From: Rhodospirillales bacterium
GTDB taxonomy: Bacteria; Pseudomonadota; Alphaproteobacteria; Acetobacterales; Acetobacteraceae
DNA length: 60,478 nucleotides
NCBI GenBank assembly: GCA_025351925.1
Contig: JANXVC010000412.1
Location: forward strand, 1-60,478
Direction: 5' to 3'
The notes beneath the pieces were generated by a model. It did not search any database. It was not told where the DNA came from and saw nothing but the letters and a program-made list of their open reading frames with translations. This document shows, piece after piece, positions 1 to 60,478 of this stretch. The position numbers were made by a program, and so were the translations under genes. Positions within the stretch are counted from its first letter, which is position 1, and each line of letters opens with the position of its first letter.

Positions 1-633
1 CTGCTGTATGCCGCCTGCACGAAGTCCGTCGGCGTGCTGATCCATGCGCGCCGCGACACCGTCGATTGGCAGGTGACGCGGCGGCTGGCCTCCGGCAGCC
101 TGCCGGCGGCGGCGTTCACGCTGCTGCTGCTGCACCAGCTCCACGTCCACACCGCTGCGGTGTCTCGCGTCATCACCCCCGTGCTGGCGGTGACGATCCT
201 GCTCACGGTGCTGCTCCTACTGTTTCAAAGCCAGCTTCTGTCGGCGTTAGGCACGCGCAGCGCCGGACTGTCGCAGCGCTGGCTCAAGGGTCTGACCGTG
301 GCGTCGGGCGCGGTGCTTGGCGTATTGGTGACGCTGACCTCGGTCGGCGCCGGGGCGCTGGGGGTGAGCGTGTTGACGCTGTTGTATCCCCGGCTGTCGC
401 CGGCGCGGATCGTCGGCTCCGACATTGCCCATGCCATCCCGCTGACGCTGCTGGCGGGAACCGGCTACTGGTATCTGGGCGCGGTCGATTGGGGTTTGCT
501 GGGGTCGCTGCTGTCCGGGTCCGTGCCGGGCGTCATTGTCGGCAGCCTGCTCGCGACCCGGATGCCCACCGTGGTGGTGCGCGGCATGCTGGCCGCCACG
601 CTTACTCTGGTGGCGGGCCGGCTATTGGTTTAG
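1..633 (+). CDS. TauE/SafE-family sulfite/organosulfonate exporter-like permease, 5' truncated by window edge
   Basis: The reading frame is open from base 1 and ends at 633, giving about 210 residues. TauE/SafE permeases are usually near 250 residues, so roughly the first 40-50 are outside the window. The visible part has several long hydrophobic segments and the family-typical stretch KSVGV...HARRDTVDW, with an internal Met at base 34 that is probably not the start. The late region GSDIAHAIPLTL and GSVPGVIVGS are characteristic of the second half-repeat. It is an inner-membrane protein; members move sulfite, sulfonates or other anions, and the substrate cannot be assigned here. Confidence 0.8.
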   Translation: MLYAACTKSVGVLIHARRDTVDWQVTRRLASGSLPAAAFTLLLLHQLHVHTAAVSRVITPVLAVTILLTVLLLLFQSQLLSALGTRSAGLSQRWLKGLTVASGAVLGVLVTLTSVGAGALGVSVLTLLYPRLSPARIVGSDIAHAIPLTLLAGTGYWYLGAVDWGLLGSLLSGSVPGVIVGSLLATRMPTVVVRGMLAATLTLVAGRLLV

Positions 634-684
634 CACTTTGGCCCAGCATCATACCGGGCCAAGCTGCATGGCTAAGACTTCCGC

Positions 685-1413
685 ATGACCAAGGTTATCG
701 GGCTCGAGATCGTGGACGAGATCGGCTCCACCTCCGATGCGTTGAAGCTGCGGGCCGTTGCCTGTCCGGGACAAGAGGCCGCCCTGCTGGCCCGGCGGCA
801 GATCAGCGGCCACGGCCGGCTCGGGCGCGCTTGGCACTCGATCGACGGTAACCTGCATCTATCGGTGCTGCTGCGTCCGCAGGTTTTGCTGTGGCCGGGC
901 CATTGGTCGATCCTGGCCGCGGTCGCCCTGGCCGGCACGGTCCGGCATTATCTGTCGGAACCCGAGACGCTGCGGCTGAAATGGCCGAATGACCTGCTGC
1001 TGGGCGGAGGAAAGCTGGCCGGTATCCTGCTAGAAGCGGGGTTTGCGAGCGGGCCGTGGCTCGTGATCGGCTTCGGCGTGAACCTGACGGGTGCGCCTCT
1101 CGGTCTCGGGCGGCCAGTTGCAGACATGGCGTCACGATGCCCTGCCCCGGCGCCGGAAGTGTTTGCCGCTCAGCTGCTGGAAGCCCTGCAAAACTGGCGG
1201 ATACGCTACGGCCGTGACGGCTTTGATCCGGTCCGGGCGGCGTGGCTCGCCATGGCGCACAGACCGGGCGAGCCTATCGCGGTCGGCATGGGCGAACAAC
1301 GCCTGCACGGCGCGTTTCGCGGCTTGGGCGATGACGGGGCCTTGTTGCTCAACGGACCCGACGGAGAGCTTCGGGTCACGGCTGGGGAGCTGGAGTGGAC
1401 GCCTCGGCGTTAG
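685..1413 (+). CDS. birA: Biotin--[acetyl-CoA-carboxylase] ligase (BirA-type, no DNA-binding domain)
   Basis: The 242-residue protein is a single-domain biotin protein ligase that would form biotinyl-AMP and load biotin on carboxyl carrier proteins. The adenylate-binding glycine/arginine motif reads GHGRLGRAW (residues about 42-50), where GRGRxGRxW is usual, so one Arg is His. The biotin-pocket motif KWPNDLLLGGGKLAGILLE follows. There is no N-terminal helix-turn-helix, so it should not be a biotin operon repressor. Its stop codon overlaps the convergent exporter gene by 4 bases. Confidence 0.9.
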   Translation: MTKVIGLEIVDEIGSTSDALKLRAVACPGQEAALLARRQISGHGRLGRAWHSIDGNLHLSVLLRPQVLLWPGHWSILAAVALAGTVRHYLSEPETLRLKWPNDLLLGGGKLAGILLEAGFASGPWLVIGFGVNLTGAPLGLGRPVADMASRCPAPAPEVFAAQLLEALQNWRIRYGRDGFDPVRAAWLAMAHRPGEPIAVGMGEQRLHGAFRGLGDDGALLLNGPDGELRVTAGELEWTPRR

Positions 1414-2891
1414 CCATCCCGCGGCAGCCTCGCCCGCCGCGGCACCAAGAAAACGATCAGCAGGGCCACCGCCGCAATCCCGGCCGCCAGCGTGAACACG
1501 CCATGCAGCGCATGGGCCAGCGCCCCGGTCAGCCGCGCCAGCTCCGCCGCCGGGAGGGCGACGCGTGATGCGGGCTCCACGAGGTCCCGCACCGCGTCAT
1601 GCGCCGCCGGCCCAGCCGCGACCAATCCGGCGTTCAGCACGCCGCCAAACGCCGCCGCGCCCACGGCCTGGCCGATCATGCGCGAAAAGAAAAATAGCGA
1701 GGTCGCCCGGCCGCGGTCATGCTGCGCCACGCTGCTCTGCACCGCCACGTTGAACACCAGGCTGTGCAGCCCCAGCCCGACGCCCAATAGCGCACAGGCG
1801 GTGATGATCCACCCCGCTCCCTGTCCCGGCCGCAGCAGCAGCAGGGCAGCCGCGCCGGTGAGCAGCGCGAGGGAGCCCGTCAGCGCCACCGGACGATAGG
1901 CCAGGCGGTTCAGCACACGGCTGAGACTCATGCTGGCCGTCGTCCAGCTCACGGTCAGCACGCCCAGCACGAATCCGGCCACCAGCGCGCTTTGGCCCAG
2001 CACGCCCTGAATCCAGGACGGCAGGAACGCCGTCGCGCCGATCATCAGCGCGCCGCACGCCAGGCCCGATAGGTTGGCGGCCAGGATCAGCGGGTTGCCC
2101 CATAGATGCAGCGGCAGGATCGGCGTGGCGCTGCGCTGCTCGCGCTGGGCGAAGCCGGCCAGCGCCGCTAGGCCGAACGCTAGCAGGGCGGCCAGCACCG
2201 GGAGACTGAAGGACTCGTGCTGCACCAACACGGCCATCACCGCGCCGACCCCGAGCGCCAACAACATAGCGCCGGTCACGTCGATGGGCGCGTGCTGCCG
2301 GGTCGATACGGGCTCGTGCAGCAACCGTGCGACGAGGATGGTCGTCAGCAGGCCGATCGGCAGGTTGACCCAGAACACGAAAGGCCAGCCGAGCGTGCCG
2401 ACGAAGAACGAGCCCAGCAACGGGCCGATGATCGCCGAGATGCCCCAGATGCCGCTGACATAGCCCAGCGCGCGCGGACGGTCGGCTGGGCTGGACACGT
2501 CGGCGATGATCGTGGTCGCCAGCGGGATCAATCCGCCGCCGCCGATGCCCTGGATCGCGCGGAAGGCGATCAGCGACGCCATGCTCCAGGCGAAGCCGCA
2601 CAGCAGGGAACCCAGCAGGAACACCGCGACGCTGCCGATATACACGCGTTTGCGGCCGTACTGGTCGGCCAGCCGGCCATAGATCGGCGTCGTCACGGCC
2701 TGGCCGAGCAGATAGACGCCGAACGCCCAGGTGAACAGGTTGAAACCGCCGAGCTGTCCGACGATGGTCGGCATCGCGGTGCTGATGACCGTCACCTCGA
2801 CCGCGGCCATGAAGGTGGAGATCAGCATGGCGCCGACGATGAGGCGCCCGCGCCGGGGAGCGACGAGGGGGTCGGGATGCATCGTGCTCAT
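1410..2891 (-). CDS. MFS drug exporter, DHA2 (EmrB/QacA) family
   Basis: The 493-residue product is an inner-membrane proton-driven multidrug exporter of the 14-helix DHA2 type. Motif A is visible as GRLADQYGRKRVY after the second helix, and motif C-like GIGGGG and PLLGSFF stretches follow. The frame extends 13 codons further upstream, but the Met at 2891 (MSTMHPDP) just before the first hydrophobic segment is the more sensible start. It converges on birA with a 4-base overlap. The substrate is unknown. Confidence 0.85.
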   Translation of the reverse strand: MSTMHPDPLVAPRRGRLIVGAMLISTFMAAVEVTVISTAMPTIVGQLGGFNLFTWAFGVYLLGQAVTTPIYGRLADQYGRKRVYIGSVAVFLLGSLLCGFAWSMASLIAFRAIQGIGGGGLIPLATTIIADVSSPADRPRALGYVSGIWGISAIIGPLLGSFFVGTLGWPFVFWVNLPIGLLTTILVARLLHEPVSTRQHAPIDVTGAMLLALGVGAVMAVLVQHESFSLPVLAALLAFGLAALAGFAQREQRSATPILPLHLWGNPLILAANLSGLACGALMIGATAFLPSWIQGVLGQSALVAGFVLGVLTVSWTTASMSLSRVLNRLAYRPVALTGSLALLTGAAALLLLRPGQGAGWIITACALLGVGLGLHSLVFNVAVQSSVAQHDRGRATSLFFFSRMIGQAVGAAAFGGVLNAGLVAAGPAAHDAVRDLVEPASRVALPAAELARLTGALAHALHGVFTLAAGIAAVALLIVFLVPRRARLPRDG

Positions 2892-3090
2892 AGCGTGTTC
2901 TTGGCCCTCAACTCGCAGGTTGCAACCCATTTCGCAGCGGCGTCGTTTGTGCGGTCGTTGGCTGCTGCATCGCTCAAGTGCGAACGCCGGCGGGGTCGAT
3001 GCATTTTCATTAAATCGTCAATATTTTGGCCGGCTGGCACACGTAAACCCTCGGTCCGATGGTCAGAATGGCCTTGGTGGAGAGTCCGGA

Positions 3091-4914
3091 ATGCGCACGT
3101 TCTACTTGAGCTTGTTTGTCAGCGCGGCGATTGCAACTACGGCAACTATAGCGAGAGCCGAAGGGACGGAAGCGCCGGCTCAGCATAACGTCATTTTGTT
3201 CGTCGCCGATGGGCTGCGCCCGACCTCGGTCACGCCGAAGCTGGCGCCGACAATGATGGCGCTGATGCAGGACGGGGTGCGCTTCAACAACACGCACTCG
3301 ATCTTCCCGACGTTCACGACCGCCAACGCCTCGGCCCTGGCGACCGGGCACCTGCTCGGCGATACTGGCGACTTCTCGAATACGATCTTCTCCGGCTTCC
3401 GCGTTCCGGCCTCCAACGGCAGCGTCACGCCGTTCCTGGAGAACGACGCCGTGCTCGGCCAGATGAACCAGCAGTTCGGCGGCAACTACCTCAACGAGGA
3501 GACGATCCTCGCCGCCGCGCGCGCCAAGGGCTACTCCACTGCAGCCATCGGTAAGGTCGGCCCCGTGCACATCTTCGACGTGACGGAGGCGACCGGCCAG
3601 CTCACCATCAACATCGACGACGCGACCGGGACGGCGACCGGCATTCCGCTCTCGCCCGAGGTGCAGACCGCCCTCACCATCGCCGGCCTGCCGCTGGCGA
3701 CGCCCAGCCGTGGGGCAAACGGCGTGTCCGGCAACTCGACGACGCCGGGCACCAAGGTCGCCAACCTGGTCCAGCAGCAGTATTTCGCCCTGGCCGCAAC
3801 AAAGGTGGTGCTGCCGCTGTTCGCCGAGCGCTCGAAGCCGTTCGCCATGGTATTCTGGTCGCGCGATCCGGATGGCACGCAGCATAACCAGGGCGACAGC
3901 CTGCTCAGCCTGAGCCCTGGCATCAACGGCCCGACCTCGCGGGCGGCGGTGCGTAATGCCGACAACGACCTGAAGCAGCTTCTCAACACCCTGCGCCGGC
4001 TCGGCCTCGATCAGACGACGGATGTGATCCTGACCTCGGACCACGGCTTCTCGACGATCTCGAAGCAGAGCAGCAGCAGCTACACGGTGCAATACAGCTA
4101 TACCGGCGTGCCGGCCGGCCTGCTGCCGCGCGGCTTCGTCGGCATGGATCTCGCGATTGGGCTCAGCCAGTCGCTATACGACCCCGACACCAACTACGCC
4201 CTGGTCGATCCGACCACCGCCTTCACCGCCAACGGCAACGCGGCGATCGGCAACGACCCGAACGATCCGCTGGTTGTCGTCGCGGCCAATGGCGGGTCTG
4301 ACCTGATCTACGTGCGCCAGGGCGACACCGACACGCTCGCCAAGGTCGTCGCGATCCTGGGCAAGCAGGACTACACCAGCGGCTTGTTCGTGGACGATGC
4401 GTTCGGCGTCATGCCCGGCACGCTGCCGATGAGCGCAGTGGGGCTCAAGGGTTCGGCCGTGACGCCGCAGCCCTCGATCGCCATCAGTTTCGCGACCAGT
4501 GACACCGGATGCGAGACCCCGACGGCATGCGGCATCGAGGTCGCCGATAGCGGCCTGCAGCAGGGCCAGGGCATGCACGGCACCTTCGGCCGAGCTGATA
4601 CGCGTAACACGATGGGCGCGATCGGGCCGGACTTCCAATCTGGCCTCACCGACCCGGCGCCGGCCAGCAACGCCGACTTCGGCATGACGATCGCGCACCT
4701 GCTGCACCTCGACATTCCGGCCAAGGGCAAGCTTGTTGGCCGCGTGCTGTCCGAGGCGCTGACCGGCGGCTCAGTGCCGGAGTTCGACGCGCAAGCGATG
4801 GAATCGGCACCCGACGCCTTCGGCAACGTCACGCGGCTGAGCTACCAAACCCTGGGAAAGTACTACTACTTCGATGCGGCCGGCTACCCGGGCCGTACGC
4901 TTGGATTGAAGTAA
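3091..4914 (+). CDS. Exported alkaline-phosphatase-superfamily phosphodiesterase/nucleotide pyrophosphatase
   Basis: The frame is open far upstream, antisense to the exporter, but the Met at 3091 begins a clear Sec signal peptide (MRTFYLSLFVSAAIATTATIARA) and has a purine-rich site (GGAGAGTCCGGA) just ahead. The mature protein is about 584 residues. Metal-site motifs of the nucleotide pyrophosphatase/phosphodiesterase family are visible: VADGLRP (D40), the nucleophile-type FPTFTTANA (T76 likely) followed by ATGHLLG, and LTSDHGFST. It should act in the periplasm on phosphodiester or pyrophosphate substrates. A strong hairpin follows the stop codon. Confidence 0.85.
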   Translation: MRTFYLSLFVSAAIATTATIARAEGTEAPAQHNVILFVADGLRPTSVTPKLAPTMMALMQDGVRFNNTHSIFPTFTTANASALATGHLLGDTGDFSNTIFSGFRVPASNGSVTPFLENDAVLGQMNQQFGGNYLNEETILAAARAKGYSTAAIGKVGPVHIFDVTEATGQLTINIDDATGTATGIPLSPEVQTALTIAGLPLATPSRGANGVSGNSTTPGTKVANLVQQQYFALAATKVVLPLFAERSKPFAMVFWSRDPDGTQHNQGDSLLSLSPGINGPTSRAAVRNADNDLKQLLNTLRRLGLDQTTDVILTSDHGFSTISKQSSSSYTVQYSYTGVPAGLLPRGFVGMDLAIGLSQSLYDPDTNYALVDPTTAFTANGNAAIGNDPNDPLVVVAANGGSDLIYVRQGDTDTLAKVVAILGKQDYTSGLFVDDAFGVMPGTLPMSAVGLKGSAVTPQPSIAISFATSDTGCETPTACGIEVADSGLQQGQGMHGTFGRADTRNTMGAIGPDFQSGLTDPAPASNADFGMTIAHLLHLDIPAKGKLVGRVLSEALTGGSVPEFDAQAMESAPDAFGNVTRLSYQTLGKYYYFDAAGYPGRTLGLK

Positions 4915-4921
4915 TGCATGG

Positions 4922-4959
4922 GACGCCGGGCGCTGGGCAACCGCCTAGCGTCCGGCGTC
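4922..4959. terminator. Bidirectional hairpin terminator between convergent genes
   Basis: Thirteen-base arms (GACGCCGGGCGCT at 4922-4934, AGCGTCCGGCGTC at 4947-4959) pair with one mismatch around a 12-base loop. It lies between the stop of the phosphodiesterase and the stop of the convergent exported protein. No clear T tract follows on either strand. Confidence 0.6.
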
Positions 4960-4972
4960 TGTCGCAGCAAGT

Positions 4973-5566
4973 TCAGTCCTCGTCGATGCTGCCATCGACC
5001 TCGTGCGACATCTCCAGTGTGAACCGCAGGTTATAGCTGAAAGCGGCTGCGGCACGCGGGAAGTCGGTGAAGGCAAGCCGGTCCCAGTCGATGCTCTCGT
5101 AGCGCGGCCGGTCAAAGTTGAAGGCGAACATCTCCCGCCTGGTCTGCGTCGCGTCGCCCGACGCGGGTGACAGCGCAACCTTCCAACGGGTCGCGCCGAG
5201 GTCGGGAAGCGCATCATACAGGTCGCGGACCGCGTAGGACGTGAGCAATAGGCTCAGGGCGTTGCCGTAGGAGGCCGGACGCTTTTCGATTTCGTCCGGG
5301 GTGACGCTGTTTGACAGCGCGCCATGTTCCTGCAGCGTTGGCACCTCGCGCGCCAAGGCAATGCGGTCCACCACGACGGCAACATTCCGCACACCGTCAG
5401 TGCCAGCGGCGCCGACTGCGACATTCAGCGGTTTCAGGGCCTCCGCTTTCCAACTATCCCCAGCTTTGCCGACGGCAATCTGGGTGAACGACGCCTCCGT
5501 TGGGTCGGCGCTCGCCGGAAATGAGAGTGCCGGAAAAAGGAGCGTAACGAGCAGAAGCGATCGCAT
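4973..5566 (-). CDS. Exported protein of unknown function
   Basis: The 197-residue product starts with a typical Sec signal peptide (MRSLLLVTLLFPALSFPASADP), giving a mature protein of about 174 residues. The frame also allows a TTG three codons upstream; the ATG at 5566 is preferred because it directly precedes the basic-hydrophobic signal. The rest contains no motif I recognise; the C terminus is acidic (ending DGSIDED). It is monocistronic as far as can be seen, so context gives no role. Confidence 0.7.
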   Translation of the reverse strand: MRSLLLVTLLFPALSFPASADPTEASFTQIAVGKAGDSWKAEALKPLNVAVGAAGTDGVRNVAVVVDRIALAREVPTLQEHGALSNSVTPDEIEKRPASYGNALSLLLTSYAVRDLYDALPDLGATRWKVALSPASGDATQTRREMFAFNFDRPRYESIDWDRLAFTDFPRAAAAFSYNLRFTLEMSHEVDGSIDED

Positions 5567-5660
5567 TCTGGCCAACTTTCATGGACTGCCCTGCATGCAG
5601 AAATGCCAGCGCGCCGTCCATGGACAGTAATGTGACAAGGCGTTCCCGGACGCCAGCGGG

Positions 5661-6170
5661 CTACCGGCGAAGCGCGAGCGCCAGCCGCTCATGCTCGGCG
5701 TCAACAGCCTCGAACTTCTGCAGGAAGGCCCGGATATCCGCATCCGCGGTCCTGGCGACCTCGTCGGCCGCGTCCTGCTTGTCCTCGGCGTTGACGCGGA
5801 CCGCCTCCTCGATGAAGGACCGGTCAGCGGTGCTGCCCGCCTGCGAGTTGATGCTGTTCAGGCGCACCTGGTCGTCCGCGGTCATGGTCGTGGGCAGCTC
5901 GAGGCCTTTGGCGCGAGCCAATTCCTGCAGCGCCTGATTATAGGCGGCATGGTCCGCGATGATGCGGGCAGCGTAGGCCTTCACGTCGTCACGCGACGAA
6001 CGCTGCTGCGCCAACGCCGCAATGGCGATCTCATAGGCGGCGCCCTGAGCGTCCTTGACCAGGAATTGGTGATCCGTGTTCGTGATGGGCGCAACCGTCT
6101 GGGCAAGGGGCGAAGCGGCCGGCATCGCGAAAAGCAGCACGAGGGCAGCGGCGGGCAGAATGCGGGTCAT
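5661..6170 (-). CDS. DUF4142-family exported protein
   Basis: The 169-residue protein has a signal peptide (MTRILPAAALVLLFAMPAASPLAQ) and an alpha-helical, Ala/Gln/Asp-rich body. The pattern FLVKDAQGAAYEIAIAALA followed by VKAYAARIIADHAAYNQAL is the ferritin-like DUF4142 signature. Members are periplasmic or outer-membrane proteins of unclear function, often linked to stress. The Met at 6170 is preferred over one nine codons upstream because it opens the signal peptide. It lies beyond the hairpin that ends the monooxygenase operon and is probably a separate unit. Confidence 0.8.
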   Translation of the reverse strand: MTRILPAAALVLLFAMPAASPLAQTVAPITNTDHQFLVKDAQGAAYEIAIAALAQQRSSRDDVKAYAARIIADHAAYNQALQELARAKGLELPTTMTADDQVRLNSINSQAGSTADRSFIEEAVRVNAEDKQDAADEVARTADADIRAFLQKFEAVDAEHERLALALRR

Positions 6171-6209
6171 AGCGGCCTCGAAGGTCAGGTAAGCCATCCG
6201 GAACGCGAT

Positions 6210-6243
6210 CCGGCCGCACCGGTTCCGACCCGCACGCGGCCGG
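6210..6243 (-). terminator. Hairpin at the end of the monooxygenase operon
   Basis: Perfect 8-base arms CCGGCCGC (6210-6217) and GCGGCCGG (6236-6243) lie directly after the stop codon of the operon-terminal activator gene (TGA at 6247-6245). The loop is 18 bases and there is no strong U tract, so efficiency is uncertain. Confidence 0.45.
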
Positions 6244-6244
6244 G

Positions 6245-8206
6245 TCAGATTTGCAGTCGGTAGCGCTCAACCTTGCGATACAGCGTGCTGCGCGACACGC
6301 CCAGCGACTTTGCCGCCGCCGTCAGGTTGCCGTGACACAGCCGCACCGCCGCCACGATCGCGGCACGCTCCGTCGTCTCCAGGCTGGCCGCCGTCTCCAG
6401 GCTTGCTCCCGTCTCCAACCCGGGGGAGGTGGACGTCTCCGGCGCCAGGCCGATCGGCTCAGACGACAGCCCGGCCGCCAGCTCGTCCAGCCGGACCTCC
6501 GGCGTGTCGGACATCAGCAGCAGGCTTTCGACCACGTTGCGCAGCTCCCGCACGTTGCCGGGCCAGTGATAGGCGGCGAGCAGGCGCAGCACCTCGGGGC
6601 CGAAGCGCCGCCGTGGGACCTCGTGTCGGTCTGCGAGCGCCGCGTTGAAGTGCTCGACCAGCAGCTCGACGTCGCCCTGACGCTCGCGCAGCGCCGGCGG
6701 CCGGATACGCGTCACGCTGATCCGGTGATACAGGTCGCGGCGGAACCGCCCGGCGGCGACCTCGTCCAGCAACGTGCGATTGGTGAGTGCCAACAGGCGC
6801 ACCTCGACCCGCCGCGGCTGGCCGTCGCCGAGACGGTAGATCACGCCCTCCTCCAGCACGCGAAGCAGGATCGGCTGCAGGTCCAGCGGCAGCTCGCCGA
6901 TCTCGTCCAGGCAGAGCGTGCCGCCATTGGCCAGCTCAAACCGCCCGGCCCGCCCCTCGCTCGTGGCACCGGTGAAGGCGCCGCGCACGTGGCCGAACAG
7001 CTCGGCGGCCAGCAGGTCCTTGGCGACGGCGCCGCAGTTCAGCACGACGAACGGCCGGCGCGGATCGTGCGCGAAGTGGATGGCGCGGGCAAACAGCTCC
7101 TTGCCGACGCCGGTCTCGCCCTCGATCAGCACCGGCACCTGCTTGCCGACCAGTTGGCGCGCCCGGCCCAGCGCCTCGGTCATCGCGGGGCTGCGGCCTA
7201 AGATCGCGTCGAATGCGCCCTGATTCGCTGCGGTTACGGAACGCGTGCGGGCCGGCACCACCAGCACGGCGCCGATAGCGCGGCCGTCCACGGTCACCGG
7301 GCTGAACCACTCGGCTCGCAGGCCCTCCGGCAGCCGGGCGGCCCAGTCCTCGACCGCCGAGCTGCCATCCAGGCCCGGCACGCGCTGGCCCAGTTCCACT
7401 AGGCTCGGCACCCGGCCGGTGCGGTGCACCAGGCGCCCAGCGCGGTCGATCGCCACCATGCCGGCCACGTCCGCCTCGCTGATGCGGTCCAGGCAGACCT
7501 CCAGCAGCCGCATCCGCTCGTTCGCCGCCCGCTCCGCCAGCACCATTTCGATCTGCCGGGCGGTCGAGACCGCGAGCGACAGGTTGTTGCGTTGGTAGGT
7601 GGAGGGCGGGCCGGAGATATCGACCACGCCCAGCATGGCGCCGGTGCCGGGCTCGAAGATCGGCGCGGCGGCGCAGGTCCAGGCCTTGATGCCTTCGCAG
7701 AAGTGTTCGGCCGCATGGACCTGGGCCGGGCGCCCGGTTGCCAGCGCGGTGCCGATGCCGTTGGTGCCGATCGCATCCTCGCTCCAGCTGCCGCCGCGGG
7801 TCAGGTGAATGTCCTCGCCCTGGTCCAGCGTATGCCGGTCGCCGACCGCATCCAGCACGACGCCGTCGTTATTGGTCAGCAGCATGATCGACCGCGAGCC
7901 GCTGAAGATGTCGGCGACCTCGGCGAACACCTTGGCCGCCGCCGAGATCAGGTCGGCGTGGTGCCGGCGCAAGCGGTCAACCGCCTCGCCGCGGGCCACG
8001 AGCGGCGCCGATCGTCCCGTGGGATTGATGCCCAATTGCTGGCTGCGCATCCACGAGGCGACGACGAAGTTGCGGGCCGGGATGGCGGCGTTGGGATCGC
8101 CGGTTAAGAACCTCTCCCAGGCCTCCATCGTATCGGCGGCGTCCGAACGGCGGGCGATGGAAATGGGGCCCGGAAGCCTGATCCCGCTGAGCCGCCGCTC
8201 GGCCAT
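6245..8206 (-). CDS. mimR: Sigma-54-dependent activator of the AcoR/MimR type (monooxygenase operon regulator)
   Basis: The 653-residue protein is a bacterial enhancer-binding protein. The N-terminal third (about residues 30-225) is a GAF-type sensor with the AcoR-like stretches [16 protein letters not shown] and [11 protein letters not shown]. The AAA+ domain has Walker A GETGVGKE (363-370), the sigma-54-contacting GAFTGA loop (409-414) and Walker [10 protein letters not shown] (about 430-438). A Fis-type helix-turn-helix ([22 protein letters not shown]) ends the protein. An SD-like GGGAG precedes the ATG at 8206. It is the last gene of the leftward monooxygenase operon, 24 bases after the chaperonin gene, so it should be co-transcribed with its likely targets and form a positive loop. 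The inducer is unknown; small alcohols or ketones are reasonable guesses. Confidence 0.9.
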
Positions 8207-8230
8207 GCTTTTCTCCCGTGTTCAGGCCCG

Positions 8231-9859
8231 TTAAAGCAGCTCCGCCCCACCGCCCATCGCGGGACCGGCCGTGATGTCGAAATTGTCGGGCTTGGTGGCG
8301 ATCAGCGTCTGCGTGGTCAGGATCAGCCCGGCGACCGAGGCCGCGTTGCGCACGGCCGTCGCGGTGACGCGCACCGGGTCGATCACGCCGGCCTCGACCA
8401 AGTCGATGAACTCGCCGGTTCGCGCGTCGAAGCCCACGCCGCGGCGCGATTGCCGGACCCGCTCGACGATCGCGGCGGCGTCCAGGCCGCAGTTCTTGGC
8501 GATGCAGGTCAGCGGCTGGGCGAGTGCCGATTGCAGCAGCCCAGCACCCTCGCGGGCACTGCCGGACAGCCCCTCGACCACCTGCTCCAGGTCGGGCACG
8601 ACCTGCAGCAGCGCGGTGCCGCCGCCGGGCACGATGCCCTCCTCGACCGCGGCGCGGGTGGCGTTGATCGCGTCCTCGATCAGCTGCACCCGGCGCTTCT
8701 GCTCGACCGGAGTGGCGCCGCCGGCGAGGATGATCGCGGTGCCGCCCGACAGCTTGGCGAGGCGCATTTGGTATTTGTCGCGCTCGATGTTCTGCGGCGC
8801 CGCCTCGTATTGGCGGGCCACCTGCTCGCGCCGGGCCTTGACGGTGGCCGGATCGCCGCCGCCGGCGCGGATGATGGTCTGGTTGGCGGAAACCGTGACC
8901 TGCCGGGCCCGGCCCAGGTCGCGCATCTGCGCCTCGGCGATGCGGCCGCCGAGCTCGCGGGCGATCACCCGGCCGCCGGTGGCGATGGCGATATCCTCCA
9001 GCATGGCCTTGCGCCAGTGCCCATATTCCGGCGGGTGGATGGCGGCGATCGCCGGCTCGCCGCGGTCCCGGCGAGAAAGCAGCGCGACGACGCAGGCGGG
9101 CGCAACCTCCTCGGCGATGATCAGCAGCGGACGCTTCTGCCCGGCCACCAGCAGCTCGATGGCCGCCACGTCCTCCGTCGTCAGCAGCTTGCAGTCGGTC
9201 ATCATGATCATCGGGTCGTCGAGCACGACCTGCATACGCTCGACGTCGGTAACCATGTGGTGCGACAAGTAGCCGCGATCGAACGCCATGCCGTCCACGA
9301 CCTCCAGCAGCGTCTCGACCGTGCTGCCGAACTCGACGGTGACGATGCCGTCATTGCCGACGCGCTCCAGCGCCTCGGCGACCATGTTGCCGGTCAGTTC
9401 GTCATTGGCGGCGATGATCGCGACCGCGCGGGTCTCCGCAACACCGCGCACCGGACGGGCGATGCGGCCCAGCGCCTCGATCGCCGCCGTGGTGGCGACC
9501 TGCAGGCCATGCACGAGTTCAACCGGGCTGGCGCCCTGGGCGAGACATGCCAAGCCCTGCTGCACCATCGCGTCGGCGAGCACGGTCGCGGTGGTGGTGC
9601 CGTCGCCAGCGACCTCGTTGGTCTGTTTGGAGACTTCGCGCAATACCTGCGCGCCCATGTTCTCAAACGGGCATTCCAGCTCGATTTCTTGCGCGATGCT
9701 GACGCCGTCGCGGGAGATCATCGGCGTGCCGATCGGCCGGTCGATGATGGCGTTCATGCCCTTTGGCCCCAGCGTGCCGCGCACCGCCCGCGCGAGCTTG
9801 GCCACGCCGCGACCCAATGCCATCCGGGCCGCCTCGTCGTGCAGCATCATCTTGGCCAT
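8231..9859 (-). CDS. mimG: GroEL-like chaperonin dedicated to the di-iron monooxygenase
   Basis: The 542-residue product is a group I chaperonin subunit. The ATP-site motifs AVRGTLGPKGMNAII, ISRDGVSIAQEIEL and the catalytic GDGTTTATVLA are intact, as is the late VPGGGTALL. The start at 9859 is chosen over a frame extending 15 codons upstream because GAGGGA sits 7 bases ahead of it. The C terminus ends GPAMGGGAELL and lacks the long GGM-repeat tail of housekeeping GroEL. No groES is adjacent. In mycobacteria a chaperonin of this type (MimG) is required to fold the Mim monooxygenase; the same role is inferred here from operon position. Confidence 0.9.
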   Translation of the reverse strand: MAKMMLHDEAARMALGRGVAKLARAVRGTLGPKGMNAIIDRPIGTPMISRDGVSIAQEIELECPFENMGAQVLREVSKQTNEVAGDGTTTATVLADAMVQQGLACLAQGASPVELVHGLQVATTAAIEALGRIARPVRGVAETRAVAIIAANDELTGNMVAEALERVGNDGIVTVEFGSTVETLLEVVDGMAFDRGYLSHHMVTDVERMQVVLDDPMIMMTDCKLLTTEDVAAIELLVAGQKRPLLIIAEEVAPACVVALLSRRDRGEPAIAAIHPPEYGHWRKAMLEDIAIATGGRVIARELGGRIAEAQMRDLGRARQVTVSANQTIIRAGGGDPATVKARREQVARQYEAAPQNIERDKYQMRLAKLSGGTAIILAGGATPVEQKRRVQLIEDAINATRAAVEEGIVPGGGTALLQVVPDLEQVVEGLSGSAREGAGLLQSALAQPLTCIAKNCGLDAAAIVERVRQSRRGVGFDARTGEFIDLVEAGVIDPVRVTATAVRNAASVAGLILTTQTLIATKPDNFDITAGPAMGGGAELL

Positions 9860-9905
9860 ACTTTCGTCCCTCGATCGTTTTTTATCAGCACTGAAAGGCG
9901 ACACG

Positions 9906-10676
9906 TCAGATTGCCTGGCGCCGGTCCTCTTTCACGCGGCCATGCACGAAATCCAGCAGGGTCGGTTCGCCTTCCGGCTCATCGAACCGCGCCGCCAACA
10001 GACCACGGCACAGCGCGCCGTTGAACTCGACGTTCACCGAAACCCGGCGCAGCGTCCGCCGGTGCGCTGGGAAATCGGCCGCCGCCACGATGCGCCCGTG
10101 CTCGTCCACGAAGGCCGGCGCGTCCGGTCCGTCCGGCCCCACGATGCCGCGCCGCTCAAGATACCGTTCCAGCAGGAGCGCGCCTGTATCGACGCACTGC
10201 GATTGCAGTTCCGCAATAGTGAGCGCAACCAGCGTGTCCGGCGAGCGCCCGGCAGCAAGCAGATAGTCGAGCAAAGCCATCTGCCGCCGCTGGAACGCCT
10301 TCACCAAGAAGACGCGACGCAGGCCGTCCAAATCGCCATCCGCCTCGGCGGCGAACGCTTCTTGGAAGGACTGGCCACGCGTCATGGCCGTGTTGATCGT
10401 CTCGGCATACATGTGATCGCCGAGCTCGACGCCCACGCTGGTCACCCAGGGCAGCCGCCCGACCTCGGTGCGCATGTCGTCGGCCATCAAGAAGGCGAAG
10501 TTGGCCGCGCACCAATAGGTCGGCAGGCGGTAGCCGATCTCGACCCGGCCGTCGTCGCTCACCAACACGCCGGTGACGAACCCGAGGCTCGTGACGGACT
10601 CGTCGAGTTCCGGGTCGTTCACGCGGTCCAGGCAGGCGAGCACTTCGCTCGCCCACCCGAGGTTATCGTCGCTCAC
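9906..10676 (-). CDS. DUF59/MIP18-domain protein of the monooxygenase operon
   Basis: The 256-residue protein has an N-terminal domain of about 90 residues resembling the DUF59 (MIP18) fold used in Fe-S cluster or metal assembly: ASEVLACLDRVNDPELDESV then LGFVTGV and a YWCAANFAFLMADDM helix. The C-terminal two thirds is helical with no motif I recognise. Its start overlaps the stop of the amidohydrolase gene by 4 bases (ATGA), so translation is coupled. Equivalent genes occur in actinobacterial propane/Mim clusters. A maturation role for the di-iron centre or the reductase cluster is inference. Confidence 0.75.
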   Translation of the reverse strand: MSDDNLGWASEVLACLDRVNDPELDESVTSLGFVTGVLVSDDGRVEIGYRLPTYWCAANFAFLMADDMRTEVGRLPWVTSVGVELGDHMYAETINTAMTRGQSFQEAFAAEADGDLDGLRRVFLVKAFQRRQMALLDYLLAAGRSPDTLVALTIAELQSQCVDTGALLLERYLERRGIVGPDGPDAPAFVDEHGRIVAAADFPAHRRTLRRVSVNVEFNGALCRGLLAARFDEPEGEPTLLDFVHGRVKEDRRQAI

Positions 10677-11692
10677 TCCGCCGCCACAAGCTCGCCGGCG
10701 CGCAGCTTGGCCTTCTGTGCCTCGATGTCGATGCCGTAGATCCGCGCGGCGTTCAGCCCCAGGATCTTCTTCTTCGCCTCGAGCGTCAGGCTAACCCCGG
10801 TCTCCTTCGCCACGTCGTCCGGCAACTCGAAGTCCATGAACTTCTCCACCAGCCAGCGCGGCGTCCAGATGGCGTAGTCGCTGCCATACAGGATCTTGTC
10901 CTCGCCCACCCAGAACAGCAGTTCCGAGATGATGTGGGCGAAGTAGCCGGGCCGGGTGTGGATGAACGGCAGCGCCACGGCGAGGCCGGCGTACACGTTG
11001 GTCTCCTGCGTCGCAATCCAACAGAAATCGTCGAGGCGCGGCAGGCCGCAATGCTCGACGATGAAGTTGAGGTTCTGGAAACTGGTGGCGGCGTCGTCCA
11101 CGTCCGCCACGTCGAAGGCGTCGCGGTTCAAGGGTAGGATCGTCGGTCCCTTATGCACATGGATGTTCTTGATCCCGAGCTTCTCCGCCGCCTCCAAATA
11201 GCGGTAAGTCATCTTGTCGCTGAGCTTGTAGCCCTTCGACTCGCCCCGCCACTCCGCGGTGTAGAGCTTGACCCCTTTCAGCTTGTACTTTTCCGCCTGC
11301 TCGTGCAGACCCTCCAGGCCCTTCTCGCCGTCGCGCGGATCGAAGGCGCCGTTCAGGATGAAGCGATTGGGGTGCTTCTTCGCCATGGCCGAGTTGCGCT
11401 CGGTCGTGTTGAAGCCGTTGTTGTAGAAGTCCGTCAGGAACGTCGGCTGCAGGATGGCCATGTCGTCGGGGCCGTCCACAAACAGGTCCCGGTACATCGT
11501 CTCCGCGTCGTACTTCTCGAACTTCTCCTTCTCCCAAACTTGATCCTTGGGGCTCAGGTTCTTGTGGTAGGCGTAAAAGCAGTCGATGAACTGCGTGCCG
11601 TGCACGTTCTTCTGGTTGCCCTTGCTGGCGTCCCAGAAATGCGTGTGCCCGTCGATGATGAAGATGTCTTCGCCGTCCTTGGTCCGATACAT
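10673..11692 (-). CDS. Amidohydrolase-2 family metal-dependent hydrolase of the monooxygenase operon
   Basis: The 339-residue protein is a TIM-barrel amidohydrolase (PF04909 type). Metal and active-site motifs are in order: DGHTHFWD (residues about 14-21), the barrel His in HVHKGP, EHCGLPRLDD and the catalytic-Asp region YGSDYAIWTPRW. No signal peptide is present. A good SD (GAGGAG) lies 8 bases before the ATG. A homologous gene follows the coupling protein in propane/Mim clusters of Mycobacterium and Rhodococcus, but its reaction there is not established to my knowledge. It could act on an oxidised intermediate, or in cofactor or protein maturation. Confidence 0.85.
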   Translation of the reverse strand: MYRTKDGEDIFIIDGHTHFWDASKGNQKNVHGTQFIDCFYAYHKNLSPKDQVWEKEKFEKYDAETMYRDLFVDGPDDMAILQPTFLTDFYNNGFNTTERNSAMAKKHPNRFILNGAFDPRDGEKGLEGLHEQAEKYKLKGVKLYTAEWRGESKGYKLSDKMTYRYLEAAEKLGIKNIHVHKGPTILPLNRDAFDVADVDDAATSFQNLNFIVEHCGLPRLDDFCWIATQETNVYAGLAVALPFIHTRPGYFAHIISELLFWVGEDKILYGSDYAIWTPRWLVEKFMDFELPDDVAKETGVSLTLEAKKKILGLNAARIYGIDIEAQKAKLRAGELVAAE

Positions 11693-11705
11693 CGCGAGCG
11701 CTCCT

Positions 11706-12059
11706 CTATTCGATATACTGCTTCATCTCGTCCATGTTGCCGAACAGCACCACGGTGTTGTCGTCCACCATGACCATCCGGCCGTAATGGGTCGAGGTCG
11801 AAATCTCGAACAGATGCGGCGTCATCTCGCGGCCGAGGAATTCGCTGAGCTCGTCCATCTTGAACTCGATCTTGCCCTCGCCGTCGATGCGGATCATCGC
11901 CGGCATGTATGTCACGCGGATGCCGGGCTTCTCGCCCATCACCTCGGCGATCGCCCGCGCCTCGACGCTGTCGTTCATCGTCACACCGCACTGGTGCGAG
12001 ATGGTCTGGTCGCGATGCATGTTCTTCATCGACTCGAAGATATTATCGGTATGCGACAT
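11706..12059 (-). CDS. mimD: Monooxygenase coupling/effector protein (MmoB/DmpM family)
   Basis: The 117-residue cytoplasmic protein is the small cofactorless regulatory component that docks on the hydroxylase and couples NADH oxidation to substrate hydroxylation. Length and the pattern NDSVEARAIAEVM, followed by a beta-rich RVTYMPAMIRIDGEG and the late ISTSTHYGRMV, fit the MmoB/DmpM family. AGGAGA lies 6-7 bases before the ATG. It is fourth in the hydroxylase alpha, reductase, hydroxylase beta, coupling protein order that marks group 5 soluble di-iron monooxygenases. Confidence 0.92.
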   Translation of the reverse strand: MSHTDNIFESMKNMHRDQTISHQCGVTMNDSVEARAIAEVMGEKPGIRVTYMPAMIRIDGEGKIEFKMDELSEFLGREMTPHLFEISTSTHYGRMVMVDDNTVVLFGNMDEMKQYIE

Positions 12060-12085
12060 CGTTACTCTCCTGGATGGGGTGCGAT

Positions 12086-13171
12086 TTAGGCTTCTATGAG
12101 GGGACGCACGTCCAGCCCGATCTCCGACCCGATCGCGCGCAGCCGGTTGTGCGACTGCTCCAGCACATCCGGGAACTGCGTGATCTTCACCCGCGGCTGC
12201 GACCAGATTGGCTGCAGCTGGTTGGCGGCGTTCTTCGCCTCGCCGCCGTGCTTCATCAGCCAGCCATTAAACAGTTCGCGGTTCGCCGTGCCATGCGTCT
12301 CGTCCAGCACCAGCATGCGGAACAGCTCGACCGCATTGGCCAGGTTGCGCTCATAGTCGCCTTCGGCGGCGGCGACCACGGACGGGGTCATGAAGTCGTT
12401 CTGCGAGGCCGCGACCTGCATGATGAATCCGCTGCGGAACAGCTCGGCGACCATCGGCTCGAACACCACGTTCACCGCGAAGTACTGCTCCAGGTAGTCC
12501 GTCGAACCGCCGATCGTCTCCACCGCCCGGCGCACGCCCTGCCAGATCGGGTCCTCCATCCAATGCGCCTTGCCGGCGTCCTGGTCGAACCCCTCAAGGT
12601 CCATGCCGATCTCGCCGAGATACAGTGTGAGGTCCTGGGCAAACCGCAGCTTATAGGAAGAATTGGTCAGCACGGCGTTGTTGATCATCTGCGTGTAGCC
12701 GTAGCGCTGCGCCTGCATCGTCGCCATGCCAAGGCCGAACTCGGCGTGCTTGTAGGCGCCCAAATGGTCCTGCAGCACCTTGACCCAGGCCTTGTCGAAA
12801 CGCTTCACTGCACCCGAGCGGCGGCCGTTATCGACGACGTTGGCGATCATGCCGACGATGGTGGACTGCCGCTGGTAGTGCGTGCGCTCCCACTCCTGAT
12901 CGACCGCGCGGAACACGTGCCAGTCGGAGCACTTGGCCGCCGTCCAGCTCTCGCTATAGGTCGGCGTGCCGTCGGCGAACGAGATGATCCAGTCCTGCAG
13001 CAGATGCCGCTTCGGGTCCGGCTGCACATCGACCGTCATGTCCTCGTAGTGCGACGCCTTGCGGCCCTTCGGCGTGAAGTAGTTGTACTTCCGGCTGTTC
13101 GAACCGGCGAACGTCGCAGATCCGGCGGCTGCGGACTTCCGTGGTGCGATCGGCTCCTGGGTAACGCTCAT
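12086..13171 (-). CDS. mimC: Propane/Mim-type monooxygenase hydroxylase, small (beta) subunit
   Basis: The 361-residue protein is the beta subunit of the hydroxylase, the ferritin-like partner that lacks the di-iron ligands. Family-typical segments include RKYNYFTPKGRKASHYEDMT near the N terminus and a long helical middle with QRYGYTQMINNAVLTNSSYKLRFAQDL. The protein packs with the alpha subunit in the (abc)2-like or (ab)2 hydroxylase core. The gene is separated from the reductase gene by 36 bases that include a short tandem duplication, and from the coupling protein gene by 26 bases. Confidence 0.93.
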   Translation of the reverse strand: MSVTQEPIAPRKSAAAGSATFAGSNSRKYNYFTPKGRKASHYEDMTVDVQPDPKRHLLQDWIISFADGTPTYSESWTAAKCSDWHVFRAVDQEWERTHYQRQSTIVGMIANVVDNGRRSGAVKRFDKAWVKVLQDHLGAYKHAEFGLGMATMQAQRYGYTQMINNAVLTNSSYKLRFAQDLTLYLGEIGMDLEGFDQDAGKAHWMEDPIWQGVRRAVETIGGSTDYLEQYFAVNVVFEPMVAELFRSGFIMQVAASQNDFMTPSVVAAAEGDYERNLANAVELFRMLVLDETHGTANRELFNGWLMKHGGEAKNAANQLQPIWSQPRVKITQFPDVLEQSHNRLRAIGSEIGLDVRPLIEA

Positions 13172-13191
13172 CTGGACTTTCCCCTTGTTGT

Positions 13192-13218
13192 TTAGCGTGT
13201 TGTTTACTTAGCGTGTTG
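13192..13218 (-). repeat. Short tandem duplication at the reductase stop codon
   Basis: TTAGCGTGTTG occurs at 13192-13202 and again at 13208-13218 (16-base period). The stop codon of the reductase gene (TAA on the minus strand, 13210-13208) lies in one copy; the other makes up most of the spacer to the hydroxylase beta gene. Confidence 0.7.
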
Positions 13219-14248
13219 CCGGCGTGAACTTGTCGAAATAGATCCGCTCGGGCTCGACCCCTGCCATCTGCAGGATGGGCAGCACGGCGTCGATCATCGG
13301 CGGCGGTCCGCACGAATAAGCGTCCATATCGCCCTGCAGTCTCTCCTGCTTGAGCGTCCGGGCCACGACCTCATGGATGAAGCCGGTCTCGCCCTCCCAC
13401 GCGTCCTCTGCAGTGGCGTGCGACAGGGCCGGGATGAACCGGAAATCTGGCAGCTTCGCGGCGTGACCGGCGAACTCTTCCAACAGGAACAGGTCGGCCC
13501 GGGTGCGCGCGCCGTAGAAGAAGCGGATCGGCCGCTGCTCGCCGCTGGCGACGTGGTCGCTCAGGATCGACCACAGCGGCGACATGCCGGAGCCGCCGCC
13601 AACCAGGATCAGCGGCCCGGTGCGCCCCTCACGGCGGAAACAGGTGCCGTACGGCCCCTTGGCGACGATGGCGTCGCCGGGCTTGAGGATGCCGGAAAGC
13701 AGTGCGGAGAACGCGCCGTCCGCATACTGCTTAATGATGAAGGCGAGCGTCGTACCGCCATTGGGCGGGCTCGCCATCGAGTAGGCGCGGGTGACGCCAT
13801 GGCCCGGCACCTCAAGGTCCACATACTGCCCGGCCCAGAAGCGAATGGGCGCCTCCAGCTCAATGGTCAGCTTGCAGATGTCATGGGTCAGCGACTCGAT
13901 CGCCGTGACCGTGCCGGGGAAAGATTTCACCGCGATGGAACGGCTCAGCAGATCCTCGTCATAGTTCAGCAGCTCGATCGTGAGATCGCTGAACGCCAGC
14001 GTGCGGCACAGCAAAATATGGTCGGTGTCGCGCTCCGACTCCATCAGGGCGAACGTCGAGTATTTCATCAACTCGATCTCGCCGTCGATCAGCAGCGATT
14101 TGCAGCTCGCGCACTGGCCCTCTTTGCAACCGTGCATGACGGAGATGCCCTGGCGAAACGCCGCGTCCAGCACCGTTTCGCCCTCGTTCACGTCCATCTC
14201 GATGCCGACGGGCTCGAAACGCACGGTATGGACGGCTACATCGGCCAT
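13208..14248 (-). CDS. mimB: Monooxygenase NADH reductase (2Fe-2S ferredoxin / FAD / NAD domains)
   Basis: The 346-residue reductase passes electrons from NADH through FAD and a plant-type 2Fe-2S cluster to the hydroxylase. The ferredoxin domain (residues 1-95) carries cluster ligands C41, C46, C49 and C81. The FAD site RAYSMASPP is at about 154-162, and the NAD-binding motif LVGGGSGMSPLWS is at about 215-227. The frame allows a Met five codons upstream, but the ATG at 14248 is preferred because GGGAG, inside that extension, sits 7-8 bases ahead of it. Gene order (second in the operon) matches propane monooxygenases. Confidence 0.93.
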   Translation of the reverse strand: MADVAVHTVRFEPVGIEMDVNEGETVLDAAFRQGISVMHGCKEGQCASCKSLLIDGEIELMKYSTFALMESERDTDHILLCRTLAFSDLTIELLNYDEDLLSRSIAVKSFPGTVTAIESLTHDICKLTIELEAPIRFWAGQYVDLEVPGHGVTRAYSMASPPNGGTTLAFIIKQYADGAFSALLSGILKPGDAIVAKGPYGTCFRREGRTGPLILVGGGSGMSPLWSILSDHVASGEQRPIRFFYGARTRADLFLLEEFAGHAAKLPDFRFIPALSHATAEDAWEGETGFIHEVVARTLKQERLQGDMDAYSCGPPPMIDAVLPILQMAGVEPERIYFDKFTPATR

Positions 14249-14314
14249 TGATTTTTCTCCCATTGGCAGTCCCGAGGGCCGGCTTGCGGCCGGCCCCCGT
14301 TCGTCACGCCGTTA

Positions 14315-15985
14315 TCAGTTGAAAGGGTTGATCTTGAACCCAGCCCGATAGTCGGCAATGTGCTTCTCGCGTTCGACGTCCGACATGGCGCGGATCGCCT
14401 GCAGCGGGCTGCCCAGCTTGTGGCCGCGCACGTCGTCTAGCTTCCACATCTTGCTGTCGTCGAAGTGCAGATGCGGCTGCGGCACCAGCGTCTTGCCGTC
14501 GCTGCGGACGAAGCCGAGGTCTTGGATGGCGTCCGCCACGTCCCAGCCGGCGTAGCAGTCCTCCCACTCGCGGCGTCCGCTGAACCGGCCCATCGCCGGA
14601 GTCGCGCGGCCCTCGTACTCGGCCGAGAACGCCACCTTGTGGGTCCAGCGGCACACCTCGGAGCAGTAGGTGTACAGCTTGCCATCGACGGTATCGACGC
14701 AGAAGTCCTCGCGGATCAGCGCCGGCACCATGCACGACCAGCAGCGGTGCGGGTAAACGTAGCCGACGTCCTGGTTGAACAGGATATTCGTCTCACCCGG
14801 CGTGCTCAGCTTCTCATACCACTTCCAGTAATCGCCGAACTCGGCATACCAGCCGGGGTACTTGTGCTCGAACCACTCGAAGTCCTTGTCGGTCTGCGCC
14901 TCTTGACGCCAGAACGCCACCGGCCAACCCACCGAGAAGAACTGTGCGGTCTTGTGCACGTAGTTCTTCTTGACCATCCGGTCCCACGCCGCATTGACGT
15001 CGTCGTGGTGGATCTTGATGCCATACTTCTCGAGCGGCAGCATGTACGTCCGGTAGTAGTCCTCGTAGATCCACCGGTGCCACAGCTCGGCGTAGGACTC
15101 CTTGTTCTTGTCGCGGTTGGTCGTGCCGTACTCGACGATGGTGCCCACCGCCGCATCGACGATCGCGTGGTTCTGCCAGAAGGCGTAGCGCAGGTCGCGC
15201 TCCAGCAGTTGATGGTTGTCGGGGTCGTTGATGATCGACATCAGCATCGAGTGGCCGTTGCCGATGTGCCGGCTCTCGTCGGACTGCACCGAGAGGAACA
15301 CGGTCGGCAGGGCGTAGTCGCCGTTGCGGGCGGCCTCGGACGGCATGGCGACGAACAGCGTGTTAGTGAACGCCGTCTCCGCCACGACGGTGAGGTAAAC
15401 GTTCGCCGCGGTGATGGCGTCGCCGGTGACGAAGCCCTCGGCGAACTGCCGGCCGATCGTGGTGGCGTAGCATTTGCCGAACGCGGCCTCGGTGATGTCG
15501 AACCCGGCCGGGTCAACGTAGTTTTCCATGTACCACTTCTTGAGGTTCATCTGGATGGTCGAATGGCGGAACTCGTCCACCATCTGCATCGTGAACCCGG
15601 TGCGCAGCTCCTCACCCGGCGCCAGCCGACCGACCATCGCCATCGAGCGCGAGGCCGAAATCTCCGGGAACGGGATGATCGCCAGGAACAGCTTCATCCA
15701 CTCGACCCAGCGCGGCTCCACGTCACGGAACATGTCGCCGCGAAGCGCCGCGTCGAGCGCCCCATAGACCCGGTTGTCCTTCTCTTCCTGCATCGGGAAG
15801 TAGGAGCGCAGCACCTGCTTCATCGGGTCGCGCGCGGTCTTGGTGATCTTGTAGTCGGTCGGGAAGGTCATCGCTTCCTGGACGTAGCTCGGCGTCCAGC
15901 CGAGGTCGGCGACACGGCGCGCCGCCTCTCCTATGCTCATTCCCTTCTGAGCAGTAATTTTGCTGAGACTTAGGCTATCCGGCAT
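14315..15985 (-). CDS. mimA: Propane/Mim-type soluble di-iron monooxygenase hydroxylase, large (alpha) subunit
   Basis: The 556-residue catalytic subunit binds the carboxylate-bridged di-iron centre that activates O2. All six ligands are present with the spacing of soluble methane monooxygenase: E108 (FPEIS), E138 and H141 (DEFRH), E203 (AETAF), E237 and H240 (DESRH). A Cys pair CWSCMVP lies late in the protein. Operon order and length place it in group 5 (propane monooxygenase, Mim). Likely substrates are propane, acetone/2-butanone or phenol, judging from characterised relatives; the exact one cannot be read from sequence. It is first in an eight-gene operon preceded by a sigma-54 promoter. 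Confidence 0.95.
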   Translation of the reverse strand: MPDSLSLSKITAQKGMSIGEAARRVADLGWTPSYVQEAMTFPTDYKITKTARDPMKQVLRSYFPMQEEKDNRVYGALDAALRGDMFRDVEPRWVEWMKLFLAIIPFPEISASRSMAMVGRLAPGEELRTGFTMQMVDEFRHSTIQMNLKKWYMENYVDPAGFDITEAAFGKCYATTIGRQFAEGFVTGDAITAANVYLTVVAETAFTNTLFVAMPSEAARNGDYALPTVFLSVQSDESRHIGNGHSMLMSIINDPDNHQLLERDLRYAFWQNHAIVDAAVGTIVEYGTTNRDKNKESYAELWHRWIYEDYYRTYMLPLEKYGIKIHHDDVNAAWDRMVKKNYVHKTAQFFSVGWPVAFWRQEAQTDKDFEWFEHKYPGWYAEFGDYWKWYEKLSTPGETNILFNQDVGYVYPHRCWSCMVPALIREDFCVDTVDGKLYTYCSEVCRWTHKVAFSAEYEGRATPAMGRFSGRREWEDCYAGWDVADAIQDLGFVRSDGKTLVPQPHLHFDDSKMWKLDDVRGHKLGSPLQAIRAMSDVEREKHIADYRAGFKINPFN

Positions 15986-16110
15986 TGTGGGTTCTCCCTT
16001 GGCTTTCGGTTCAGGCCAGTGATCTCGAAGTCGTAGTACGGGGCGTGGGACCGGCGCCTATGCTGCTCCGCATGCAAGCGTCCGCTCCTGGCGCCCCGCC
16101 CCTTGCCAAG

Positions 16111-16126
16111 AGCAAATCCCATACCA
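16111..16126 (-). promoter_or_regulatory. Sigma-54 (-24/-12) promoter of the monooxygenase operon
   Basis: Read on the minus strand from 16126 to 16111: TGGTATG, four bases, TTGCT. It fits TGGCACG-N4-TTGCW at 10 of 12 positions, with the obligatory GG and GC exactly ten bases apart. Transcription would start near 16100, leaving a leader of about 115 bases before mimA. Two sigma-54 activators are encoded nearby and inverted repeats lie upstream. Confidence 0.75.
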
Positions 16127-16199
16127 CGTCGTATAATCAAGTATGCTTGCGTAGTTCTTGGGGTCGTGTCCATTGGCCCGCTGAATATTGCAATGCAGC

Positions 16200-16273
16200 A
16201 TGTCCCGACTTGGGACATATTGCGTTGCAACATGTCCCAGAACGATCCGCACGTGTGGGACAGCTTGGGACAT
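16200..16273 (-). promoter_or_regulatory. Cluster of TGTCCC/GGGACA half-sites (probable activator binding region)
   Basis: A perfect inverted repeat ATGTCCC-N5-GGGACAT spans 16200-16218. Further half-sites are ATGTCCC at 16232-16238, TGGGACA at 16256-16262 and TGGGACAT at 16266-16273; the last two are direct repeats exactly ten bases apart. The cluster lies about 75-150 bases upstream of the -24 element, the usual place for enhancer-binding protein sites. It ends at the stop codon of the 58-aa gene. Confidence 0.65.
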
Positions 16274-16449
16274 CAATGCGCCTTGTCCGCTTCAGGCAGC
16301 CGGCTCAGCTTCTTGCCCTCGGCGATGAAACGTGCCGCCAAAACCAGCGTGCCCATGGTGAAATCCTTGCCATGCGCCGCGATCATCCCGTCCACGAGTT
16401 CGCCCAGCAGCTCGAAGTAGCGGTCTTTGGAAAGGGCTTCGTCGCTCAT
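16273..16449 (-). CDS. Small protein (58 aa) coupled to the WD40 gene, function unknown
   Basis: A 58-residue protein beginning [15 protein letters not shown] is encoded at the 3' end of a longer open frame that mostly overlaps the WD40 gene out of phase. Its ATG overlaps the WD40 stop codon (ATGA, 16449-16446), the same coupling seen at the two other junctions of this operon, which supports it as real. It is predicted to be soluble and helical, with hydrophobic patches LLGELVDGMIAA and LVLAARFIAEG and no Cys. I do not recognise a family. It is the last gene before the monooxygenase control region. Confidence 0.65.
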   Translation of the reverse strand: MSDEALSKDRYFELLGELVDGMIAAHGKDFTMGTLVLAARFIAEGKKLSRLPEADKAH

Positions 16450-17591
16450 GGCGCAGTCCGTGCGTTCGAGGAATTGTTCGAGGAATTGTTCGAGGGATTG
16501 GGAAATCGGAACATCCCGGCCGGCAACGGCATGACGCCCGCTTCGCCGCCCTCGGTGCCGACCGCCAGGCGCGCGCCGTCCGCCGACCACGCCAGGGCTG
16601 TGACCGAGGCGCCGGAGGAGCCTTTGGCGAACAGGATATCGTCGTGGCCGGGCTGGCAGAGCAGCACCGCGCCGTTGTGGTAGCCGGCGGCGATCAGCGT
16701 CTGCGACGGGTGGCACGCGACCATGCAGACCGGCATGCGGCTGCTGGGCATGCCGCACTCCGACGGCTGGCCGCCGGCGTCGGGCGGGTCGAACGGCCAG
16801 CAGATCACCCGCGGCGCACCGCTGCTGGCGAGGAACCGTCCGTCGGCCGAAAAGGCCAATGACCGCGGCTGGCCGGGGTAGCCGCCCATCTCGATGTCGC
16901 CGCCATCCGACAGCCGCCAGCCGTGCAGCGCGTTTTCCTGCAGGCCGCAGATCACATAGGCACCGTCCGGGCTCCAGGCGACCGAGCGAGGGCAGCCCTG
17001 GGTTTTCAGGACCCGCGGCTCGGTCCCAAGGCCCTGCCACAGCGTGATGCCGTGGTAGTGCGCGATGGCGAGTTGCGTGCCGGCCGGGTTGAAGGCCAGC
17101 GCGGTGACGGAACCCGGCGCCAGCAGCTCCGCCGAACCGGGACCGGACAGATAGACGTGACGGCCGACCGCCCAGGCGCGCCAACCGGCTGTCGAGACCG
17201 CGACGAGATCCACCCAGCGCCCGGGATAGCTTCCCATGCTGCGCAGCTCGCCGTCGGCGGCGGTATGCGCCAGCACGCCGTCATCGCCGCCGCTTAGGAA
17301 GCCGCCCGCGGGGTCCGCCGCTATCGACAGGCAGGCGCCGTCATGCACGCGCTGGCGTCCGACCGGCGGGCGCTGCGCGGTGCCGGGCACCAGCTCCATG
17401 CCGCCGCCCTCCCGCGGTCCGAGCCGGGGTCCGCCCTCCCACTCGGCCCGTGCCATGGCGAGCGAGCCGTCGCCAAGCGCAAAGCCCGCGACATCGCCGT
17501 CCCAGGCGACGCCGGTGACCGGAGCATCCAGCGTCCAGCACGCGCCCAGCAGATCCAGCAGCGGCGGCGTGGGGGTCGAGGGCGGTTTCAT
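16446..17591 (-). CDS. WD40-repeat beta-propeller protein in a CobW/alcohol dehydrogenase operon
   Basis: The 381-residue protein has repeated WD40-like units: [65 protein letters not shown] and [14 protein letters not shown], consistent with a propeller of about seven blades. There is no signal peptide, so it should be cytosolic and act as a scaffold. The C terminus has a tandem Asn/Ser run ([12 protein letters not shown]). The start overlaps the CobW stop by 4 bases and its stop overlaps the next small gene. WD40 proteins of this type often accompany COG0523 GTPases; a partner role is inferred. Confidence 0.82.
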
Positions 17592-18601
17592 GCGTCCGCC
17601 TGGCAGTGGCGCAAACTCTGCAGCAGCTCATCGCGGTCGAGGTTGCGGCCGATGAACACCAGCCGGCTCTCGCGCGGCACATCCGCCGGCCAGGGCTGCG
17701 CCATGACGGTGTCCATCATCATGTGGACGCCCTGGAAAACGAAACGGAGGTCCGAGCCCGCGAGATCGACGATCCCCTTGGCGCGCAGCAAATCGGCCCC
17801 GCGCTCGGTCACCAGCTGCTGCAGCCAGGCGAGTAGGCGGCTGCGCTCCAGCGGCCGGTCCAGCCGCAGCGACACGCAGTCGATCGTATGGTCGTGACGC
17901 TCGTGGTGATGGGCATTTTGATGCGCGTGGTCGCCGCCCGACACATCCAGCCGGATGAGGTCGAACGCGCCGCGATTGAGCACCAAATCCAGCGGCACGT
18001 CGCAGCGCACGCTGCGCAGCAAGCGGGCCGTCGGGTTGGCGCGGTCGATCGCCGCCTCCGCACTGGCAAGCCCGGTGGCGTCCACTAGGTCGATCTTATT
18101 GAGCAGGATCGTGTCGGCGACCGCCACCTGCTCAGCCGCTTCCCGGCTGGTCACGAGGCTGGAGACGAGATGCCGCGCATCGGCCACACATACGATACTG
18201 TCCAGCTTGGTGCGCTGGCGGATCAGGTCGTCGGCGAAGAAGGTCTGCGCCACCGGCGCCGGGTCGGCGAGGCCGGAGCACTCGACGAGGATGCCGTCGA
18301 AGCGGTCCCGCCGCTTCACCAGGCCGCCGATCACCCGCAGCAGGTCGCCGCGCACCTTGCAGCAGGCGCAGCCATTGTTGAGCTCGAACAGCTCCTCGTC
18401 GGCGCCGACCACCAGGCCGCCGTCGATGCCGAGCTCGCCGAACTCGTTGACGATGACGGCGTAGCGCTTGCCGTGCTGCTCCGACAGGATGCGGTTGAGC
18501 AGCGTCGTCTTGCCGGCGCCGAGGAAGCCGGTCAGCACGGTGACTGGGATGCGGCTGTCCGTTGCGGCCGGACCTTGCGGCAGGATGTTGGCGAAGCTCA
18601 C
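17588..18601 (-). CDS. CobW/COG0523-family GTP-dependent metallochaperone (copy 1)
   Basis: The 337-residue G3E GTPase has the P-loop GFLGAGKTT (25-33), the metal-binding NNGCACC motif (C78, C80, C81), the switch-like [11 protein letters not shown], and NKID for guanine recognition. A His-rich linker ([17 protein letters not shown], 222-238) precedes the CobW C-terminal domain. Such proteins insert or allocate Zn, Co, Ni or Fe. Its start overlaps the alcohol dehydrogenase stop by 4 bases and its stop overlaps the WD40 start, so all are translated together. The obvious client is the neighbouring zinc-type dehydrogenase, but delivery to the monooxygenase is also possible; this is inference. Confidence 0.9.
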
Positions 18602-19641
18602 GGGATCAGCACCGCACGGCCCTTGATCTTGCCGTGGTGCAGGTCCAGCAACGCGTCGTTCGCCTGTTCCAGCCGGTATTCGCGGGTCGCGAGGTTGACC
18701 CGGCCGCGGTCGGCTAATGCCATCAGCTCGACCAGCTCCGGGTAGGTGCCAACGAGGTTGCCGACGATGGTCTTCTCGGCGGTGATCATGTCGATGGTCG
18801 GCAGCTCGATCTTCCCGCCGTAGCCGACGATATAGTAGGTGCCGCCGTTGCGCGTCATCGCCAGGCCGCGCGCCACCGCATCGCCCTCGCCGACGAAGTC
18901 GATCACCGCTTCGGCGCCGTGCCCGCCGGTCAGCGCCGCGACCGCCTCGACCTCGTTGCCGTCCGCCTTCACCTTATGATGCGCGCCGCACTCCTCGGCG
19001 AGCTGCAGCGCCATGTCGGAGCGGTCGATGACGATGATCTCGGCGGCGCACAGCGCGGCGAGCACTTGGATGCCGACATGGCCCAGCCCGCCGGCGCCGA
19101 TCACCACGCAATACTGGCCCGGCAGCAGGTGCCGCGACGCCTTCTTCGCCGCGCGATACGCCGTCAGCCCAGCGTCGGTGTAGGGCGCCACGTCCTTCGG
19201 CGAGAGCGACTGCGGCAGCTTGATCAGCGCGCGCTCCCCGGTCAGCAGGTACTCCGCATAGCCGCCATCGGCGTTGATGCCGGGGAACTTGCTGTCGGTG
19301 GCGTGCATGTCGTCGCCGCGGCGGCAGGCGAGGCAGTGGCCGCTGGTGACGAGCGGGTGGCAGATCACCGCGTCGCCGATCTTGACGCCCTCGACGCCGG
19401 TGCCGATCGCCTCGACCCAGCCGGCGTTCTCGTGGCCCATGATGTAGGGCAGCGCCACGTCAACTTTGCTGCGCCAGATGCCCTCGACGATGTGCAGGTC
19501 GGTGCGGCAGACGCCGGCGCCGCCGATGCGCACGATCACGTCGGTAGGCGCGCTGATGCGAGGGTCCGACACGTCCTTGTAGTGGACGAAGCGTTCGGAT
19601 GTGAGTGCCTCGTCATAGGCCTCGAGCACTGCTGCTTTCAT
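18598..19641 (-). CDS. Zinc-type medium-chain alcohol dehydrogenase of the monooxygenase island
   Basis: The 347-residue MDR enzyme would oxidise the (secondary) alcohol made by the monooxygenase, for example 2-propanol to acetone. Catalytic-zinc residues are present (C45 in GVCRTD, H70-E71 in GHENAG, D in the TDAGLTAY helix) and the Rossmann motif is [11 protein letters not shown]. The structural-zinc lobe is unusual: of the four Cys expected around residues 100-114, only C103 and C106 remain (S100 and A114 replace the others). A homologous dehydrogenase belongs to propane/Mim clusters of actinobacteria. It opens a four-gene overlapping operon behind a sigma-54 promoter. Confidence 0.9.
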
Positions 19642-19698
19642 GCGTTCGTTCCCCCGGCCTCGTGCTGCCTTGTGATGCGGCGGCTACGCAGAGGATGT

Positions 19699-19714
19699 CG
19701 CAAGGCATGTGCCA
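19699..19714 (-). promoter_or_regulatory. Sigma-54 (-24/-12) promoter of the alcohol dehydrogenase operon
   Basis: Read on the minus strand from 19714 to 19699: TGGCACA, four bases, TTGCG. This is nearly the full consensus TGGCACG-N4-TTGCW, with the GG and GC ten bases apart. Transcription would start near 19688, about 47 bases before the dehydrogenase ATG, which has a GGGGGA ribosome site. Confidence 0.85.
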
Positions 19715-19789
19715 CGGTGGGAAATCCCGGCCCGCCTCGGTTTTCCGGCCTAAACGGCGCGCGGCCCTGTTGCGTTGCGGACCATCGGC

Positions 19790-19819
19790 GGAACAACGGA
19801 CCGTTCCATTTTAGAACAA
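19790..19819. promoter_or_regulatory. GGAAC/GTTCC inverted repeats upstream of the alcohol dehydrogenase promoter
   Basis: GGAAC-N8-GTTCC spans 19790-19807 and shares its right arm with a second repeat GTTC-N7-GAAC at 19803-19817. They lie about 76-105 bases upstream of the -24 element and also between this operon and the divergent activator gene. The half-site GGAACA differs by one base from the GGGACA half-sites of the monooxygenase operon. Confidence 0.55.
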
Positions 19820-19942
19820 TCGCAAGTTGTGACTTGGTTAAAGCTTTGCAGGCACGCCGCTTCGCCCTACGCTGCGTGGTCCGGACGGATCACCGCCCGC
19901 ACCAAAATAGGCCGTCAAACAACCGGCTCGCGGAGGACATCC

Positions 19943-21802
19943 ATGCAGGCTTCGGCCACAGACCGATTGATGCGAGCGCGTAGCGTTATGGAATGTAATC
20001 ACTTTGATGTCGGTGACCTGGTGTCGCCAGAGATTTCCGCAAGCTGGACGCGCTGCCTTGAGTTGGGCCTGGACCCGCAGCGCGCGCCGCCGCTGGAGGC
20101 GATCGACGAGGCGCAGCTGAAGGTCGCGCGCGAGCGGGTCGATCTGGTGCGGGCACTCGCTTTGGCCGAAATGCAGACGCTGTATCATCAGATCGCCGGC
20201 AGCAATTTCCTGATCGCCTTTGCAAGCCCGGACGGCGTGTTGCTGGACACCATCGCTGACCCCAGCTTCCGCAACGCTGCAAAAACCGCCAGCATCCGGC
20301 CGGGCACGCTATGGGCGGAGCAGCTGCGCGGCACCAACGCGCTCGGCACCGTGGCGCGCACCGGTCAGGCGCTGACGGTGCACGGCAGCGAGCACTTCTT
20401 CGCGCATTACGGCGCGCTGACCTGCACCGCCGCTCCGGTGATTGGGCCGGACGGGACGCTGGCCGGCGTGCTGGACGCATCCTCGCATTGCGGCTCGCGT
20501 CAGCAGCACACCCAGGCGCTGGTCGGCATGGCGGCGACGCAGATCGAGAACGGGCTGTTCCGCCAGCACCACCGCTGCAATCTGATCATGGCATTCCACA
20601 GCCGGCCCGAGTACCTGCATACGCTCAGCGCCGGGCTGCTGGCGCTCGACCCGGCCGGCACCGTGCTGGGCGTCAACCCGCAGGCGCGTTTCCTGCTGCA
20701 GGGCCTTCCCGCTTTGCCGCATCGCCATTTCGAGGATCTGTTCCGTACCCGCTTCACCGCGCTGATGGAGGGCGGGCAGGCCGGCTTCCAGCGTCTGGAG
20801 GACCGGGTCGGCAGCGTCTTCGTGGCGGACGTGGAAAACCTGCGCTCGCTGTCGGTCCGGCTGGGATCGACGCGCACTACAGCGTCAGCGGAGCCTAAGC
20901 GCGTCGAGGCTTCCCGCTTTGTGGCCGATGACCCCGCAGTGCGCACCGCCCTGCGCCAGGCCGAGGCAGGCGCGCTGCGACGCCTGCCCATCCTGGTTCG
21001 CGGCGAGACCGGCACCGGCAAGGAACAGGTCGCGCGCCACGCCCACCGCGTGAGCCGACGCCGCGGCGCGTTCGTGCCGGTGAACTGCGCGGCGCTGACC
21101 GGCAGCCTGATCGAGGCCGAGCTGTTCGGCCACGCCGACGGCGCATTCACCGGCGCCCGGCGCGGCGGCGCCCCCGGCCTGGTGTGCGAGGCCGATGGCG
21201 GCACGCTGTTCCTGGACGAGATCGGCGACATGCCGACCGGACTGCAGGCCGTGCTGCTCCGTCTGCTGGACGACTGGTCGGTGCGGCCGGTCGGCGGCGG
21301 ACGGCCGCGCCAGGTTGACGTGCTGCTGGTGGCGGCGACCAATGCCGGGATCGAGGCGACGGTCGAGGCCGGACGCTTCCGCGCCGACCTGTACTACCGG
21401 CTGAACACGGTTGCGGTGACGCTGCCGCCGCTGCGTGAACGCAGCGATCTGGGGGCCATCGCGCGGCACATCCTGGCCGACGTATCGCCGGGCAGCACGA
21501 TCGATCCGGACGCGCTGGACCACCTGGCAACCTGGCCGTGGCCCGGCAATATTCGCGAGCTGCGCAACGTGCTAACGCGGCTGACGATGGAACGGCCGGG
21601 GCTGCCGATCGAGCTTGCGACGGTCACCGCCGCGCTGTGTCCCAGGACGGCTGCCGCGAGTGAGAGCCAGGGCAGCCTGCGCGACAGCGTGCGAGGGCGG
21701 ATTCTTGCGGCGCATCGCGACACCGGCGGCAATCTAAGCGAGACGGCCCGACGGCTCGGCGTGTCGCGCAACACCGTGTATCGCGCGATCGCCGCCCGCT
21801 GA
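19943..21802 (+). CDS. Second sigma-54-dependent activator (AcoR type), divergent from the alcohol dehydrogenase operon
   Basis: The 619-residue enhancer-binding protein has a GAF-like N-terminal region with PGTLWAEQLRGTNALGTV and HFFAHYGALTCTAAP, a PAS-like segment (about 225-300), then an AAA+ domain with Walker A GETGTGKE (354-361), GAFTGA (400-405) and Walker B TLFLDEIGD (about 421-429). It ends in a Fis-type helix-turn-helix (LSETARRLGVSRNTVYRAI). The frame is open further upstream; the ATG at 19943 has GGAGGA 6-7 bases ahead and starts a normal-length N terminus. Divergent placement makes the dehydrogenase operon its most likely target; control of both operons is possible. Confidence 0.9.
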   Translation: MQASATDRLMRARSVMECNHFDVGDLVSPEISASWTRCLELGLDPQRAPPLEAIDEAQLKVARERVDLVRALALAEMQTLYHQIAGSNFLIAFASPDGVLLDTIADPSFRNAAKTASIRPGTLWAEQLRGTNALGTVARTGQALTVHGSEHFFAHYGALTCTAAPVIGPDGTLAGVLDASSHCGSRQQHTQALVGMAATQIENGLFRQHHRCNLIMAFHSRPEYLHTLSAGLLALDPAGTVLGVNPQARFLLQGLPALPHRHFEDLFRTRFTALMEGGQAGFQRLEDRVGSVFVADVENLRSLSVRLGSTRTTASAEPKRVEASRFVADDPAVRTALRQAEAGALRRLPILVRGETGTGKEQVARHAHRVSRRRGAFVPVNCAALTGSLIEAELFGHADGAFTGARRGGAPGLVCEADGGTLFLDEIGDMPTGLQAVLLRLLDDWSVRPVGGGRPRQVDVLLVAATNAGIEATVEAGRFRADLYYRLNTVAVTLPPLRERSDLGAIARHILADVSPGSTIDPDALDHLATWPWPGNIRELRNVLTRLTMERPGLPIELATVTAALCPRTAAASESQGSLRDSVRGRILAAHRDTGGNLSETARRLGVSRNTVYRAIAAR

Positions 21803-22972
21803 TTACCGCGCCAGCGCCCGCATCGACGCCGGCTGGCCCGGCAGCTTCAGCATGACCTCCGTCGCGGTCAGCTTGCCGCCCGCAATCCGGAATACCTGCA
21901 GGTTCTGGTCGTTGAAGTTGCTGATATAGACGTATTCGCTGTTTGGGCTGAACGCGACGCCCTCCGGCAGGCCGCCGACCGCCAAACGGTTCACCACCTG
22001 CAGTTCGCCCTGCTTCCCGACTGACAGCAGTACCGCCTCGCCGTTTTTAGTGTAGGCCCAGTCCTTGTACTTAAGGCTGGAGCCGAGCAGCAGCGGGATC
22101 ACCGCCCACTTGCCGTCAGGCGAGAACGCGAAGCCCTCCGGCCCCGCCCCGGCGGTCGTCAGCGACACGATATGCGGATGCGGGCCCGCGGTGTCGATCA
22201 CCGTCAGCGCATCGCCGTTGTTGCCTCCAGCGCCGGTCGCCGACGCGACGGCGTACCGGCCATCGGGCGTGATATCGATATTGTAGGGGTTGACCCCGGC
22301 CGGAATGTCGAGCGCCTTGTCGTAGGTCACCCGGTCGCCGTCGATCGTCAGCACCGCAACCTTATTGACCAGGTTCATGACGGCAAACGCCCGGTTGCCG
22401 TCCGGGGTGATCGCGACCCCAGCGACCGCATTGCCCATCGGCACCTCGGCGACGGCACGCACCGTCGTCCCTTCGATCGACACGACGGAAACGCTTTTGC
22501 CGGCGCGGTTGGCGATCAGCGCGAGGTCGCCCTTGCGCGAGATGGCGAGGCCGGACGGCTGCTTGCCGACTGTCACCGTGTCGATCAGCTTTGGCGGGGC
22601 CGCGTCGAGATCGATGACATACAGCTTGTCGTCCGGCGCTGCTTTCCAGGCCTCGCCGTCCTGCACGGAGTTGACCGAGTTGGCGACCAGGCCCAGCCGG
22701 CCGTTCGGCGTGATCTGCAGGTTGGTGGGCGGGCCAAGTAGGGAATTCACCAGCGCCAGGCTGGCCCGGATGCGCGGATGGGCTGGGTCGGAGATGTCCA
22801 TGACCAGCACAGCGTCGGCGCCGGGCTGGACGAACTTCTGGCCCTCCGGACCATAAACGATCTTGGAGTCGAGCCCAATCAACACGTCTGTCGCAGCCGC
22901 CTGTGCCGTGTGCCCGAGCGCCAGGAAAGCGCCCGCGATCCCCACTGCCAGCCCGATCCGCTTGGACGTCAT
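21803..22972 (-). CDS. Exported YVTN/YncE-like beta-propeller protein
   Basis: The 389-residue protein has a Sec signal peptide (MTSKRIGLAVGIAGAFLALGHTAQA) and propeller repeats such as LQITPNGRLGLVAN, LAISRKGDLALIAN, VAITPDGNRAFAVM, IDITPDGRYAVAS, FAFSPDGKWAVIP and VAFSPNSEYVYISN. It should be a periplasmic seven-bladed propeller; the family includes lactonase-like and surface-layer-type proteins with few assigned reactions. It converges on the activator gene with no bases between the stop codons. A GGGGAG site lies 7 bases before the ATG. Confidence 0.85.
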   Translation of the reverse strand: MTSKRIGLAVGIAGAFLALGHTAQAAATDVLIGLDSKIVYGPEGQKFVQPGADAVLVMDISDPAHPRIRASLALVNSLLGPPTNLQITPNGRLGLVANSVNSVQDGEAWKAAPDDKLYVIDLDAAPPKLIDTVTVGKQPSGLAISRKGDLALIANRAGKSVSVVSIEGTTVRAVAEVPMGNAVAGVAITPDGNRAFAVMNLVNKVAVLTIDGDRVTYDKALDIPAGVNPYNIDITPDGRYAVASATGAGGNNGDALTVIDTAGPHPHIVSLTTAGAGPEGFAFSPDGKWAVIPLLLGSSLKYKDWAYTKNGEAVLLSVGKQGELQVVNRLAVGGLPEGVAFSPNSEYVYISNFNDQNLQVFRIAGGKLTATEVMLKLPGQPASMRALAR

Positions 22973-23549
22973 TATTTGCTCCCCTGGTGCCCGGCCCGTT
23001 GTCCGGGCGTGTGTCTTGTTGAAGGCTAGCAGTGCAGAGCGGATTGCAACAGACGACTGTTTGACGATCGCGGAACGATTTCGACACGGCGGCGCTGCTG
23101 TTTATGCAAACGGCTTCATGCATCCAGCGGCCATCCCAAGCAGCGAACACCACTCGGCGGGGTCGGATTTGAGCTGTGAGGGTTCAGATTGCACCGAACG
23201 AGCTAAGTTCATCGATCTCTACTCACATCCACGTGATTTAGTGGCGCTGTATTCAATTGAATGGCCGTCACATGCGTATTTTGGATGGCTGCGCTGATGA
23301 AGGCGCTTGACTTGGCAAATCGAACGCTCTCACAGTTGAGTCAGAGCGGCTGACAGTCTCGCGACCACGCACCGGGCCATCAATGGCGCTGTCCCGGCGG
23401 TCCTACCAGTCCCGAACCCGGCCCACGCCGCTCAGGCTAATTTCCCAATGAACAGCAGGCGATCCTCAAACGGACCGGCCTGTGGTGAGCCGACGCACCC
23501 AGGTGGCGCGCCGTGTAATGGATTCACGCGAGGAGGGCGGGTTTAGCTG
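22973..23549. other. Intergenic region (577 bp) upstream of the tubulin-like operon, no gene supported
   Basis: The stretch is lower in GC than its neighbours. Its open frames have no ribosome site or recognisable product. It must hold the promoter for the leftward propeller gene and probably that of the rightward tubulin-like genes. A weak -24/-12-like element (TGGCAAA-N4-ACGCT) is at 23313-23328. AGGAGG at 23531-23536 is the likely ribosome site of the first tubulin-like gene. Confidence 0.4.
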
Positions 23550-25076
23550 ATGAGTGAGTCGATGGACGAGAAACTGAAGCGCCGCAAGCTGGACGCGCTC
23601 AAGCGGGGCATCCATCGCGTCAGCAGCACCGGGACGCTCGCGGTTTCGACGCATGTTGTTGGCATCGGCAAGGCCGGCGCTGGGGTCATTGCCGAGATCC
23701 TGCGTGGCTTGACGCCCGATGCGCCAAAGTTCTTCGGGCTTGCGATCGATATCGGCGATCAGGACCTCGCCGAACTGCGCGCGCTCGCCGCGGATCTCCC
23801 GCCAGACCGCGCCGATGTCACCATCATTGCGTTGGAGGTGCCCGAGCGCGAGGCTTTGCTGAGCGCCCTGCAGCATTATCCGGATTTCCTGACGCTCGAA
23901 TATCCGAATTTCTATTGGGCCGCAGGATATGAGCCCTGGCTGGCGCCGTCCGTCGAGTTGCCAAGGGCTGGCCAGCATTTCGGGCGTGCGGTCGCCAAAG
24001 CCATCTACGGACTGGCCTATTATGACGCGCCGCGCCGGTTGGAGCGCGTGCTGCGCGACTTTGCCGCTGGGGTCGAGGCGGCGACAGTGCAGTCAGTGGT
24101 GGCGATCGTGTTTGGCCTCGGCGGCGGGACCGGCAGCGGCATCGCGGTGGACCTCGCGCGTCATTTGTCGAACAAGCTGTTCGGCCGCCGCATCCTTGTG
24201 GCCGGCATCGGCATTGCGCCATGCACGGGCGACACGCCGGATCACGCCGGCGGGCATCTTTATCCGGTGCTGAACGAACTCGACTGCCTGAACGACGACG
24301 GCAAGAACCGCGGCGTGGTTGCGTCCTGCGGCGAGCTGTTCAGGAACCCATTCACCGCCGGGTTCATCGTGGTGCCACAGCAGCAGGTATGGGAGAGCAT
24401 CCAGAATCTTGCGGAGACGCAGCAACGGGGCAATCGGGAGATCGCTACGCTACTGTCATCGCGGGGCGGGACAAATTTTCTGGAGACGCTGCGCCTGCTG
24501 AACTGGGTCGCGGCACCTTCCACGCAGCACTCTGCGGCCCGGACGCCGTATGGACCCAAGTGGGTGCATATGTTTGGGTTTGCCGACGCCGATGGGTCGG
24601 CGATTCCGGTTGGGCCGGATCTAATCCGACAGCTAGGCCTGTTGCCGAGCTATCAGCCCGAGTTCGTCGAGGCGCGCGTGGCGTCCACGCCGAATACCGA
24701 CCCATGGGCGAGCCGCCTGCAGGAGGTCTTTGGGCCGGACGCTCCGCCACAAGTCGTGGATGGCGGCCGCGAGGGTTCTATCCAGTTCATCCTGCCATGC
24801 ATCAGCAAGACCGACCTGACCTTGTTCTATAAAGCGCGCGAGGCCTACGACGCCGAGGGCCAGGATAAACGTCTGCTCGATCACTCGTTGCTGCTGGAAC
24901 AAGGTGTATTGCTCAGCGAGCCATCGACCCGCCTTGAGGGGATGGCGGGGGCTGGGTTGCGGGGTAGCGGAAGCTGGGTAGCGATCCCGTTCGCCGACCT
25001 ACGCGGCGGCGAACCGGCACCGCGGCACGCTGCGGCATTCAAGCGTGAGTTGCATGGGCTGGGTCAGACGCTCTGA
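23550..25076 (+). CDS. Tubulin/FtsZ-superfamily GTPase, paralogue A
   Basis: The 508-residue protein has the layout of a tubulin-fold GTPase: an N-terminal nucleotide loop VVGIGKAGAG (about 36-45) and the tubulin signature G-box GLGGGTGSG (189-197), where GGGTGSG is the tubulin rather than the FtsZ form. With its neighbour at 25530 it shares LEYPxxYW, HFxRAVAKxIY, LARHLSN, FGRRI and LNxLDCxxDD (241-250) at matching positions. There is no signal peptide or membrane segment. Filament formation and role are unknown. The first Met has AGGAGG 13 bases away; a second Met four codons later (23562) is a possible start. Confidence 0.8.
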   Translation: MSESMDEKLKRRKLDALKRGIHRVSSTGTLAVSTHVVGIGKAGAGVIAEILRGLTPDAPKFFGLAIDIGDQDLAELRALAADLPPDRADVTIIALEVPEREALLSALQHYPDFLTLEYPNFYWAAGYEPWLAPSVELPRAGQHFGRAVAKAIYGLAYYDAPRRLERVLRDFAAGVEAATVQSVVAIVFGLGGGTGSGIAVDLARHLSNKLFGRRILVAGIGIAPCTGDTPDHAGGHLYPVLNELDCLNDDGKNRGVVASCGELFRNPFTAGFIVVPQQQVWESIQNLAETQQRGNREIATLLSSRGGTNFLETLRLLNWVAAPSTQHSAARTPYGPKWVHMFGFADADGSAIPVGPDLIRQLGLLPSYQPEFVEARVASTPNTDPWASRLQEVFGPDAPPQVVDGGREGSIQFILPCISKTDLTLFYKAREAYDAEGQDKRLLDHSLLLEQGVLLSEPSTRLEGMAGAGLRGSGSWVAIPFADLRGGEPAPRHAAAFKRELHGLGQTL

Positions 25077-25109
25077 AGCGTCACTCATAATGAATGAAGG
25101 AAACCTGTT

Positions 25110-25436
25110 ATGCCGCTTGACTGGTCGAAAGTCATGGATAAGTACGGATCAGGAGCACGGGTTCCGACCATAACAGGAGGTAAGTTTCTTCAGGTCTCCC
25201 ATGCGACCGAGCAGGCGATTCATATTGAGACACCAATATGGAGCGCTGCGCTGGAGCGAGACAATCTTGAGAAGGGAGTAAGGCTTATAGAAGAAGGTAC
25301 TATTTCTCCAGACCCAGGTCTTTTCGTCGAAGATTATATGCTTTATGTTTCAAACCAACGTGCCACGTCAGTCGCACATATCCTACGCGACCTAGGATTT
25401 TTAGATCAGAATGGGACGTTTTCTGTTAGATGTTAA
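25110..25436 (+). CDS. Small protein (108 aa) between the two tubulin-like genes, unknown function
   Basis: The 108-residue product starts MPLDWSKVMDKYGSG and has a good ribosome site (AAGGAA, 6 bases ahead). It looks soluble and mixed alpha/beta, with the ordered segment RATSVAHILRDLGFL near the end. I do not recognise a family. Its base composition is clearly more AT-rich than the flanking genes, suggesting separate origin or constraint, yet it is tightly placed between the paralogues (33 bases after the first, 93 before the second). A partner or regulator of the filament proteins is a reasonable guess only. Confidence 0.65.
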   Translation: MPLDWSKVMDKYGSGARVPTITGGKFLQVSHATEQAIHIETPIWSAALERDNLEKGVRLIEEGTISPDPGLFVEDYMLYVSNQRATSVAHILRDLGFLDQNGTFSVRC

Positions 25437-25529
25437 TGTCAAATCTGAATTAATCTTTGCCAGGCAGCTATTCAGACAATAGAACGTCACTGAAGCGCCA
25501 AACTGCAAATAATTACGGGAACCCATAAA

Positions 25530-27239
25530 ATGAGTGCATCGTTATATCATAGCGCAACCGGGACTCAGGCTCCGCATTGCATGCATGTCGTGGGCATCGG
25601 CCGCACTGGCGCCGCGTATGTCGAGGCGCTGCTGCGCACCGGCGAGATCGAGGACCATCTGGCAGACCCGCGGGCGACCTTCGCCTGCCTGGTGGTGGAT
25701 ATCGGCGATCAGGACATGGGGTTGGCGCAGGACTACGCAGCGTCCTTCGTCAAGCGCCTGGAGTCACGCGGCATTCCGTCCGATCGCTTCATGTTCCAGT
25801 CCATGGCGCTGCCAGTGCCGTCAAAAGACGATTTCTTTGAGGGAATGAACCGCACGCGTGAGTTCCTGAAGCTTGAATATCCCCGCTATTACTGGAACCC
25901 AAACTTCGAGTCCTACGTTCCGAAGAAGTTCAAGATGCCTGAGGCTGGCGAGCACTTCCCGCGCGCCGTCGCCAAGGGCATCTATGCCAACGCTTATTAT
26001 GCCGGCGACCGTCCGATGGATGTCGCGCTGCGCAAGTTTGTAGCCCACGTCGAGAAGGCCGGGCTGCCGTCGATGGTGACGGTCTGCTTCAGCCTCGCCG
26101 GCGGCACCGGCAGCGGCATGGTCATGGACCTCGCGCGGCATTTGTCCAACGTGAAGTTCGGACGGCGCATTCCGGTCATCGGCGTCGGCCAGCTGCCGCA
26201 TTCGGGTGACCCCGAAATCTACCGCGACAGCGCCGGCCTCTACACGACGCTGAACGACCTCGACTGCATGCTCGACGACGACAAGAACGCCGGTGTCACC
26301 GCAGTCTGGGGCGACCTGTATCGCAGCCCGTTCACCGGCGGCTTCTTCGTCGTGAACCCCGAGCACAGCTGGCAGCGCCTGACCGCCTACACCACCACGG
26401 GCGAGACCCGTATTCGTCAGCACGCCAAGGAGATGGTGACGAACCGCTTCGTCGCCGACAGCTTCATGCGGTTTGCCGTGGTCGATAACGGCCGCGACCT
26501 GTTCCGTGCCCTGCGCCCGTCAGGCCTGACCGGCGCGCCGCACGAGACCGTCAGCTCCAAGGCGCGGGCCTGGACTCTGTTCGACGTGGCGAAGCTGACC
26601 CATCCCGGCGTGCAGGTGCTGCCGGGCGAGGCGCCGTCGAAGTGGGACGACGTGATCTCGCAGTGGATCGACTTCACGCCACAGTACAGCGGCCTGAAGG
26701 ACGGCTTCAAGACCGACTACGCCGAGGTCACGATCTACGGCTCCCGCAACATGGGCCACGTCAACATGTCCAAGGCGTTCGAGGACATGGTGAAGAAGAA
26801 TTACCTGCTTGACGACGAGTCCAACCTGCAGATTGAGTTCCACGAGTTCTTCGACACGCTGACGGCCTATGCCAACGTCATCCTGCCCGGCCTCGCCAAG
26901 ACCGACCTCCTCGCGTTCTGGGCTGCGCAGGCCAACTACGACAAGCTGACCTGGGAAGACCGGCTGATCGAGCACGCCTGGCTCATCGACCTTGGCCCGA
27001 TGCTGTCCGAGCCGGCGATCCGGTTCCAGGGCATGGCCGGCGAGTGCTTCTGGGGCTGCGCCTGCTGGGTCGTCGTTTCGTATGACGAGCTGCGCGGCAC
27101 CGTGCTGCCGCCGCCGAACCGCAAGGTGATCGTCGAGGAGGGGATCGCGAAGATGGCAACCACCGTCGTCGCGACGCCGGGCGGCCTGGCGCCGAAGCGG
27201 GTCCGTACTGCGATGGCAGCGCCTGAGATGGCGTCGTAA
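25530..27239 (+). CDS. Tubulin/FtsZ-superfamily GTPase, paralogue B
   Basis: The 569-residue paralogue of the gene at 23550 has the nucleotide loop VVGIGRTGAA (20-29), VVDIGDQD in the second strand-loop, and the G-box LAGGTGSG (189-196), in which the first Gly of GGGTGSG is Ala. LNDLDCMLDDDKNAGV (241-256) sits at exactly the same residue number as in paralogue A. About 60 extra residues lie in the second half and C terminus, including a basic tail. Two unequal tubulin-fold subunits in one operon recall the BtubA/BtubB arrangement, though relationship and heteropolymerisation are unproven. Its GC content is normal for the window. Confidence 0.8.
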   Translation: MSASLYHSATGTQAPHCMHVVGIGRTGAAYVEALLRTGEIEDHLADPRATFACLVVDIGDQDMGLAQDYAASFVKRLESRGIPSDRFMFQSMALPVPSKDDFFEGMNRTREFLKLEYPRYYWNPNFESYVPKKFKMPEAGEHFPRAVAKGIYANAYYAGDRPMDVALRKFVAHVEKAGLPSMVTVCFSLAGGTGSGMVMDLARHLSNVKFGRRIPVIGVGQLPHSGDPEIYRDSAGLYTTLNDLDCMLDDDKNAGVTAVWGDLYRSPFTGGFFVVNPEHSWQRLTAYTTTGETRIRQHAKEMVTNRFVADSFMRFAVVDNGRDLFRALRPSGLTGAPHETVSSKARAWTLFDVAKLTHPGVQVLPGEAPSKWDDVISQWIDFTPQYSGLKDGFKTDYAEVTIYGSRNMGHVNMSKAFEDMVKKNYLLDDESNLQIEFHEFFDTLTAYANVILPGLAKTDLLAFWAAQANYDKLTWEDRLIEHAWLIDLGPMLSEPAIRFQGMAGECFWGCACWVVVSYDELRGTVLPPPNRKVIVEEGIAKMATTVVATPGGLAPKRVRTAMAAPEMAS

Positions 27240-27247
27240 GAACTAAC

Positions 27248-27273
27248 GGGCGGGAGTCTCGCGGCTCCCGCCC
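27248..27273 (+). terminator. Hairpin after the second tubulin-like gene
   Basis: Perfect 9-base arms GGGCGGGAG (27248-27256) and CTCCCGCCC (27265-27273) enclose an 8-base loop. The following AACTATTCTGCTTTC is only moderately T-rich, so this may attenuate rather than fully stop transcription into the CobW gene. Confidence 0.6.
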
Positions 27274-27304
27274 AACTATTCTGCTTTCAGAACGAGGCTT
27301 AGCA

Positions 27305-28294
27305 ATGTCCAGCGCCGATCACCGCATCCCTGCCACCGTCGTCACTGGCTTCCTCGGCTCCGGCAAGACGACGCTGATCAACCGCATCCTCAGCGAGCGA
27401 CACGGCAAAAAGCTCGCCGTCATCGTCAACGAGTTCGGCGAGATCAGCATCGACGGCCAGCTCGTCATCCATGACGACCAGGCGCAGCTTGTCGAGTTCA
27501 ATAATGGCTGCCTGTGCTGCACGGTACGCGGCGACCTGATCGAAACGCTGGGCCGGCTGCAGGAACGCGCCGGCACGCTCGACGGCATCCTGATCGAAAC
27601 CACGGGGCTCGCCGACCCGGCCCCCGTCGCATCGACATTTTTCGCCGCCGACGAGGTGCGCGCCAACATCCGGCTCGACGCATTCGTCACCGTCGTCGAT
27701 GCGGTGAACCTCGAAATCAACCTCGCTCAGAGCAACGAGGCCGTCGAACAGGTCGCGTTCAGCGACATCATCCTCATCAACAAGACCGATCTGGTCACAC
27801 CAGCGCAAATCCAAGCGATCGAGGCGCGGCTTCGCAAGCTCAACCCGCTGGCGACGCTGCACCACACGACGAACGCCGATATCGACATCGCCAAGGTCAT
27901 CAACGTCGGCGCCTTCGACCTGGTGCAGAAGCTGGAGGTCGATCCCGAGTTCCTGGGCGACCACGAGCACGAGCACGACGCCGCAGTGGGATCGTTCGTG
28001 CTGCATGAGGAGCAGCCGATCGACATGAACCTATTCTCGCTCTGGATGAACGAATTGGCTCAGGCGCGCGGCGATGACCTGTATCGCACTAAAGGCATCT
28101 TCTACGCCCAGGGCTTCCGGGAGCGGGTGGTGTTCCAGAGCGTGCGCATGCTGACGACGATGCGGCCGGACCGGCTGTGGAACGACGGCGAGCAGCGCAT
28201 GTCGCAGTTCGTCGTCATCGGCAAGAACCTCGACCGCGAGGAGTTTGCCGCCGGGTTCGCGCGCTGCGTCGCCCGCGTGGCACGCGTCGCCTGA
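27305..28294 (+). CDS. CobW/COG0523-family GTP-dependent metallochaperone (copy 2)
   Basis: The 329-residue G3E GTPase has P-loop GFLGSGKTT (15-23), metal motif NNGCLCC (C69, C71, C72), ETTGLADPAP and NKTD, with a short His/Glu linker (DHEHEHD, 219-225) before the CobW C-terminal domain. It is clearly related to copy 1 at 17588 but has a much less His-rich linker, so metal preference may differ. It opens a four-gene unit with a 2Fe-2S ferredoxin-like protein, a DUF255 protein and a NiCoT permease, which points to nickel or cobalt handling. Confidence 0.9.
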   Translation: MSSADHRIPATVVTGFLGSGKTTLINRILSERHGKKLAVIVNEFGEISIDGQLVIHDDQAQLVEFNNGCLCCTVRGDLIETLGRLQERAGTLDGILIETTGLADPAPVASTFFAADEVRANIRLDAFVTVVDAVNLEINLAQSNEAVEQVAFSDIILINKTDLVTPAQIQAIEARLRKLNPLATLHHTTNADIDIAKVINVGAFDLVQKLEVDPEFLGDHEHEHDAAVGSFVLHEEQPIDMNLFSLWMNELAQARGDDLYRTKGIFYAQGFRERVVFQSVRMLTTMRPDRLWNDGEQRMSQFVVIGKNLDREEFAAGFARCVARVARVA

Positions 28295-28297
28295 TCG

Positions 28298-28669
28298 ATG
28301 GCGCGGGCCCGGGTCCAAGCCGCCGGCGATGGTCCCGAGCCGGTCTATCAGGTGCACGTGTTCTGTTGCACGAACGAGCGGCCGGAGACGCATTGGCGTG
28401 GCTCCTGCGCTCATAAGGGCAGCCGGGCGCTGTGCGACTACATGTGCCGGCTTGGCATGGTGATGGGCGCGCGCCGCATCCGCATCAACCACGCCGGCTG
28501 CATGAACGTCTGCGAGCATGGCCCTGTCATGGTGGTTTATCCCGAGGGCATTTGGTATAAGTACGAAACGCAAGCCGACGTCGCGGAGATCCTGCGCTGC
28601 CACGTCATGGACGGCGTCCCGGTGCAGCGCCTGATGGTCACGATCGACCCCGCCACGCTGCATGGCTGA
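28298..28669 (+). CDS. Thioredoxin-like (2Fe-2S) ferredoxin
   Basis: The 123-residue protein matches thioredoxin-like 2Fe-2S ferredoxins: VFCCTNERPE (C23/C24) and GSCAHKGS (C37) supply the first ligands, and HAGCMNVCEHGPVMVVYPEG (C68, C72) the second pair. Extra Cys are at 46, 50 and 101. It starts 3 bases after the CobW stop and overlaps the next gene by 8 bases, so the unit is tightly coupled. It would carry electrons or regulate; a reductive step in metal delivery is one possibility. Confidence 0.85.
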   Translation: MARARVQAAGDGPEPVYQVHVFCCTNERPETHWRGSCAHKGSRALCDYMCRLGMVMGARRIRINHAGCMNVCEHGPVMVVYPEGIWYKYETQADVAEILRCHVMDGVPVQRLMVTIDPATLHG

Positions 28670-30704
28670 ACCCCGCCCAGCGGGCACCCACAACCGCCTC
28701 GGGCTCAGCGACAGCCTCTACCTCCGCCAGCACAAGGACAACCCCGTCCACTGGCAGCCCTGGGACGACGAAGCCTTCGCTGTCGCCTCCGCGCAGGATA
28801 GGCCGATCCTGCTGTCGATCGGCTATGCCGCCTGCCATTGGTGCCACGTCATGGCGCGCGAGAGCTTCGCCGACCCGGCGACCGCCGCACTGATGAACGA
28901 GCTGTTTATCTGCATCAAGGTGGACCGGGAGGAACGGCCTGATCTCGACCGCTTTTACCTAGCGGCCGTGGCACGCCTAGGCCGGCCCGCTGGTTGGCCG
29001 CTGACCGCGTTCCTCACCCCGGACGGAACGCCGTTCAGCGGCGGTGGCTACTTCCCACCAGAGCCGCGTTTCGGCCTTCCCGCCTTCCGCGAGGTGCTGC
29101 GGGAGACCGCGGCCAGCTACCGTTCGGCGCCCGGCCGGGCCGCCGAGCTTGGCCGCGTCGTCATCGACGTCATCCAGGCCCGGCGTGCGGGCGGTGATGC
29201 CGATGTCTCGCCTATCCTGCTTGACCACGTCAGCCGCGCCCTCGCCGGCGGAATCGATGCACTGTATGGCGGTTTCGGCAATGACGGCCCAAAGTTCCTG
29301 CATGCGAGCGGGCATGAACTGCTGCTGCGTGCCTGGCAGCGCACCGGTGATGCGAATTATCTCAGCACAGTCGCAGGGTCGATGACGCAGATCGCAAACG
29401 GCGCGGTGTTCGACCATGTCGGCGGCGGGTTCCACCGCTACGCCGTCGATGACCGCTGGCGCGTGCCGCATTTCGAGAAGATGCTGAACGACAACGCGCT
29501 GATGATCCGGCTGTTGACGCAGCTTTGGCAGGCGACCAAGGACCCGCTATTCGCCGCCCGCACCCGCAGCACGATCAATTGGCTGTTACGCGAGATGCGC
29601 CTGCCCGGCGGCGGCTTCGCCTCGAGCGTCGCGGCGGACAGCGCCGACGGCGAGGGCGCGTTTTATCTCTGGACCGAGACCGAGCTGCGTGACGCCCTTG
29701 GCGATCAGACCCCGGCGTTCTTCAGCGCATTCGAAGCGGTCGCAGATGAGCGCCTTGCGGGACGGCTCGCGCTGATCCGCCCGTTCAAGGCGACCGCACC
29801 GACCCGTGACGACGCATTCGCCGCTGATCTCGCGACGCTGCGCGCGGTCCGTGAACAACGCGACCGGCCATTGCGCGACGGAAAATGCCTGGCTGATTGG
29901 AACGGCCTCGTAATCGCCGCCCTGGTCGAGGCAGGCTTGACGTTTGACCGGACGGATTGGATCACCGAGGCGCAGAATGCCTTCGACGCGGTGCTGCGGC
30001 GGCTCGGAGCCGGGTCACGCCTGGCGCATAGGGTGGCGGGCAGCGCGCTAGCCTCGGGGGCGATGCTCGATGACTACGCGGCGCTGGCGCTGGCAGCGCT
30101 GGCGCTGCATGAGGCGACCGCCGATCCCGCATTCCTCGACCACGCGCTCGGCTGGGAACAGGTCTTGGACACGCAGTTCTGGGACGACGAGGAGGGCGGC
30201 TATTTCCTGACCGCCATGGACGCCGAACAGCGCATCCCGCGGCAGAAACTCATCGACGAGAACTCATCCCCCGCCGGCAATGGCCTCATGCTGGGCGTGC
30301 TGGCCCGGCTGCACGGCCTTACCGGACGAGATCGCTTTCGGCACCGCTTCGAGGGAATCCTGCGCTGCTTTGCTGATCGCATGTCGCGCGCCGGGCTGCA
30401 GGCGGCAACGGCGCTCTGCAACAGCCAGGTGCTCGGACAGCTCACACAGGTCGTGGTCGTCGGCGATGGCGGGCCAGCGGCGGCACTTCGGCACGCGGCG
30501 GCACAGCACTATTTGGCGGACCGCCTGCTGGTGAGCACAGCCAGCGGCGCGACCTTGCCTGAGGGGCATCCGGCCCACGGCAAGGCCACGCCGCAGGACA
30601 GGCCCGCCGCCTATGTCTGCTTTGGGCCGCGCTGCCTGCCTCCGGTATGGACGGCCGAGGCGCTCAGTCATCTGCTTTGCAACCTACGAGGGGGAATTTC
30701 GTGA
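28662..30704 (+). CDS. DUF255 thioredoxin-domain protein (YyaL/SPATA20 family)
   Basis: The 680-residue protein has an N-terminal thioredoxin-fold domain beginning NRLGLSDSLYLRQHKDNPVHW with the CxxC motif ACHWCH (C58, C61) and the family hallmark KVDREERPDLDRFY. A long (alpha/alpha)6-type barrel follows, as in N-acylglucosamine epimerase-like enzymes (GGFHRYAVDDRWRVPHFEKM, LNDNALM). It is cytosolic. Substrate and role of this widespread family are not established. It overlaps both neighbours (8 bases upstream, 4 downstream). Confidence 0.9.
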   Translation: MAEPRPAGTHNRLGLSDSLYLRQHKDNPVHWQPWDDEAFAVASAQDRPILLSIGYAACHWCHVMARESFADPATAALMNELFICIKVDREERPDLDRFYLAAVARLGRPAGWPLTAFLTPDGTPFSGGGYFPPEPRFGLPAFREVLRETAASYRSAPGRAAELGRVVIDVIQARRAGGDADVSPILLDHVSRALAGGIDALYGGFGNDGPKFLHASGHELLLRAWQRTGDANYLSTVAGSMTQIANGAVFDHVGGGFHRYAVDDRWRVPHFEKMLNDNALMIRLLTQLWQATKDPLFAARTRSTINWLLREMRLPGGGFASSVAADSADGEGAFYLWTETELRDALGDQTPAFFSAFEAVADERLAGRLALIRPFKATAPTRDDAFAADLATLRAVREQRDRPLRDGKCLADWNGLVIAALVEAGLTFDRTDWITEAQNAFDAVLRRLGAGSRLAHRVAGSALASGAMLDDYAALALAALALHEATADPAFLDHALGWEQVLDTQFWDDEEGGYFLTAMDAEQRIPRQKLIDENSSPAGNGLMLGVLARLHGLTGRDRFRHRFEGILRCFADRMSRAGLQAATALCNSQVLGQLTQVVVVGDGGPAAALRHAAAQHYLADRLLVSTASGATLPEGHPAHGKATPQDRPAAYVCFGPRCLPPVWTAEALSHLLCNLRGGIS

Positions 30705-31762
30705 CCAGCCCGCTTACCCGCATGTTCAACGATCGCGCCGGCAGCCTGCGCGGGCCGATCACCGGCATCTACGCGCTGCTGCTGCTCGGCAACGTCGCCG
30801 CCTGGATCTGGGCCATCGTCCTGTTCCGCCATCAGCCGGTGCTGCTGGGCACGGCGCTGCTGGCCTATGGCTTCGGGCTGCGTCACGCCGTGGACGCCGA
30901 CCACATCGCCGCCATCGACAACGTCACCCGCAAGCTCATGCAGGAGGGCAAGCGGCCGGTCTCGGTCGGGCTGTTCTTTGCGCTGGGCCACTCCACCGTC
31001 GTGGTGCTGGTGGCCGCGGTCATCGCTGCCTCGACGGTCGCGCTGCAGGCGACGTTCGAGGGTTTCCGCGAGGTTGGCGGCGTGATCGCCACCAGCGTGT
31101 CCACGCTGTTCCTTTTCGTCATCGCGGCGATCAATCTGATGGTGCTGCTTGGCGTCTGGCGCACCTACCGGCACGTGCGGGCCGGTGGAGTGTATCAGGA
31201 GGCGGACCTCGACATCCTGCTCAACCAGCGCGGCCTGCTGGCGCGGCTGTTCCGCCCGGTGTTCCGCCTGATCACGCGGAGCTGGCACATGCTGCCGCTC
31301 GGCTTCCTGTTCGGCCTCGGGTTCGACACCGCGACGGAGATCAGCATCCTCGGCATCTCTGCGACCGAGGCGGCGCGCGGCGTCTCGATGTGGTCGATCA
31401 TGGTGTTCCCCGCGCTGTTCGCCGCCGGCATGACCCTGGTCGATACGACAGACGGCATCCTGATGCTCGGCGCCTATGACTGGGCCTACGTCAAGCCGAT
31501 GCGCAAGCTGTACTATAACCTGACGATCACCTCGGTGTCGGTCGTGGTCGCGGTGGTGATCGGATCGATTGAAGGCTTGCGGCTGATCGGCAATCAGCTT
31601 GCCCTCGACGGCGGCTTTTGGACCGGCGTCGCCCTGCTCAACGAAAACTTCAACACCCTCGGCTTCATCATCGTCGGCCTGTTCATCGTAAGCTGGGCCG
31701 TCTCGGCCGTGATCTACCGGGTCAAGGGCTTGGACCACGTAGAGGTCCGCCTCTCGCCTTAG
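30701..31762 (+). CDS. NiCoT-family nickel/cobalt permease (HoxN/NixA type)
   Basis: The 353-residue inner-membrane protein has the family signature RHAVDADHIAAIDNVTR (HX4DH) in its second helix, LGHSTVVV in the third and LGFDTATEI later, with eight expected transmembrane segments. I chose the GTG at 30701, which overlaps the DUF255 stop (GTGA) and has GAGGGGG 7 bases ahead, over a Met 18 codons upstream that lies inside DUF255. It imports Ni2+ or Co2+ with high affinity; which one cannot be told. No urease or hydrogenase is in the window. Its 3' end overlaps the convergent glycosyltransferase by 41 bases. Confidence 0.9.
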   Translation: MTSPLTRMFNDRAGSLRGPITGIYALLLLGNVAAWIWAIVLFRHQPVLLGTALLAYGFGLRHAVDADHIAAIDNVTRKLMQEGKRPVSVGLFFALGHSTVVVLVAAVIAASTVALQATFEGFREVGGVIATSVSTLFLFVIAAINLMVLLGVWRTYRHVRAGGVYQEADLDILLNQRGLLARLFRPVFRLITRSWHMLPLGFLFGLGFDTATEISILGISATEAARGVSMWSIMVFPALFAAGMTLVDTTDGILMLGAYDWAYVKPMRKLYYNLTITSVSVVVAVVIGSIEGLRLIGNQLALDGGFWTGVALLNENFNTLGFIIVGLFIVSWAVSAVIYRVKGLDHVEVRLSP

Positions 31763-32492
31763 CGGACCGGGCCCGGATTGCCGCCCGGCGCCGGGCCAGT
31801 GCCTCGATGATCAGCCGTGCGTGCATCTTGGTGAGCAGCAGGTTGTCTCGCCCGTAGCGAAAATGGGAAATCCCGCCCTGCTCCGGACGTAGGTAGCGCA
31901 CTGGGGCCGGCAGGTTGATTGCGGGAACGCCGGCCCAGCTCAGCCGGACAAGCGCCTCCGGATCAAAGTCAAAACGTCGCATCCGGCCCGACTGCTGCAT
32001 GATGGCGAGCAGCGTGCCGATTGGATAGACCCGGAAGCCGAACAGGCTGTCGCCGATACTCGGCTCGCCAGTTTCCAGCCGGGCCAGCCAGTTGGAGATG
32101 CGACGGCCGCCGACGCGGATCGCCGGAGCGTCTGGGCCGAATTGCGGGATGCCCAGCACCATGGCGTCTGGTTGCGCCTGGCTTGCCGCCATGAATGGCC
32201 GGATGTGGGCCGCTGAATGCTGGCCGTCCGCATCCATGACCAACGCATGGGTGAAGCCCGCGGTCGCTGCCAGGCGCAGCGCGTCGAACACCGCAGCACC
32301 CTTGCCGTGGTTCTGCTCCCGGCGGATCACCCGCAGGCCGACGTCTTCTATAAGGGTCGTGTCGGAGCCATCCGTGCTGCCGTCCACCACGACCCAGACT
32401 GCAGGCCATTCGACCTGCGCGACCTGCACGGTCTCCAGCAGACGCGGCCCGCTATTATAGCTGGGGATTACCACGAGTTGGGCCGTCGCCAT
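31722..32492 (-). CDS. Family 2 glycosyltransferase
   Basis: The 256-residue cytosolic enzyme has the GT2 start QLVVIPSYNSG, a nucleotide-binding VVVDGSTDGS, and the metal-binding MDADGQH motif (DxD type), followed by GDSLFGFRVYP. It transfers a sugar from a nucleotide- or lipid-linked donor; the C-terminal tail is basic. A GTG three codons upstream (32501) is an alternative start. Its end overlaps the permease gene, which is unusual for convergent genes but both frames are well formed. Confidence 0.82.
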   Translation of the reverse strand: MATAQLVVIPSYNSGPRLLETVQVAQVEWPAVWVVVDGSTDGSDTTLIEDVGLRVIRREQNHGKGAAVFDALRLAATAGFTHALVMDADGQHSAAHIRPFMAASQAQPDAMVLGIPQFGPDAPAIRVGGRRISNWLARLETGEPSIGDSLFGFRVYPIGTLLAIMQQSGRMRRFDFDPEALVRLSWAGVPAINLPAPVRYLRPEQGGISHFRYGRDNLLLTKMHARLIIEALARRRAAIRARSAKARGGPLRGPSP

Positions 32493-32584
32493 GCTTGCCA
32501 CCCGTCAAAACGACGACGGGACACGACCATATGGCTCGTATCCCGTCCCCGGCAGACTCCGCGACTAGTGTTGCAGCTCAGCCG

Positions 32585-34288
32585 TTAATGCGCGTGCGCC
32601 CCCGACGCGCCCACGCCGGTTTCTGAGCGGACATACTGTTCGAGGAACGCGGCCTGTTCGCGCTTAGCCCGCTGGCTGGAGTCGATTTTCGAGAACAGCC
32701 AAATGCCGATGAAGGCGAGCGGCACAGAGAATAGCGCTGGGTTGTCGTAGGGGAACACCGCGACGGTCGCCATATGGAAGGTGTCCACCCACACCGCTTT
32801 GCTCAGCACGATCATCAGCACGGCACTGATTAGGCCAAGGAAGCCGCCGACCAGGGCGCCGAGGGTCGTAGTGCCGCCCCAGAGGATAGACATCAGCAGC
32901 ACCGGGAAGTTGCAGCTTGCAGCAACCGAGAAGGCCAGGCCCACCATGAAGGCGACGTTCTGGTTCTCGAACACGTAACCCAGCAAGATCGCGACGATGC
33001 CGATGACGACTGCGGAGATCTTGGAGACGTTGATCTCCCGGCCCTCCGTCGTCCGTCCGCGAGCGATCACCGAGGCGTACAGGTCATGGCTCACCGCCGA
33101 AGCGCCGGCCAGCGTCAAGCCGGCCACCACCGCAAGGATGGTGGCGAAGGCGACGGCGGAGATGAAGCCAAAGAAGATGTCGCCGCCGACCGCGCGCGCG
33201 AGGTCGATCGCGGGCATGTTGGCGCCTCCGAGCAGATCCTTTACTTTATCGAAGCTGCCATTGCCGCCGACCTTGTAATAGCTCGCGTCGTTCATCAGAA
33301 AGCTGATGGCGCCGAAGCCGATGATGAAGGTCAGGATGTAAAAATAGCCAATCAGGCCCGTAGCATACAGCACGGACTTGCGGGCGGCTTTGGCGTCGGA
33401 GACGGTGAAGAACCGCATGAGGATGTGCGGCAGCCCGGCCGTCCCAAAGATCAGCGCAAGGCCGAGCGAAATCGTCGAGATCGGATCGGCGACGAAGGCT
33501 CCCGGCGCCATGATGGCGTCGCCCTTGGGATGAACCTGCACGGCGGCCTCAAACATCGCGTTCGGGCTGAAGCCGAAGTGGATCAGCACCATGAGCGCCA
33601 TAAAGGTCGCGCCGCCGAGCAGCAGGCAGGCCTTGATGATCTGCACCCAGGTTGTCGCCTTCATGCCGCCGAACACGACATAGACGATCATCAGCACGCC
33701 GACGATCGGCACGGCGACGGCATACGGCAACCCGAACAGCAGCTGGATCAGCTTGCCGGCGCCGACCATCTGCGCGATCAGGTAGAATGAGACGACGATG
33801 AGCGTGCCGATGGCCGAGAGCACGCGAATCGACGTTTGATCGAGGCGGAAGGCGGCGACGTCGGCGAAGGTGAACTTGCCGAGGTTGCGCAGGCGTTCCG
33901 CGATGGTGAACAGCACGATCGGCCAGCCGACGAGGAAGCCGATTGAGTAAATCAGCCCGTCGAAGCCGTTGGAGAACACCAGGCCGGAGATGCCGAGGAA
34001 CGACGCCGCCGACATGTAGTCGCCCGCGATGGCCAGGCCGTTCTGCCCGGCCGTGATGCCGCCGCCGGCTGCGTAGAAATCGGACGCCGACTTTGTCTGC
34101 CGCGCCGCCCGATAGGTAATCCCAAGCGTGAACAGCACGAAGATCAGGAAGATGACGACGGCCGTGATATTCAGGCCTTGTTTCTCAACCGCCCCCTCGA
34201 TGGCGCCAGCGGCCCACGCGGTGCCCGGATAGGTGAAAGCCGCCAGTGCAATGATCAGGGCTGGCACGCAGGCCATCAGCCGCCTCAT
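32585..34288 (-). CDS. actP: Cation/acetate symporter ActP
   Basis: The 567-residue sodium:solute symporter has a cleavable-looking N terminus and about 13 further helices. The family-typical segment [27 protein letters not shown] lies near residues 75-101. ActP imports acetate, and sometimes glycolate or other short monocarboxylates. Its ATG overlaps the stop of the DUF485 gene by 4 bases, the usual ActP operon layout. Acetate import could serve two-carbon metabolism with the nearby thiolase, but no direct link is visible. Confidence 0.92.
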
Positions 34289-34650
34289 CGGCCCATCTCC
34301 TGCTTCAACTGCTCGGTCAGGTCGTCGAAGCGCCCATTCGCCCGGACCACATAGACGCCAGTCAGCACGAAGGCGGAGAGAATTACGCCCAGGCCGAGCA
34401 CGATTCCCAGCGAGATCGAGCTGCCGCTGGCGATCTTCTGTGCGAGCAGCGGCTTATCGAACGCGACCAGCAGGATGAAGCCCAGATAGATGACGAGCAT
34501 CAGCACCGAAAGAGTCCAGCCAAACTTGCCGCGACTCGAAACCAGTTCCTGGAACTTCGGATTGCGCAAGATATTCTGATAGTTGCTGGTATTCGCCCCC
34601 GCAGCCGTTCGGCCCCCGAGAGCGGCTGGAGCCGTCGCGTTCACACTCAT
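34285..34650 (-). CDS. DUF485 small membrane protein, ActP partner
   Basis: The 121-residue inner-membrane protein has two hydrophobic helices (about 44-66 and 79-104) and the family core [22 protein letters not shown]485 proteins (YjcH in E. coli) precede actP in most genomes and are thought to assist the symporter. The N-terminal 30 residues are Ala/Thr/Gly-rich and longer than usual. Confidence 0.9.
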
Positions 34651-34810
34651 TCTGGTCTCGCTCCCTTGAGCCTGTTTTTGTCAAACTCGGCAGGACCAGC
34701 CATGTTTTGGAATCCGTTGTCAAGGGCGTGCTGTGCCACTGGATTTCCACCGTCCAGAGCTTTTTCCGATCGAAGTGGATTGGAAAAAACCTCTAGCTAT
34801 TTGTTTTATC

Positions 34811-34853
34811 GAGCAACATCCGACCAAAAAAGCAGATTGGTCGGATGTTGCTC
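34811..34853. repeat. Perfect 17-bp inverted repeat (intergenic hairpin)
   Basis: GAGCAACATCCGACCAA (34811-34827) pairs perfectly with TTGGTCGGATGTTGCTC (34837-34853) around a 9-base loop. It lies 30 bases beyond the stop of the flavoprotein gene and upstream of the DUF485 gene. It could be a terminator for the flavoprotein gene, but neither flank has a proper T tract. Length and perfection also fit a mobile or dispersed intergenic repeat. Confidence 0.8.
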
Positions 34854-34882
34854 TAGTTCCGAACCAGCGTACCCATCGAACG

Positions 34883-36136
34883 CTACACGGCGACGCTGGC
34901 CTGCTCCGGCTGATGCACGGCAACCCGTTCAGTGCGGCGCTGCCCATCGCCGAGATGCGAAAGGTGCCGCGACACGCGCTCGGCAGCAAACCGCGCACCA
35001 TAGATGAACCGCATCGACGGACCGAAGGTGGCGGCTCCCATGAAGCCGGCGAAGTGGAGGCCGGGCACAGACGACTCGAAGGAGCGGTTGAGCAACGGGG
35101 CACCGTGGATTGTCTCGATATCACCCTGTATTTGCTCAAGGAATGGCAAGCGACTGATTTCGGGTCGGTAGCCCGTCGCGGCGATGACGTGATCGGCGGC
35201 GAGTTCAACTGGTCCCTCTGTGGTGTCCACCGAAAGATGCGCCGCGTCGCCCTGCATCTGGACACTGCGCAGGCTGCCGGTATGGATCGGGATCACGCCG
35301 TCAACACGGTGCTTGATCCAGCCTGACCCGGCGGGAGCAAACAGGCCGTATGCCTTGGCGTAGCGGGTGCTTTGCGGCAGGTAGCTGAACTCATACGGCC
35401 GCTCGGACCAGAACCAGGTGCGCCAGCCGGGTCCCAGGCCGAAATTGGGACGCCGCACCCGCTGCCATGCATTGCGGCGGACGTTTGGCTTGTCCTCGTT
35501 CTTCGGCTCATACCACTTGAGCGGCCTCCGGGTCAGCATGGTGACCTCGGCGCCCTGTTCGTTGAGCAGGGCGGACAGCTCGCACGCCGACTGACCGGCG
35601 CCGATAACGGTGACCCGGCGGCCGTTGAACTTCGACAGGTCGTTATGCGCCGAGCTGTGCGACACCATGCCGGACGGCAGCGACGCGAGACTCTCTGGAA
35701 CATGGCGCAGGGACAACAGCCCGGTCGCGACGACGACCTTGCGGGCCGAAAGCGTCTCGCCGGAGTCGAGGGTCAGGCGAAAGCCGCCGCCGAACCGTGT
35801 GATCTCCACGATCCGGGCCTCGTCCACCTCGCCGACGTAGCGCCGCTGGAACTCTTGACCGTATTCCGCCACCACGTCGCCGCGCACCCGCAGGCCGATC
35901 GGCGAATATTCGGTCCGGCCGCTCTCTCGGTAGAAACGCTCCAGCGGAAACTCGTTATTCGGGGCGGCGATGTTGCTCGCGAACGCGTCCGACTTGAGCG
36001 TCAGCCCCTTCGGCATGTGATCCCGCCACATCCCCATCGGCTTGCCGAACACCCGGAAAGGAATACGCTGATGGCGCAGGTGGGCCGCAACCGACAGGCC
36101 GTATGGCCCCGCACCAATTACGACGACTTCAACCAA
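34883..36136 (-). CDS. FAD/NAD(P)-dependent monooxygenase-like flavoprotein
   Basis: The 417-residue protein has two dinucleotide-binding sites: FAD at VVVIGAGPYGLSVA (4-17) and NAD(P) at VTVIGAGQSACELS (about 175-188), plus the ATGYRPEIS motif of flavin monooxygenase-like enzymes. It belongs to the FMO/N-hydroxylase-related group. The Baeyer-Villiger fingerprint FxGxxxHxxxW is absent: the corresponding region reads SHSSAHNDLSKFNGRR. Substrate unknown. It is followed by a long perfect hairpin. Confidence 0.82.
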   Translation of the reverse strand: MVEVVVIGAGPYGLSVAAHLRHQRIPFRVFGKPMGMWRDHMPKGLTLKSDAFASNIAAPNNEFPLERFYRESGRTEYSPIGLRVRGDVVAEYGQEFQRRYVGEVDEARIVEITRFGGGFRLTLDSGETLSARKVVVATGLLSLRHVPESLASLPSGMVSHSSAHNDLSKFNGRRVTVIGAGQSACELSALLNEQGAEVTMLTRRPLKWYEPKNEDKPNVRRNAWQRVRRPNFGLGPGWRTWFWSERPYEFSYLPQSTRYAKAYGLFAPAGSGWIKHRVDGVIPIHTGSLRSVQMQGDAAHLSVDTTEGPVELAADHVIAATGYRPEISRLPFLEQIQGDIETIHGAPLLNRSFESSVPGLHFAGFMGAATFGPSMRFIYGARFAAERVSRHLSHLGDGQRRTERVAVHQPEQASVAV

Positions 36137-36444
36137 CCAATTTCTCCTGCGCCATCAAGCCAGCCCGTAGAGTGTGGCGCCGATTTTGACGTGCGCTACC
36201 CACGCCGACCACTCTCATGATGAAGCGGTAGAGGTCCGGTCCGCGCCCGTCTTGGACAAAACGATCTAGGCCAAGGCTGGCGATGGCCTATGCGTGCAGT
36301 GTACCGCGCGCGAGACCGCAACAGCAATTTCTATTCCGCAACGAAAACCCAACCCAAACAAATGCTATTGCTAATTCGCACTGAACCGGGTTACAGTTTG
36401 GGTATGGCGGTGCATCCAAAGCACGGTCCGCTGAGGAGTGTGTT
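36137..36444. other. Intergenic region (308 bp), no gene supported
   Basis: This region between two divergently transcribed genes must hold both promoters. It is moderately AT-rich in its right half (36320-36400). GAGGAG about 8 bases before 36445 is the ribosome site of the PEP-CTERM gene. I see no open frame, operator or RNA I can support. Confidence 0.4.
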
Positions 36445-37455
36445 ATGGTGCGGCTGAACCCTACACGCCTAATAGGCCTTGCGACCGCGGCCGTGCTGAT
36501 GCTTGGCGCTGGGCAGGATGCCTGCGCTGGCCCGGTTACCGCGTCCTATTTGGCCGCTGGCGTTCAATCACCGAACTTTCCGACTGCATGCACAAGCGGC
36601 CAGGCCTGCTTCTACGGCACCGAGACGTTCTCGAATTGGGCGGGCGGCGCTTTCAGATCGACCTTCTCGACCGGTTTGAGCAACTTGACGGCGTCAACAT
36701 ACATCAAAGCCGACTATTCATCGAACGGCGACCCGAATTGGAAAAAAGTCCCGGCGGACCTGTATGGTGGTGCCGGCGGAACAGCGCCTTATCCCGTGGT
36801 GACCGGTGCCTCGGCGCCTGGTGATGCCTATGGAATCAAGCTGACGCACTCTGCCGATATCCCCGGCGTAAACTATTTCGGCCTCTGGATTTCCGCGCTG
36901 GATTAGTCCAACGACCTTCAATTCTACAGCAACGGTCAGCTAATATACTCGTTTGGAGCGCCTGACCTGCAAGCAGCGCTTGGGACGTGCAGCACGGCCG
37001 GCGGTTACTGTGGCAACCCGACTACAGCATTCAAGGGCCAGAACGCAGGTGAAAATTATGCTTACGTCAACTTCTTCGATACGGTTGGATATTTCGACCA
37101 AGTAGTTCTTTACAGCACCAGCGCGGGCTTCGAGTCCTCAAACCACTCCGTCGCCTATATCCAGAATCTTGTCGTGTCCGGAACGACATTCACCGCGCCG
37201 GACAGGCCGGCTAGCGCCGCGTTCAACGCCAAGATCGCCACCCTAATCCCCGAGCCTGCTTCGGTCATGCTGGTGTTCACCGCGCTCGTGGTGCTGCTAT
37301 TCCGGTTCCAACGGCGCCGCGCCGCTCAGGCGGCCGCCACACCCAGCACTCCCGAAGTCAAGAAGCATCGCCGCCGGCGCCGCAGGAACCTCTCCAGGTC
37401 CCGGCCCGCGCAGATGGGCTGGCCTACTGAATCAGCCAGCCGCTTCAGCAGCTAA
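36445..37455 (+). pseudogene. PEP-CTERM-sorted exported protein interrupted by one in-frame amber codon
   Basis: A signal peptide (MVRLNPTRLIGLATAAVLMLGAGQDACA) opens a 153-codon frame ending in TAG at 36904-36906 after GLWISALD. The same frame continues without any other stop through SNDLQFYSNGQLIYSFGAPD, a Gly/Asn-rich beta domain and a PEP-CTERM signal: IPEPASVML, a hydrophobic helix, then RFQRRR (around 37248-37320). The halves form one typical PEP-CTERM protein of about 336 codons. Such proteins are cut by an exosortase, which is not in this window. The tail after the RRR box is unusually long (about 45 basic/Ser-rich residues). Inactivation, amber suppression or a base error are all possible. 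Confidence 0.75.
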
Positions 37456-37463
37456 AACCCGGC

Positions 37464-39128
37464 TCAGGCGTTTATATAGTTGATCGGCATGCCGTATTCG
37501 AACACCGGCAGGTCCTCCATCGCCTGCCGCGCCTCGCCGCCCGGGTTGCTCACTACCGTGCTCTCCGTCTCCAGCAGCATCGTGCTGCGTGACGCGGCGT
37601 CGTAACGCGGCCAGCTCGGCAAGGCCGGGTTGTTGGGATCGCCGGTGCGCGCGAACGCCACCCAACTCGCCATGACCGTCCGCGTCAGCAGCGCGATGTC
37701 CGGCCCCGCGCCGACCAGCGGAGCAGCCGCCGCCGTCGTGCCGAACACGAACGGCACCTCCGACGTATGCGGCGACCGCAGCACCCCGCCCGACACCGGC
37801 GTTCGCCAGTTGAACACGTAGGCATAGACCGGCGCCCGCGCCGTGGCCGCCTGCAATGCCGCCTCGCGGGTCGTGTTGCGCCGATACGAGTAGTCGGTCG
37901 CGATAGCGGCAAGCAGGTCGCTCGGCGACGCGGCAGGCGCTGCCGAACGGTAGGCGTCCAGGATGCGCTCGGTCACGCCGGCGTCGATCTGCAGGAAACG
38001 TCCGACGCGGCGGCGCACCTCGGCGATGTCCAGCGAGAAGTTCTTGGGGTCGGCGGCCATATACAGCGTCGCTTCGGTCGCCGCGTTGCCGACCATGAAG
38101 GGAATGTCCGACGAGATCGACGGGGCCGCCGGGTCGAAAGGGTTCTGTCTGAAGCTGCGTCCGTCGAGCACCGGGCGGAACGGGCGGGGCATGGCCTGTA
38201 GTGCTGCGATCAGCTGATGGGCGGGCACCGCCTGCAGCGCCGCTCCCCTCGCACTGCTGATGCCCAATTGCTGGGCGAGCCCATGCGCCAGCCGCGCCGC
38301 CTCCTCCTGCCCGGTAAGCCGCAGGCTGCCGGAGCAGCTTTGCGCGATGGCCCGGTGGAACAGGCCCCGCGCCGCCGGCATCGCGAACAGCGCGCTGACC
38401 TTGGCCCCACCGCCGGACTGGCCGAAGATGGTGACGTTGCCGGGGTCGCCGCCGAAAACCGCTGCGTTGTCGCGCACCCAGCGCAGCGCTGCGACGAGGT
38501 CGAGCACGCCGGCACTGCCAGCGTCGGCAAACCGCTCGTCCCGGTCGTCGAGCTGGATGTAGCCGAACACGTTGAGCCGGTGGTTGACCGTGACCACGAC
38601 GACGTCGCCGTGCCGGGCGAGGCTGCTGCCGTCGAAGCCCGGCGCTGACCCGGCGCAATTGCTCCAGGCGCCGCCGTGGATCCAGACCATGACCGGGCGC
38701 TTTGCCTCGTCGAGGCCGGAGGTGAAGACGTTGAGCGAGAGGCAGTCCTCGCTGGTCGGCTCGATGGCGCCGTACCAGGAGCTCAGCGGGTCCGGTTCGG
38801 AGGACACCTGCGGGGCGGAGTTGCCGAAGCGGACTGCATCCCGCACGCCCGCCCAAGGGGTGACGGCGGCTGGCGGCAGAAAGCGGCCCGCATCCCCGGT
38901 CGAGGCTGCATAGGGGATTGCCTTAAAGCTATGCACGCCCTCTGCGCTGGCGCCTCGCAGTTTGCCGGACGAGGTCTCCACGATGGATTCGGCGCCTCGC
39001 GCCCCGGCCGAGGCGCCGCTCAGAGTCGGAAACCCCGCCAGGACGAGAGCTGCCGGTCCGGCTGCTTGCAGCGCCACACGACGGCTGAATGGCGTAGCGA
39101 CTGTACCTTGGTCTTGCTGATCCTGCAT
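37464..39128 (-). CDS. Exported type B carboxylesterase
   Basis: The 554-residue alpha/beta hydrolase has the type B carboxylesterase features: EDCLSLNVF (127-135), oxyanion-hole HGGAW (151-155), and nucleophile elbow FGQSGGGAK with S238. The N terminus contains a twin-arginine-like signal (SRRVALQAAGPAALVLAGF, R16-R17) with an Ala-rich core, suggesting Tat export. It would hydrolyse carboxylic esters in the periplasm; the substrate is unknown. It converges on the PEP-CTERM gene with 8 bases between them. Confidence 0.88.
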   Translation of the reverse strand: MQDQQDQGTVATPFSRRVALQAAGPAALVLAGFPTLSGASAGARGAESIVETSSGKLRGASAEGVHSFKAIPYAASTGDAGRFLPPAAVTPWAGVRDAVRFGNSAPQVSSEPDPLSSWYGAIEPTSEDCLSLNVFTSGLDEAKRPVMVWIHGGAWSNCAGSAPGFDGSSLARHGDVVVVTVNHRLNVFGYIQLDDRDERFADAGSAGVLDLVAALRWVRDNAAVFGGDPGNVTIFGQSGGGAKVSALFAMPAARGLFHRAIAQSCSGSLRLTGQEEAARLAHGLAQQLGISSARGAALQAVPAHQLIAALQAMPRPFRPVLDGRSFRQNPFDPAAPSISSDIPFMVGNAATEATLYMAADPKNFSLDIAEVRRRVGRFLQIDAGVTERILDAYRSAAPAASPSDLLAAIATDYSYRRNTTREAALQAATARAPVYAYVFNWRTPVSGGVLRSPHTSEVPFVFGTTAAAAPLVGAGPDIALLTRTVMASWVAFARTGDPNNPALPSWPRYDAASRSTMLLETESTVVSNPGGEARQAMEDLPVFEYGMPINYINA

Positions 39129-39232
39129 GCTGATTTGCCCCCTGCCGCCATGACCAGAGCACTCTATGAACTCCTCGATCTCTGCGCACCGTTTGAACGC
39201 AAGAAAATTTGAAGCGTGTCAGCGCAATGCCG

Positions 39233-40360
39233 TCAGTCCATAAAGCTCGCGATCGCGGCGACCGCTTGCTCCACATCCACCGTCCATTGATTGTTGTAGG
39301 AAGCCAGGTCGCTTTGATCGATTTCACCGACGATGACCCCATATTCGAGGTCCATGCTGGATAGGATGGTCGAATGATTGTCGAGATGGTCACGATTCGA
39401 CTCAATACTGACGATCTTGGTGCCTGGTTTGCAGAAGACTGCGTTGAATAGGCCAGCTCCGCCGAGAGCTACGATTTGCCGTGCCGACCCGAACAGCGCG
39501 ATCTGTCGCTCTGGAGGCAGGTATTCTGGGTCAACTTCGCTGTATCCCATCGTCATAAGCCGATCCACGAGTTCCCGTTCATTTTTCAAACCTCGGTAGC
39601 TGCCCATCTCGGCAGTCCGGCGACGGCGTCCGACGTAGATGCGATGGGGACTAGGCTCGATGCTGCTGCCCGCCGCCCGCTCGCGCAATTTAGCAAATAT
39701 CGATCGAGCTTCTTGTGCGATGTAGAAATCGCGTTGCGGCTGCCGAAATACATCGATGCTATCAAAACGATAGGCCTCGCTGCAGTTATGGAGAATTATG
39801 TCTGCATTGTTTACTTCAAGCAAATCCAACATCTTCCACATATTATCGTGGTCTGCATAAACCAATAGTTTATCATATTCTTGCCGGTTTTCTCTGAAAA
39901 AGTTTATGATAGGCAGCACGTAAAGTAGCCACATGCCCCAATTATGCGGCTCGTTCGATGAGGCCAACAGTGTCCTGCCGCTGACATGCCTGGCATTTTG
40001 CAGGCGGCATCGTGAAATGACAAAATCGTCGCCATGGCGATAGACACCTGCGGTCTTCGATAAATCCGGCCAATCCACAATTCCAGCGACCGCAGTTCGC
40101 GCATCGCCGTAAATCGACATGCAGCAGTCGCCTTCGATAATGAAATTAGACCAAGTAAGATGCACGTCACGGAACCGGTCTAACTGCCAGGGTTGTGATG
40201 TCTGCCGACCCGTTTGGATGGTGATTGGTTCGAGTGTTCGAGAAGCGAGGTTTCGCAGCAATTTGGGTGGCCGTTTCTCCCAATCTATCGTGGGCCTATG
40301 TTGTATCGTCTCGGCTGAACTATTCGCAGGAAAAAGGAGACGAACCCAGTCGCTATCCAT
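39233..40360 (-). CDS. Family 61 (DUF563-type) glycosyltransferase, low-GC
   Basis: The 375-residue product matches the GT61/DUF563 pattern: HNWGMWLLYVLPIINFF, then IYVGRRRRTAEMGSYRGLKNERELVDRL, LPPERQIALFGSARQIVALGGAGLFNAVFCKPGT. These enzymes build cell-surface glycans. I chose the ATG at 40360, with GAGG 9 bases upstream, over a GTG five codons earlier. GC content is near 50%, well below the window, which together with the flanking remnant suggests horizontal acquisition. Confidence 0.8.
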   Translation of the reverse strand: MDSDWVRLLFPANSSAETIQHRPTIDWEKRPPKLLRNLASRTLEPITIQTGRQTSQPWQLDRFRDVHLTWSNFIIEGDCCMSIYGDARTAVAGIVDWPDLSKTAGVYRHGDDFVISRCRLQNARHVSGRTLLASSNEPHNWGMWLLYVLPIINFFRENRQEYDKLLVYADHDNMWKMLDLLEVNNADIILHNCSEAYRFDSIDVFRQPQRDFYIAQEARSIFAKLRERAAGSSIEPSPHRIYVGRRRRTAEMGSYRGLKNERELVDRLMTMGYSEVDPEYLPPERQIALFGSARQIVALGGAGLFNAVFCKPGTKIVSIESNRDHLDNHSTILSSMDLEYGVIVGEIDQSDLASYNNQWTVDVEQAVAAIASFMD

Positions 40361-40461
40361 AATTGCCTCGACCACGTTGTCGTCTCATCTCAATCAAGAT
40401 TGCAACGACTCAGCGACGGATCATCCAGCCTGTCAACCTGCGGCGCACCGTGCAGCGATAG

Positions 40462-40677
40462 CGCGTCATCACGGCGATCCCGGCTTCAACATGGGTTTCG
40501 CGGCGCTGGCGGGGCCGGGAAGCCCGCCTGCACGAGGCAAGTGCCGTTTTGGATGCGCCGCTGCAGGATGCTACGGTTAAGGTGTTGGCTCAGCAGAAGG
40601 GCCTAACCTATGCGGCGCCCCGGCCGCCAGAGATCACGCCGCCGATCACCGGCAAGCTGCCGGCCGCAGAAGAGTAG
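40462..40677 (+). pseudogene. Possible 3' remnant of a lost gene
   Basis: A 71-codon open frame without a start, preceded by a stop at 40459-40461, encodes a charged helical segment ending VKVLAQQKGLTYAAPRPPE...LPAAEE. Composition and third-position GC look like real coding sequence, but there is no ATG/GTG with a ribosome site and no family is recognised. It sits between the low-GC glycosyltransferase and two intergenic hairpins, a likely rearrangement junction. Confidence 0.35.
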
Positions 40678-40691
40678 CCTAGTGGTCCGAT

Positions 40692-40718
40692 CCTAGCGCT
40701 TGGATCCCAAGCGCTAGG
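40692..40718. repeat. Perfect 12-bp inverted repeat, first of two adjacent hairpins
   Basis: CCTAGCGCTTGG (40692-40703) and CCAAGCGCTAGG (40707-40718) pair around a 3-base loop. Outside it GTGGTCCGA (from 40682) and TCGGTCCAC (to 40731) pair with one mismatch, extending the structure to about 50 bases. Confidence 0.8.
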
Positions 40719-40743
40719 TGAGTCGGTCCACCAAACAAAGGCT

Positions 40744-40787
40744 AGTGGTGCAAATCACACGGATGCTTCCGTCTGATTTGCACCACT
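40744..40787. repeat. Perfect 14-bp inverted repeat with nested stem, second adjacent hairpin
   Basis: AGTGGTGCAAATCA (40744-40757) pairs with TGATTTGCACCACT (40774-40787). After one C-C mismatch a second stem ACGGA/TCCGT closes a TGCT loop, giving a 44-base hairpin. It lies 80 bases before the thiolase start. Both hairpins begin with the same TAGTGGT(C/G) border, suggesting one repeat family. Confidence 0.8.
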
Positions 40788-40867
40788 GGTGTCCAGACAG
40801 GAAGGATCAGCAAAATGACCAATTCCCCCGATCTGCAGTGCTTCAGCCCTTTGATGGGCACCCCAAC

Positions 40868-42055
40868 ATGAATCCGCGCAATGTCGTGATCGCCAGCGGC
40901 GTGCGGACGGCGATCGGCACCTTCGGCGGCGCCCTGGCCGCGCATCCGCCGAGCCAGCTGGGCGCGCTGTGCGTGGCCGAGGCGCTGCGCCGGGCCGACC
41001 TGCCCGGCGAGCGCGTCCAGCACGTCGTGTTTGGCAACGTCATCGTGACCGAACCCCGAGACGCCTACCTCGCGCGGGTCGCCGGCGTCGAGGGCGGTGC
41101 CCCCAAGGAGGCGCCGGCACTGACGCTCAACCGGCTATGCGGCAGCGGCGTGCAGGCGATCATCTCGGCGGCGCAGATGATCATGCTAGGCGACATCGAC
41201 GTGGCGGTGGCCGGCGGCGCCGAGAGCATGAGCCGGGCGCCGCATCTGCTGCAGGCCGGACGCTTCGGCCAAAAGATGGGCGACGTCGCGGCGGTGGACC
41301 AGCTGACTGGGGCGCTCACCGACCCGTTCGGCAACGGCATCATGGGCATCACCGCGGAGAACGTCGCGCAGCGCTGGCAGATCGGGCGCGAGGAACAGGA
41401 CGCCTTCGCCCTGGAGAGCCAGCGCCGCACCGGCGCCGCGATCGAGGCGGGACGGTTCCACGAGCAGATCCTGCCGATTGAGGTGAAGCGCGGCCGGGCG
41501 ATGGCCATGTTCAACACGGACGAGCATCCGAAGCCCGAGACCACGGCGGCGACGCTCGCCGGCCTGCGCCCGGCGTTCCGCAAGGACGGCTCGGTGACGG
41601 CGGGCAACTCGTCGGGCATCAACGACGGCGCGGCGGCGGTCGTGCTGATGGACGAGGAGACGGCCCAGCGCGAGGGGCGCACGACGCTGGCGCGCATCGT
41701 CGGCTATGCCCATGCCGGGGTCGAGCCGTCGGAGATGGGCATCGGCCCGGTGCCGGCGGTGCGGCGCCTGCTGGAGCGAACCGGCCTCAACATCGGCGAC
41801 TTCGACGTGATCGAGAGCAACGAGGCCTTCGCCGCCCAGGCCTGCGCCGTGTCGCGCGAGCTGAAGTTCGATCCGGCCAAGGCGAACCCGAATGGCGGCG
41901 GCATCGCCATGGGCCACCCGATCGGCGCGACCGGGGCGATCTTGGTGATCAAGGCCGCGTATGAGCTGGCGCGTATTGGGGGGCGTTATGGGCTGGTGAC
42001 AATGTGCATTGGCGGCGGCCAGGGGATCGCGCTGGCGATTGAGCGGCAGGGGTGA
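40868..42055 (+). CDS. Acetyl-CoA acetyltransferase / 3-ketoacyl-CoA thiolase
   Basis: The 395-residue thiolase has the acyl-enzyme Cys in [11 protein letters not shown] (C91), NEAFAAQ, the catalytic-His region GHPIGATGA and the second Cys in CIGGGQG. Length and motifs fit biosynthetic-type thiolases (PhaA/AtoB) that condense two acetyl-CoA, though degradative use cannot be excluded. The ATG at 40868 is chosen because the upstream extension of the frame runs through the hairpin repeats. No phaB or phaC is adjacent. Confidence 0.9.
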
Positions 42056-42129
42056 CGCCTTGAGAGAGGGGGGAGGCGGACCAGCTATGGCCGCGCGTAG
42101 TTCCCTGTTGAAGTCACCGGAGATGCACA

Positions 42130-42558
42130 ATGAGCGAACAATGGCAATATCAGCTTCGAGTTTACCTGGACGATGAGTTGGCGGAGGTCGCGCGGAGGGA
42201 TCGTGACAACTCAGCGCTCAAACCGCTGACTGATGTTTTGAACAGGCACCATGCGACTTTAGATAGTCAGTTCGACGCTTTCGAGAACTACGTCGCCGAG
42301 GCCGAGAAGGACGGTCCCGAAAATTTCCCGCTCTATAAGTGGACAAAAGCGACGGTGGAAGACCCTGTCAAACGTGCGAAGCACATCAAGACTTTTGCGC
42401 TCCACGTGTCCGGCAACGAGGTTTATGCGAAGGATGCAGCGGACTCGCTCGAAGCCGACCTGCAGCCGCTCGTAGGCGGCGGGTTGGTCACGCGTATGTC
42501 CAAACATGATTCGAATCCGGCAAACAACCTGCAGGTGCCGCCCGAATATCGGTCGTAG
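42130..42558 (+). CDS. Conserved-looking protein of unknown function (142 aa)
   Basis: The 142-residue soluble protein starts MSEQWQYQLRVYLDDELA and is rich in charged helices, with DVLNRHHATLDSQFDAFENYV in the first half and KRAKHIKTFALHVSGNEVY in the second. I do not recognise the family. GC content is lower than in the flanking genes. It ends ahead of a strong hairpin shared with the convergent SDR gene. Confidence 0.65.
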   Translation: MSEQWQYQLRVYLDDELAEVARRDRDNSALKPLTDVLNRHHATLDSQFDAFENYVAEAEKDGPENFPLYKWTKATVEDPVKRAKHIKTFALHVSGNEVYAKDAADSLEADLQPLVGGGLVTRMSKHDSNPANNLQVPPEYRS

Positions 42559-42595
42559 GCTAATAGGAGAATACCCCGGCAATGGGGTGCCGATT

Positions 42596-42625
42596 GGGAC
42601 TGCGGACCGACGGTCTCGCAGTCCC
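42596..42625. terminator. Bidirectional hairpin between convergent genes
   Basis: Perfect 9-base arms GGGACTGCG (42596-42604) and CGCAGTCCC (42617-42625) continue, after a bulge, into an inner GACCG/CGGTC stem. It lies between the stops of the 142-aa gene and the SDR gene. Confidence 0.55.
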
Positions 42626-42636
42626 GCACCAAGCCG

Positions 42637-43437
42637 CTACGCCTTGCCAAAACTGCGTGACGCCGCCGTAGTCCCGGTGCGGCCGCCGTCCACCACGTAG
42701 TGCGCGGCGGTCACGCTGCTGGCCAGGTCCGAGCACAGGAACAGCACTACGTCGGCGACCTCCTCCACCGTTGCGTAGCGGCCAAGTGGGATGCTTGCCC
42801 GGTAGCGTGCGCTGGCGCCCACCTGATCGCCGGGGCTGGACTGCTCCTCGAGCGAGCGGATCATCCGCGTGTCGGTCGGGCCCGGGCACACCGCGTTCAC
42901 CCGCACCCCGGCGGCACCGACCTCCCCCGCCGCGGTGCGGGTCAATCCAAGCACCCCGTGCTTCGACGCGACATAGGCCGATAAGCCCGGCGAACCCACC
43001 AGGCCGGCGGTAGAGGCCGTGTTGACAACCGCCCCCCTGCCCTGCCGCAGCATCACCGGCAGCACGTGGCGCAGCCCGAGGAACACGCCCTTCAGGTTCA
43101 CCGCGATCACCGCGTCGAACACCGCCTCGTCGTACTCCGCGGTGGGCACCACCAGGCCCTCGATGCCGGCGTTGTTGAAGAAGCAGTCGATTGCCCCGTA
43201 GGCGTCGAGCGTCGCCTGCACATAGGCCTGCACATCGGCGGACCGGGTCACGTCGGCGGCGACGAACTGCGCCTCGCCGCCGTGTTGCTGGATCGTATCG
43301 ACCGTCGCCGCGCCCTCGACAGCGTCGTGGTCCGCGACGACGACGCGCGCCCCCCGCCGCGCAAATCCGAGCGCCGCCGCGCGCCCGATGCCGTTGGAAC
43401 CGCCGGTGATCAGCGCCACCTTGCCCGTGAAGTCCAT
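42637..43437 (-). CDS. Short-chain dehydrogenase/reductase
   Basis: The 266-residue classical SDR has the NAD(P) motif TGGSNGIGRAA, the NNAG stretch (FNNAGIEG), the catalytic Ser in NTASTAG, and YVASK for the catalytic Tyr/Lys. Asp in VVADHD after the second strand suggests NAD over NADP. The ATG at 43437 is preferred over one 8 codons upstream because GGGAG lies 8 bases ahead. The substrate is unknown. It is 27 bases downstream of the cupin gene and probably co-transcribed. Confidence 0.88.
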   Translation of the reverse strand: MDFTGKVALITGGSNGIGRAAALGFARRGARVVVADHDAVEGAATVDTIQQHGGEAQFVAADVTRSADVQAYVQATLDAYGAIDCFFNNAGIEGLVVPTAEYDEAVFDAVIAVNLKGVFLGLRHVLPVMLRQGRGAVVNTASTAGLVGSPGLSAYVASKHGVLGLTRTAAGEVGAAGVRVNAVCPGPTDTRMIRSLEEQSSPGDQVGASARYRASIPLGRYATVEEVADVVLFLCSDLASSVTAAHYVVDGGRTGTTAASRSFGKA

Positions 43438-43464
43438 GCCTCGCTCCCTTGTCTCTGCCAAGTG

Positions 43465-43902
43465 TTAGCCGGCCGCCGGCACAAGCCCCTCCAGCTCCGG
43501 CAGCATGACGACGCTCTCCTGCTCGTTCGGATCGGTCCGCGCGATCAGGGCGACACAGGTTTCCGTCTTGCTCGGGTTATACGGAAGATGCGGGACGTTT
43601 GCCGGGATATACAGGAACTCGCCGGGCTGCAGGACGGTATGCTGCTCCAGGTGTTCGCCGAACCACATGCAAGACTCGCCGCTCAGCGCATAGAGCGCGG
43701 TCTCGTGGTCCGCGTGCAGATGCGCTTTGGCCCGGCCGCCCGGCGGAATGCGCACGACCTGCATGTGGATGCCGCGCGCGCCAACGCTTTCCGCTGACAC
43801 GGCGGCTTGGTAAACCAGCCCCTGCTTCCCGACAAAGCCCTCCCCGGCCCGCACAACCCTGCATGTCGGAAGCCCTTCGACCTCGTTGCCCATAGTAAGC
43901 AT
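43465..43902 (-). CDS. Cupin-domain protein
   Basis: The 145-residue single cupin has the first metal-motif pattern HLHADHETALYALSGE and the second GEFLYIPANVPHLPYN, so a metal site is likely intact. Role unknown; small cupins act as isomerases, dioxygenases or sensors. It is encoded with the SDR and is divergent from the D-amino-acid-dehydrogenase-like gene. A second Met three codons in (43893) is an equally possible start. Confidence 0.8.
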   Translation of the reverse strand: MLTMGNEVEGLPTCRVVRAGEGFVGKQGLVYQAAVSAESVGARGIHMQVVRIPPGGRAKAHLHADHETALYALSGESCMWFGEHLEQHTVLQPGEFLYIPANVPHLPYNPSKTETCVALIARTDPNEQESVVMLPELEGLVPAAG

Positions 43903-44031
43903 TTCCCATTCTGTCCGACCGACAACTATACTCCTGAGCCCGCGGCAGATAGGACGGGTGCGGCGTTCTGTTCCCGGCTACTGCAGAGGATAGCCCCCAT
44001 TCCATATGCGGCATCGGCTGTTCCGTAAACC

Positions 44032-45267
44032 ATGCACGACGTCGCCATCATCGGCGCCGGGATCATCGGCCTGGCGGTCGCCGCCGCGCTGCAGGATGAC
44101 GGGCGGCAGGTCCTGCTGCTCGACCGCCGCGGCGTCGCACAGGAAACTAGCCGCGGCAATGCCGGGGCGCTGGCGTTCTCCGACATCCTGCCGCTCGCCT
44201 CGCCCGGCATCATGCGCCAGGCGCCGCGCTGGCTGCTCGACCCGCTGGGGCCGCTCGCCATCCCGCCGGCCTACTTTCCCACCATCCTCCCCTGGCTGAT
44301 GCGGTTCTGGCGCGCAAGCCGGCCGAACCGTGCTGATGCCAGCCTCGCCGCGCAGGCCGGCCTGATGGCGCTCGCCGTCGCGGAGACGCCAGGAATGCTC
44401 GATCGCGCTGGCGCCGGGCACATGGTCCGGCGCGACGGCTCGTTGCAGCTCTATGAGAGCGAAGCGGAGCTGGCCGCCGTCATGCCGGGCTGGCAGGCCC
44501 GCGCGCGGCACGGCATCGCGTTCGAGCACGTGCGCGGACCGCGTCTCGCCGAGCTGCAGCCCGGCCTGCACCCTCGCCTCGTCGCCGGGACGTTCGTGCC
44601 GGGCTGGCATACTGTCTCCGACCCGTATGACGTAGCCTGCCGCCTGGCGGACCGCGTGACCGCGCGCGGCGGGCAGATCGAGACGCGCGCGGTGCTTAGG
44701 GTTGCAGCGGCGGAAGGTGGCGTGCAGGTGAAGTTCGCCGATGGCACTACGCTGCTGGCGCACCGTGCCGTCATCGCCGCCGGCGCCTGGTCGAAGCCGC
44801 TGGCGCAAGGGCTCGGCGACCGCATCCCGCTCGAGACCGAGCGCGGCTACAACACCACACTGCCGCCCGGCGCCTTCGACCTGCGGCGTCAGCTCATCTT
44901 CGGCGGGCACGGCTTCGTCGCAACGCCGCTCAGCACCGGGCTGCGCATCGGCGGCGCGGTCGAGCTGGGCGGCCTGAAACTCCCGCCCAACATGGCGCGC
45001 GCCGACGCCATGCTGCGGCGCGCCGCTGCCTTCCTTCCGGGCCTGCGCACCGAGGGCGGCCAGCAGTGGATGGGGTTCCGCCCCTCATTGCCCGACAGCC
45101 TCCCGGTGATCGGCCCGGCCTCCGCCACGCCGCACGTGGTGTATGCCTTCGGTCACGGCCACCTCGGGCTGACCCAGGCGGCGGCGACCGGGCGCATCGT
45201 CGCGGACCTGATCGCCGGGCGTTCGCCGCCCATCCCGCTCGGCCCGTTTCGCCCCACCCGCTTCTGA
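44032..45267 (+). CDS. FAD-dependent D-amino acid dehydrogenase-like enzyme (probable cis-4-hydroxy-D-proline dehydrogenase)
   Basis: The 411-residue DadA-family flavoprotein has the FAD motif VAIIGAGIIGLAVA (4-17), RGNAGALAFSD, and the C-terminal GFRPSLPDSLPVIGP and FGHGHLGLTQ that close the FAD site. It lies 15 bases upstream of a 4-hydroxyproline 2-epimerase gene. That pairing is typical of trans-4-hydroxy-L-proline degradation, where the epimer is oxidised to an imine. The specific substrate is inferred from the neighbour. The dehydratase and semialdehyde dehydrogenase of that pathway are not in the window. Confidence 0.85.
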   Translation: MHDVAIIGAGIIGLAVAAALQDDGRQVLLLDRRGVAQETSRGNAGALAFSDILPLASPGIMRQAPRWLLDPLGPLAIPPAYFPTILPWLMRFWRASRPNRADASLAAQAGLMALAVAETPGMLDRAGAGHMVRRDGSLQLYESEAELAAVMPGWQARARHGIAFEHVRGPRLAELQPGLHPRLVAGTFVPGWHTVSDPYDVACRLADRVTARGGQIETRAVLRVAAAEGGVQVKFADGTTLLAHRAVIAAGAWSKPLAQGLGDRIPLETERGYNTTLPPGAFDLRRQLIFGGHGFVATPLSTGLRIGGAVELGGLKLPPNMARADAMLRRAAAFLPGLRTEGGQQWMGFRPSLPDSLPVIGPASATPHVVYAFGHGHLGLTQAAATGRIVADLIAGRSPPIPLGPFRPTRF

Positions 45268-45282
45268 TCAAGGACCCGCCCG

Positions 45283-46284
45283 ATGTCCCGCCACACCTTC
45301 TTCTGCCTGGACGGCCACACCTGCGGCAACCCGGTGCGCCTCGTTGTGGGCGGCGCGCCGCAGCTCCAGGGCGCGACCATGCTGGAGCGGCGGGCGCATT
45401 TCATCGCCGAGTACGACTGGGTGCGCACTGGGCTGATGTTCGAGCCACGCGGCCACGACATCATGTCCGGCGCGATCCTGTATCCCTCCACCCGCGACGA
45501 CTGCGACATCGGCGTGCTGTATATCGAGACGACGGGCTGCCTGCCGATGTGCGGACACGGCACCATCGGCGCCGTCACCATGGCGATCGAGCACGGGCTG
45601 GTGCGGCCGCGCACGCCGGGCGAGCTCTGGCTCGACACGCCGGCCGGCCCGGTGCTGGCCGCATACCGGCAGGAGGGCGAGTACGTCGAGGAGGTGCGCA
45701 TCACCAATGTGCCGTCGTTCCTGCACGCGCGCGGCCTGATGGTGGACTGCCCGGGGCTCGGCGCCGTCACCGTCGATATCGCGTATGGCGGCAACTTCTA
45801 CGCCATCGTCGATCCGCAGGACGCCTTCCGGGACATCGCCGACGTGACGCCGTCCGACCTGATCCGCTGGAGCATCCCGCTGCGCCGGGCGCTGAACGAC
45901 GCATACGAGTTCGTGCACCCCGAGCGGCCCGACATCAGCGGCCTGCGCCACGTGCTGTGGACCGGCGCGCCGCGGCACCCGGAGGCCAACGCGCGCAACG
46001 CCGTGTTCTACGGCGACAAGGCGATCGACCGCTCGCCCTGCGGCACCGGTACTTCGGCACGGATGGCGCAATGGGCGGCGCTGGGCCGGCTTCAACCCGG
46101 CGATGCGTTCGTGCATGAGAGCATCATCGGCTCGCTGTTCCATGGCCGGGTCGAAGCGCGGGCCAGCGTCGGCGGCATCGACGCCATCGTGCCGTCGATC
46201 GCCGGCTGGGCCCGGCTGACCGGCCACAACACGATCTTCATCGACAGCCGCGACCCCTTCGCGCACGGCTTTCAGGTTGCCTGA
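45283..46284 (+). CDS. 4-hydroxyproline 2-epimerase (proline racemase family)
   Basis: The 333-residue cofactor-independent epimerase has both catalytic Cys of the proline racemase superfamily: C90 in LPMCGHGTI and C253 in DRSPCGTGTSAR. Two Cys (rather than Ser/Cys or Thr) support racemase/epimerase activity over 3-hydroxyproline dehydratase activity. It interconverts trans-4-hydroxy-L-proline and cis-4-hydroxy-D-proline in the cytosol. It is co-oriented with the D-amino acid dehydrogenase and convergent with the first amiR gene. Confidence 0.9.
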   Translation: MSRHTFFCLDGHTCGNPVRLVVGGAPQLQGATMLERRAHFIAEYDWVRTGLMFEPRGHDIMSGAILYPSTRDDCDIGVLYIETTGCLPMCGHGTIGAVTMAIEHGLVRPRTPGELWLDTPAGPVLAAYRQEGEYVEEVRITNVPSFLHARGLMVDCPGLGAVTVDIAYGGNFYAIVDPQDAFRDIADVTPSDLIRWSIPLRRALNDAYEFVHPERPDISGLRHVLWTGAPRHPEANARNAVFYGDKAIDRSPCGTGTSARMAQWAALGRLQPGDAFVHESIIGSLFHGRVEARASVGGIDAIVPSIAGWARLTGHNTIFIDSRDPFAHGFQVA

Positions 46285-46296
46285 CCCAGCCGCCGG

Positions 46297-46914
46297 CTAT
46301 GTCGAGTCCTGATCTCGACCGGACCGGGCGCGCGACGGTTCGTGCGCGTTGACGATCGCCGCCGCCATCTCCTCCATGGCGATCCGCTTCGACATCGCCT
46401 GACGCCGCAGCGTCTGGTAGGCCGCCTCCTCGGTCATTCCTTCGCTCGCGATCAGGATCGAGCGGGCCCGCTGGATCGTCTGGACGCCCGCGAGCTTCCG
46501 CTCCAGCCGCTGCACCCGGCGGCCGGACGCCTGCTGCTGCAGCCACAGGCTGCGCCCGACCGCGAGCTGGGTCAGCAGTCCGAACGGCCGGATCGGCCGC
46601 TCGATCACCGCCTGGGCGCCGATCTCGAGCACGAGCTGTAGAACGGACGGGTTCTCGTAGCCGACGATGCCGATCACCGTCGGCAGCACGCGGTCATGGC
46701 CCTGAAACAGCCGGCGCAGCCGCTCGCGGTGGTCATGCTCGACGGCGAGGACAACAAGGTCCGACGCCGCCAGCGCCTCCGGCAGCGGCCAGACCGTGGT
46801 GGTGATGCAGCCGATGCGGCGCAAATGCTCGACCAGGCTGGTCCCGTCGGCGTCCGGCGGGTGCATGACCTCGATGCGGAGGCCGCGCAGGTCACGGAGG
46901 ATTTCGATTGCCAT
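46297..46914 (-). CDS. AmiR-like ANTAR antiterminator protein, pair 1
   Basis: The 205-residue protein has an N-terminal pseudo-receiver domain and a C-terminal ANTAR RNA-binding domain (about 135-195): QRARSILIASEGMTEEAAYQTLRRQAMSKRIAMEEMAAAIV. Phosphoacceptor residues of a true receiver are not evident, as in AmiR. It follows its partner AmiC-like gene by 18 bases. AmiC normally sequesters AmiR until an amide binds. No gene lies downstream on this strand, so any RNA target must be elsewhere; the urt leader is the obvious candidate. Confidence 0.88.
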   Translation of the reverse strand: MAIEILRDLRGLRIEVMHPPDADGTSLVEHLRRIGCITTTVWPLPEALAASDLVVLAVEHDHRERLRRLFQGHDRVLPTVIGIVGYENPSVLQLVLEIGAQAVIERPIRPFGLLTQLAVGRSLWLQQQASGRRVQRLERKLAGVQTIQRARSILIASEGMTEEAAYQTLRRQAMSKRIAMEEMAAAIVNAHEPSRARSGRDQDST

Positions 46915-46932
46915 CCGTGCCTTGCTCCTCGG

Positions 46933-48159
46933 CTAGCCCTGCGACGCCAGCGGCAGGACGGCCGGCCCGGGCCGATCGGGCCAGCTCCAGCTATCCAGCC
47001 GTTGATCCACGCAGTACGGGTCCGGCCGCGTCCGCACGCCGGGGTCCCAGGCGATGCGGAACCGGCCCTGGGCGTCCAGCTTCGCGACGCGCGGCCAGAG
47101 AAAGGTGTGATTGTTGCTGGGATCGATCCGCACCTGGCCCTGCGGCGCCGCGTATTCCAGGTCGGCCAGCGCCGCGCGGACCGGCTCCGGCTCGTCCGTG
47201 CCGGCCTGCTCGATCGCGCTGGCGATCAGCATGACCTGGAAATACGCGGCCTCGGCCCCGGCGGTCACCGCGGCGCCATCGCCGAAGCGCACGCGGAAAT
47301 CGGCGACAAAGCGCACGGCGGCCGGAGTATTCAAAACATCGAAGAACGGCGCCGCGGTGATGTGGCCCGCTGCCGCCTGTGGAGGCATCTCCGCCACTTC
47401 GGCCTCGCTTGTCGTGAGGCTCGCGATCGGCATCCGGCCCGCATCGAAGCCGGCCCGGTAGAAGGCCTCGTAGAACACCGAGGTCGAGCGCCCGACGACG
47501 GTGGAGAAGATGACGTCGGGCTGGGTGCGGCCGATCTCGCGAACTGCCTTGGCAAAGTCCTGCAATCCAGCGTCCAGCGGCACGTAGATCTCGTCGAGCA
47601 CCTCGCCGCCAGCCTGCTGCGCCAAATCCGCCATGATGCGGTTCGACTCGTAGGGATAGACGTAGTTCGATCCGACGAAAAACATCCGCTTGCCGTAGTG
47701 CTGGAACAAGTAACGGGCGAGCGGCACGGAGTTCTGGTTGGGCGCCGATCCCGTGTAGATGCAGTTCGGCGAATACTCGAAGCCCTCATACAGCGTCGGA
47801 TACAGCAGCAGGCTGCGGTAGGCCTCGACCACCGGCAGCACGGCCTTGCGGGTGCTCGACATATAGCAGCCAAAAATCAGCCGTACGCGGTCGCGGCCGA
47901 GCAGCCGTTCCGCGAGCGCGTGGAACTGCTTCGGATCGGAGGCCGGGTCATAGCTGACCGGCTCGACCGGGCGGCCCAGGATGCCGCCACGCGCGTTGAT
48001 CGCCTCAATCGCCAGGATCGTCGCGTTGTGCTGGGTGGTCTCGACCCCCGCGGTCACGCCGGACCGCGAGAACAGGACGCCGAACCTCCAGGGCTCGAGC
48101 CCATTTTTGGTTGCGATCATGTCGCGAGAACCACGTGGCACTGCTCCAACGCTGCCCAT
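46933..48159 (-). CDS. AmiC-like cytosolic amide/urea-binding sensor, pair 1
   Basis: The 408-residue protein is a type I periplasmic-binding-fold protein homologous to UrtA and AmiC: FGVLFSRSGVTAGVE, EAINARGGILGRPV, FGCYMSSTRKAVLPVVE, LYPTLYEGFEYSPN, FFVGSNYVYPYESNRIM, VIFSTVVGRS. It lacks a signal peptide, so it should be a cytosolic ligand sensor for the adjacent AmiR. Met at 48120, 13 codons in, aligns better with the second AmiC and may be the true start; neither has a clear ribosome site. The C-terminal 35 residues are an unusual Trp/Pro-rich tail. Confidence 0.87.
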   Translation of the reverse strand: MGSVGAVPRGSRDMIATKNGLEPWRFGVLFSRSGVTAGVETTQHNATILAIEAINARGGILGRPVEPVSYDPASDPKQFHALAERLLGRDRVRLIFGCYMSSTRKAVLPVVEAYRSLLLYPTLYEGFEYSPNCIYTGSAPNQNSVPLARYLFQHYGKRMFFVGSNYVYPYESNRIMADLAQQAGGEVLDEIYVPLDAGLQDFAKAVREIGRTQPDVIFSTVVGRSTSVFYEAFYRAGFDAGRMPIASLTTSEAEVAEMPPQAAAGHITAAPFFDVLNTPAAVRFVADFRVRFGDGAAVTAGAEAAYFQVMLIASAIEQAGTDEPEPVRAALADLEYAAPQGQVRIDPSNNHTFLWPRVAKLDAQGRFRIAWDPGVRTRPDPYCVDQRLDSWSWPDRPGPAVLPLASQG

Positions 48160-48314
48160 AAGTCGCGAAGCTTACATAACATTCGCGCTCCGCACAGGCA
48201 TAGGCCGATCAATACGCGTTAATCCAGGAGCCTCGACCCCCTGGGATCGGACGCTAACCGGATCGGTTGCCAATCTGCGTTGACAAGGCCGCTGCCCCGG
48301 CGCCAACTTATCTT

Positions 48315-48330
48315 TGGTGTGTAATTTGCA
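48315..48330 (+). promoter_or_regulatory. Candidate sigma-54 promoter of the amide/urea operon
   Basis: TGGTGTG, four bases, TTGCA. The -12 half is consensus and GG and GC are ten bases apart; the -24 half matches at TGG and the final G. A start near 48342 would leave about 54 bases before the second amiC gene. Nitrogen-scavenging genes are commonly NtrC/sigma-54 controlled, which supports the call; I see no clear NtrC site. Confidence 0.5.
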
Positions 48331-48395
48331 TGGCAGACATGCTTGGACGGCATTTTATGACCACTTCGAGCCGGCACCAGGCATGAGGGACAGCG

Positions 48396-49526
48396 ATGGC
48401 ACGCTTGCAGCATAGGGGAATGACATCGGAACCCTGGCGAGTGGGCGTGCTGTTCTCGACGACCGGCTTCATGGCAGTCATTGAGGAAACGCAGCTCCGC
48501 GGCACGCTGCTCGCCATCGATGAAATCAACGCAGCCGGCGGCATCGACGAGCGCGAGATCATGCCCGTGCTGTATAACCCGGCCTCGGAGACCTCGGCAT
48601 TCGGCCACTACGCCAAACGGCTCATGGTCACCGACGACATCACCACAATCTTCGGCTGCTACACTTCCAGCAGCCGCAAGGCCGTGCTGCCGGTCGTGGA
48701 GCGGCTCAACGGCCTGCTCTGGTATCCGACACTGTACGAAGGCTTCGAGTTCTCGCCGAACGTCATCTACACCGGCGCCGCGCCCAACCAAAACAGCGTG
48801 GCGCTCTGCCGCTTCCTGATCGCCAATTACGGGCTGCGCTTCTACTTCATCGGTTCCGACTACATCTATCCGCGCGAGTCCAACCGCATCATGCGGGGCA
48901 TTATCCGCAGCAACGGCGGCGAGGTCGCCGGCGAGCGCTACGTCGGCCTGCGCGCCAAGCCGGCGGACTTCCTGCCGGTCATGCGCGACATCCAGGAGCT
49001 ACGGCCCGACGTCATCTTCTCGACCGTGGTCGGCGACGCCACCGTGGCACTTTATCAGGCCTGCGCCGACGCCGGCCTCGATCCCAAGGTCACGCCGATC
49101 GCCAGCCTGACGACTACCGAGGCGGAGATACGCGCCATGGGCTTCGATGTCGGTGAGGGGCACATCACCGCGGCGCCGTACTTCCAGGGCAGCGGCGGCG
49201 AGCGCGACGCGTCGTTCGTCAGCCGCTATAAAAAACGCTACGGCGAGGACGAGCCGACCAACATGTGCGTCGAGGCCGCCTACTTCCAGGTGCATATCTT
49301 CGCCAAGGCACTCGAGGCCACGAACTCGATGGATACCGACATTCTGCGGCCGATGGTGCTGGGCTCCTCGCTCGACGCGCCGCAGGGCCGGGTCTCGATC
49401 GACGCCAGCCACCATACCAGCCTGTGGACGCGGATCGGCCGGGCGAATCGGCGCGGCCAGTTCGAGGTGCTGCAGCAGTCCCGCTCGGCGGTGCTCGCCG
49501 ACCCGTTCATGATCGGCTGCGGATGA
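48396..49526 (+). CDS. AmiC-like cytosolic amide/urea-binding sensor, pair 2
   Basis: The 376-residue protein is a second binding-fold sensor: VGVLFSTTGFMAVIEE, DEINAAGGIDEREI, FGCYTSSSRKAVLPVVERL, WYPTLYEGFEFSPN, FYFIGSDYIYPRESNRIM, VIFSTVVGDATVALYQ. There is no export signal. AGGGAC lies 8 bases ahead of the ATG at 48396; a later Met (48420) is possible. Its stop overlaps the amiR start (ATGA), so sensor and antiterminator are made in step. It is more like UrtA than is the first AmiC. Confidence 0.9.
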   Translation: MARLQHRGMTSEPWRVGVLFSTTGFMAVIEETQLRGTLLAIDEINAAGGIDEREIMPVLYNPASETSAFGHYAKRLMVTDDITTIFGCYTSSSRKAVLPVVERLNGLLWYPTLYEGFEFSPNVIYTGAAPNQNSVALCRFLIANYGLRFYFIGSDYIYPRESNRIMRGIIRSNGGEVAGERYVGLRAKPADFLPVMRDIQELRPDVIFSTVVGDATVALYQACADAGLDPKVTPIASLTTTEAEIRAMGFDVGEGHITAAPYFQGSGGERDASFVSRYKKRYGEDEPTNMCVEAAYFQVHIFAKALEATNSMDTDILRPMVLGSSLDAPQGRVSIDASHHTSLWTRIGRANRRGQFEVLQQSRSAVLADPFMIGCG

Positions 49527-50110
49527 CACGGCTGCCCACCGAGGTGTCTGGCCTGGATGTCGTGGTCGCGGCGGCACGCGACGCGTCCGGAGAGACGCTG
49601 ATCCGCGAGCTGCAGCGCACGCGCGCCCGGGTGCGGCATTTCTGGCCGCCGCCCGACCCGTTGCCCTCGGACACCGACGCGCTGTTCTGCGACCTCGTGC
49701 CCAGCCTGCCGGCGCGGCTGCCCTGGCTGCCCGGCGAGCCCAAAGCGGCGCTCGTGGTGCTGATGCCACCGACCGAGACAGCGCTGGACCTCGACTTGCT
49801 GCGCAAGGCGGCGCCCGAGGCGGTGCTGCACCGTCCGTTCACCGCACCGGCCATCCTCGCAGCCCTTGTGCTCGCGCGCTCCCGTTTTGCCTATGAGCGC
49901 CGGCTGCGCGGACGGATCGAGCGGCTGGATATGACGCTGCGCTCGATGCATAGCGTGGAGCGGGCGAAGGCGATCCTGATGGGCGCGCGCAAGATGCAGG
50001 AGGAGGACGCCTATCGTTTCATCCGCAGCCAGGCGATGGAGCGGCGCGTCTCCGTCGGCGCGGTCGCAACGGCGATCGTTGACGCGCACGAGCTGATCGG
50101 CTTACGCTAA
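49523..50110 (+). CDS. AmiR-like ANTAR antiterminator protein, pair 2
   Basis: The 195-residue protein starts at the ATG overlapping the amiC stop; the frame is open upstream only because it shadows amiC. The N-terminal pseudo-receiver (LDVVVAAARDASGETLIRELQ) leads to a coiled coil (RRLRGRIERLDMTLRSMHSVERAKAIL) and an ANTAR domain (KMQEEDAYRFIRSQAMERRVSVGAVATAIV). It should bind the dual-hexaloop leader RNA 58 bases downstream of its own stop and prevent termination ahead of urtA. Confidence 0.92.
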   Translation: MTRLPTEVSGLDVVVAAARDASGETLIRELQRTRARVRHFWPPPDPLPSDTDALFCDLVPSLPARLPWLPGEPKAALVVLMPPTETALDLDLLRKAAPEAVLHRPFTAPAILAALVLARSRFAYERRLRGRIERLDMTLRSMHSVERAKAILMGARKMQEEDAYRFIRSQAMERRVSVGAVATAIVDAHELIGLR

Positions 50111-50118
50111 ACGAAGAC

Positions 50119-50164
50119 GGCGCCGCGCGGCGCCCGCTGAACACAGATGGCGCCTTGCGGCGCC
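50119..50164 (+). repeat. Two tandem GGCGCC stem-loops in the urt leader
   Basis: GGCGCC-GCGC-GGCGCC (50119-50134) and GGCGCC-TTGC-GGCGCC (50149-50164) are two nearly identical small hairpins spaced 30 bases apart, just after the amiR stop. Their loops lack the A1/G4 pattern of ANTAR targets. They may protect the 3' end of the upstream message or pause transcription. Confidence 0.55.
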
Positions 50165-50167
50165 GGG

Positions 50168-50212
50168 CGGCAACGATGCCGTCATACAATTGAAATCAGG
50201 GCAGTGCAGCCC
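50168..50212 (+). promoter_or_regulatory. ANTAR dual-hexaloop antiterminator RNA
   Basis: Hairpin P1 is CGGC/GCCG (50168-50171, 50178-50181) with hexaloop AACGAT. A 17-base linker follows, then P2 is GGGC/GCCC (50199-50202, 50209-50212) with hexaloop AGTGCA. Both loops have A at position 1 and G at position 4, the recognition rule described for ANTAR proteins. The 3' strand of P2 is also the first part of the terminator stem, so the two structures exclude each other. AmiR binding should stabilise P1-P2 and let RNA polymerase read into urtA. Confidence 0.82.
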
Positions 50213-50259
50213 CCGTAACGACCATCACTGATGGCCGGTGCGGGGGCATTTTGTGTTTT
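50209..50259 (+). terminator. Intrinsic terminator in the urt leader (antitermination switch)
   Basis: GCCCCCG (50209-50215) pairs with CGGGGGC (50241-50247); inside it CCATC/GATGG (50222-50226, 50230-50234) forms a second stem. The T-rich tail ATTTTGTGTTTT (50248-50259) follows at once. It lies 22 bases before the urtA start and shares its 5' arm with ANTAR hairpin P2. Confidence 0.88.
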
Positions 50260-50281
50260 GGTCATGGCAAGGGGAAGACAG

Positions 50282-51526
50282 ATGGGCTTTAGTCGGAGAG
50301 GTTTGCTCAAGGGCGTGCTGGCGGCGGGTTCGGCTGGCGCCGCCGGGTTTCCGCAGATTTGGATCAAGGACGCCTCGGTCGCCTACGCGGCCACTGGCGA
50401 CATCAAGGTGGGAGTGCTGTTCTCGCTGACCGGCACGACGGCGATCATCGAGGAGTCGCTGAACAAGGCGACCATCATGGCGATCGAGGAGATCAACGCG
50501 GCCGGCGGCGTCAACGGCCGCAAGATCACCCCGATCATCGAGGATCCGGCCTCCGACCCCGCCACCTTCGCCGAGAAGGCGCGCAAATTGGTGGTCGGCG
50601 ACAAATGCGTCAGCGTGTTCGGCTCCTACACCTCGGCGAGCCGCAAGGCGGTGCTGCCGGTGTTCGAGCGGCAGAACAACCTGTACTGGTACCCAACGCT
50701 ATACGAGGGCCGCGAATGCTCGAAGAACGTGATCTACACGGGCGCCGTGCCGAACCAGCAGCAGGATGAGTTCATCCCGTATCTGATCAAGAACTTCGGC
50801 AAGAAGTTCTTCCTGATCGGATCGAACTACATCTATCCGAAGGAGGAGAACAACTACTGCAAGAAGCTGCTGGAGAAGTACGGCGGCGAGGTGGTCAACG
50901 AGGAATACGTGCCGCTCGGGCACTCCGAGTTCAGCTCGGTCATCAACAAGATCCGCAACTCGCAGCCGAACGTCATCTTCTCGACCGTGGTCGGCGACTC
51001 CGTCGTGGCGCTGCACCGGCAGTATCGCGCGGCGGGGTTCGATCCTGAAAAGATGCCGATGGCCAGCCTGACAACGTCGGAAAACGAGATCGCGGCGATG
51101 GGCGGCGACGCGGCGGCGGGGCACTTCACCTCGGCACCGTATTTCATGGTGCATAAATCGCCGGAGAACGAGCGGTTCGTCGCGGCCTACAAGAAGCGCT
51201 GGGGCCAGGACAAGGTGACGCACTTCGTCTCCGAGGCGTGCTATTTCCAGGCGTATTTGTTTAAACAAGCGGTCGAGAAGCTCGGCGATAAGGACCTCAC
51301 GCCCAATGCCATACGCGACGCCACCATGGGCCAGGAGATGATGGCGCCGCAGGGCCGCGTGCGCATCGAGCCGGAGAACCTGCACACCTGGCTGTGGCCG
51401 AAGATCGCCCGCGCCAAGTCGGACGGGCAGTTCGAAATCCTGGTCGAGGCCAAGGAGTGGCTGAAACCGGTGCCCTACGCCGCCTATCCCGGCCAGGTCT
51501 GCACCGCGAAGGGCCTGCAGAGCTAA
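50282..51526 (+). CDS. urtA: Urea/short-chain amide ABC transporter substrate-binding protein, Tat-exported
   Basis: The 414-residue binding protein has a twin-arginine signal (MGFSRRGLLKGVLAAGSAGAAG, R5-R6). The mature part shows the UrtA/AmiC fold: VGVLFSLTGTTAIIEE, EEINAAGGVNGRKI, FGSYTSASRKAVLPVFE, WYPTLYEGRECSKN, FFLIGSNYIYPKEENNY, VIFSTVVGDSVVAL. The ATG at 50282 is chosen over upstream Met codons lying in the terminator because GGGGAAG precedes it and it opens the Tat signal. It delivers urea, or formamide/acetamide, to UrtBC in the inner membrane; FmdD of amide operons is the same family. Confidence 0.92.
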   Translation: MGFSRRGLLKGVLAAGSAGAAGFPQIWIKDASVAYAATGDIKVGVLFSLTGTTAIIEESLNKATIMAIEEINAAGGVNGRKITPIIEDPASDPATFAEKARKLVVGDKCVSVFGSYTSASRKAVLPVFERQNNLYWYPTLYEGRECSKNVIYTGAVPNQQQDEFIPYLIKNFGKKFFLIGSNYIYPKEENNYCKKLLEKYGGEVVNEEYVPLGHSEFSSVINKIRNSQPNVIFSTVVGDSVVALHRQYRAAGFDPEKMPMASLTTSENEIAAMGGDAAAGHFTSAPYFMVHKSPENERFVAAYKKRWGQDKVTHFVSEACYFQAYLFKQAVEKLGDKDLTPNAIRDATMGQEMMAPQGRVRIEPENLHTWLWPKIARAKSDGQFEILVEAKEWLKPVPYAAYPGQVCTAKGLQS

Positions 51527-51580
51527 GGACCAGCGCCGCCGCGACCGAGACTTGGCGCGGCGGCAGCCAAAGGGCGCCAC

Positions 51581-52450
51581 ATGGATTTCGTCGCACAGCA
51601 ACTCCTGACCGGCCTCAGCATCGGCTCCATCCTGCTGCTGATCGCGCTGGGGCTCGCCATCATCTACGGCACAATGGGCGTCATCAACCTGGCGCACGGC
51701 GAGTTCGTCATGCTGGGCGCCTACGCCGCCTGGGCGTTGCAGAGCTTCGCCGGCATCGGGCTGCTGCCCAGCCTGCCGCTCATCTTTATCATTGTCGCCG
51801 CATTCGGCTGGGGGATCGAGCGGCTGGTGATCCGGCATCTGTATCGCCGCCCGCTCGACACCATCCTCGCCACCTGGGGGATCGGCGTCATGCTGCAGCA
51901 GATCGTGCGCCTGCTGGCCGGCGGGGAATTACGCTATGTGCAGCTCCCGCCCTCACTGTCGCGCCCCGTCACCATCTTCGGCCAGGAGATCGCGAGCTTC
52001 CGCGTGTTCATCTTTTTTGGCGTGGCAGCATTGTTCGCGCTCACCTGGCTGCTGATCAACCGCACCTCGCAGGGCATGCGGCTGCGCGCCGTCGTGCAGG
52101 ACCCGGCCATCGCCTCCTGCTTCGGCATCAACGCTGACCGGGTCTATGCCGTGACCTTCGCCTATGGCGCCGGGCTGGCCGGGCTGGCGGGCGCGCTGGT
52201 GGCGCCGCTCAAGAGCGTTTCGCCCGAGATGGGCACCACCTACGTCGTGGACGCCTTCATGGTCGTCGTCGTCGGCGGCGTGCAGAGCCTGTTCGGCGCG
52301 GTGGTCAGCGCGGCACTGCTCGGCGAGGCGTCCGGCGTGCTCGGCTTCCTGTCCAACGACACGGTAGCGAAGGCGGCGGTGCTGCTGGCCGTCGTCGTGC
52401 TGATCCGCTTCCGACCGCAGGGGCTGTTCGCCGCACGGGGCCGTGCCTGA
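51581..52450 (+). CDS. urtB: Urea/amide ABC transporter permease 1
   Basis: The 289-residue LivH-type permease has about eight helices and the family segment LGLAIIYGTMGVINLAHGEFVMLGAYAAW near the N terminus, with GINADRVYAVTFAYGAGLAGLAGAL and PEMGTTYVVDAFMVVVVGG later. It lacks the long extra N-terminal domain of cyanobacterial-type UrtB. It overlaps urtC by one base at the stop/start junction (ATGA type). Confidence 0.93.
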   Translation: MDFVAQQLLTGLSIGSILLLIALGLAIIYGTMGVINLAHGEFVMLGAYAAWALQSFAGIGLLPSLPLIFIIVAAFGWGIERLVIRHLYRRPLDTILATWGIGVMLQQIVRLLAGGELRYVQLPPSLSRPVTIFGQEIASFRVFIFFGVAALFALTWLLINRTSQGMRLRAVVQDPAIASCFGINADRVYAVTFAYGAGLAGLAGALVAPLKSVSPEMGTTYVVDAFMVVVVGGVQSLFGAVVSAALLGEASGVLGFLSNDTVAKAAVLLAVVVLIRFRPQGLFAARGRA

Positions 52451-53574
52451 TGACAAAACGCGGCAACATTCAGATCGCCGTCTATGCGTTCGTCTGTCTG
52501 GTGATCCTGCTGCTGCCGTTCGTGCTCGGCAACGACTACCTGCTGAACCGCATCGCCCGCTATCTCGTGCTCGGCCTGCTCGCGATGTCGCTCAGCCTGT
52601 GCTGGGGCTATGCCGGCATCCTCAACCTCGGCCAGGCGCTGAGCTTCGGCATCGGCTCGTACTGCATGGCAATGACGCTGAAGCTGCGCACCGTCCCGGT
52701 GCAGACCGGCGCCGGCGGGCTGCCCGACTTCATGGTCTGGAACAACGTCGAGACGCTGCCCTGGCTCTGGGTGCCGTTCCACTCCACCACGTTTGCCCTA
52801 CTGGCCGGCATCGGCGTCCCAGTGCTGCTGGCGGCGCTGCTGGGCTGGTTCATGTTCAAGGGCCGGGTAACCGGCGTCTATGTCGCCATCATCACGCTGG
52901 CGGCGCTCGTGGTCGGCAACCTGCTGGTCATCGACGCGCAGGCCTACACCGGCGGCTTCAACGGCCTTACTGACCTCGCTCAACTAGAGCTGTTCGGCAT
53001 CACCTTCGACGCCTATGGCCGCAGCACCTACTATCTCTGCGCCATCTGCCTGACCTTCAGCCTGTTCGCTGCCCTGGCGCTCACCCGCAGCAAGACCGGG
53101 CTCATCCTCCAGGCCGTTCGCGACCAGGAAAATCGGGTGCGCTACTTCGGCTACGACGTCGCGCACTACAAAAGCTTTGCGCTGTGTGTTTCCGCTGGGT
53201 TCGCCGGCCTTGCGGGCATGCTCTACACCGTAGTGATGGAGTTCGCCTCGCCCACGTTCATGGGCGTGCCGCTCAGCCTGTCCGTCGTAGTGTGGTGCGC
53301 GGTGGGCGGCCGGTCCAGCCTGCTCGGCGCCACGCTGGGCGCCATCATCGTCGCCGGCATGCAGAACGTGCTGTCGGAGCAGCGCGCGTTCCTCGAGACC
53401 TGGACGCTCATCATGGGCGCCATTTTTGTTCTTGTAGTGCTGTTCCTGCCGAAGGGCCTGGCGGGTCTCTCCGAAGCCATCGCGGGGCGGCTTGATCGCA
53501 GCCGGCCCAGCGCCTTGGTTTCCGACGCCGTCACAGTCGAGAAAAACATTGCGTTGCCCGAGGTGCGCCGGTGA
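52450..53574 (+). CDS. urtC: Urea/amide ABC transporter permease 2
   Basis: The 374-residue LivM-type permease has about ten helices with LSLCWGYAGILNLGQALSFGIGSYC, GRVTGVYVAIITLA, LILQAVRDQENRVRYFGYDV and SFALCVSAGFAGLAGMLY. The insertion between helices (TVPVQTGAGGLPDFMVW) is typical of UrtC. Its TGA overlaps the GTG start of urtD. Confidence 0.93.
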   Translation: MTKRGNIQIAVYAFVCLVILLLPFVLGNDYLLNRIARYLVLGLLAMSLSLCWGYAGILNLGQALSFGIGSYCMAMTLKLRTVPVQTGAGGLPDFMVWNNVETLPWLWVPFHSTTFALLAGIGVPVLLAALLGWFMFKGRVTGVYVAIITLAALVVGNLLVIDAQAYTGGFNGLTDLAQLELFGITFDAYGRSTYYLCAICLTFSLFAALALTRSKTGLILQAVRDQENRVRYFGYDVAHYKSFALCVSAGFAGLAGMLYTVVMEFASPTFMGVPLSLSVVVWCAVGGRSSLLGATLGAIIVAGMQNVLSEQRAFLETWTLIMGAIFVLVVLFLPKGLAGLSEAIAGRLDRSRPSALVSDAVTVEKNIALPEVRR

Positions 53575-54332
53575 GAGCCGCCTCCAACCACCTGCAACTG
53601 AGCGATATCTCGGTCAGCTTCAGCGGTTTCCGCGCGGTGGACGGCCTCAATCTCGGCGTGGCCCGCGGTGAGCTGCGCTGCCTGATCGGGCCGAACGGCG
53701 CGGGCAAGACCACCTGCCTCGACCTGATCTGCGGCAAAACTAAGCCCAGCGCCGGGTCGATCCGGCTCGACACTCGCGAGCTGACGACGCTGGAAGAGCA
53801 CCAGATCGCCCGTGCCGGGGTGGGGCGCAAGTTCCAGGTGCCGAGCGTGTTCCGCGAGCTGACGGTGCGGGAGAACCTGGAGGTGGCGCACTGCAAGTCC
53901 GTCGGCGTGTTCGCCAACGCGCTGCGTTTTGGGCGCAGCACCGAGACCGATGGCCTGGAGAAGCTGGCTGAGCTGGTCGGCATCGAGGACCGCCTCGGCC
54001 AACCCGCCGCCTACCTCTCGCACGGCGAGACGCAGTGGCTGGAGATCGCCCTGCTGATCGCGCAGAACAGCGAACTCATCCTGATGGACGAGCCGACCGC
54101 CGGCATGACCGCGCAGGAGACCCGCAAAACCGCAGAACTGTTCCTGCGCCTGAAGGGCCGCCATACACTGATCGTGGTCGAGCACGACATGGGCTTCATC
54201 CGTGAGATCGGCGACGTGATCTCGGTGATGCACCAGGGCCGCATGCTGGCCGAGGGCACGGTGCACGAGATCGAGGCCGACCCCGAGGTCCAACGCGCCT
54301 ATCTCGGCTCCGGCGGGATCAGCCATGCTTGA
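53571..54332 (+). CDS. urtD: Urea/amide ABC transporter ATPase 1
   Basis: The 253-residue LivG-type ATPase starts at GTG 53571. Walker A is GPNGAGKTT, the signature is LSHGETQWLEIALLIA in place of LSGGQ (typical for UrtD), and Walker B is LILMDEPTAGM. It forms a heterodimer with UrtE on the UrtBC permease. It overlaps urtE by 8 bases. Confidence 0.93.
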   Translation: MRAASNHLQLSDISVSFSGFRAVDGLNLGVARGELRCLIGPNGAGKTTCLDLICGKTKPSAGSIRLDTRELTTLEEHQIARAGVGRKFQVPSVFRELTVRENLEVAHCKSVGVFANALRFGRSTETDGLEKLAELVGIEDRLGQPAAYLSHGETQWLEIALLIAQNSELILMDEPTAGMTAQETRKTAELFLRLKGRHTLIVVEHDMGFIREIGDVISVMHQGRMLAEGTVHEIEADPEVQRAYLGSGGISHA

Positions 54333-55017
54333 GCTTTCCGGCGTCAACGCGTTCTACGGCTACAGCCGGGCGCTGCAGGACATCGGCCTGCAGGTCGGGC
54401 GCGGCGAGTTGCTCAGCGTGCTCGGCCGCAATGGTGTCGGCAAGACCACGCTGCTGCGCGCCATCATGGGCCTGATGGACCGCACGACCGGCAGCATCCG
54501 GCTGGACGGCGCGGAGATCGGCGAGGCGCGCACCGACCTGCGCGCTAAGGCGGGCATCGGCATCGTGCCGCAGGGCCGCGGCATCCTGCCGCGCTTCACC
54601 GTGCTGGAGAACCTGCGCCTCGGTCTATTCGCCGACGCGCGGGGCCGTCGCGACATCGACCCGCAGGTGTTCGAGTTCTTTCCAATACTACGAGAAAACC
54701 TCGGGCGGCTTGGCGGCAACCTGTCGGGCGGGCAGCAGCAGCTCGCCTTGGCCCGGGCGCTGCTGACCAATCCCAAGGTGATCCTGCTGGACGAGCCGAC
54801 CGAGGGCATCCAGCCGAACATCGTCGAGGAGATCGAGGCGATCATCATCCGGCTCAACCGCGAGCACGGCACGACGATCGTGCTCGTGGAGCAGAACGTC
54901 GCCTTCGCGCGCCGGGCGTCGCAGCGCTTCGTCATCATGGAAAAAGGGGGGATCGCGGCCGCAGGACCCATCAACGAACTGACCGACGAGCTGGTTCACC
55001 GTCACATGGCCGTCTGA
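54325..55017 (+). CDS. urtE: Urea/amide ABC transporter ATPase 2
   Basis: The 230-residue LivF-type ATPase has Walker A GRNGVGKTT, signature LSGGQQQLALARALL and Walker B VILLDEPTEGIQP. It is the last of the five transporter genes; formamidase follows after 34 bases. The absence of urease genes and the presence of formamidase suggest that short amides, rather than or as well as urea, are carried. Confidence 0.93.
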   Translation: MLELSGVNAFYGYSRALQDIGLQVGRGELLSVLGRNGVGKTTLLRAIMGLMDRTTGSIRLDGAEIGEARTDLRAKAGIGIVPQGRGILPRFTVLENLRLGLFADARGRRDIDPQVFEFFPILRENLGRLGGNLSGGQQQLALARALLTNPKVILLDEPTEGIQPNIVEEIEAIIIRLNREHGTTIVLVEQNVAFARRASQRFVIMEKGGIAAAGPINELTDELVHRHMAV

Positions 55018-55051
55018 AGCGGCCGACAGATTACGCAGGAGGGAGCAATCC

Positions 55052-56281
55052 ATGCCCAAGTCCATCATCACCGTCGATCTCAACAAGACGGGCCGCGAGC
55101 AAACCCCGCTGCCGCATAACCGCTGGCACCCCGACATCCCCCCCGTCGCGAGTGTAAAACCCGGCGACGAGTTCCGCATCGAGACCCTCGACTGGACCGG
55201 CGGCCAAATCCGCAACGACGACAATGCCAGTGACATCCGCGACTGCGACCTCACCCCGTGCCACCATCTGTTCGGACCCATCGACGTGCAGGGCGCCGAG
55301 CCCGGCGACATGCTGGTCGTCGATGTGCTCGACATCGGCGCGCACCAGGGCAATGAGTGGGGCTACACCGGCATCTTCACGACGCAGAACGGCGGCGGGT
55401 TCCTCACCGACATCTTCCCCGAGCCGCGCAAGGCGATCTGGGACTTCCACGGCATCTACGCGACCTCCCGCCACATCCCGGGGTTGCGGTTCGCCGGCAT
55501 CACCCATCCCGGCCTGATCGGCACCGCGCCGAGCCATGACCTGCTGTCGAAATGGAACAAGCGGGAGCGGGCGCTGATCGCCACCGACCCCGACCGCGTG
55601 CCGCCGCTGGCCTTGCCGCCGCTGGAGACCAACTGCATCCTGGGCTCCCTCACCGGCGACGCGCTGGCGCAGGCGGCGCGCGAGGCGGCGCGCACCATCC
55701 CGCCGCGCGAGCACGGCGGCAACTGCGACATCAAGAACATCAGCCGCGGCTCGCGCATCTACTTCCCGGTCTACGTGAAGGGCGCCAAGCTCTCGATGGG
55801 CGACTACCATTTCAGCCAGGGCGACGGCGAGATCACCTTCTGCGGCGCCATCGAGATGGCCGGCTGGATGGACCTCCACGTCGATCTCATCAAGGGCGGC
55901 TGCACCAAGTACGGCGTCGAGCAGGCGATGTTCAAAACCAGCCCGGTCGATCCGCACTACTCGGACTACCTGGTGTTTGAGGGCATCAGCGTCGGCGACG
56001 ACGGCACGCAATACTACAACGATCTGACGGTGGCCTACCGCCGCGCCTGCCTGAACGCGATCAACTATCTGACCAAGTTCGGCTACTCGCGGGAGCAGGC
56101 CTATGTGATCCTGTCCTGCGCGCCGGTCGAGGGCCGTGTCGCGGGCGTGGTCGATATCCCGAACGCCTGCGTCTCCGTGGCGCTGCCGTGCGAGATGTTC
56201 GAGTTCGACATCAAGCCAAACGCGGCGGGCCCGCAGAAGCACGTGGATTCCAGCAAGGCCGACCTCGCGCGCTGCAGCTAA
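55052..56281 (+). CDS. fmdA: Formamidase (FmdA/AmdA acetamidase-formamidase family)
   Basis: The 409-residue cytosolic amidase hydrolyses formamide (and possibly acetamide) to ammonia and the acid. Family stretches include NRWHPDIPPVASVKPGDEFRIET, CHHLFGPIDVQGAEPGDMLVVD, GNCDIKNISRGSRIYFPVYVKGAKLSMGDYH and QGDGEITFCGAIE, which hold the metal and active-site residues. Length matches Methylophilus-type FmdA. The site AGGAGGGAG precedes the ATG. Gene order urtA-E, fmdA, fmdB parallels the known fmd operon. Confidence 0.94.
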   Translation: MPKSIITVDLNKTGREQTPLPHNRWHPDIPPVASVKPGDEFRIETLDWTGGQIRNDDNASDIRDCDLTPCHHLFGPIDVQGAEPGDMLVVDVLDIGAHQGNEWGYTGIFTTQNGGGFLTDIFPEPRKAIWDFHGIYATSRHIPGLRFAGITHPGLIGTAPSHDLLSKWNKRERALIATDPDRVPPLALPPLETNCILGSLTGDALAQAAREAARTIPPREHGGNCDIKNISRGSRIYFPVYVKGAKLSMGDYHFSQGDGEITFCGAIEMAGWMDLHVDLIKGGCTKYGVEQAMFKTSPVDPHYSDYLVFEGISVGDDGTQYYNDLTVAYRRACLNAINYLTKFGYSREQAYVILSCAPVEGRVAGVVDIPNACVSVALPCEMFEFDIKPNAAGPQKHVDSSKADLARCS

Positions 56282-56331
56282 CAACCCGGTGGGGCGCCAT
56301 CGGGCGTCCCGCCGCACCACGGAGCGAACCG

Positions 56332-56640
56332 ATGCCAGCCTATGAATACATCTGCGCCGAATGCGGCGGGTTCGAAGCCTCGCGGCCGATCGCCGAGGCG
56401 GCGGCACCGCATGACTGCCCGGAATGCGACAGCCCGGCGCCGCGCGCGCTCGCCAGCCCGCACGTCCGCACCGGGCGCGCCAAGATCCGCTACATCGCCG
56501 AATCGCGCAACGAAAAGAGCGCGCATGAGCCCGCCGTGGAGCACCGGCTGGTCGGCACCACCGCGGCGCACCAGGCGCACGCCAAGCACAACCACAGCCA
56601 TGGCCACAAGAACCACCGGCCCTGGATGATCGGCCATTGA
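56332..56640 (+). CDS. fmdB: FmdB-family zinc ribbon protein with His-rich tail
   Basis: The 102-residue protein starts MPAYEYICAECGG and has two CxxC knuckles (CAEC, CPEC) forming the FmdB zinc ribbon in its first 40 residues. The C terminus is strongly His-rich (HQAHAKHNHSHGHKNH), a probable metal-binding tail. The frame is open upstream only as a shadow of fmdA; the ATG at 56332 has GGAGCG ahead. FmdB proteins are thought to regulate or assist amidase expression. Confidence 0.88.
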   Translation: MPAYEYICAECGGFEASRPIAEAAAPHDCPECDSPAPRALASPHVRTGRAKIRYIAESRNEKSAHEPAVEHRLVGTTAAHQAHAKHNHSHGHKNHRPWMIGH

Positions 56641-56673
56641 TGCACACCGCTGAAGCCAAGAAAGGAGACGGCC

Positions 56674-57693
56674 ATGGCTGTTGACTACGAGACCTTCGAG
56701 CTCGGCGACGTCAAACTGCAGGGCGGCGCGACTATCCGTGGCTGCACGCTGGCCTACAAGACGTTCGGCACGCTGAATTCGGCCAAGGACAACGCGATCG
56801 TCTATCCCACCTGGTATTCGGGCCAGCACGCCGAAAACGAATGGCTGATCGGGCCGGGCATGGCGCTCGATCCGGAAAAATACTTCGTCATCATCCCCAA
56901 CATGCTCGGCAACGGCCTGTCATCCTCGCCCAGCAACACGCCGGAGCCGTACAACGGGCCGCGCTTCCCCAACATCACCGCCACCGACAACGTGCGGCAG
57001 CAGTATCGGCTGGTGACCGAGACGTTCGGCATCGAGCGGCTGCCGCTGGTCACCGGCTGGTCAATGGGTGCGCTGCAGACCTTTCACTGGGGCGCGCTGT
57101 ATCCTGACATGGTGGAGCGCATCGCGCCGTTCTGCGGCTCGGCGAAGTGCTCGCGGCACAACTTCGTTTTCCTGGAGGGCGTCAAGGCGGCTTTGACCGC
57201 GGACGCTGCCTTCGCCGAGGGCTGGTACCGGTCGAAGCCGGAGCGCGGCCTGCGGGCGATGGCGCGGGTCTATGCGGGCTGGGGCTTCAGCCAGGCATTC
57301 TACCGCGAGGAGCTCGACCTCAAGACGCTCGGCTATTCCTCATTGGAAGACTTTCTGGTCGCCTTCTGGGAGGGGTTCTTCCTGCCAAAGGACGCCAACA
57401 ACCTGCTGACGATGCTGTGGACCTGGCAGCACGGCGACATCAGCGCCAATGAGCTGTATGGCGGCGACTACAAGAAGGCACTCTCGGCGATCAAGGCGAA
57501 GGCCTACGTGATGCCCGGCCAGACCGATCTGTATTTCCCGCCGGAGGATAGCCAGTTCGAGGTCGCGCACATGCCCAATGCCGAGCTGGTGCCGGTCCCC
57601 TCCATCTGGGGGCATTTCGCCGGTGGCCCGGGCACCAACCCGGAGGATGTGCGATTCATCGACGGAAAGCTTAAGGAGCTTTTGGCCCGATGA
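56674..57693 (+). CDS. Alpha/beta hydrolase, homoserine O-acetyltransferase-like
   Basis: The 339-residue MetX-like alpha/beta hydrolase has the nucleophile elbow GWSMGALQ (S130), the oxyanion region IIPNMLGNGLSSSPSN, catalytic Asp in GQTDLYFPPED and His in WGHFAGGPG. Relatives lie next to fmdA in many genomes, so an amide, ester or nitrile-type substrate in the same nitrogen pathway is more likely than methionine synthesis. AAGGAG lies 8 bases ahead of the ATG. Function is inferred at class level only. Confidence 0.85.
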   Translation: MAVDYETFELGDVKLQGGATIRGCTLAYKTFGTLNSAKDNAIVYPTWYSGQHAENEWLIGPGMALDPEKYFVIIPNMLGNGLSSSPSNTPEPYNGPRFPNITATDNVRQQYRLVTETFGIERLPLVTGWSMGALQTFHWGALYPDMVERIAPFCGSAKCSRHNFVFLEGVKAALTADAAFAEGWYRSKPERGLRAMARVYAGWGFSQAFYREELDLKTLGYSSLEDFLVAFWEGFFLPKDANNLLTMLWTWQHGDISANELYGGDYKKALSAIKAKAYVMPGQTDLYFPPEDSQFEVAHMPNAELVPVPSIWGHFAGGPGTNPEDVRFIDGKLKELLAR

Positions 57694-57733
57694 TCGTATG
57701 GGTAGGCTGAACGACGGCATTGAGGAGATATAC

Positions 57734-58600
57734 GTGAGCGGTAAAAGCGAAACGGGCGTTGGCATGGTGGAGATACTGCGCCGCTTTCCCGTGAAATCGA
57801 TGCTGGGCGAGACGCACGAGGCTCTCGACGTATCCGCCCGCGGGATCGCCGGCGACCGGGCCTGGGCCATTCTCGACGAGGCCACGGGGAAAATCGCGAG
57901 CGCAAAACGGGCAAAGCTGTGGCGCGGCCTGCTGACCTGCGCCGCACGAACGCTGCCGGGCGAGGACGGCGCCGCCATCGAGGTCGCCCTGCCCGACGGC
58001 ACGCGGCATCACGCCGGCGACCCAGCGCTCGACGGCCGCATGTCAGCGCTGACCGGCCGGGCGGTACGGCTGATCAGCGTGCCGCCGCACGACGCGGAGG
58101 TGGACCGGGCGCACCCCGAGGCACAGCTTGCCGAGGGCCTCGACGCGGACGTCGCCTCCGACATTCTCAAACTCGGCGCCGCCGCCCCGCCCGGCACCTT
58201 TTTCGACTATGCGCCGCTGCACCTACTGACCACGGCGACGCTCGACGGCCTCGCCACAGCACCTGGCGAGCCCGCCGAGGATGTGCGTTACCGCGCCAAC
58301 GTCGTCATCCGTTCACCCGCGGGAATGGCCGGATTTATTGAGAACGACTGGGTTGACGGCACAATTCGGATCGGCCCATCCGTTACGCTGCGCATCGTCC
58401 TGCAGACCCCGCGCTGCGCCATCCCGACTCTGGCGCACGGCGCACTGCCGCCGCAGCCCGCAGCGCTTCGGACCGCTGCCGACCGCAACCGTGTGGAGAT
58501 ACCGGGCTTCGGCAACCAGCCCTGCGCTGGGGTCTATGCCGCGGTACTGCAGGGCGGCAGCATCCGTCATGGCGATGCCGTCACCTTCACGCCCGCCTGA
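57734..58600 (+). CDS. MOSC-domain protein
   Basis: The product (about 288 residues) has the MOSC N-terminal barrel (MVEILRRFPVKSMLGE, RGIAGDRAWAILDE) and MOSC core (RYRANVVI, NDWVDGTIRIG, TPRCAIPT, QPCAGVYA). MOSC proteins act with the molybdenum cofactor, often in sulfur transfer or N-reductive reactions. The conserved Cys is in TPRCAIPT. GTG at 57734 is preferred because GAGGAG lies 6 bases ahead; an in-frame ATG at 57698 has no good site. Confidence 0.82.
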   Translation: MSGKSETGVGMVEILRRFPVKSMLGETHEALDVSARGIAGDRAWAILDEATGKIASAKRAKLWRGLLTCAARTLPGEDGAAIEVALPDGTRHHAGDPALDGRMSALTGRAVRLISVPPHDAEVDRAHPEAQLAEGLDADVASDILKLGAAAPPGTFFDYAPLHLLTTATLDGLATAPGEPAEDVRYRANVVIRSPAGMAGFIENDWVDGTIRIGPSVTLRIVLQTPRCAIPTLAHGALPPQPAALRTAADRNRVEIPGFGNQPCAGVYAAVLQGGSIRHGDAVTFTPA

Positions 58601-58704
58601 ACACGCGGCGGTTCACGGGTTTGGAGCGATCGACAGGCGCCCCGTTGCAGCGGCAGGGCCGATCAATCCTCGATAGGTGCCCTCCGTAACTGCCCCCGGC
58701 AGGC

Positions 58705-59235
58705 TCAGCGTCCCTCTGGACGCAGCGGGTCCGGACCGGGCAGGGCGTCCATGCCATACCGCCCCGGCAAGACGGAGCTCATCACCGGCGGCGGCCCCAT
58801 GTTCTTGGGCGGCAGGACACGCTCGTTCGTAGGCCTCCCCCGCTCGATCACCAACGCTTCCATGCTCGCGGGCGTGTAGCCGTTGAGGAAGCGCGCGGTC
58901 TCGCTGTCCACGCGGAAAGCGTGGCGGGTGTCGCGCGGCACCATGACGAAGTCGCCCTTACGCGCTGTCCTGATCTCGTCGTCCACCAGGATCGTGATCT
59001 CGCCGTCGAGCATGTAGAAGGTCTCGTCGGACCAGGTGTGCTTGTGCGGTCCGGGGCCGGACCCCTTCGGCAGCAGCTGCTCCATCAGCGAGAACCGGCC
59101 GCCGGTGTCGCGCCCATCAGCGAGCACCATCCACAAGACGTCCGCCATCCAGTAGGCGGGCGCCGTGTCGGCATTTCGGATGAACGGCACCGATCCGGGG
59201 ATCGGCGGCAAGGCTGCAGGGGTGTCGTTGCTCAT
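58705..59235 (-). CDS. Cupin-domain protein (quercetin dioxygenase-like)
   Basis: The 176-residue single cupin has metal-site motif 1 GPGPHKHTWSDETFYMLDGE and motif 2 GDFVMVPRDTRHAF, both with their His and Glu ligands. Role unknown. It is downstream of, and co-directional with, the NmrA-like gene (75 bases apart), and both are probably under control of the divergent LysR protein. Confidence 0.85.
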   Translation of the reverse strand: MSNDTPAALPPIPGSVPFIRNADTAPAYWMADVLWMVLADGRDTGGRFSLMEQLLPKGSGPGPHKHTWSDETFYMLDGEITILVDDEIRTARKGDFVMVPRDTRHAFRVDSETARFLNGYTPASMEALVIERGRPTNERVLPPKNMGPPPVMSSVLPGRYGMDALPGPDPLRPEGR

Positions 59236-59310
59236 GACAAACTCTCCTCAGGTGTTGGACGCCGCCGCGCCGCAAAGTGGGCGGGCGGTGGCCTGATTGG
59301 GAATGACGGT

Positions 59311-60222
59311 TTAGGCGGCCACCCGGCGGGGCAGCGTCCGCGCGGCGAACTGGGCGAAACTTTCGAGCTGCAGGCCGGAATAGCGGTCGTTTTGCATGCC
59401 GGACAGCGCAGTCTGGCCAGTCAGCATGGTGAGCTGATACGCCAACATGACAGCCTTGAACGGATTGGACGTGTCCTTGTGCGCCTCCGCCTTTGCGGCG
59501 CGCAGGTTGGCCTCCGAGCCGTTCGAACGCCGTTCGAACCGGCGCCCAGTCTGCGCCTCGATCACCTTGGCCGCATCGAGGATCGACACCTTGTCCCCGG
59601 CGAAGGCGAACTTGCCGCTCGGAACGGTCCGGTCGAGCGCAACCCGCGCCACCATCCGCGCCGTGTCCTCGACGCTGGTGGTCTCGATCATCTGCGTGCC
59701 GTCACCCCAGAAGGTTACAACCCCGGTCTCGTAGTCGATTGTGCCCATGCCAGGGCCGAACATCTCCATGAACGCGCCCTGCAGGACATGGACGTGCTCA
59801 ATGCCTGTAGCGGCAATCTTCTCATCAGCAGTGCGGCGCAGGTCGAACATCATGTGCTCGCCGGGCGTCGCCTTGAACAGGTCGAGCGCGTAGTCGGACG
59901 GCAGGATGCGCCGCACGCCGTTGCGGCGGCCGGCCTCGGCCAGTGCGGCCTGGCCGTCGATGATGACGTCCGGACCACCTTGGACGGCGGATACGATCAC
60001 GTCCACACCCTGCGTCGCGCGGTCGAGCGCGGGGAGGTCGGCGAGGTCGCCCTCGATGATCTCGGCGCCGTGCGCGAGGAGCGGGTCTAGGGCTGCGCGC
60101 TTGGCCGCGTCGCCGCCGCGGACCAGCAAGCGCAGGCGCGCCTCGGGCTGGCTCATTAAGCGGTGGGCGATCCGGCTGCCAAGCATGCCGGTTGCGCCGG
60201 CGAGAAGAACGGTCTGGGTCAT
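59311..60222 (-). CDS. NmrA-like NAD(P)-binding protein (atypical SDR)
   Basis: The 303-residue protein has the Rossmann start TVLLAGATGMLGSRIAHRL with a basic residue pattern (LLVRGG) suggesting NADP, and the NmrA/isoflavone-reductase-like VDVIVSAVQGG and LPSDYALD. These proteins are reductases or redox sensors. The ATG at 60222 (MTQTVLLAG) is preferred over a Met 11 codons upstream because it starts the Rossmann strand directly. It is divergent from a LysR gene. Confidence 0.85.
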   Translation of the reverse strand: MTQTVLLAGATGMLGSRIAHRLMSQPEARLRLLVRGGDAAKRAALDPLLAHGAEIIEGDLADLPALDRATQGVDVIVSAVQGGPDVIIDGQAALAEAGRRNGVRRILPSDYALDLFKATPGEHMMFDLRRTADEKIAATGIEHVHVLQGAFMEMFGPGMGTIDYETGVVTFWGDGTQMIETTSVEDTARMVARVALDRTVPSGKFAFAGDKVSILDAAKVIEAQTGRRFERRSNGSEANLRAAKAEAHKDTSNPFKAVMLAYQLTMLTGQTALSGMQNDRYSGLQLESFAQFAARTLPRRVAA

Positions 60223-60308
60223 TTGTCGTGGTCCTTTCGTGTTCGCTTGAGGCAATCTGGCCGTTTGCCGGCATGGCGATTAGCCCATCGAGGCTGGACA
60301 GCGCGTTC

Positions 60309-60322
60309 CCGTTCTGGAACGG
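60309..60322. promoter_or_regulatory. Inverted repeat between the NmrA-like and LysR genes (candidate operator)
   Basis: CCGTTC-TG-GAACGG is a perfect palindrome of 6-base arms, 8 bases before the LysR ATG. It contains a T-N11-A core (TTCCCGTTCTGGAA), the usual LysR-type site. Confidence 0.5.
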
Positions 60323-60330
60323 TCAAGGCC

Positions 60331-60478
60331 ATGCTCGACCTGATGGACCTCCGGACCTTCGCCCGCATCGCCGACCTCGGCAGCCTGTCCGGTGCCGCCC
60401 GCGCGCTCGGAATGCCGAAATCCTCCGCCAGCCGTTCGCTCTCCCGATTGGAGTTGGCGGCCGGCGCGGCGCTGATCG
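60331..60478 (+). CDS. LysR-family transcriptional regulator, 3' truncated by window edge
   Basis: The first 49 codons are present: MLDLMDLRTFARIADLGSLSGAARALGMPKSSASRSLSRLE, the winged helix-turn-helix of LysR regulators. The rest lies beyond the window. Divergent placement from the NmrA-like and cupin genes makes those its probable targets. Confidence 0.88.
   Translation, partial: MLDLMDLRTFARIADLGSLSGAARALGMPKSSASRSLSRLELAAGAALI

Follow-up and report, generated by a model that had tools for sequence, protein, structure and literature searches.

Genes and neighbours at the locus

The window, by which we mean the whole stretch of 60,478 nucleotides analysed here (contig JANXVC010000412.1 of a Rhodospirillales bacterium), contains three consecutive genes, A, S and B. 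The features that concern us are the following:

23550..25076, + strand: A, tubulin-family protein of 508 aa resembling AnhA (497 aa align with the first RHA1 subunit at 38% identity, E 5e-112)
25110..25436, + strand: S, AnhE-like small protein (108 aa, ending in Cys108), probable cobalt metallochaperone
25530..27239, + strand: B, AnhB-like subunit with predicted tubulin fold (569 aa, of which 565 align with the second RHA1 subunit at 48% identity, E 0)
27045..27065, + strand: in the reading frame of B, codons of the cysteine claw C506 F W G C510 A C512, proposed cobalt site
27305..28294, + strand: CobW/COG0523 GTPase (Pfam cobW 197.6 bits, CobW_C 75.8 bits), probable metal-insertion partner
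28298..28669, + strand: (2Fe-2S) thioredoxin-like ferredoxin, no profile reaching its cut-off (NF041612 comes closest, with 70 of the 150 bits required)
28662..30704, + strand: DUF255/thioredoxin-like protein (PF03190, 213 bits) in the same run, its place in the system being unsure
30647..31762, + strand: NicO-type nickel/cobalt importer, end of the run (Pfam NicO 347 bits; TIGR00802 425.8 bits, over cut-off)
48396..49526, + strand: AmiC-like amide-binding protein (68% to its counterpart in an Agrobacterium triplet locus)
49523..50110, + strand: AmiR-like ANTAR regulator (exceeds the Pfam cut-offs for AmiR_N, with 51 bits, and for ANTAR, with 52 bits)
50231..55017, + strand: urea/amide-type ABC transporter (substrate-binding protein, UrtB, UrtC, UrtD, UrtE-like)
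55052..56281, + strand: formamidase/acetamidase FmdA (NF045496 686 bits, cut-off 500; Pfam FmdA_AmdA)

The three genes had been reported in a preliminary description of this DNA, and its claim that A and B are paralogues is borne out by a direct comparison (34% identity over 526 aa, E 5e-79). The motifs it listed do lie at nearly equal residue numbers in both proteins: LEYPNFYW at 116 in A and LEYPRYYW at 115 in B, HFGRAVAKAIY at 143 and HFPRAVAKGIY at 142, a T4-type G-box (GGGTGSG at 191, AGGTGSG at 190) and a T7-like loop (LNELDCLNDD and LNDLDCMLDD, both at 241).

The ferredoxin gene starts 3 bases past CobW and recurs in relatives, and the DUF255/thioredoxin-like protein has a homologue in four other loci. 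AmiC, AmiR and FmdA lie 21-28 kb from B, with unrelated genes between B and FmdA (28 kb). Among the transporter profiles, UrtB, UrtC and UrtD score over cut-off, UrtE 0.8 bits under, and the binding protein under. FmdA is a candidate for the second step, from amide to acid; neither AmiE nor CbtA/CbiM was found in the window, and the window's genome has no close AmiE (best 34%).

A monooxygenase cluster (6245-19641) occupies the strand opposite to the triplet. Its subunits do not recur beside 25 relatives (flanks up to 10 kb), and the only queries from the cluster with matches in those loci were the sigma-54 activator and CobW, by family likeness. We therefore rejected the idea that the triplet organises the monooxygenase, on the grounds of strand and of this lack of recurrence. 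Dependence of the triplet on sigma-54 regulators was also rejected, for lack of any site scoring at least 8 of 11 among those with a GG/GC core between 22,900 and 23,560.

Predicted tubulin fold and cysteine claw

In profile searches, B scores 27.0 bits with Pfam Tubulin_2, just at the cut-off of 27, and A lies under it (21.8 bits); both proteins are below the cut-off of Pfam Tubulin/FtsZ (33). By sequence, no solved relatives of A or B were found (best PDB match E 0.015). The AF2 model of B (pLDDT 83.2, pTM 0.86) has a tubulin fold, with structural matches to CetZ, FtsZ and tubulin at Z 20-22.6 and a Foldseek match to CetZ at E 3.1e-11 (whole-chain TM 0.35-0.46 by query). The fold claimed in the preliminary description is thus predicted from the model for B and by homology to B for A.

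The model of S (AF2, pLDDT 89) is a short alpha/beta fold with four strands, for which we found no convincing relatives (Foldseek best E 0.18, VIA best Z 4.0), and S has no Pfam match at E up to 1, TPR included. It is 108 aa long in 24 of 25 loci and 111 aa in the other, and Cys108 is present in all 26 rows compared. A second small gene of locus L007 was set aside.

Near its C-terminus, B of the window carries C506-x3-C510-A-C512, a cluster that, judged from its sequence, resembles the metal claw of nitrile hydratases. A has lost its C-terminal claw, and GAGLRGSGSW stands in its place. When rows shorter than 370 aa are left out (two pieces of A in L022, a 131-aa piece of B in L007), at least one subunit has C-x3-C-x-C in 28/28 testable pairs: both subunits in 12 loci, only B in 12 (window included) and only A in 4 (RHA1 included). 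In RHA1 the claw lies in the first subunit, presumably AnhA, which we take to be the cobalt-carrying one. A six-frame scan of the window for the C-x2-C-S-C motif, written as C[TSA]LC[SAT]C, gave no match, and A, S and B have no match to nitrile hydratase families in Pfam at E up to 1 or in NCBIfam at E up to 0.1.

Counterparts in RHA1 and other genomes

Plasmid pRHL2 of R. jostii RHA1 carries the same triplet (514, 99 and 568 aa), flanked by an aliphatic amidase on one side and a nickel transporter on the other. S is 34% identical to the RHA1 small protein over 99 aa (E 5e-26), and for the subunits the positional counterparts score best, narrowly for A (331 bits against 253 for the cross match) and by 523 against 330 bits for B. 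Passages from three papers describe a cobalt acetonitrile hydratase in RHA1 with the gene order alpha-AnhE-beta (PMC3680314, PMC3511329, PMC7193024), and the nitriles used by RHA1 are named in the literature. Because the pRHL2 triplet matches that order, as far as these passages give it, the layout is not the undescribed one it had been held to be. AnhE appears there as a metallochaperone and not as a swapping chaperone (PMC3680314, PMC3511329); conflicting with this, a passage of another paper counts the RHA1 enzyme among those maturing by self-subunit swapping, and the same source applies the names AnhD/E/A to an enzyme of the classical kind (PMC7329996).

We computed a mass of 11.09 kDa for the RHA1 small protein. 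AnhE is reported (Okamoto 2010) to have the equal mass of 11.1 kDa. The RHA1 triplet genes are probably anhA, anhE and anhB, an assignment of RHA1_RS41530-41540 that draws on their order, the mass of the small protein and the neighbouring genes. The enzyme is reported to have been purified as AnhA/AnhB. Acetonitrile hydratase, which contains cobalt but does not resemble the classical nitrile hydratases, has been an orphan among these enzymes. Among open-licence PMC papers, we found no mention of a tubulin fold or of a C-x3-C-x-C claw in acetonitrile hydratase.

Searching with B alone, we found A-S-B in this order on one strand at 25/25 genome loci (17 Pseudomonadota, 6 cyanobacteria, 1 Myxococcota, 1 Bacillota), so that the pairing with a small partner gene noted in the preliminary description is conserved and not due to chance. 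Neither of the findings that would have told against that description, random neighbours or lack of a tubulin fold, was made. The survey excludes the own-genome rows (L001-L003) and includes two sets of near-copies that are not independent (L012/L029 and L004/L005); the contig end cuts B in L018, and A is in pieces in L022. The triplet is also present on three Rhodococcus plasmids (RHA1 pRHL2, BAA-870, VT6), 5 of the 15 plasmid records found having been examined. It occurs only in the own genome among 397 of the window's phylum, only in the centre genome among 292 of another sample, and in 4 of 100 relatives, own genome included; because of this rarity, wider sampling of genomes added few family members.

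Within the fetched stretches from 31 sources, many of which end at contig ends and so limit the counts, CobW was found in 24 and AmiE in 18. Importers for cobalt or nickel turned up in 16, though only weakly in L007 and L008 (28-30%); a 47-aa CbiM match in L011 is not counted. MoxR and VWA-type accessory genes also lie close to triplets. In the Rhodococcus stretches AnhE lacks the C-terminal Cys and CobW is missing, so the maturation route is not uniform.

These neighbourhoods bear on the substrate. A-S-B could be a cobalt/nickel hydrolase of the RHA1 family acting on something else, e.g. thiocyanate, cyanate or an aldoxime-derived nitrile, as its sequence distance to RHA1 (34-48%), the presence of the family in four phyla besides Actinomycetota and the lack of AmiE in the window would allow. 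We consider this very unlikely, since loci as distant as those of cyanobacteria and Alicyclobacillaceae also have AmiE and AmiC-type genes nearby, and the window itself carries FmdA, AmiC and AmiR.

The preliminary description was reminded of BtubA/BtubB and Bklc and suggested a new cytoskeletal or scaffolding role. On such a reading A and B would polymerise in the manner of BtubA/B or CetZ and serve as a scaffold for catabolic enzymes, with S as accessory binder. The predicted tubulin fold (B matches BtubAB at Z 19.9 across 375 residues, and FtsZ and CetZ at least as well) and the retention of the G-box [GD]GTGSG and, by pattern, of the T7-like loop, each in 30/30 rows of B and 23/29 of A (TGSG is missing there in 6/29 A), are what such a pair could show. 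However, the claw kept in every testable pair has no evident scaffold use, genes for cobalt and amide handling accompany the triplet, we read its RHA1 counterpart as a nitrile hydratase, and relatives lack the window's monooxygenase subunits next to the triplet, all of which leaves this reading with very little likelihood. Bklc is a kinesin-light-chain-like TPR protein, and S, by its lack of a Pfam match and its predicted fold, does not sustain the analogy. We accordingly set aside a cytoskeletal pair with a Bklc-like partner as the best reading, the claw, the metal and amide context and the fold of S being against it.

Classical nitrile hydratase alpha is over cut-off in 20/25 triplet genomes against 50/298 of a sample of the window's phylum with the own genome removed (51/299 with it); within Pseudomonadota it is found in 15/17 triplet genomes (Fisher p 1e-9). 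This enrichment, far above background, together with the CobW, MoxR and VWA-type genes nearby and a classical motif close by in L008, would fit a GTP-driven maturation apparatus, itself not the enzyme, for inserting cobalt into a classical nitrile hydratase whose genes lie in another part of the genome. Such a machine seems very unlikely to us: no classical alpha was found in 5/25 triplet genomes, a classical motif lies within the stretch in only 1/30 loci (L004-L033), and the RHA1 enzyme was reportedly purified as AnhA/AnhB. Moreover, because the triplet is so rare and classical alpha so common, classical enzymes mature without it. The window's genome has three classical alpha genes, so the triplet is not the sole route there.

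Proposed function and relation to known systems

We consider it very probable that A-S-B is an acetonitrile-hydratase-type enzyme system (anhA-anhE-anhB type) and not a cytoskeleton. A and B would form a tubulin-like heterodimer with a cobalt site at which small nitriles are converted to amides by hydration; the metal is most likely held by C506, C510 and C512 of B, where C510-A-C512 may stand for the C-S-C core of the classical claw. S may act as an AnhE-type cobalt chaperone, with CobW aiding metal selection or insertion and NicO importing the metal; the amide would then be hydrolysed to acid and ammonia, here perhaps by FmdA. Because the nucleotide site and the T7-like loop are conserved, GTP is suggested to sit between the subunits, where it may serve assembly or maturation.

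On a broader scenario our opinion is evenly divided: a tubulin-superfamily heterodimer became a cobalt hydratase, its two-claw ancestor lost the claw in opposite subunits by lineage, and GTP at the interface governs assembly or metal loading. The catalytic subunit would then be A in Rhodococcus and Alicyclobacillaceae, and B in the window and its alpha- and beta-proteobacterial relatives.

If the enzyme reading holds, nitrile hydratase chemistry was invented a second, independent time on a cytoskeletal fold, and a tubulin-fold GTPase pair turned into a metalloenzyme whose metal ligands can be named. These proteins would be targets for asking what part the nucleotide plays in an enzyme that shares its ancestry with filament proteins, the 25 genome loci would add to the acetonitrile-hydratase type for nitrile biocatalysis, and the public labels 'hypothetical' and 'tubulin-like' would be corrected.

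Among known systems, RHA1 AnhA-AnhE-AnhB shares with the window its gene order alpha-AnhE-beta on one strand, three proteins that are homologous almost from end to end, amide-hydrolase and metal-uptake genes in the neighbourhood and a claw in one subunit. It differs in that the window has the claw only on B and not on A, CobW and ferredoxin directly after B, an S that ends in Cys108 where Rhodococcus AnhE lacks a C-terminal Cys, and no AmiE.

The Tubulin/FtsZ/CetZ/TubZ superfamily is alike in predicted fold (Z up to 22.6), T4 G-box and T7-like loop; in contrast, the C-terminal stretch with the claw (506-512) lies past the end of most listed FtsZ matches (model residues 454-467), and A-S-B sits among metal and amide genes. 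BtubA/BtubB with Bklc likewise comprises two unequal tubulin paralogues and a small gene, yet the claw, the metal and amide neighbours and an S without TPR set the triplet apart.

Classical iron nitrile hydratases have a CobW-type activator, according to a passage in PMC2770081. The classical cobalt/iron enzymes (alpha PF02979, beta; thiocyanate hydrolase) resemble our system in the chemistry proposed for it, in their association with cobalt and amidase and in a Cys-rich claw with a C-x-C core. Unlike them, A, S and B lack their family matches and a tubulin fold is predicted; the claw is C-x3-C-x-C here and C-x2-C-S-C in the classical alpha genes of the same genome, and classical subunits are about half the length of A and B.

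Gene run and probable kinship with the RHA1 enzyme

The three genes recognized in the preliminary description were confirmed exactly in position, motifs, and motif spacing:

23550-25076, forward strand: A, 508 aa
25110-25436, forward strand: S, 108 aa
25530-27239, forward strand: B, 569 aa

They head a forward-strand run of A, S, B, CobW, ferredoxin, DUF255, and NicO, with gaps of 33 bases between A and S, 93 between S and B, 65 between B and CobW, and 3 between CobW and ferredoxin; the DUF255 and NicO ORFs, as called, overlap the preceding ORFs by 8 and 58 bases, respectively. B matches Pfam Tubulin_2 at the borderline (27.0 bits, cut-off 27), tubulin matches of A fall below threshold, S has no Pfam match, and none of the three has an NCBIfam match.

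On plasmid pRHL2 of Rhodococcus jostii RHA1, an amidase is followed by A (514 aa), S (99 aa, 11.09 kDa), B (568 aa), a small HTH gene, and a nickel transporter; the layout, for which the preliminary description knew of no described system, is thus not new in kind. RefSeq labels the first RHA1 subunit "tubulin-like" and gives no function. According to primary papers on the RHA1 enzyme, it reportedly lacks sequence likeness to classical nitrile hydratases, its AnhE is said to have a mass of 11.1 kDa, and AnhA reportedly takes up cobalt with the aid of AnhE. In the literature, RHA1 has a cobalt acetonitrile hydratase with genes ordered alpha-AnhE-beta (PMC3680314, PMC3511329, PMC7193024), in which AnhE is a metallochaperone and not a subunit-swapping chaperone (PMC3680314, PMC3511329); PMC7329996 instead groups this enzyme with the subunit-swapping ones. 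Among nitriles, RHA1 makes use of acetonitrile, acrylonitrile, propionitrile, and butyronitrile (PMC6941271). We take the triplet to be an acetonitrile hydratase of the RHA1 type.

A complete triplet, with an amidase and CbiQ-type cobalt uptake genes, also lies on pNit, the nitrile plasmid of R. rhodochrous BAA-870. The genome paper mentions nitrilases and a cobalt nitrile hydratase of low molecular weight; the word "tubulin" is absent from its main text (PMC6941271).

Neighboring genes and spread of the triplet

The neighbors in relatives, among them AmiE (aliphatic amidase), AmiC/AmiR-type genes, MoxR and VWA pairs, CbtA/CbtB, CbiM/CbiQ, NicO, and CobW, point to amides and cobalt. Across the window and 30 loci (31 sources in all, with many of the stretches cut by contig ends), AmiE occurs in 18, CobW in 24, and a cobalt/nickel importer in 16, two of these weak (28-30%). 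The window's genome has no close AmiE (best match 34%), and FmdA is a candidate for the amide step that would follow hydration; AmiC, AmiR, and an amide/urea ABC transporter adjoin it, and this group lies 21-28 kb from B. Other features of the window are:

6245-19641, reverse strand: propane/methane-monooxygenase-like cluster, upstream of A-S-B
19700, reverse strand: the window's best sigma-54 promoter-like site, 10/11 consensus letters
46933-48159 (reverse), 48396-49526 (forward), 50231-51526 (forward): three AmiC/UrtA-like binding proteins around one AmiR-like regulator (46933-51526)
55052-56281: FmdA

The monooxygenase-like cluster comprises two Phenol_Hydrox subunits, a reductase, a GroEL-like chaperonin, an amidohydrolase, a sigma-54 activator, a WD40 protein, CobW, and a zinc alcohol dehydrogenase. 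It adjoins A-S-B without being a conserved partner: its own subunits did not recur at the 25 related loci within flanks of up to 10 kb. The site at 19700 lies just upstream of its alcohol dehydrogenase end, next to a sigma-54 activator gene.

A single scan of species genomes with B alone as query found 25 loci, and all 25 hold A, S, and B in that order (B of L018 is cut by a contig end and A of L022 is in pieces). The length of S is 108 aa in 24 of these and 111 aa in the remaining one. All 26/26 rows, window included, have Cys108, which the three Rhodococcus proteins lack. In the Alicyclobacillaceae locus (L025, 6039-6371), S is three residues longer and ends in RCVWC, with two cysteines. Two loci encode, away from the triplet, a second protein of ~100 aa with 37-38% identity to S and no C-terminal cysteine (L017, 15431-15733, forward; L007, 2187-2483, reverse).

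A and B form two separate branches, each with 100/100 support in a tree of 64 rows, and their duplication therefore predates the spread of the operon. A third, shorter, claw-less B-like gene, which by the tree was derived from B at least twice, occurs in five loci (L011, L012, L016, L021, L027) and on Agrobacterium and Shinella plasmids; the stretches listed with it are L016, L021, L027, L011, L012, L029, and L033. It adjoins MoxR/VWA genes in rhizobial loci, and also in the 25-kb stretch read of the Shinella plasmid, which showed neither A nor S nor a full-length B. The triplet is rare and patchy, found in 4/100 relatives (own genome counted) and, in a phylum sample of 397 genomes, in the own genome only. 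The nearest relatives, L004 and L005, share 92% in B and suggest Pseudomonadota as the phylum of the window; another genus of the family has a 64% B homolog with one in-frame TGA (G041:C998:4702-6351).

Classical nitrile hydratase alpha exceeded the cut-off in 20/25 triplet genomes vs. 0/14 controls. The window's phylum sample gave 51/299, or 50/298 without the own genome, against which 15/17 Pseudomonadota triplet genomes (Fisher, p 1e-9) and all 20/25 (p 1e-10) are enriched. These p-values serve as a guide, since the loci are relatives of one another, with some almost identical, and eight genomes come from phyla outside the sample. The triplet therefore accompanies nitrile users and, in most of these genomes, is not the sole nitrile hydratase. 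The window's genome has three classical alpha genes elsewhere; among the 30 relatives' stretches, L008 alone contains the classical motif.

Predicted fold and nucleotide site

B was modeled with AlphaFold2 from 51 aligned A and B proteins (mean pLDDT 83.2, pTM 0.86). The best 50 PDB matches listed are CetZ, tubulin, TubZ, and FtsZ (top E 3.1e-11), although TM-scores over the whole chain are low (0.32-0.46 by query, 0.46-0.61 by target). VIA-align gave Z 22.6 for CetZ1 (324 residues, rmsd 4.8), 21.6 for FtsZ, 20.0 for tubulin, and 19.9 for BtubAB (375 residues, model 14..534). These matches give good support, at the level of prediction, to the tubulin fold claimed for B in the preliminary description, and it follows by homology (34%) that A would share it. 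For the S model (pLDDT 89, pTM 0.81), no PDB entry was a convincing match.

The G-box [GD]GTGSG is present in 30/30 B and lost in 6/29 A, five of these six being claw-less; a T7-like loop is found by pattern in 30/30 B and 23/29 A. This retention makes a tubulin-like A:B dimer holding GTP likely.

Cysteine claw and comparison with classical nitrile hydratase

Window B carries a C-x3-C-x-C claw, GECFWGCACW (C506, C510, C512), late in the portion of the protein that is conserved. This claw is present in both subunits at 12 loci (cyanobacteria, gammaproteobacteria, and others), in B only at 12 (the window together with its relatives, plus further alpha/beta-proteobacteria), and in A only at four (RHA1, BAA-870, VT6, and L025), so that all 28 testable pairs hold at least one. 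In L018, where the contig end cuts B before the claw position, it is seen in neither subunit; in L022 it is visible in the second piece of the broken A. On the tree the claw needs five changes vs. a mean of 19.1 in shuffles; by our reading, two are claw-less third paralogues, one is the cut L018 B, and the remaining two are a single loss in each subunit, A and B.

The claw-bearing subunit of RHA1, A, is reportedly the cobalt-bearing one, which fits the claw as a cobalt site; if the claw holds cobalt, the cobalt-bearing subunit in the window must be B. As far as searched, open-licence papers contain neither the predicted tubulin fold of an acetonitrile-hydratase-type enzyme, nor its candidate metal ligands, nor the apparent switch of the claw between subunits, and these would be new. 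With C-A-C and a third cysteine four residues earlier, the claw is near but not identical to the C-x2-C-S-C of classical nitrile hydratase, and we infer that it may be a comparable cobalt site, independently reached.
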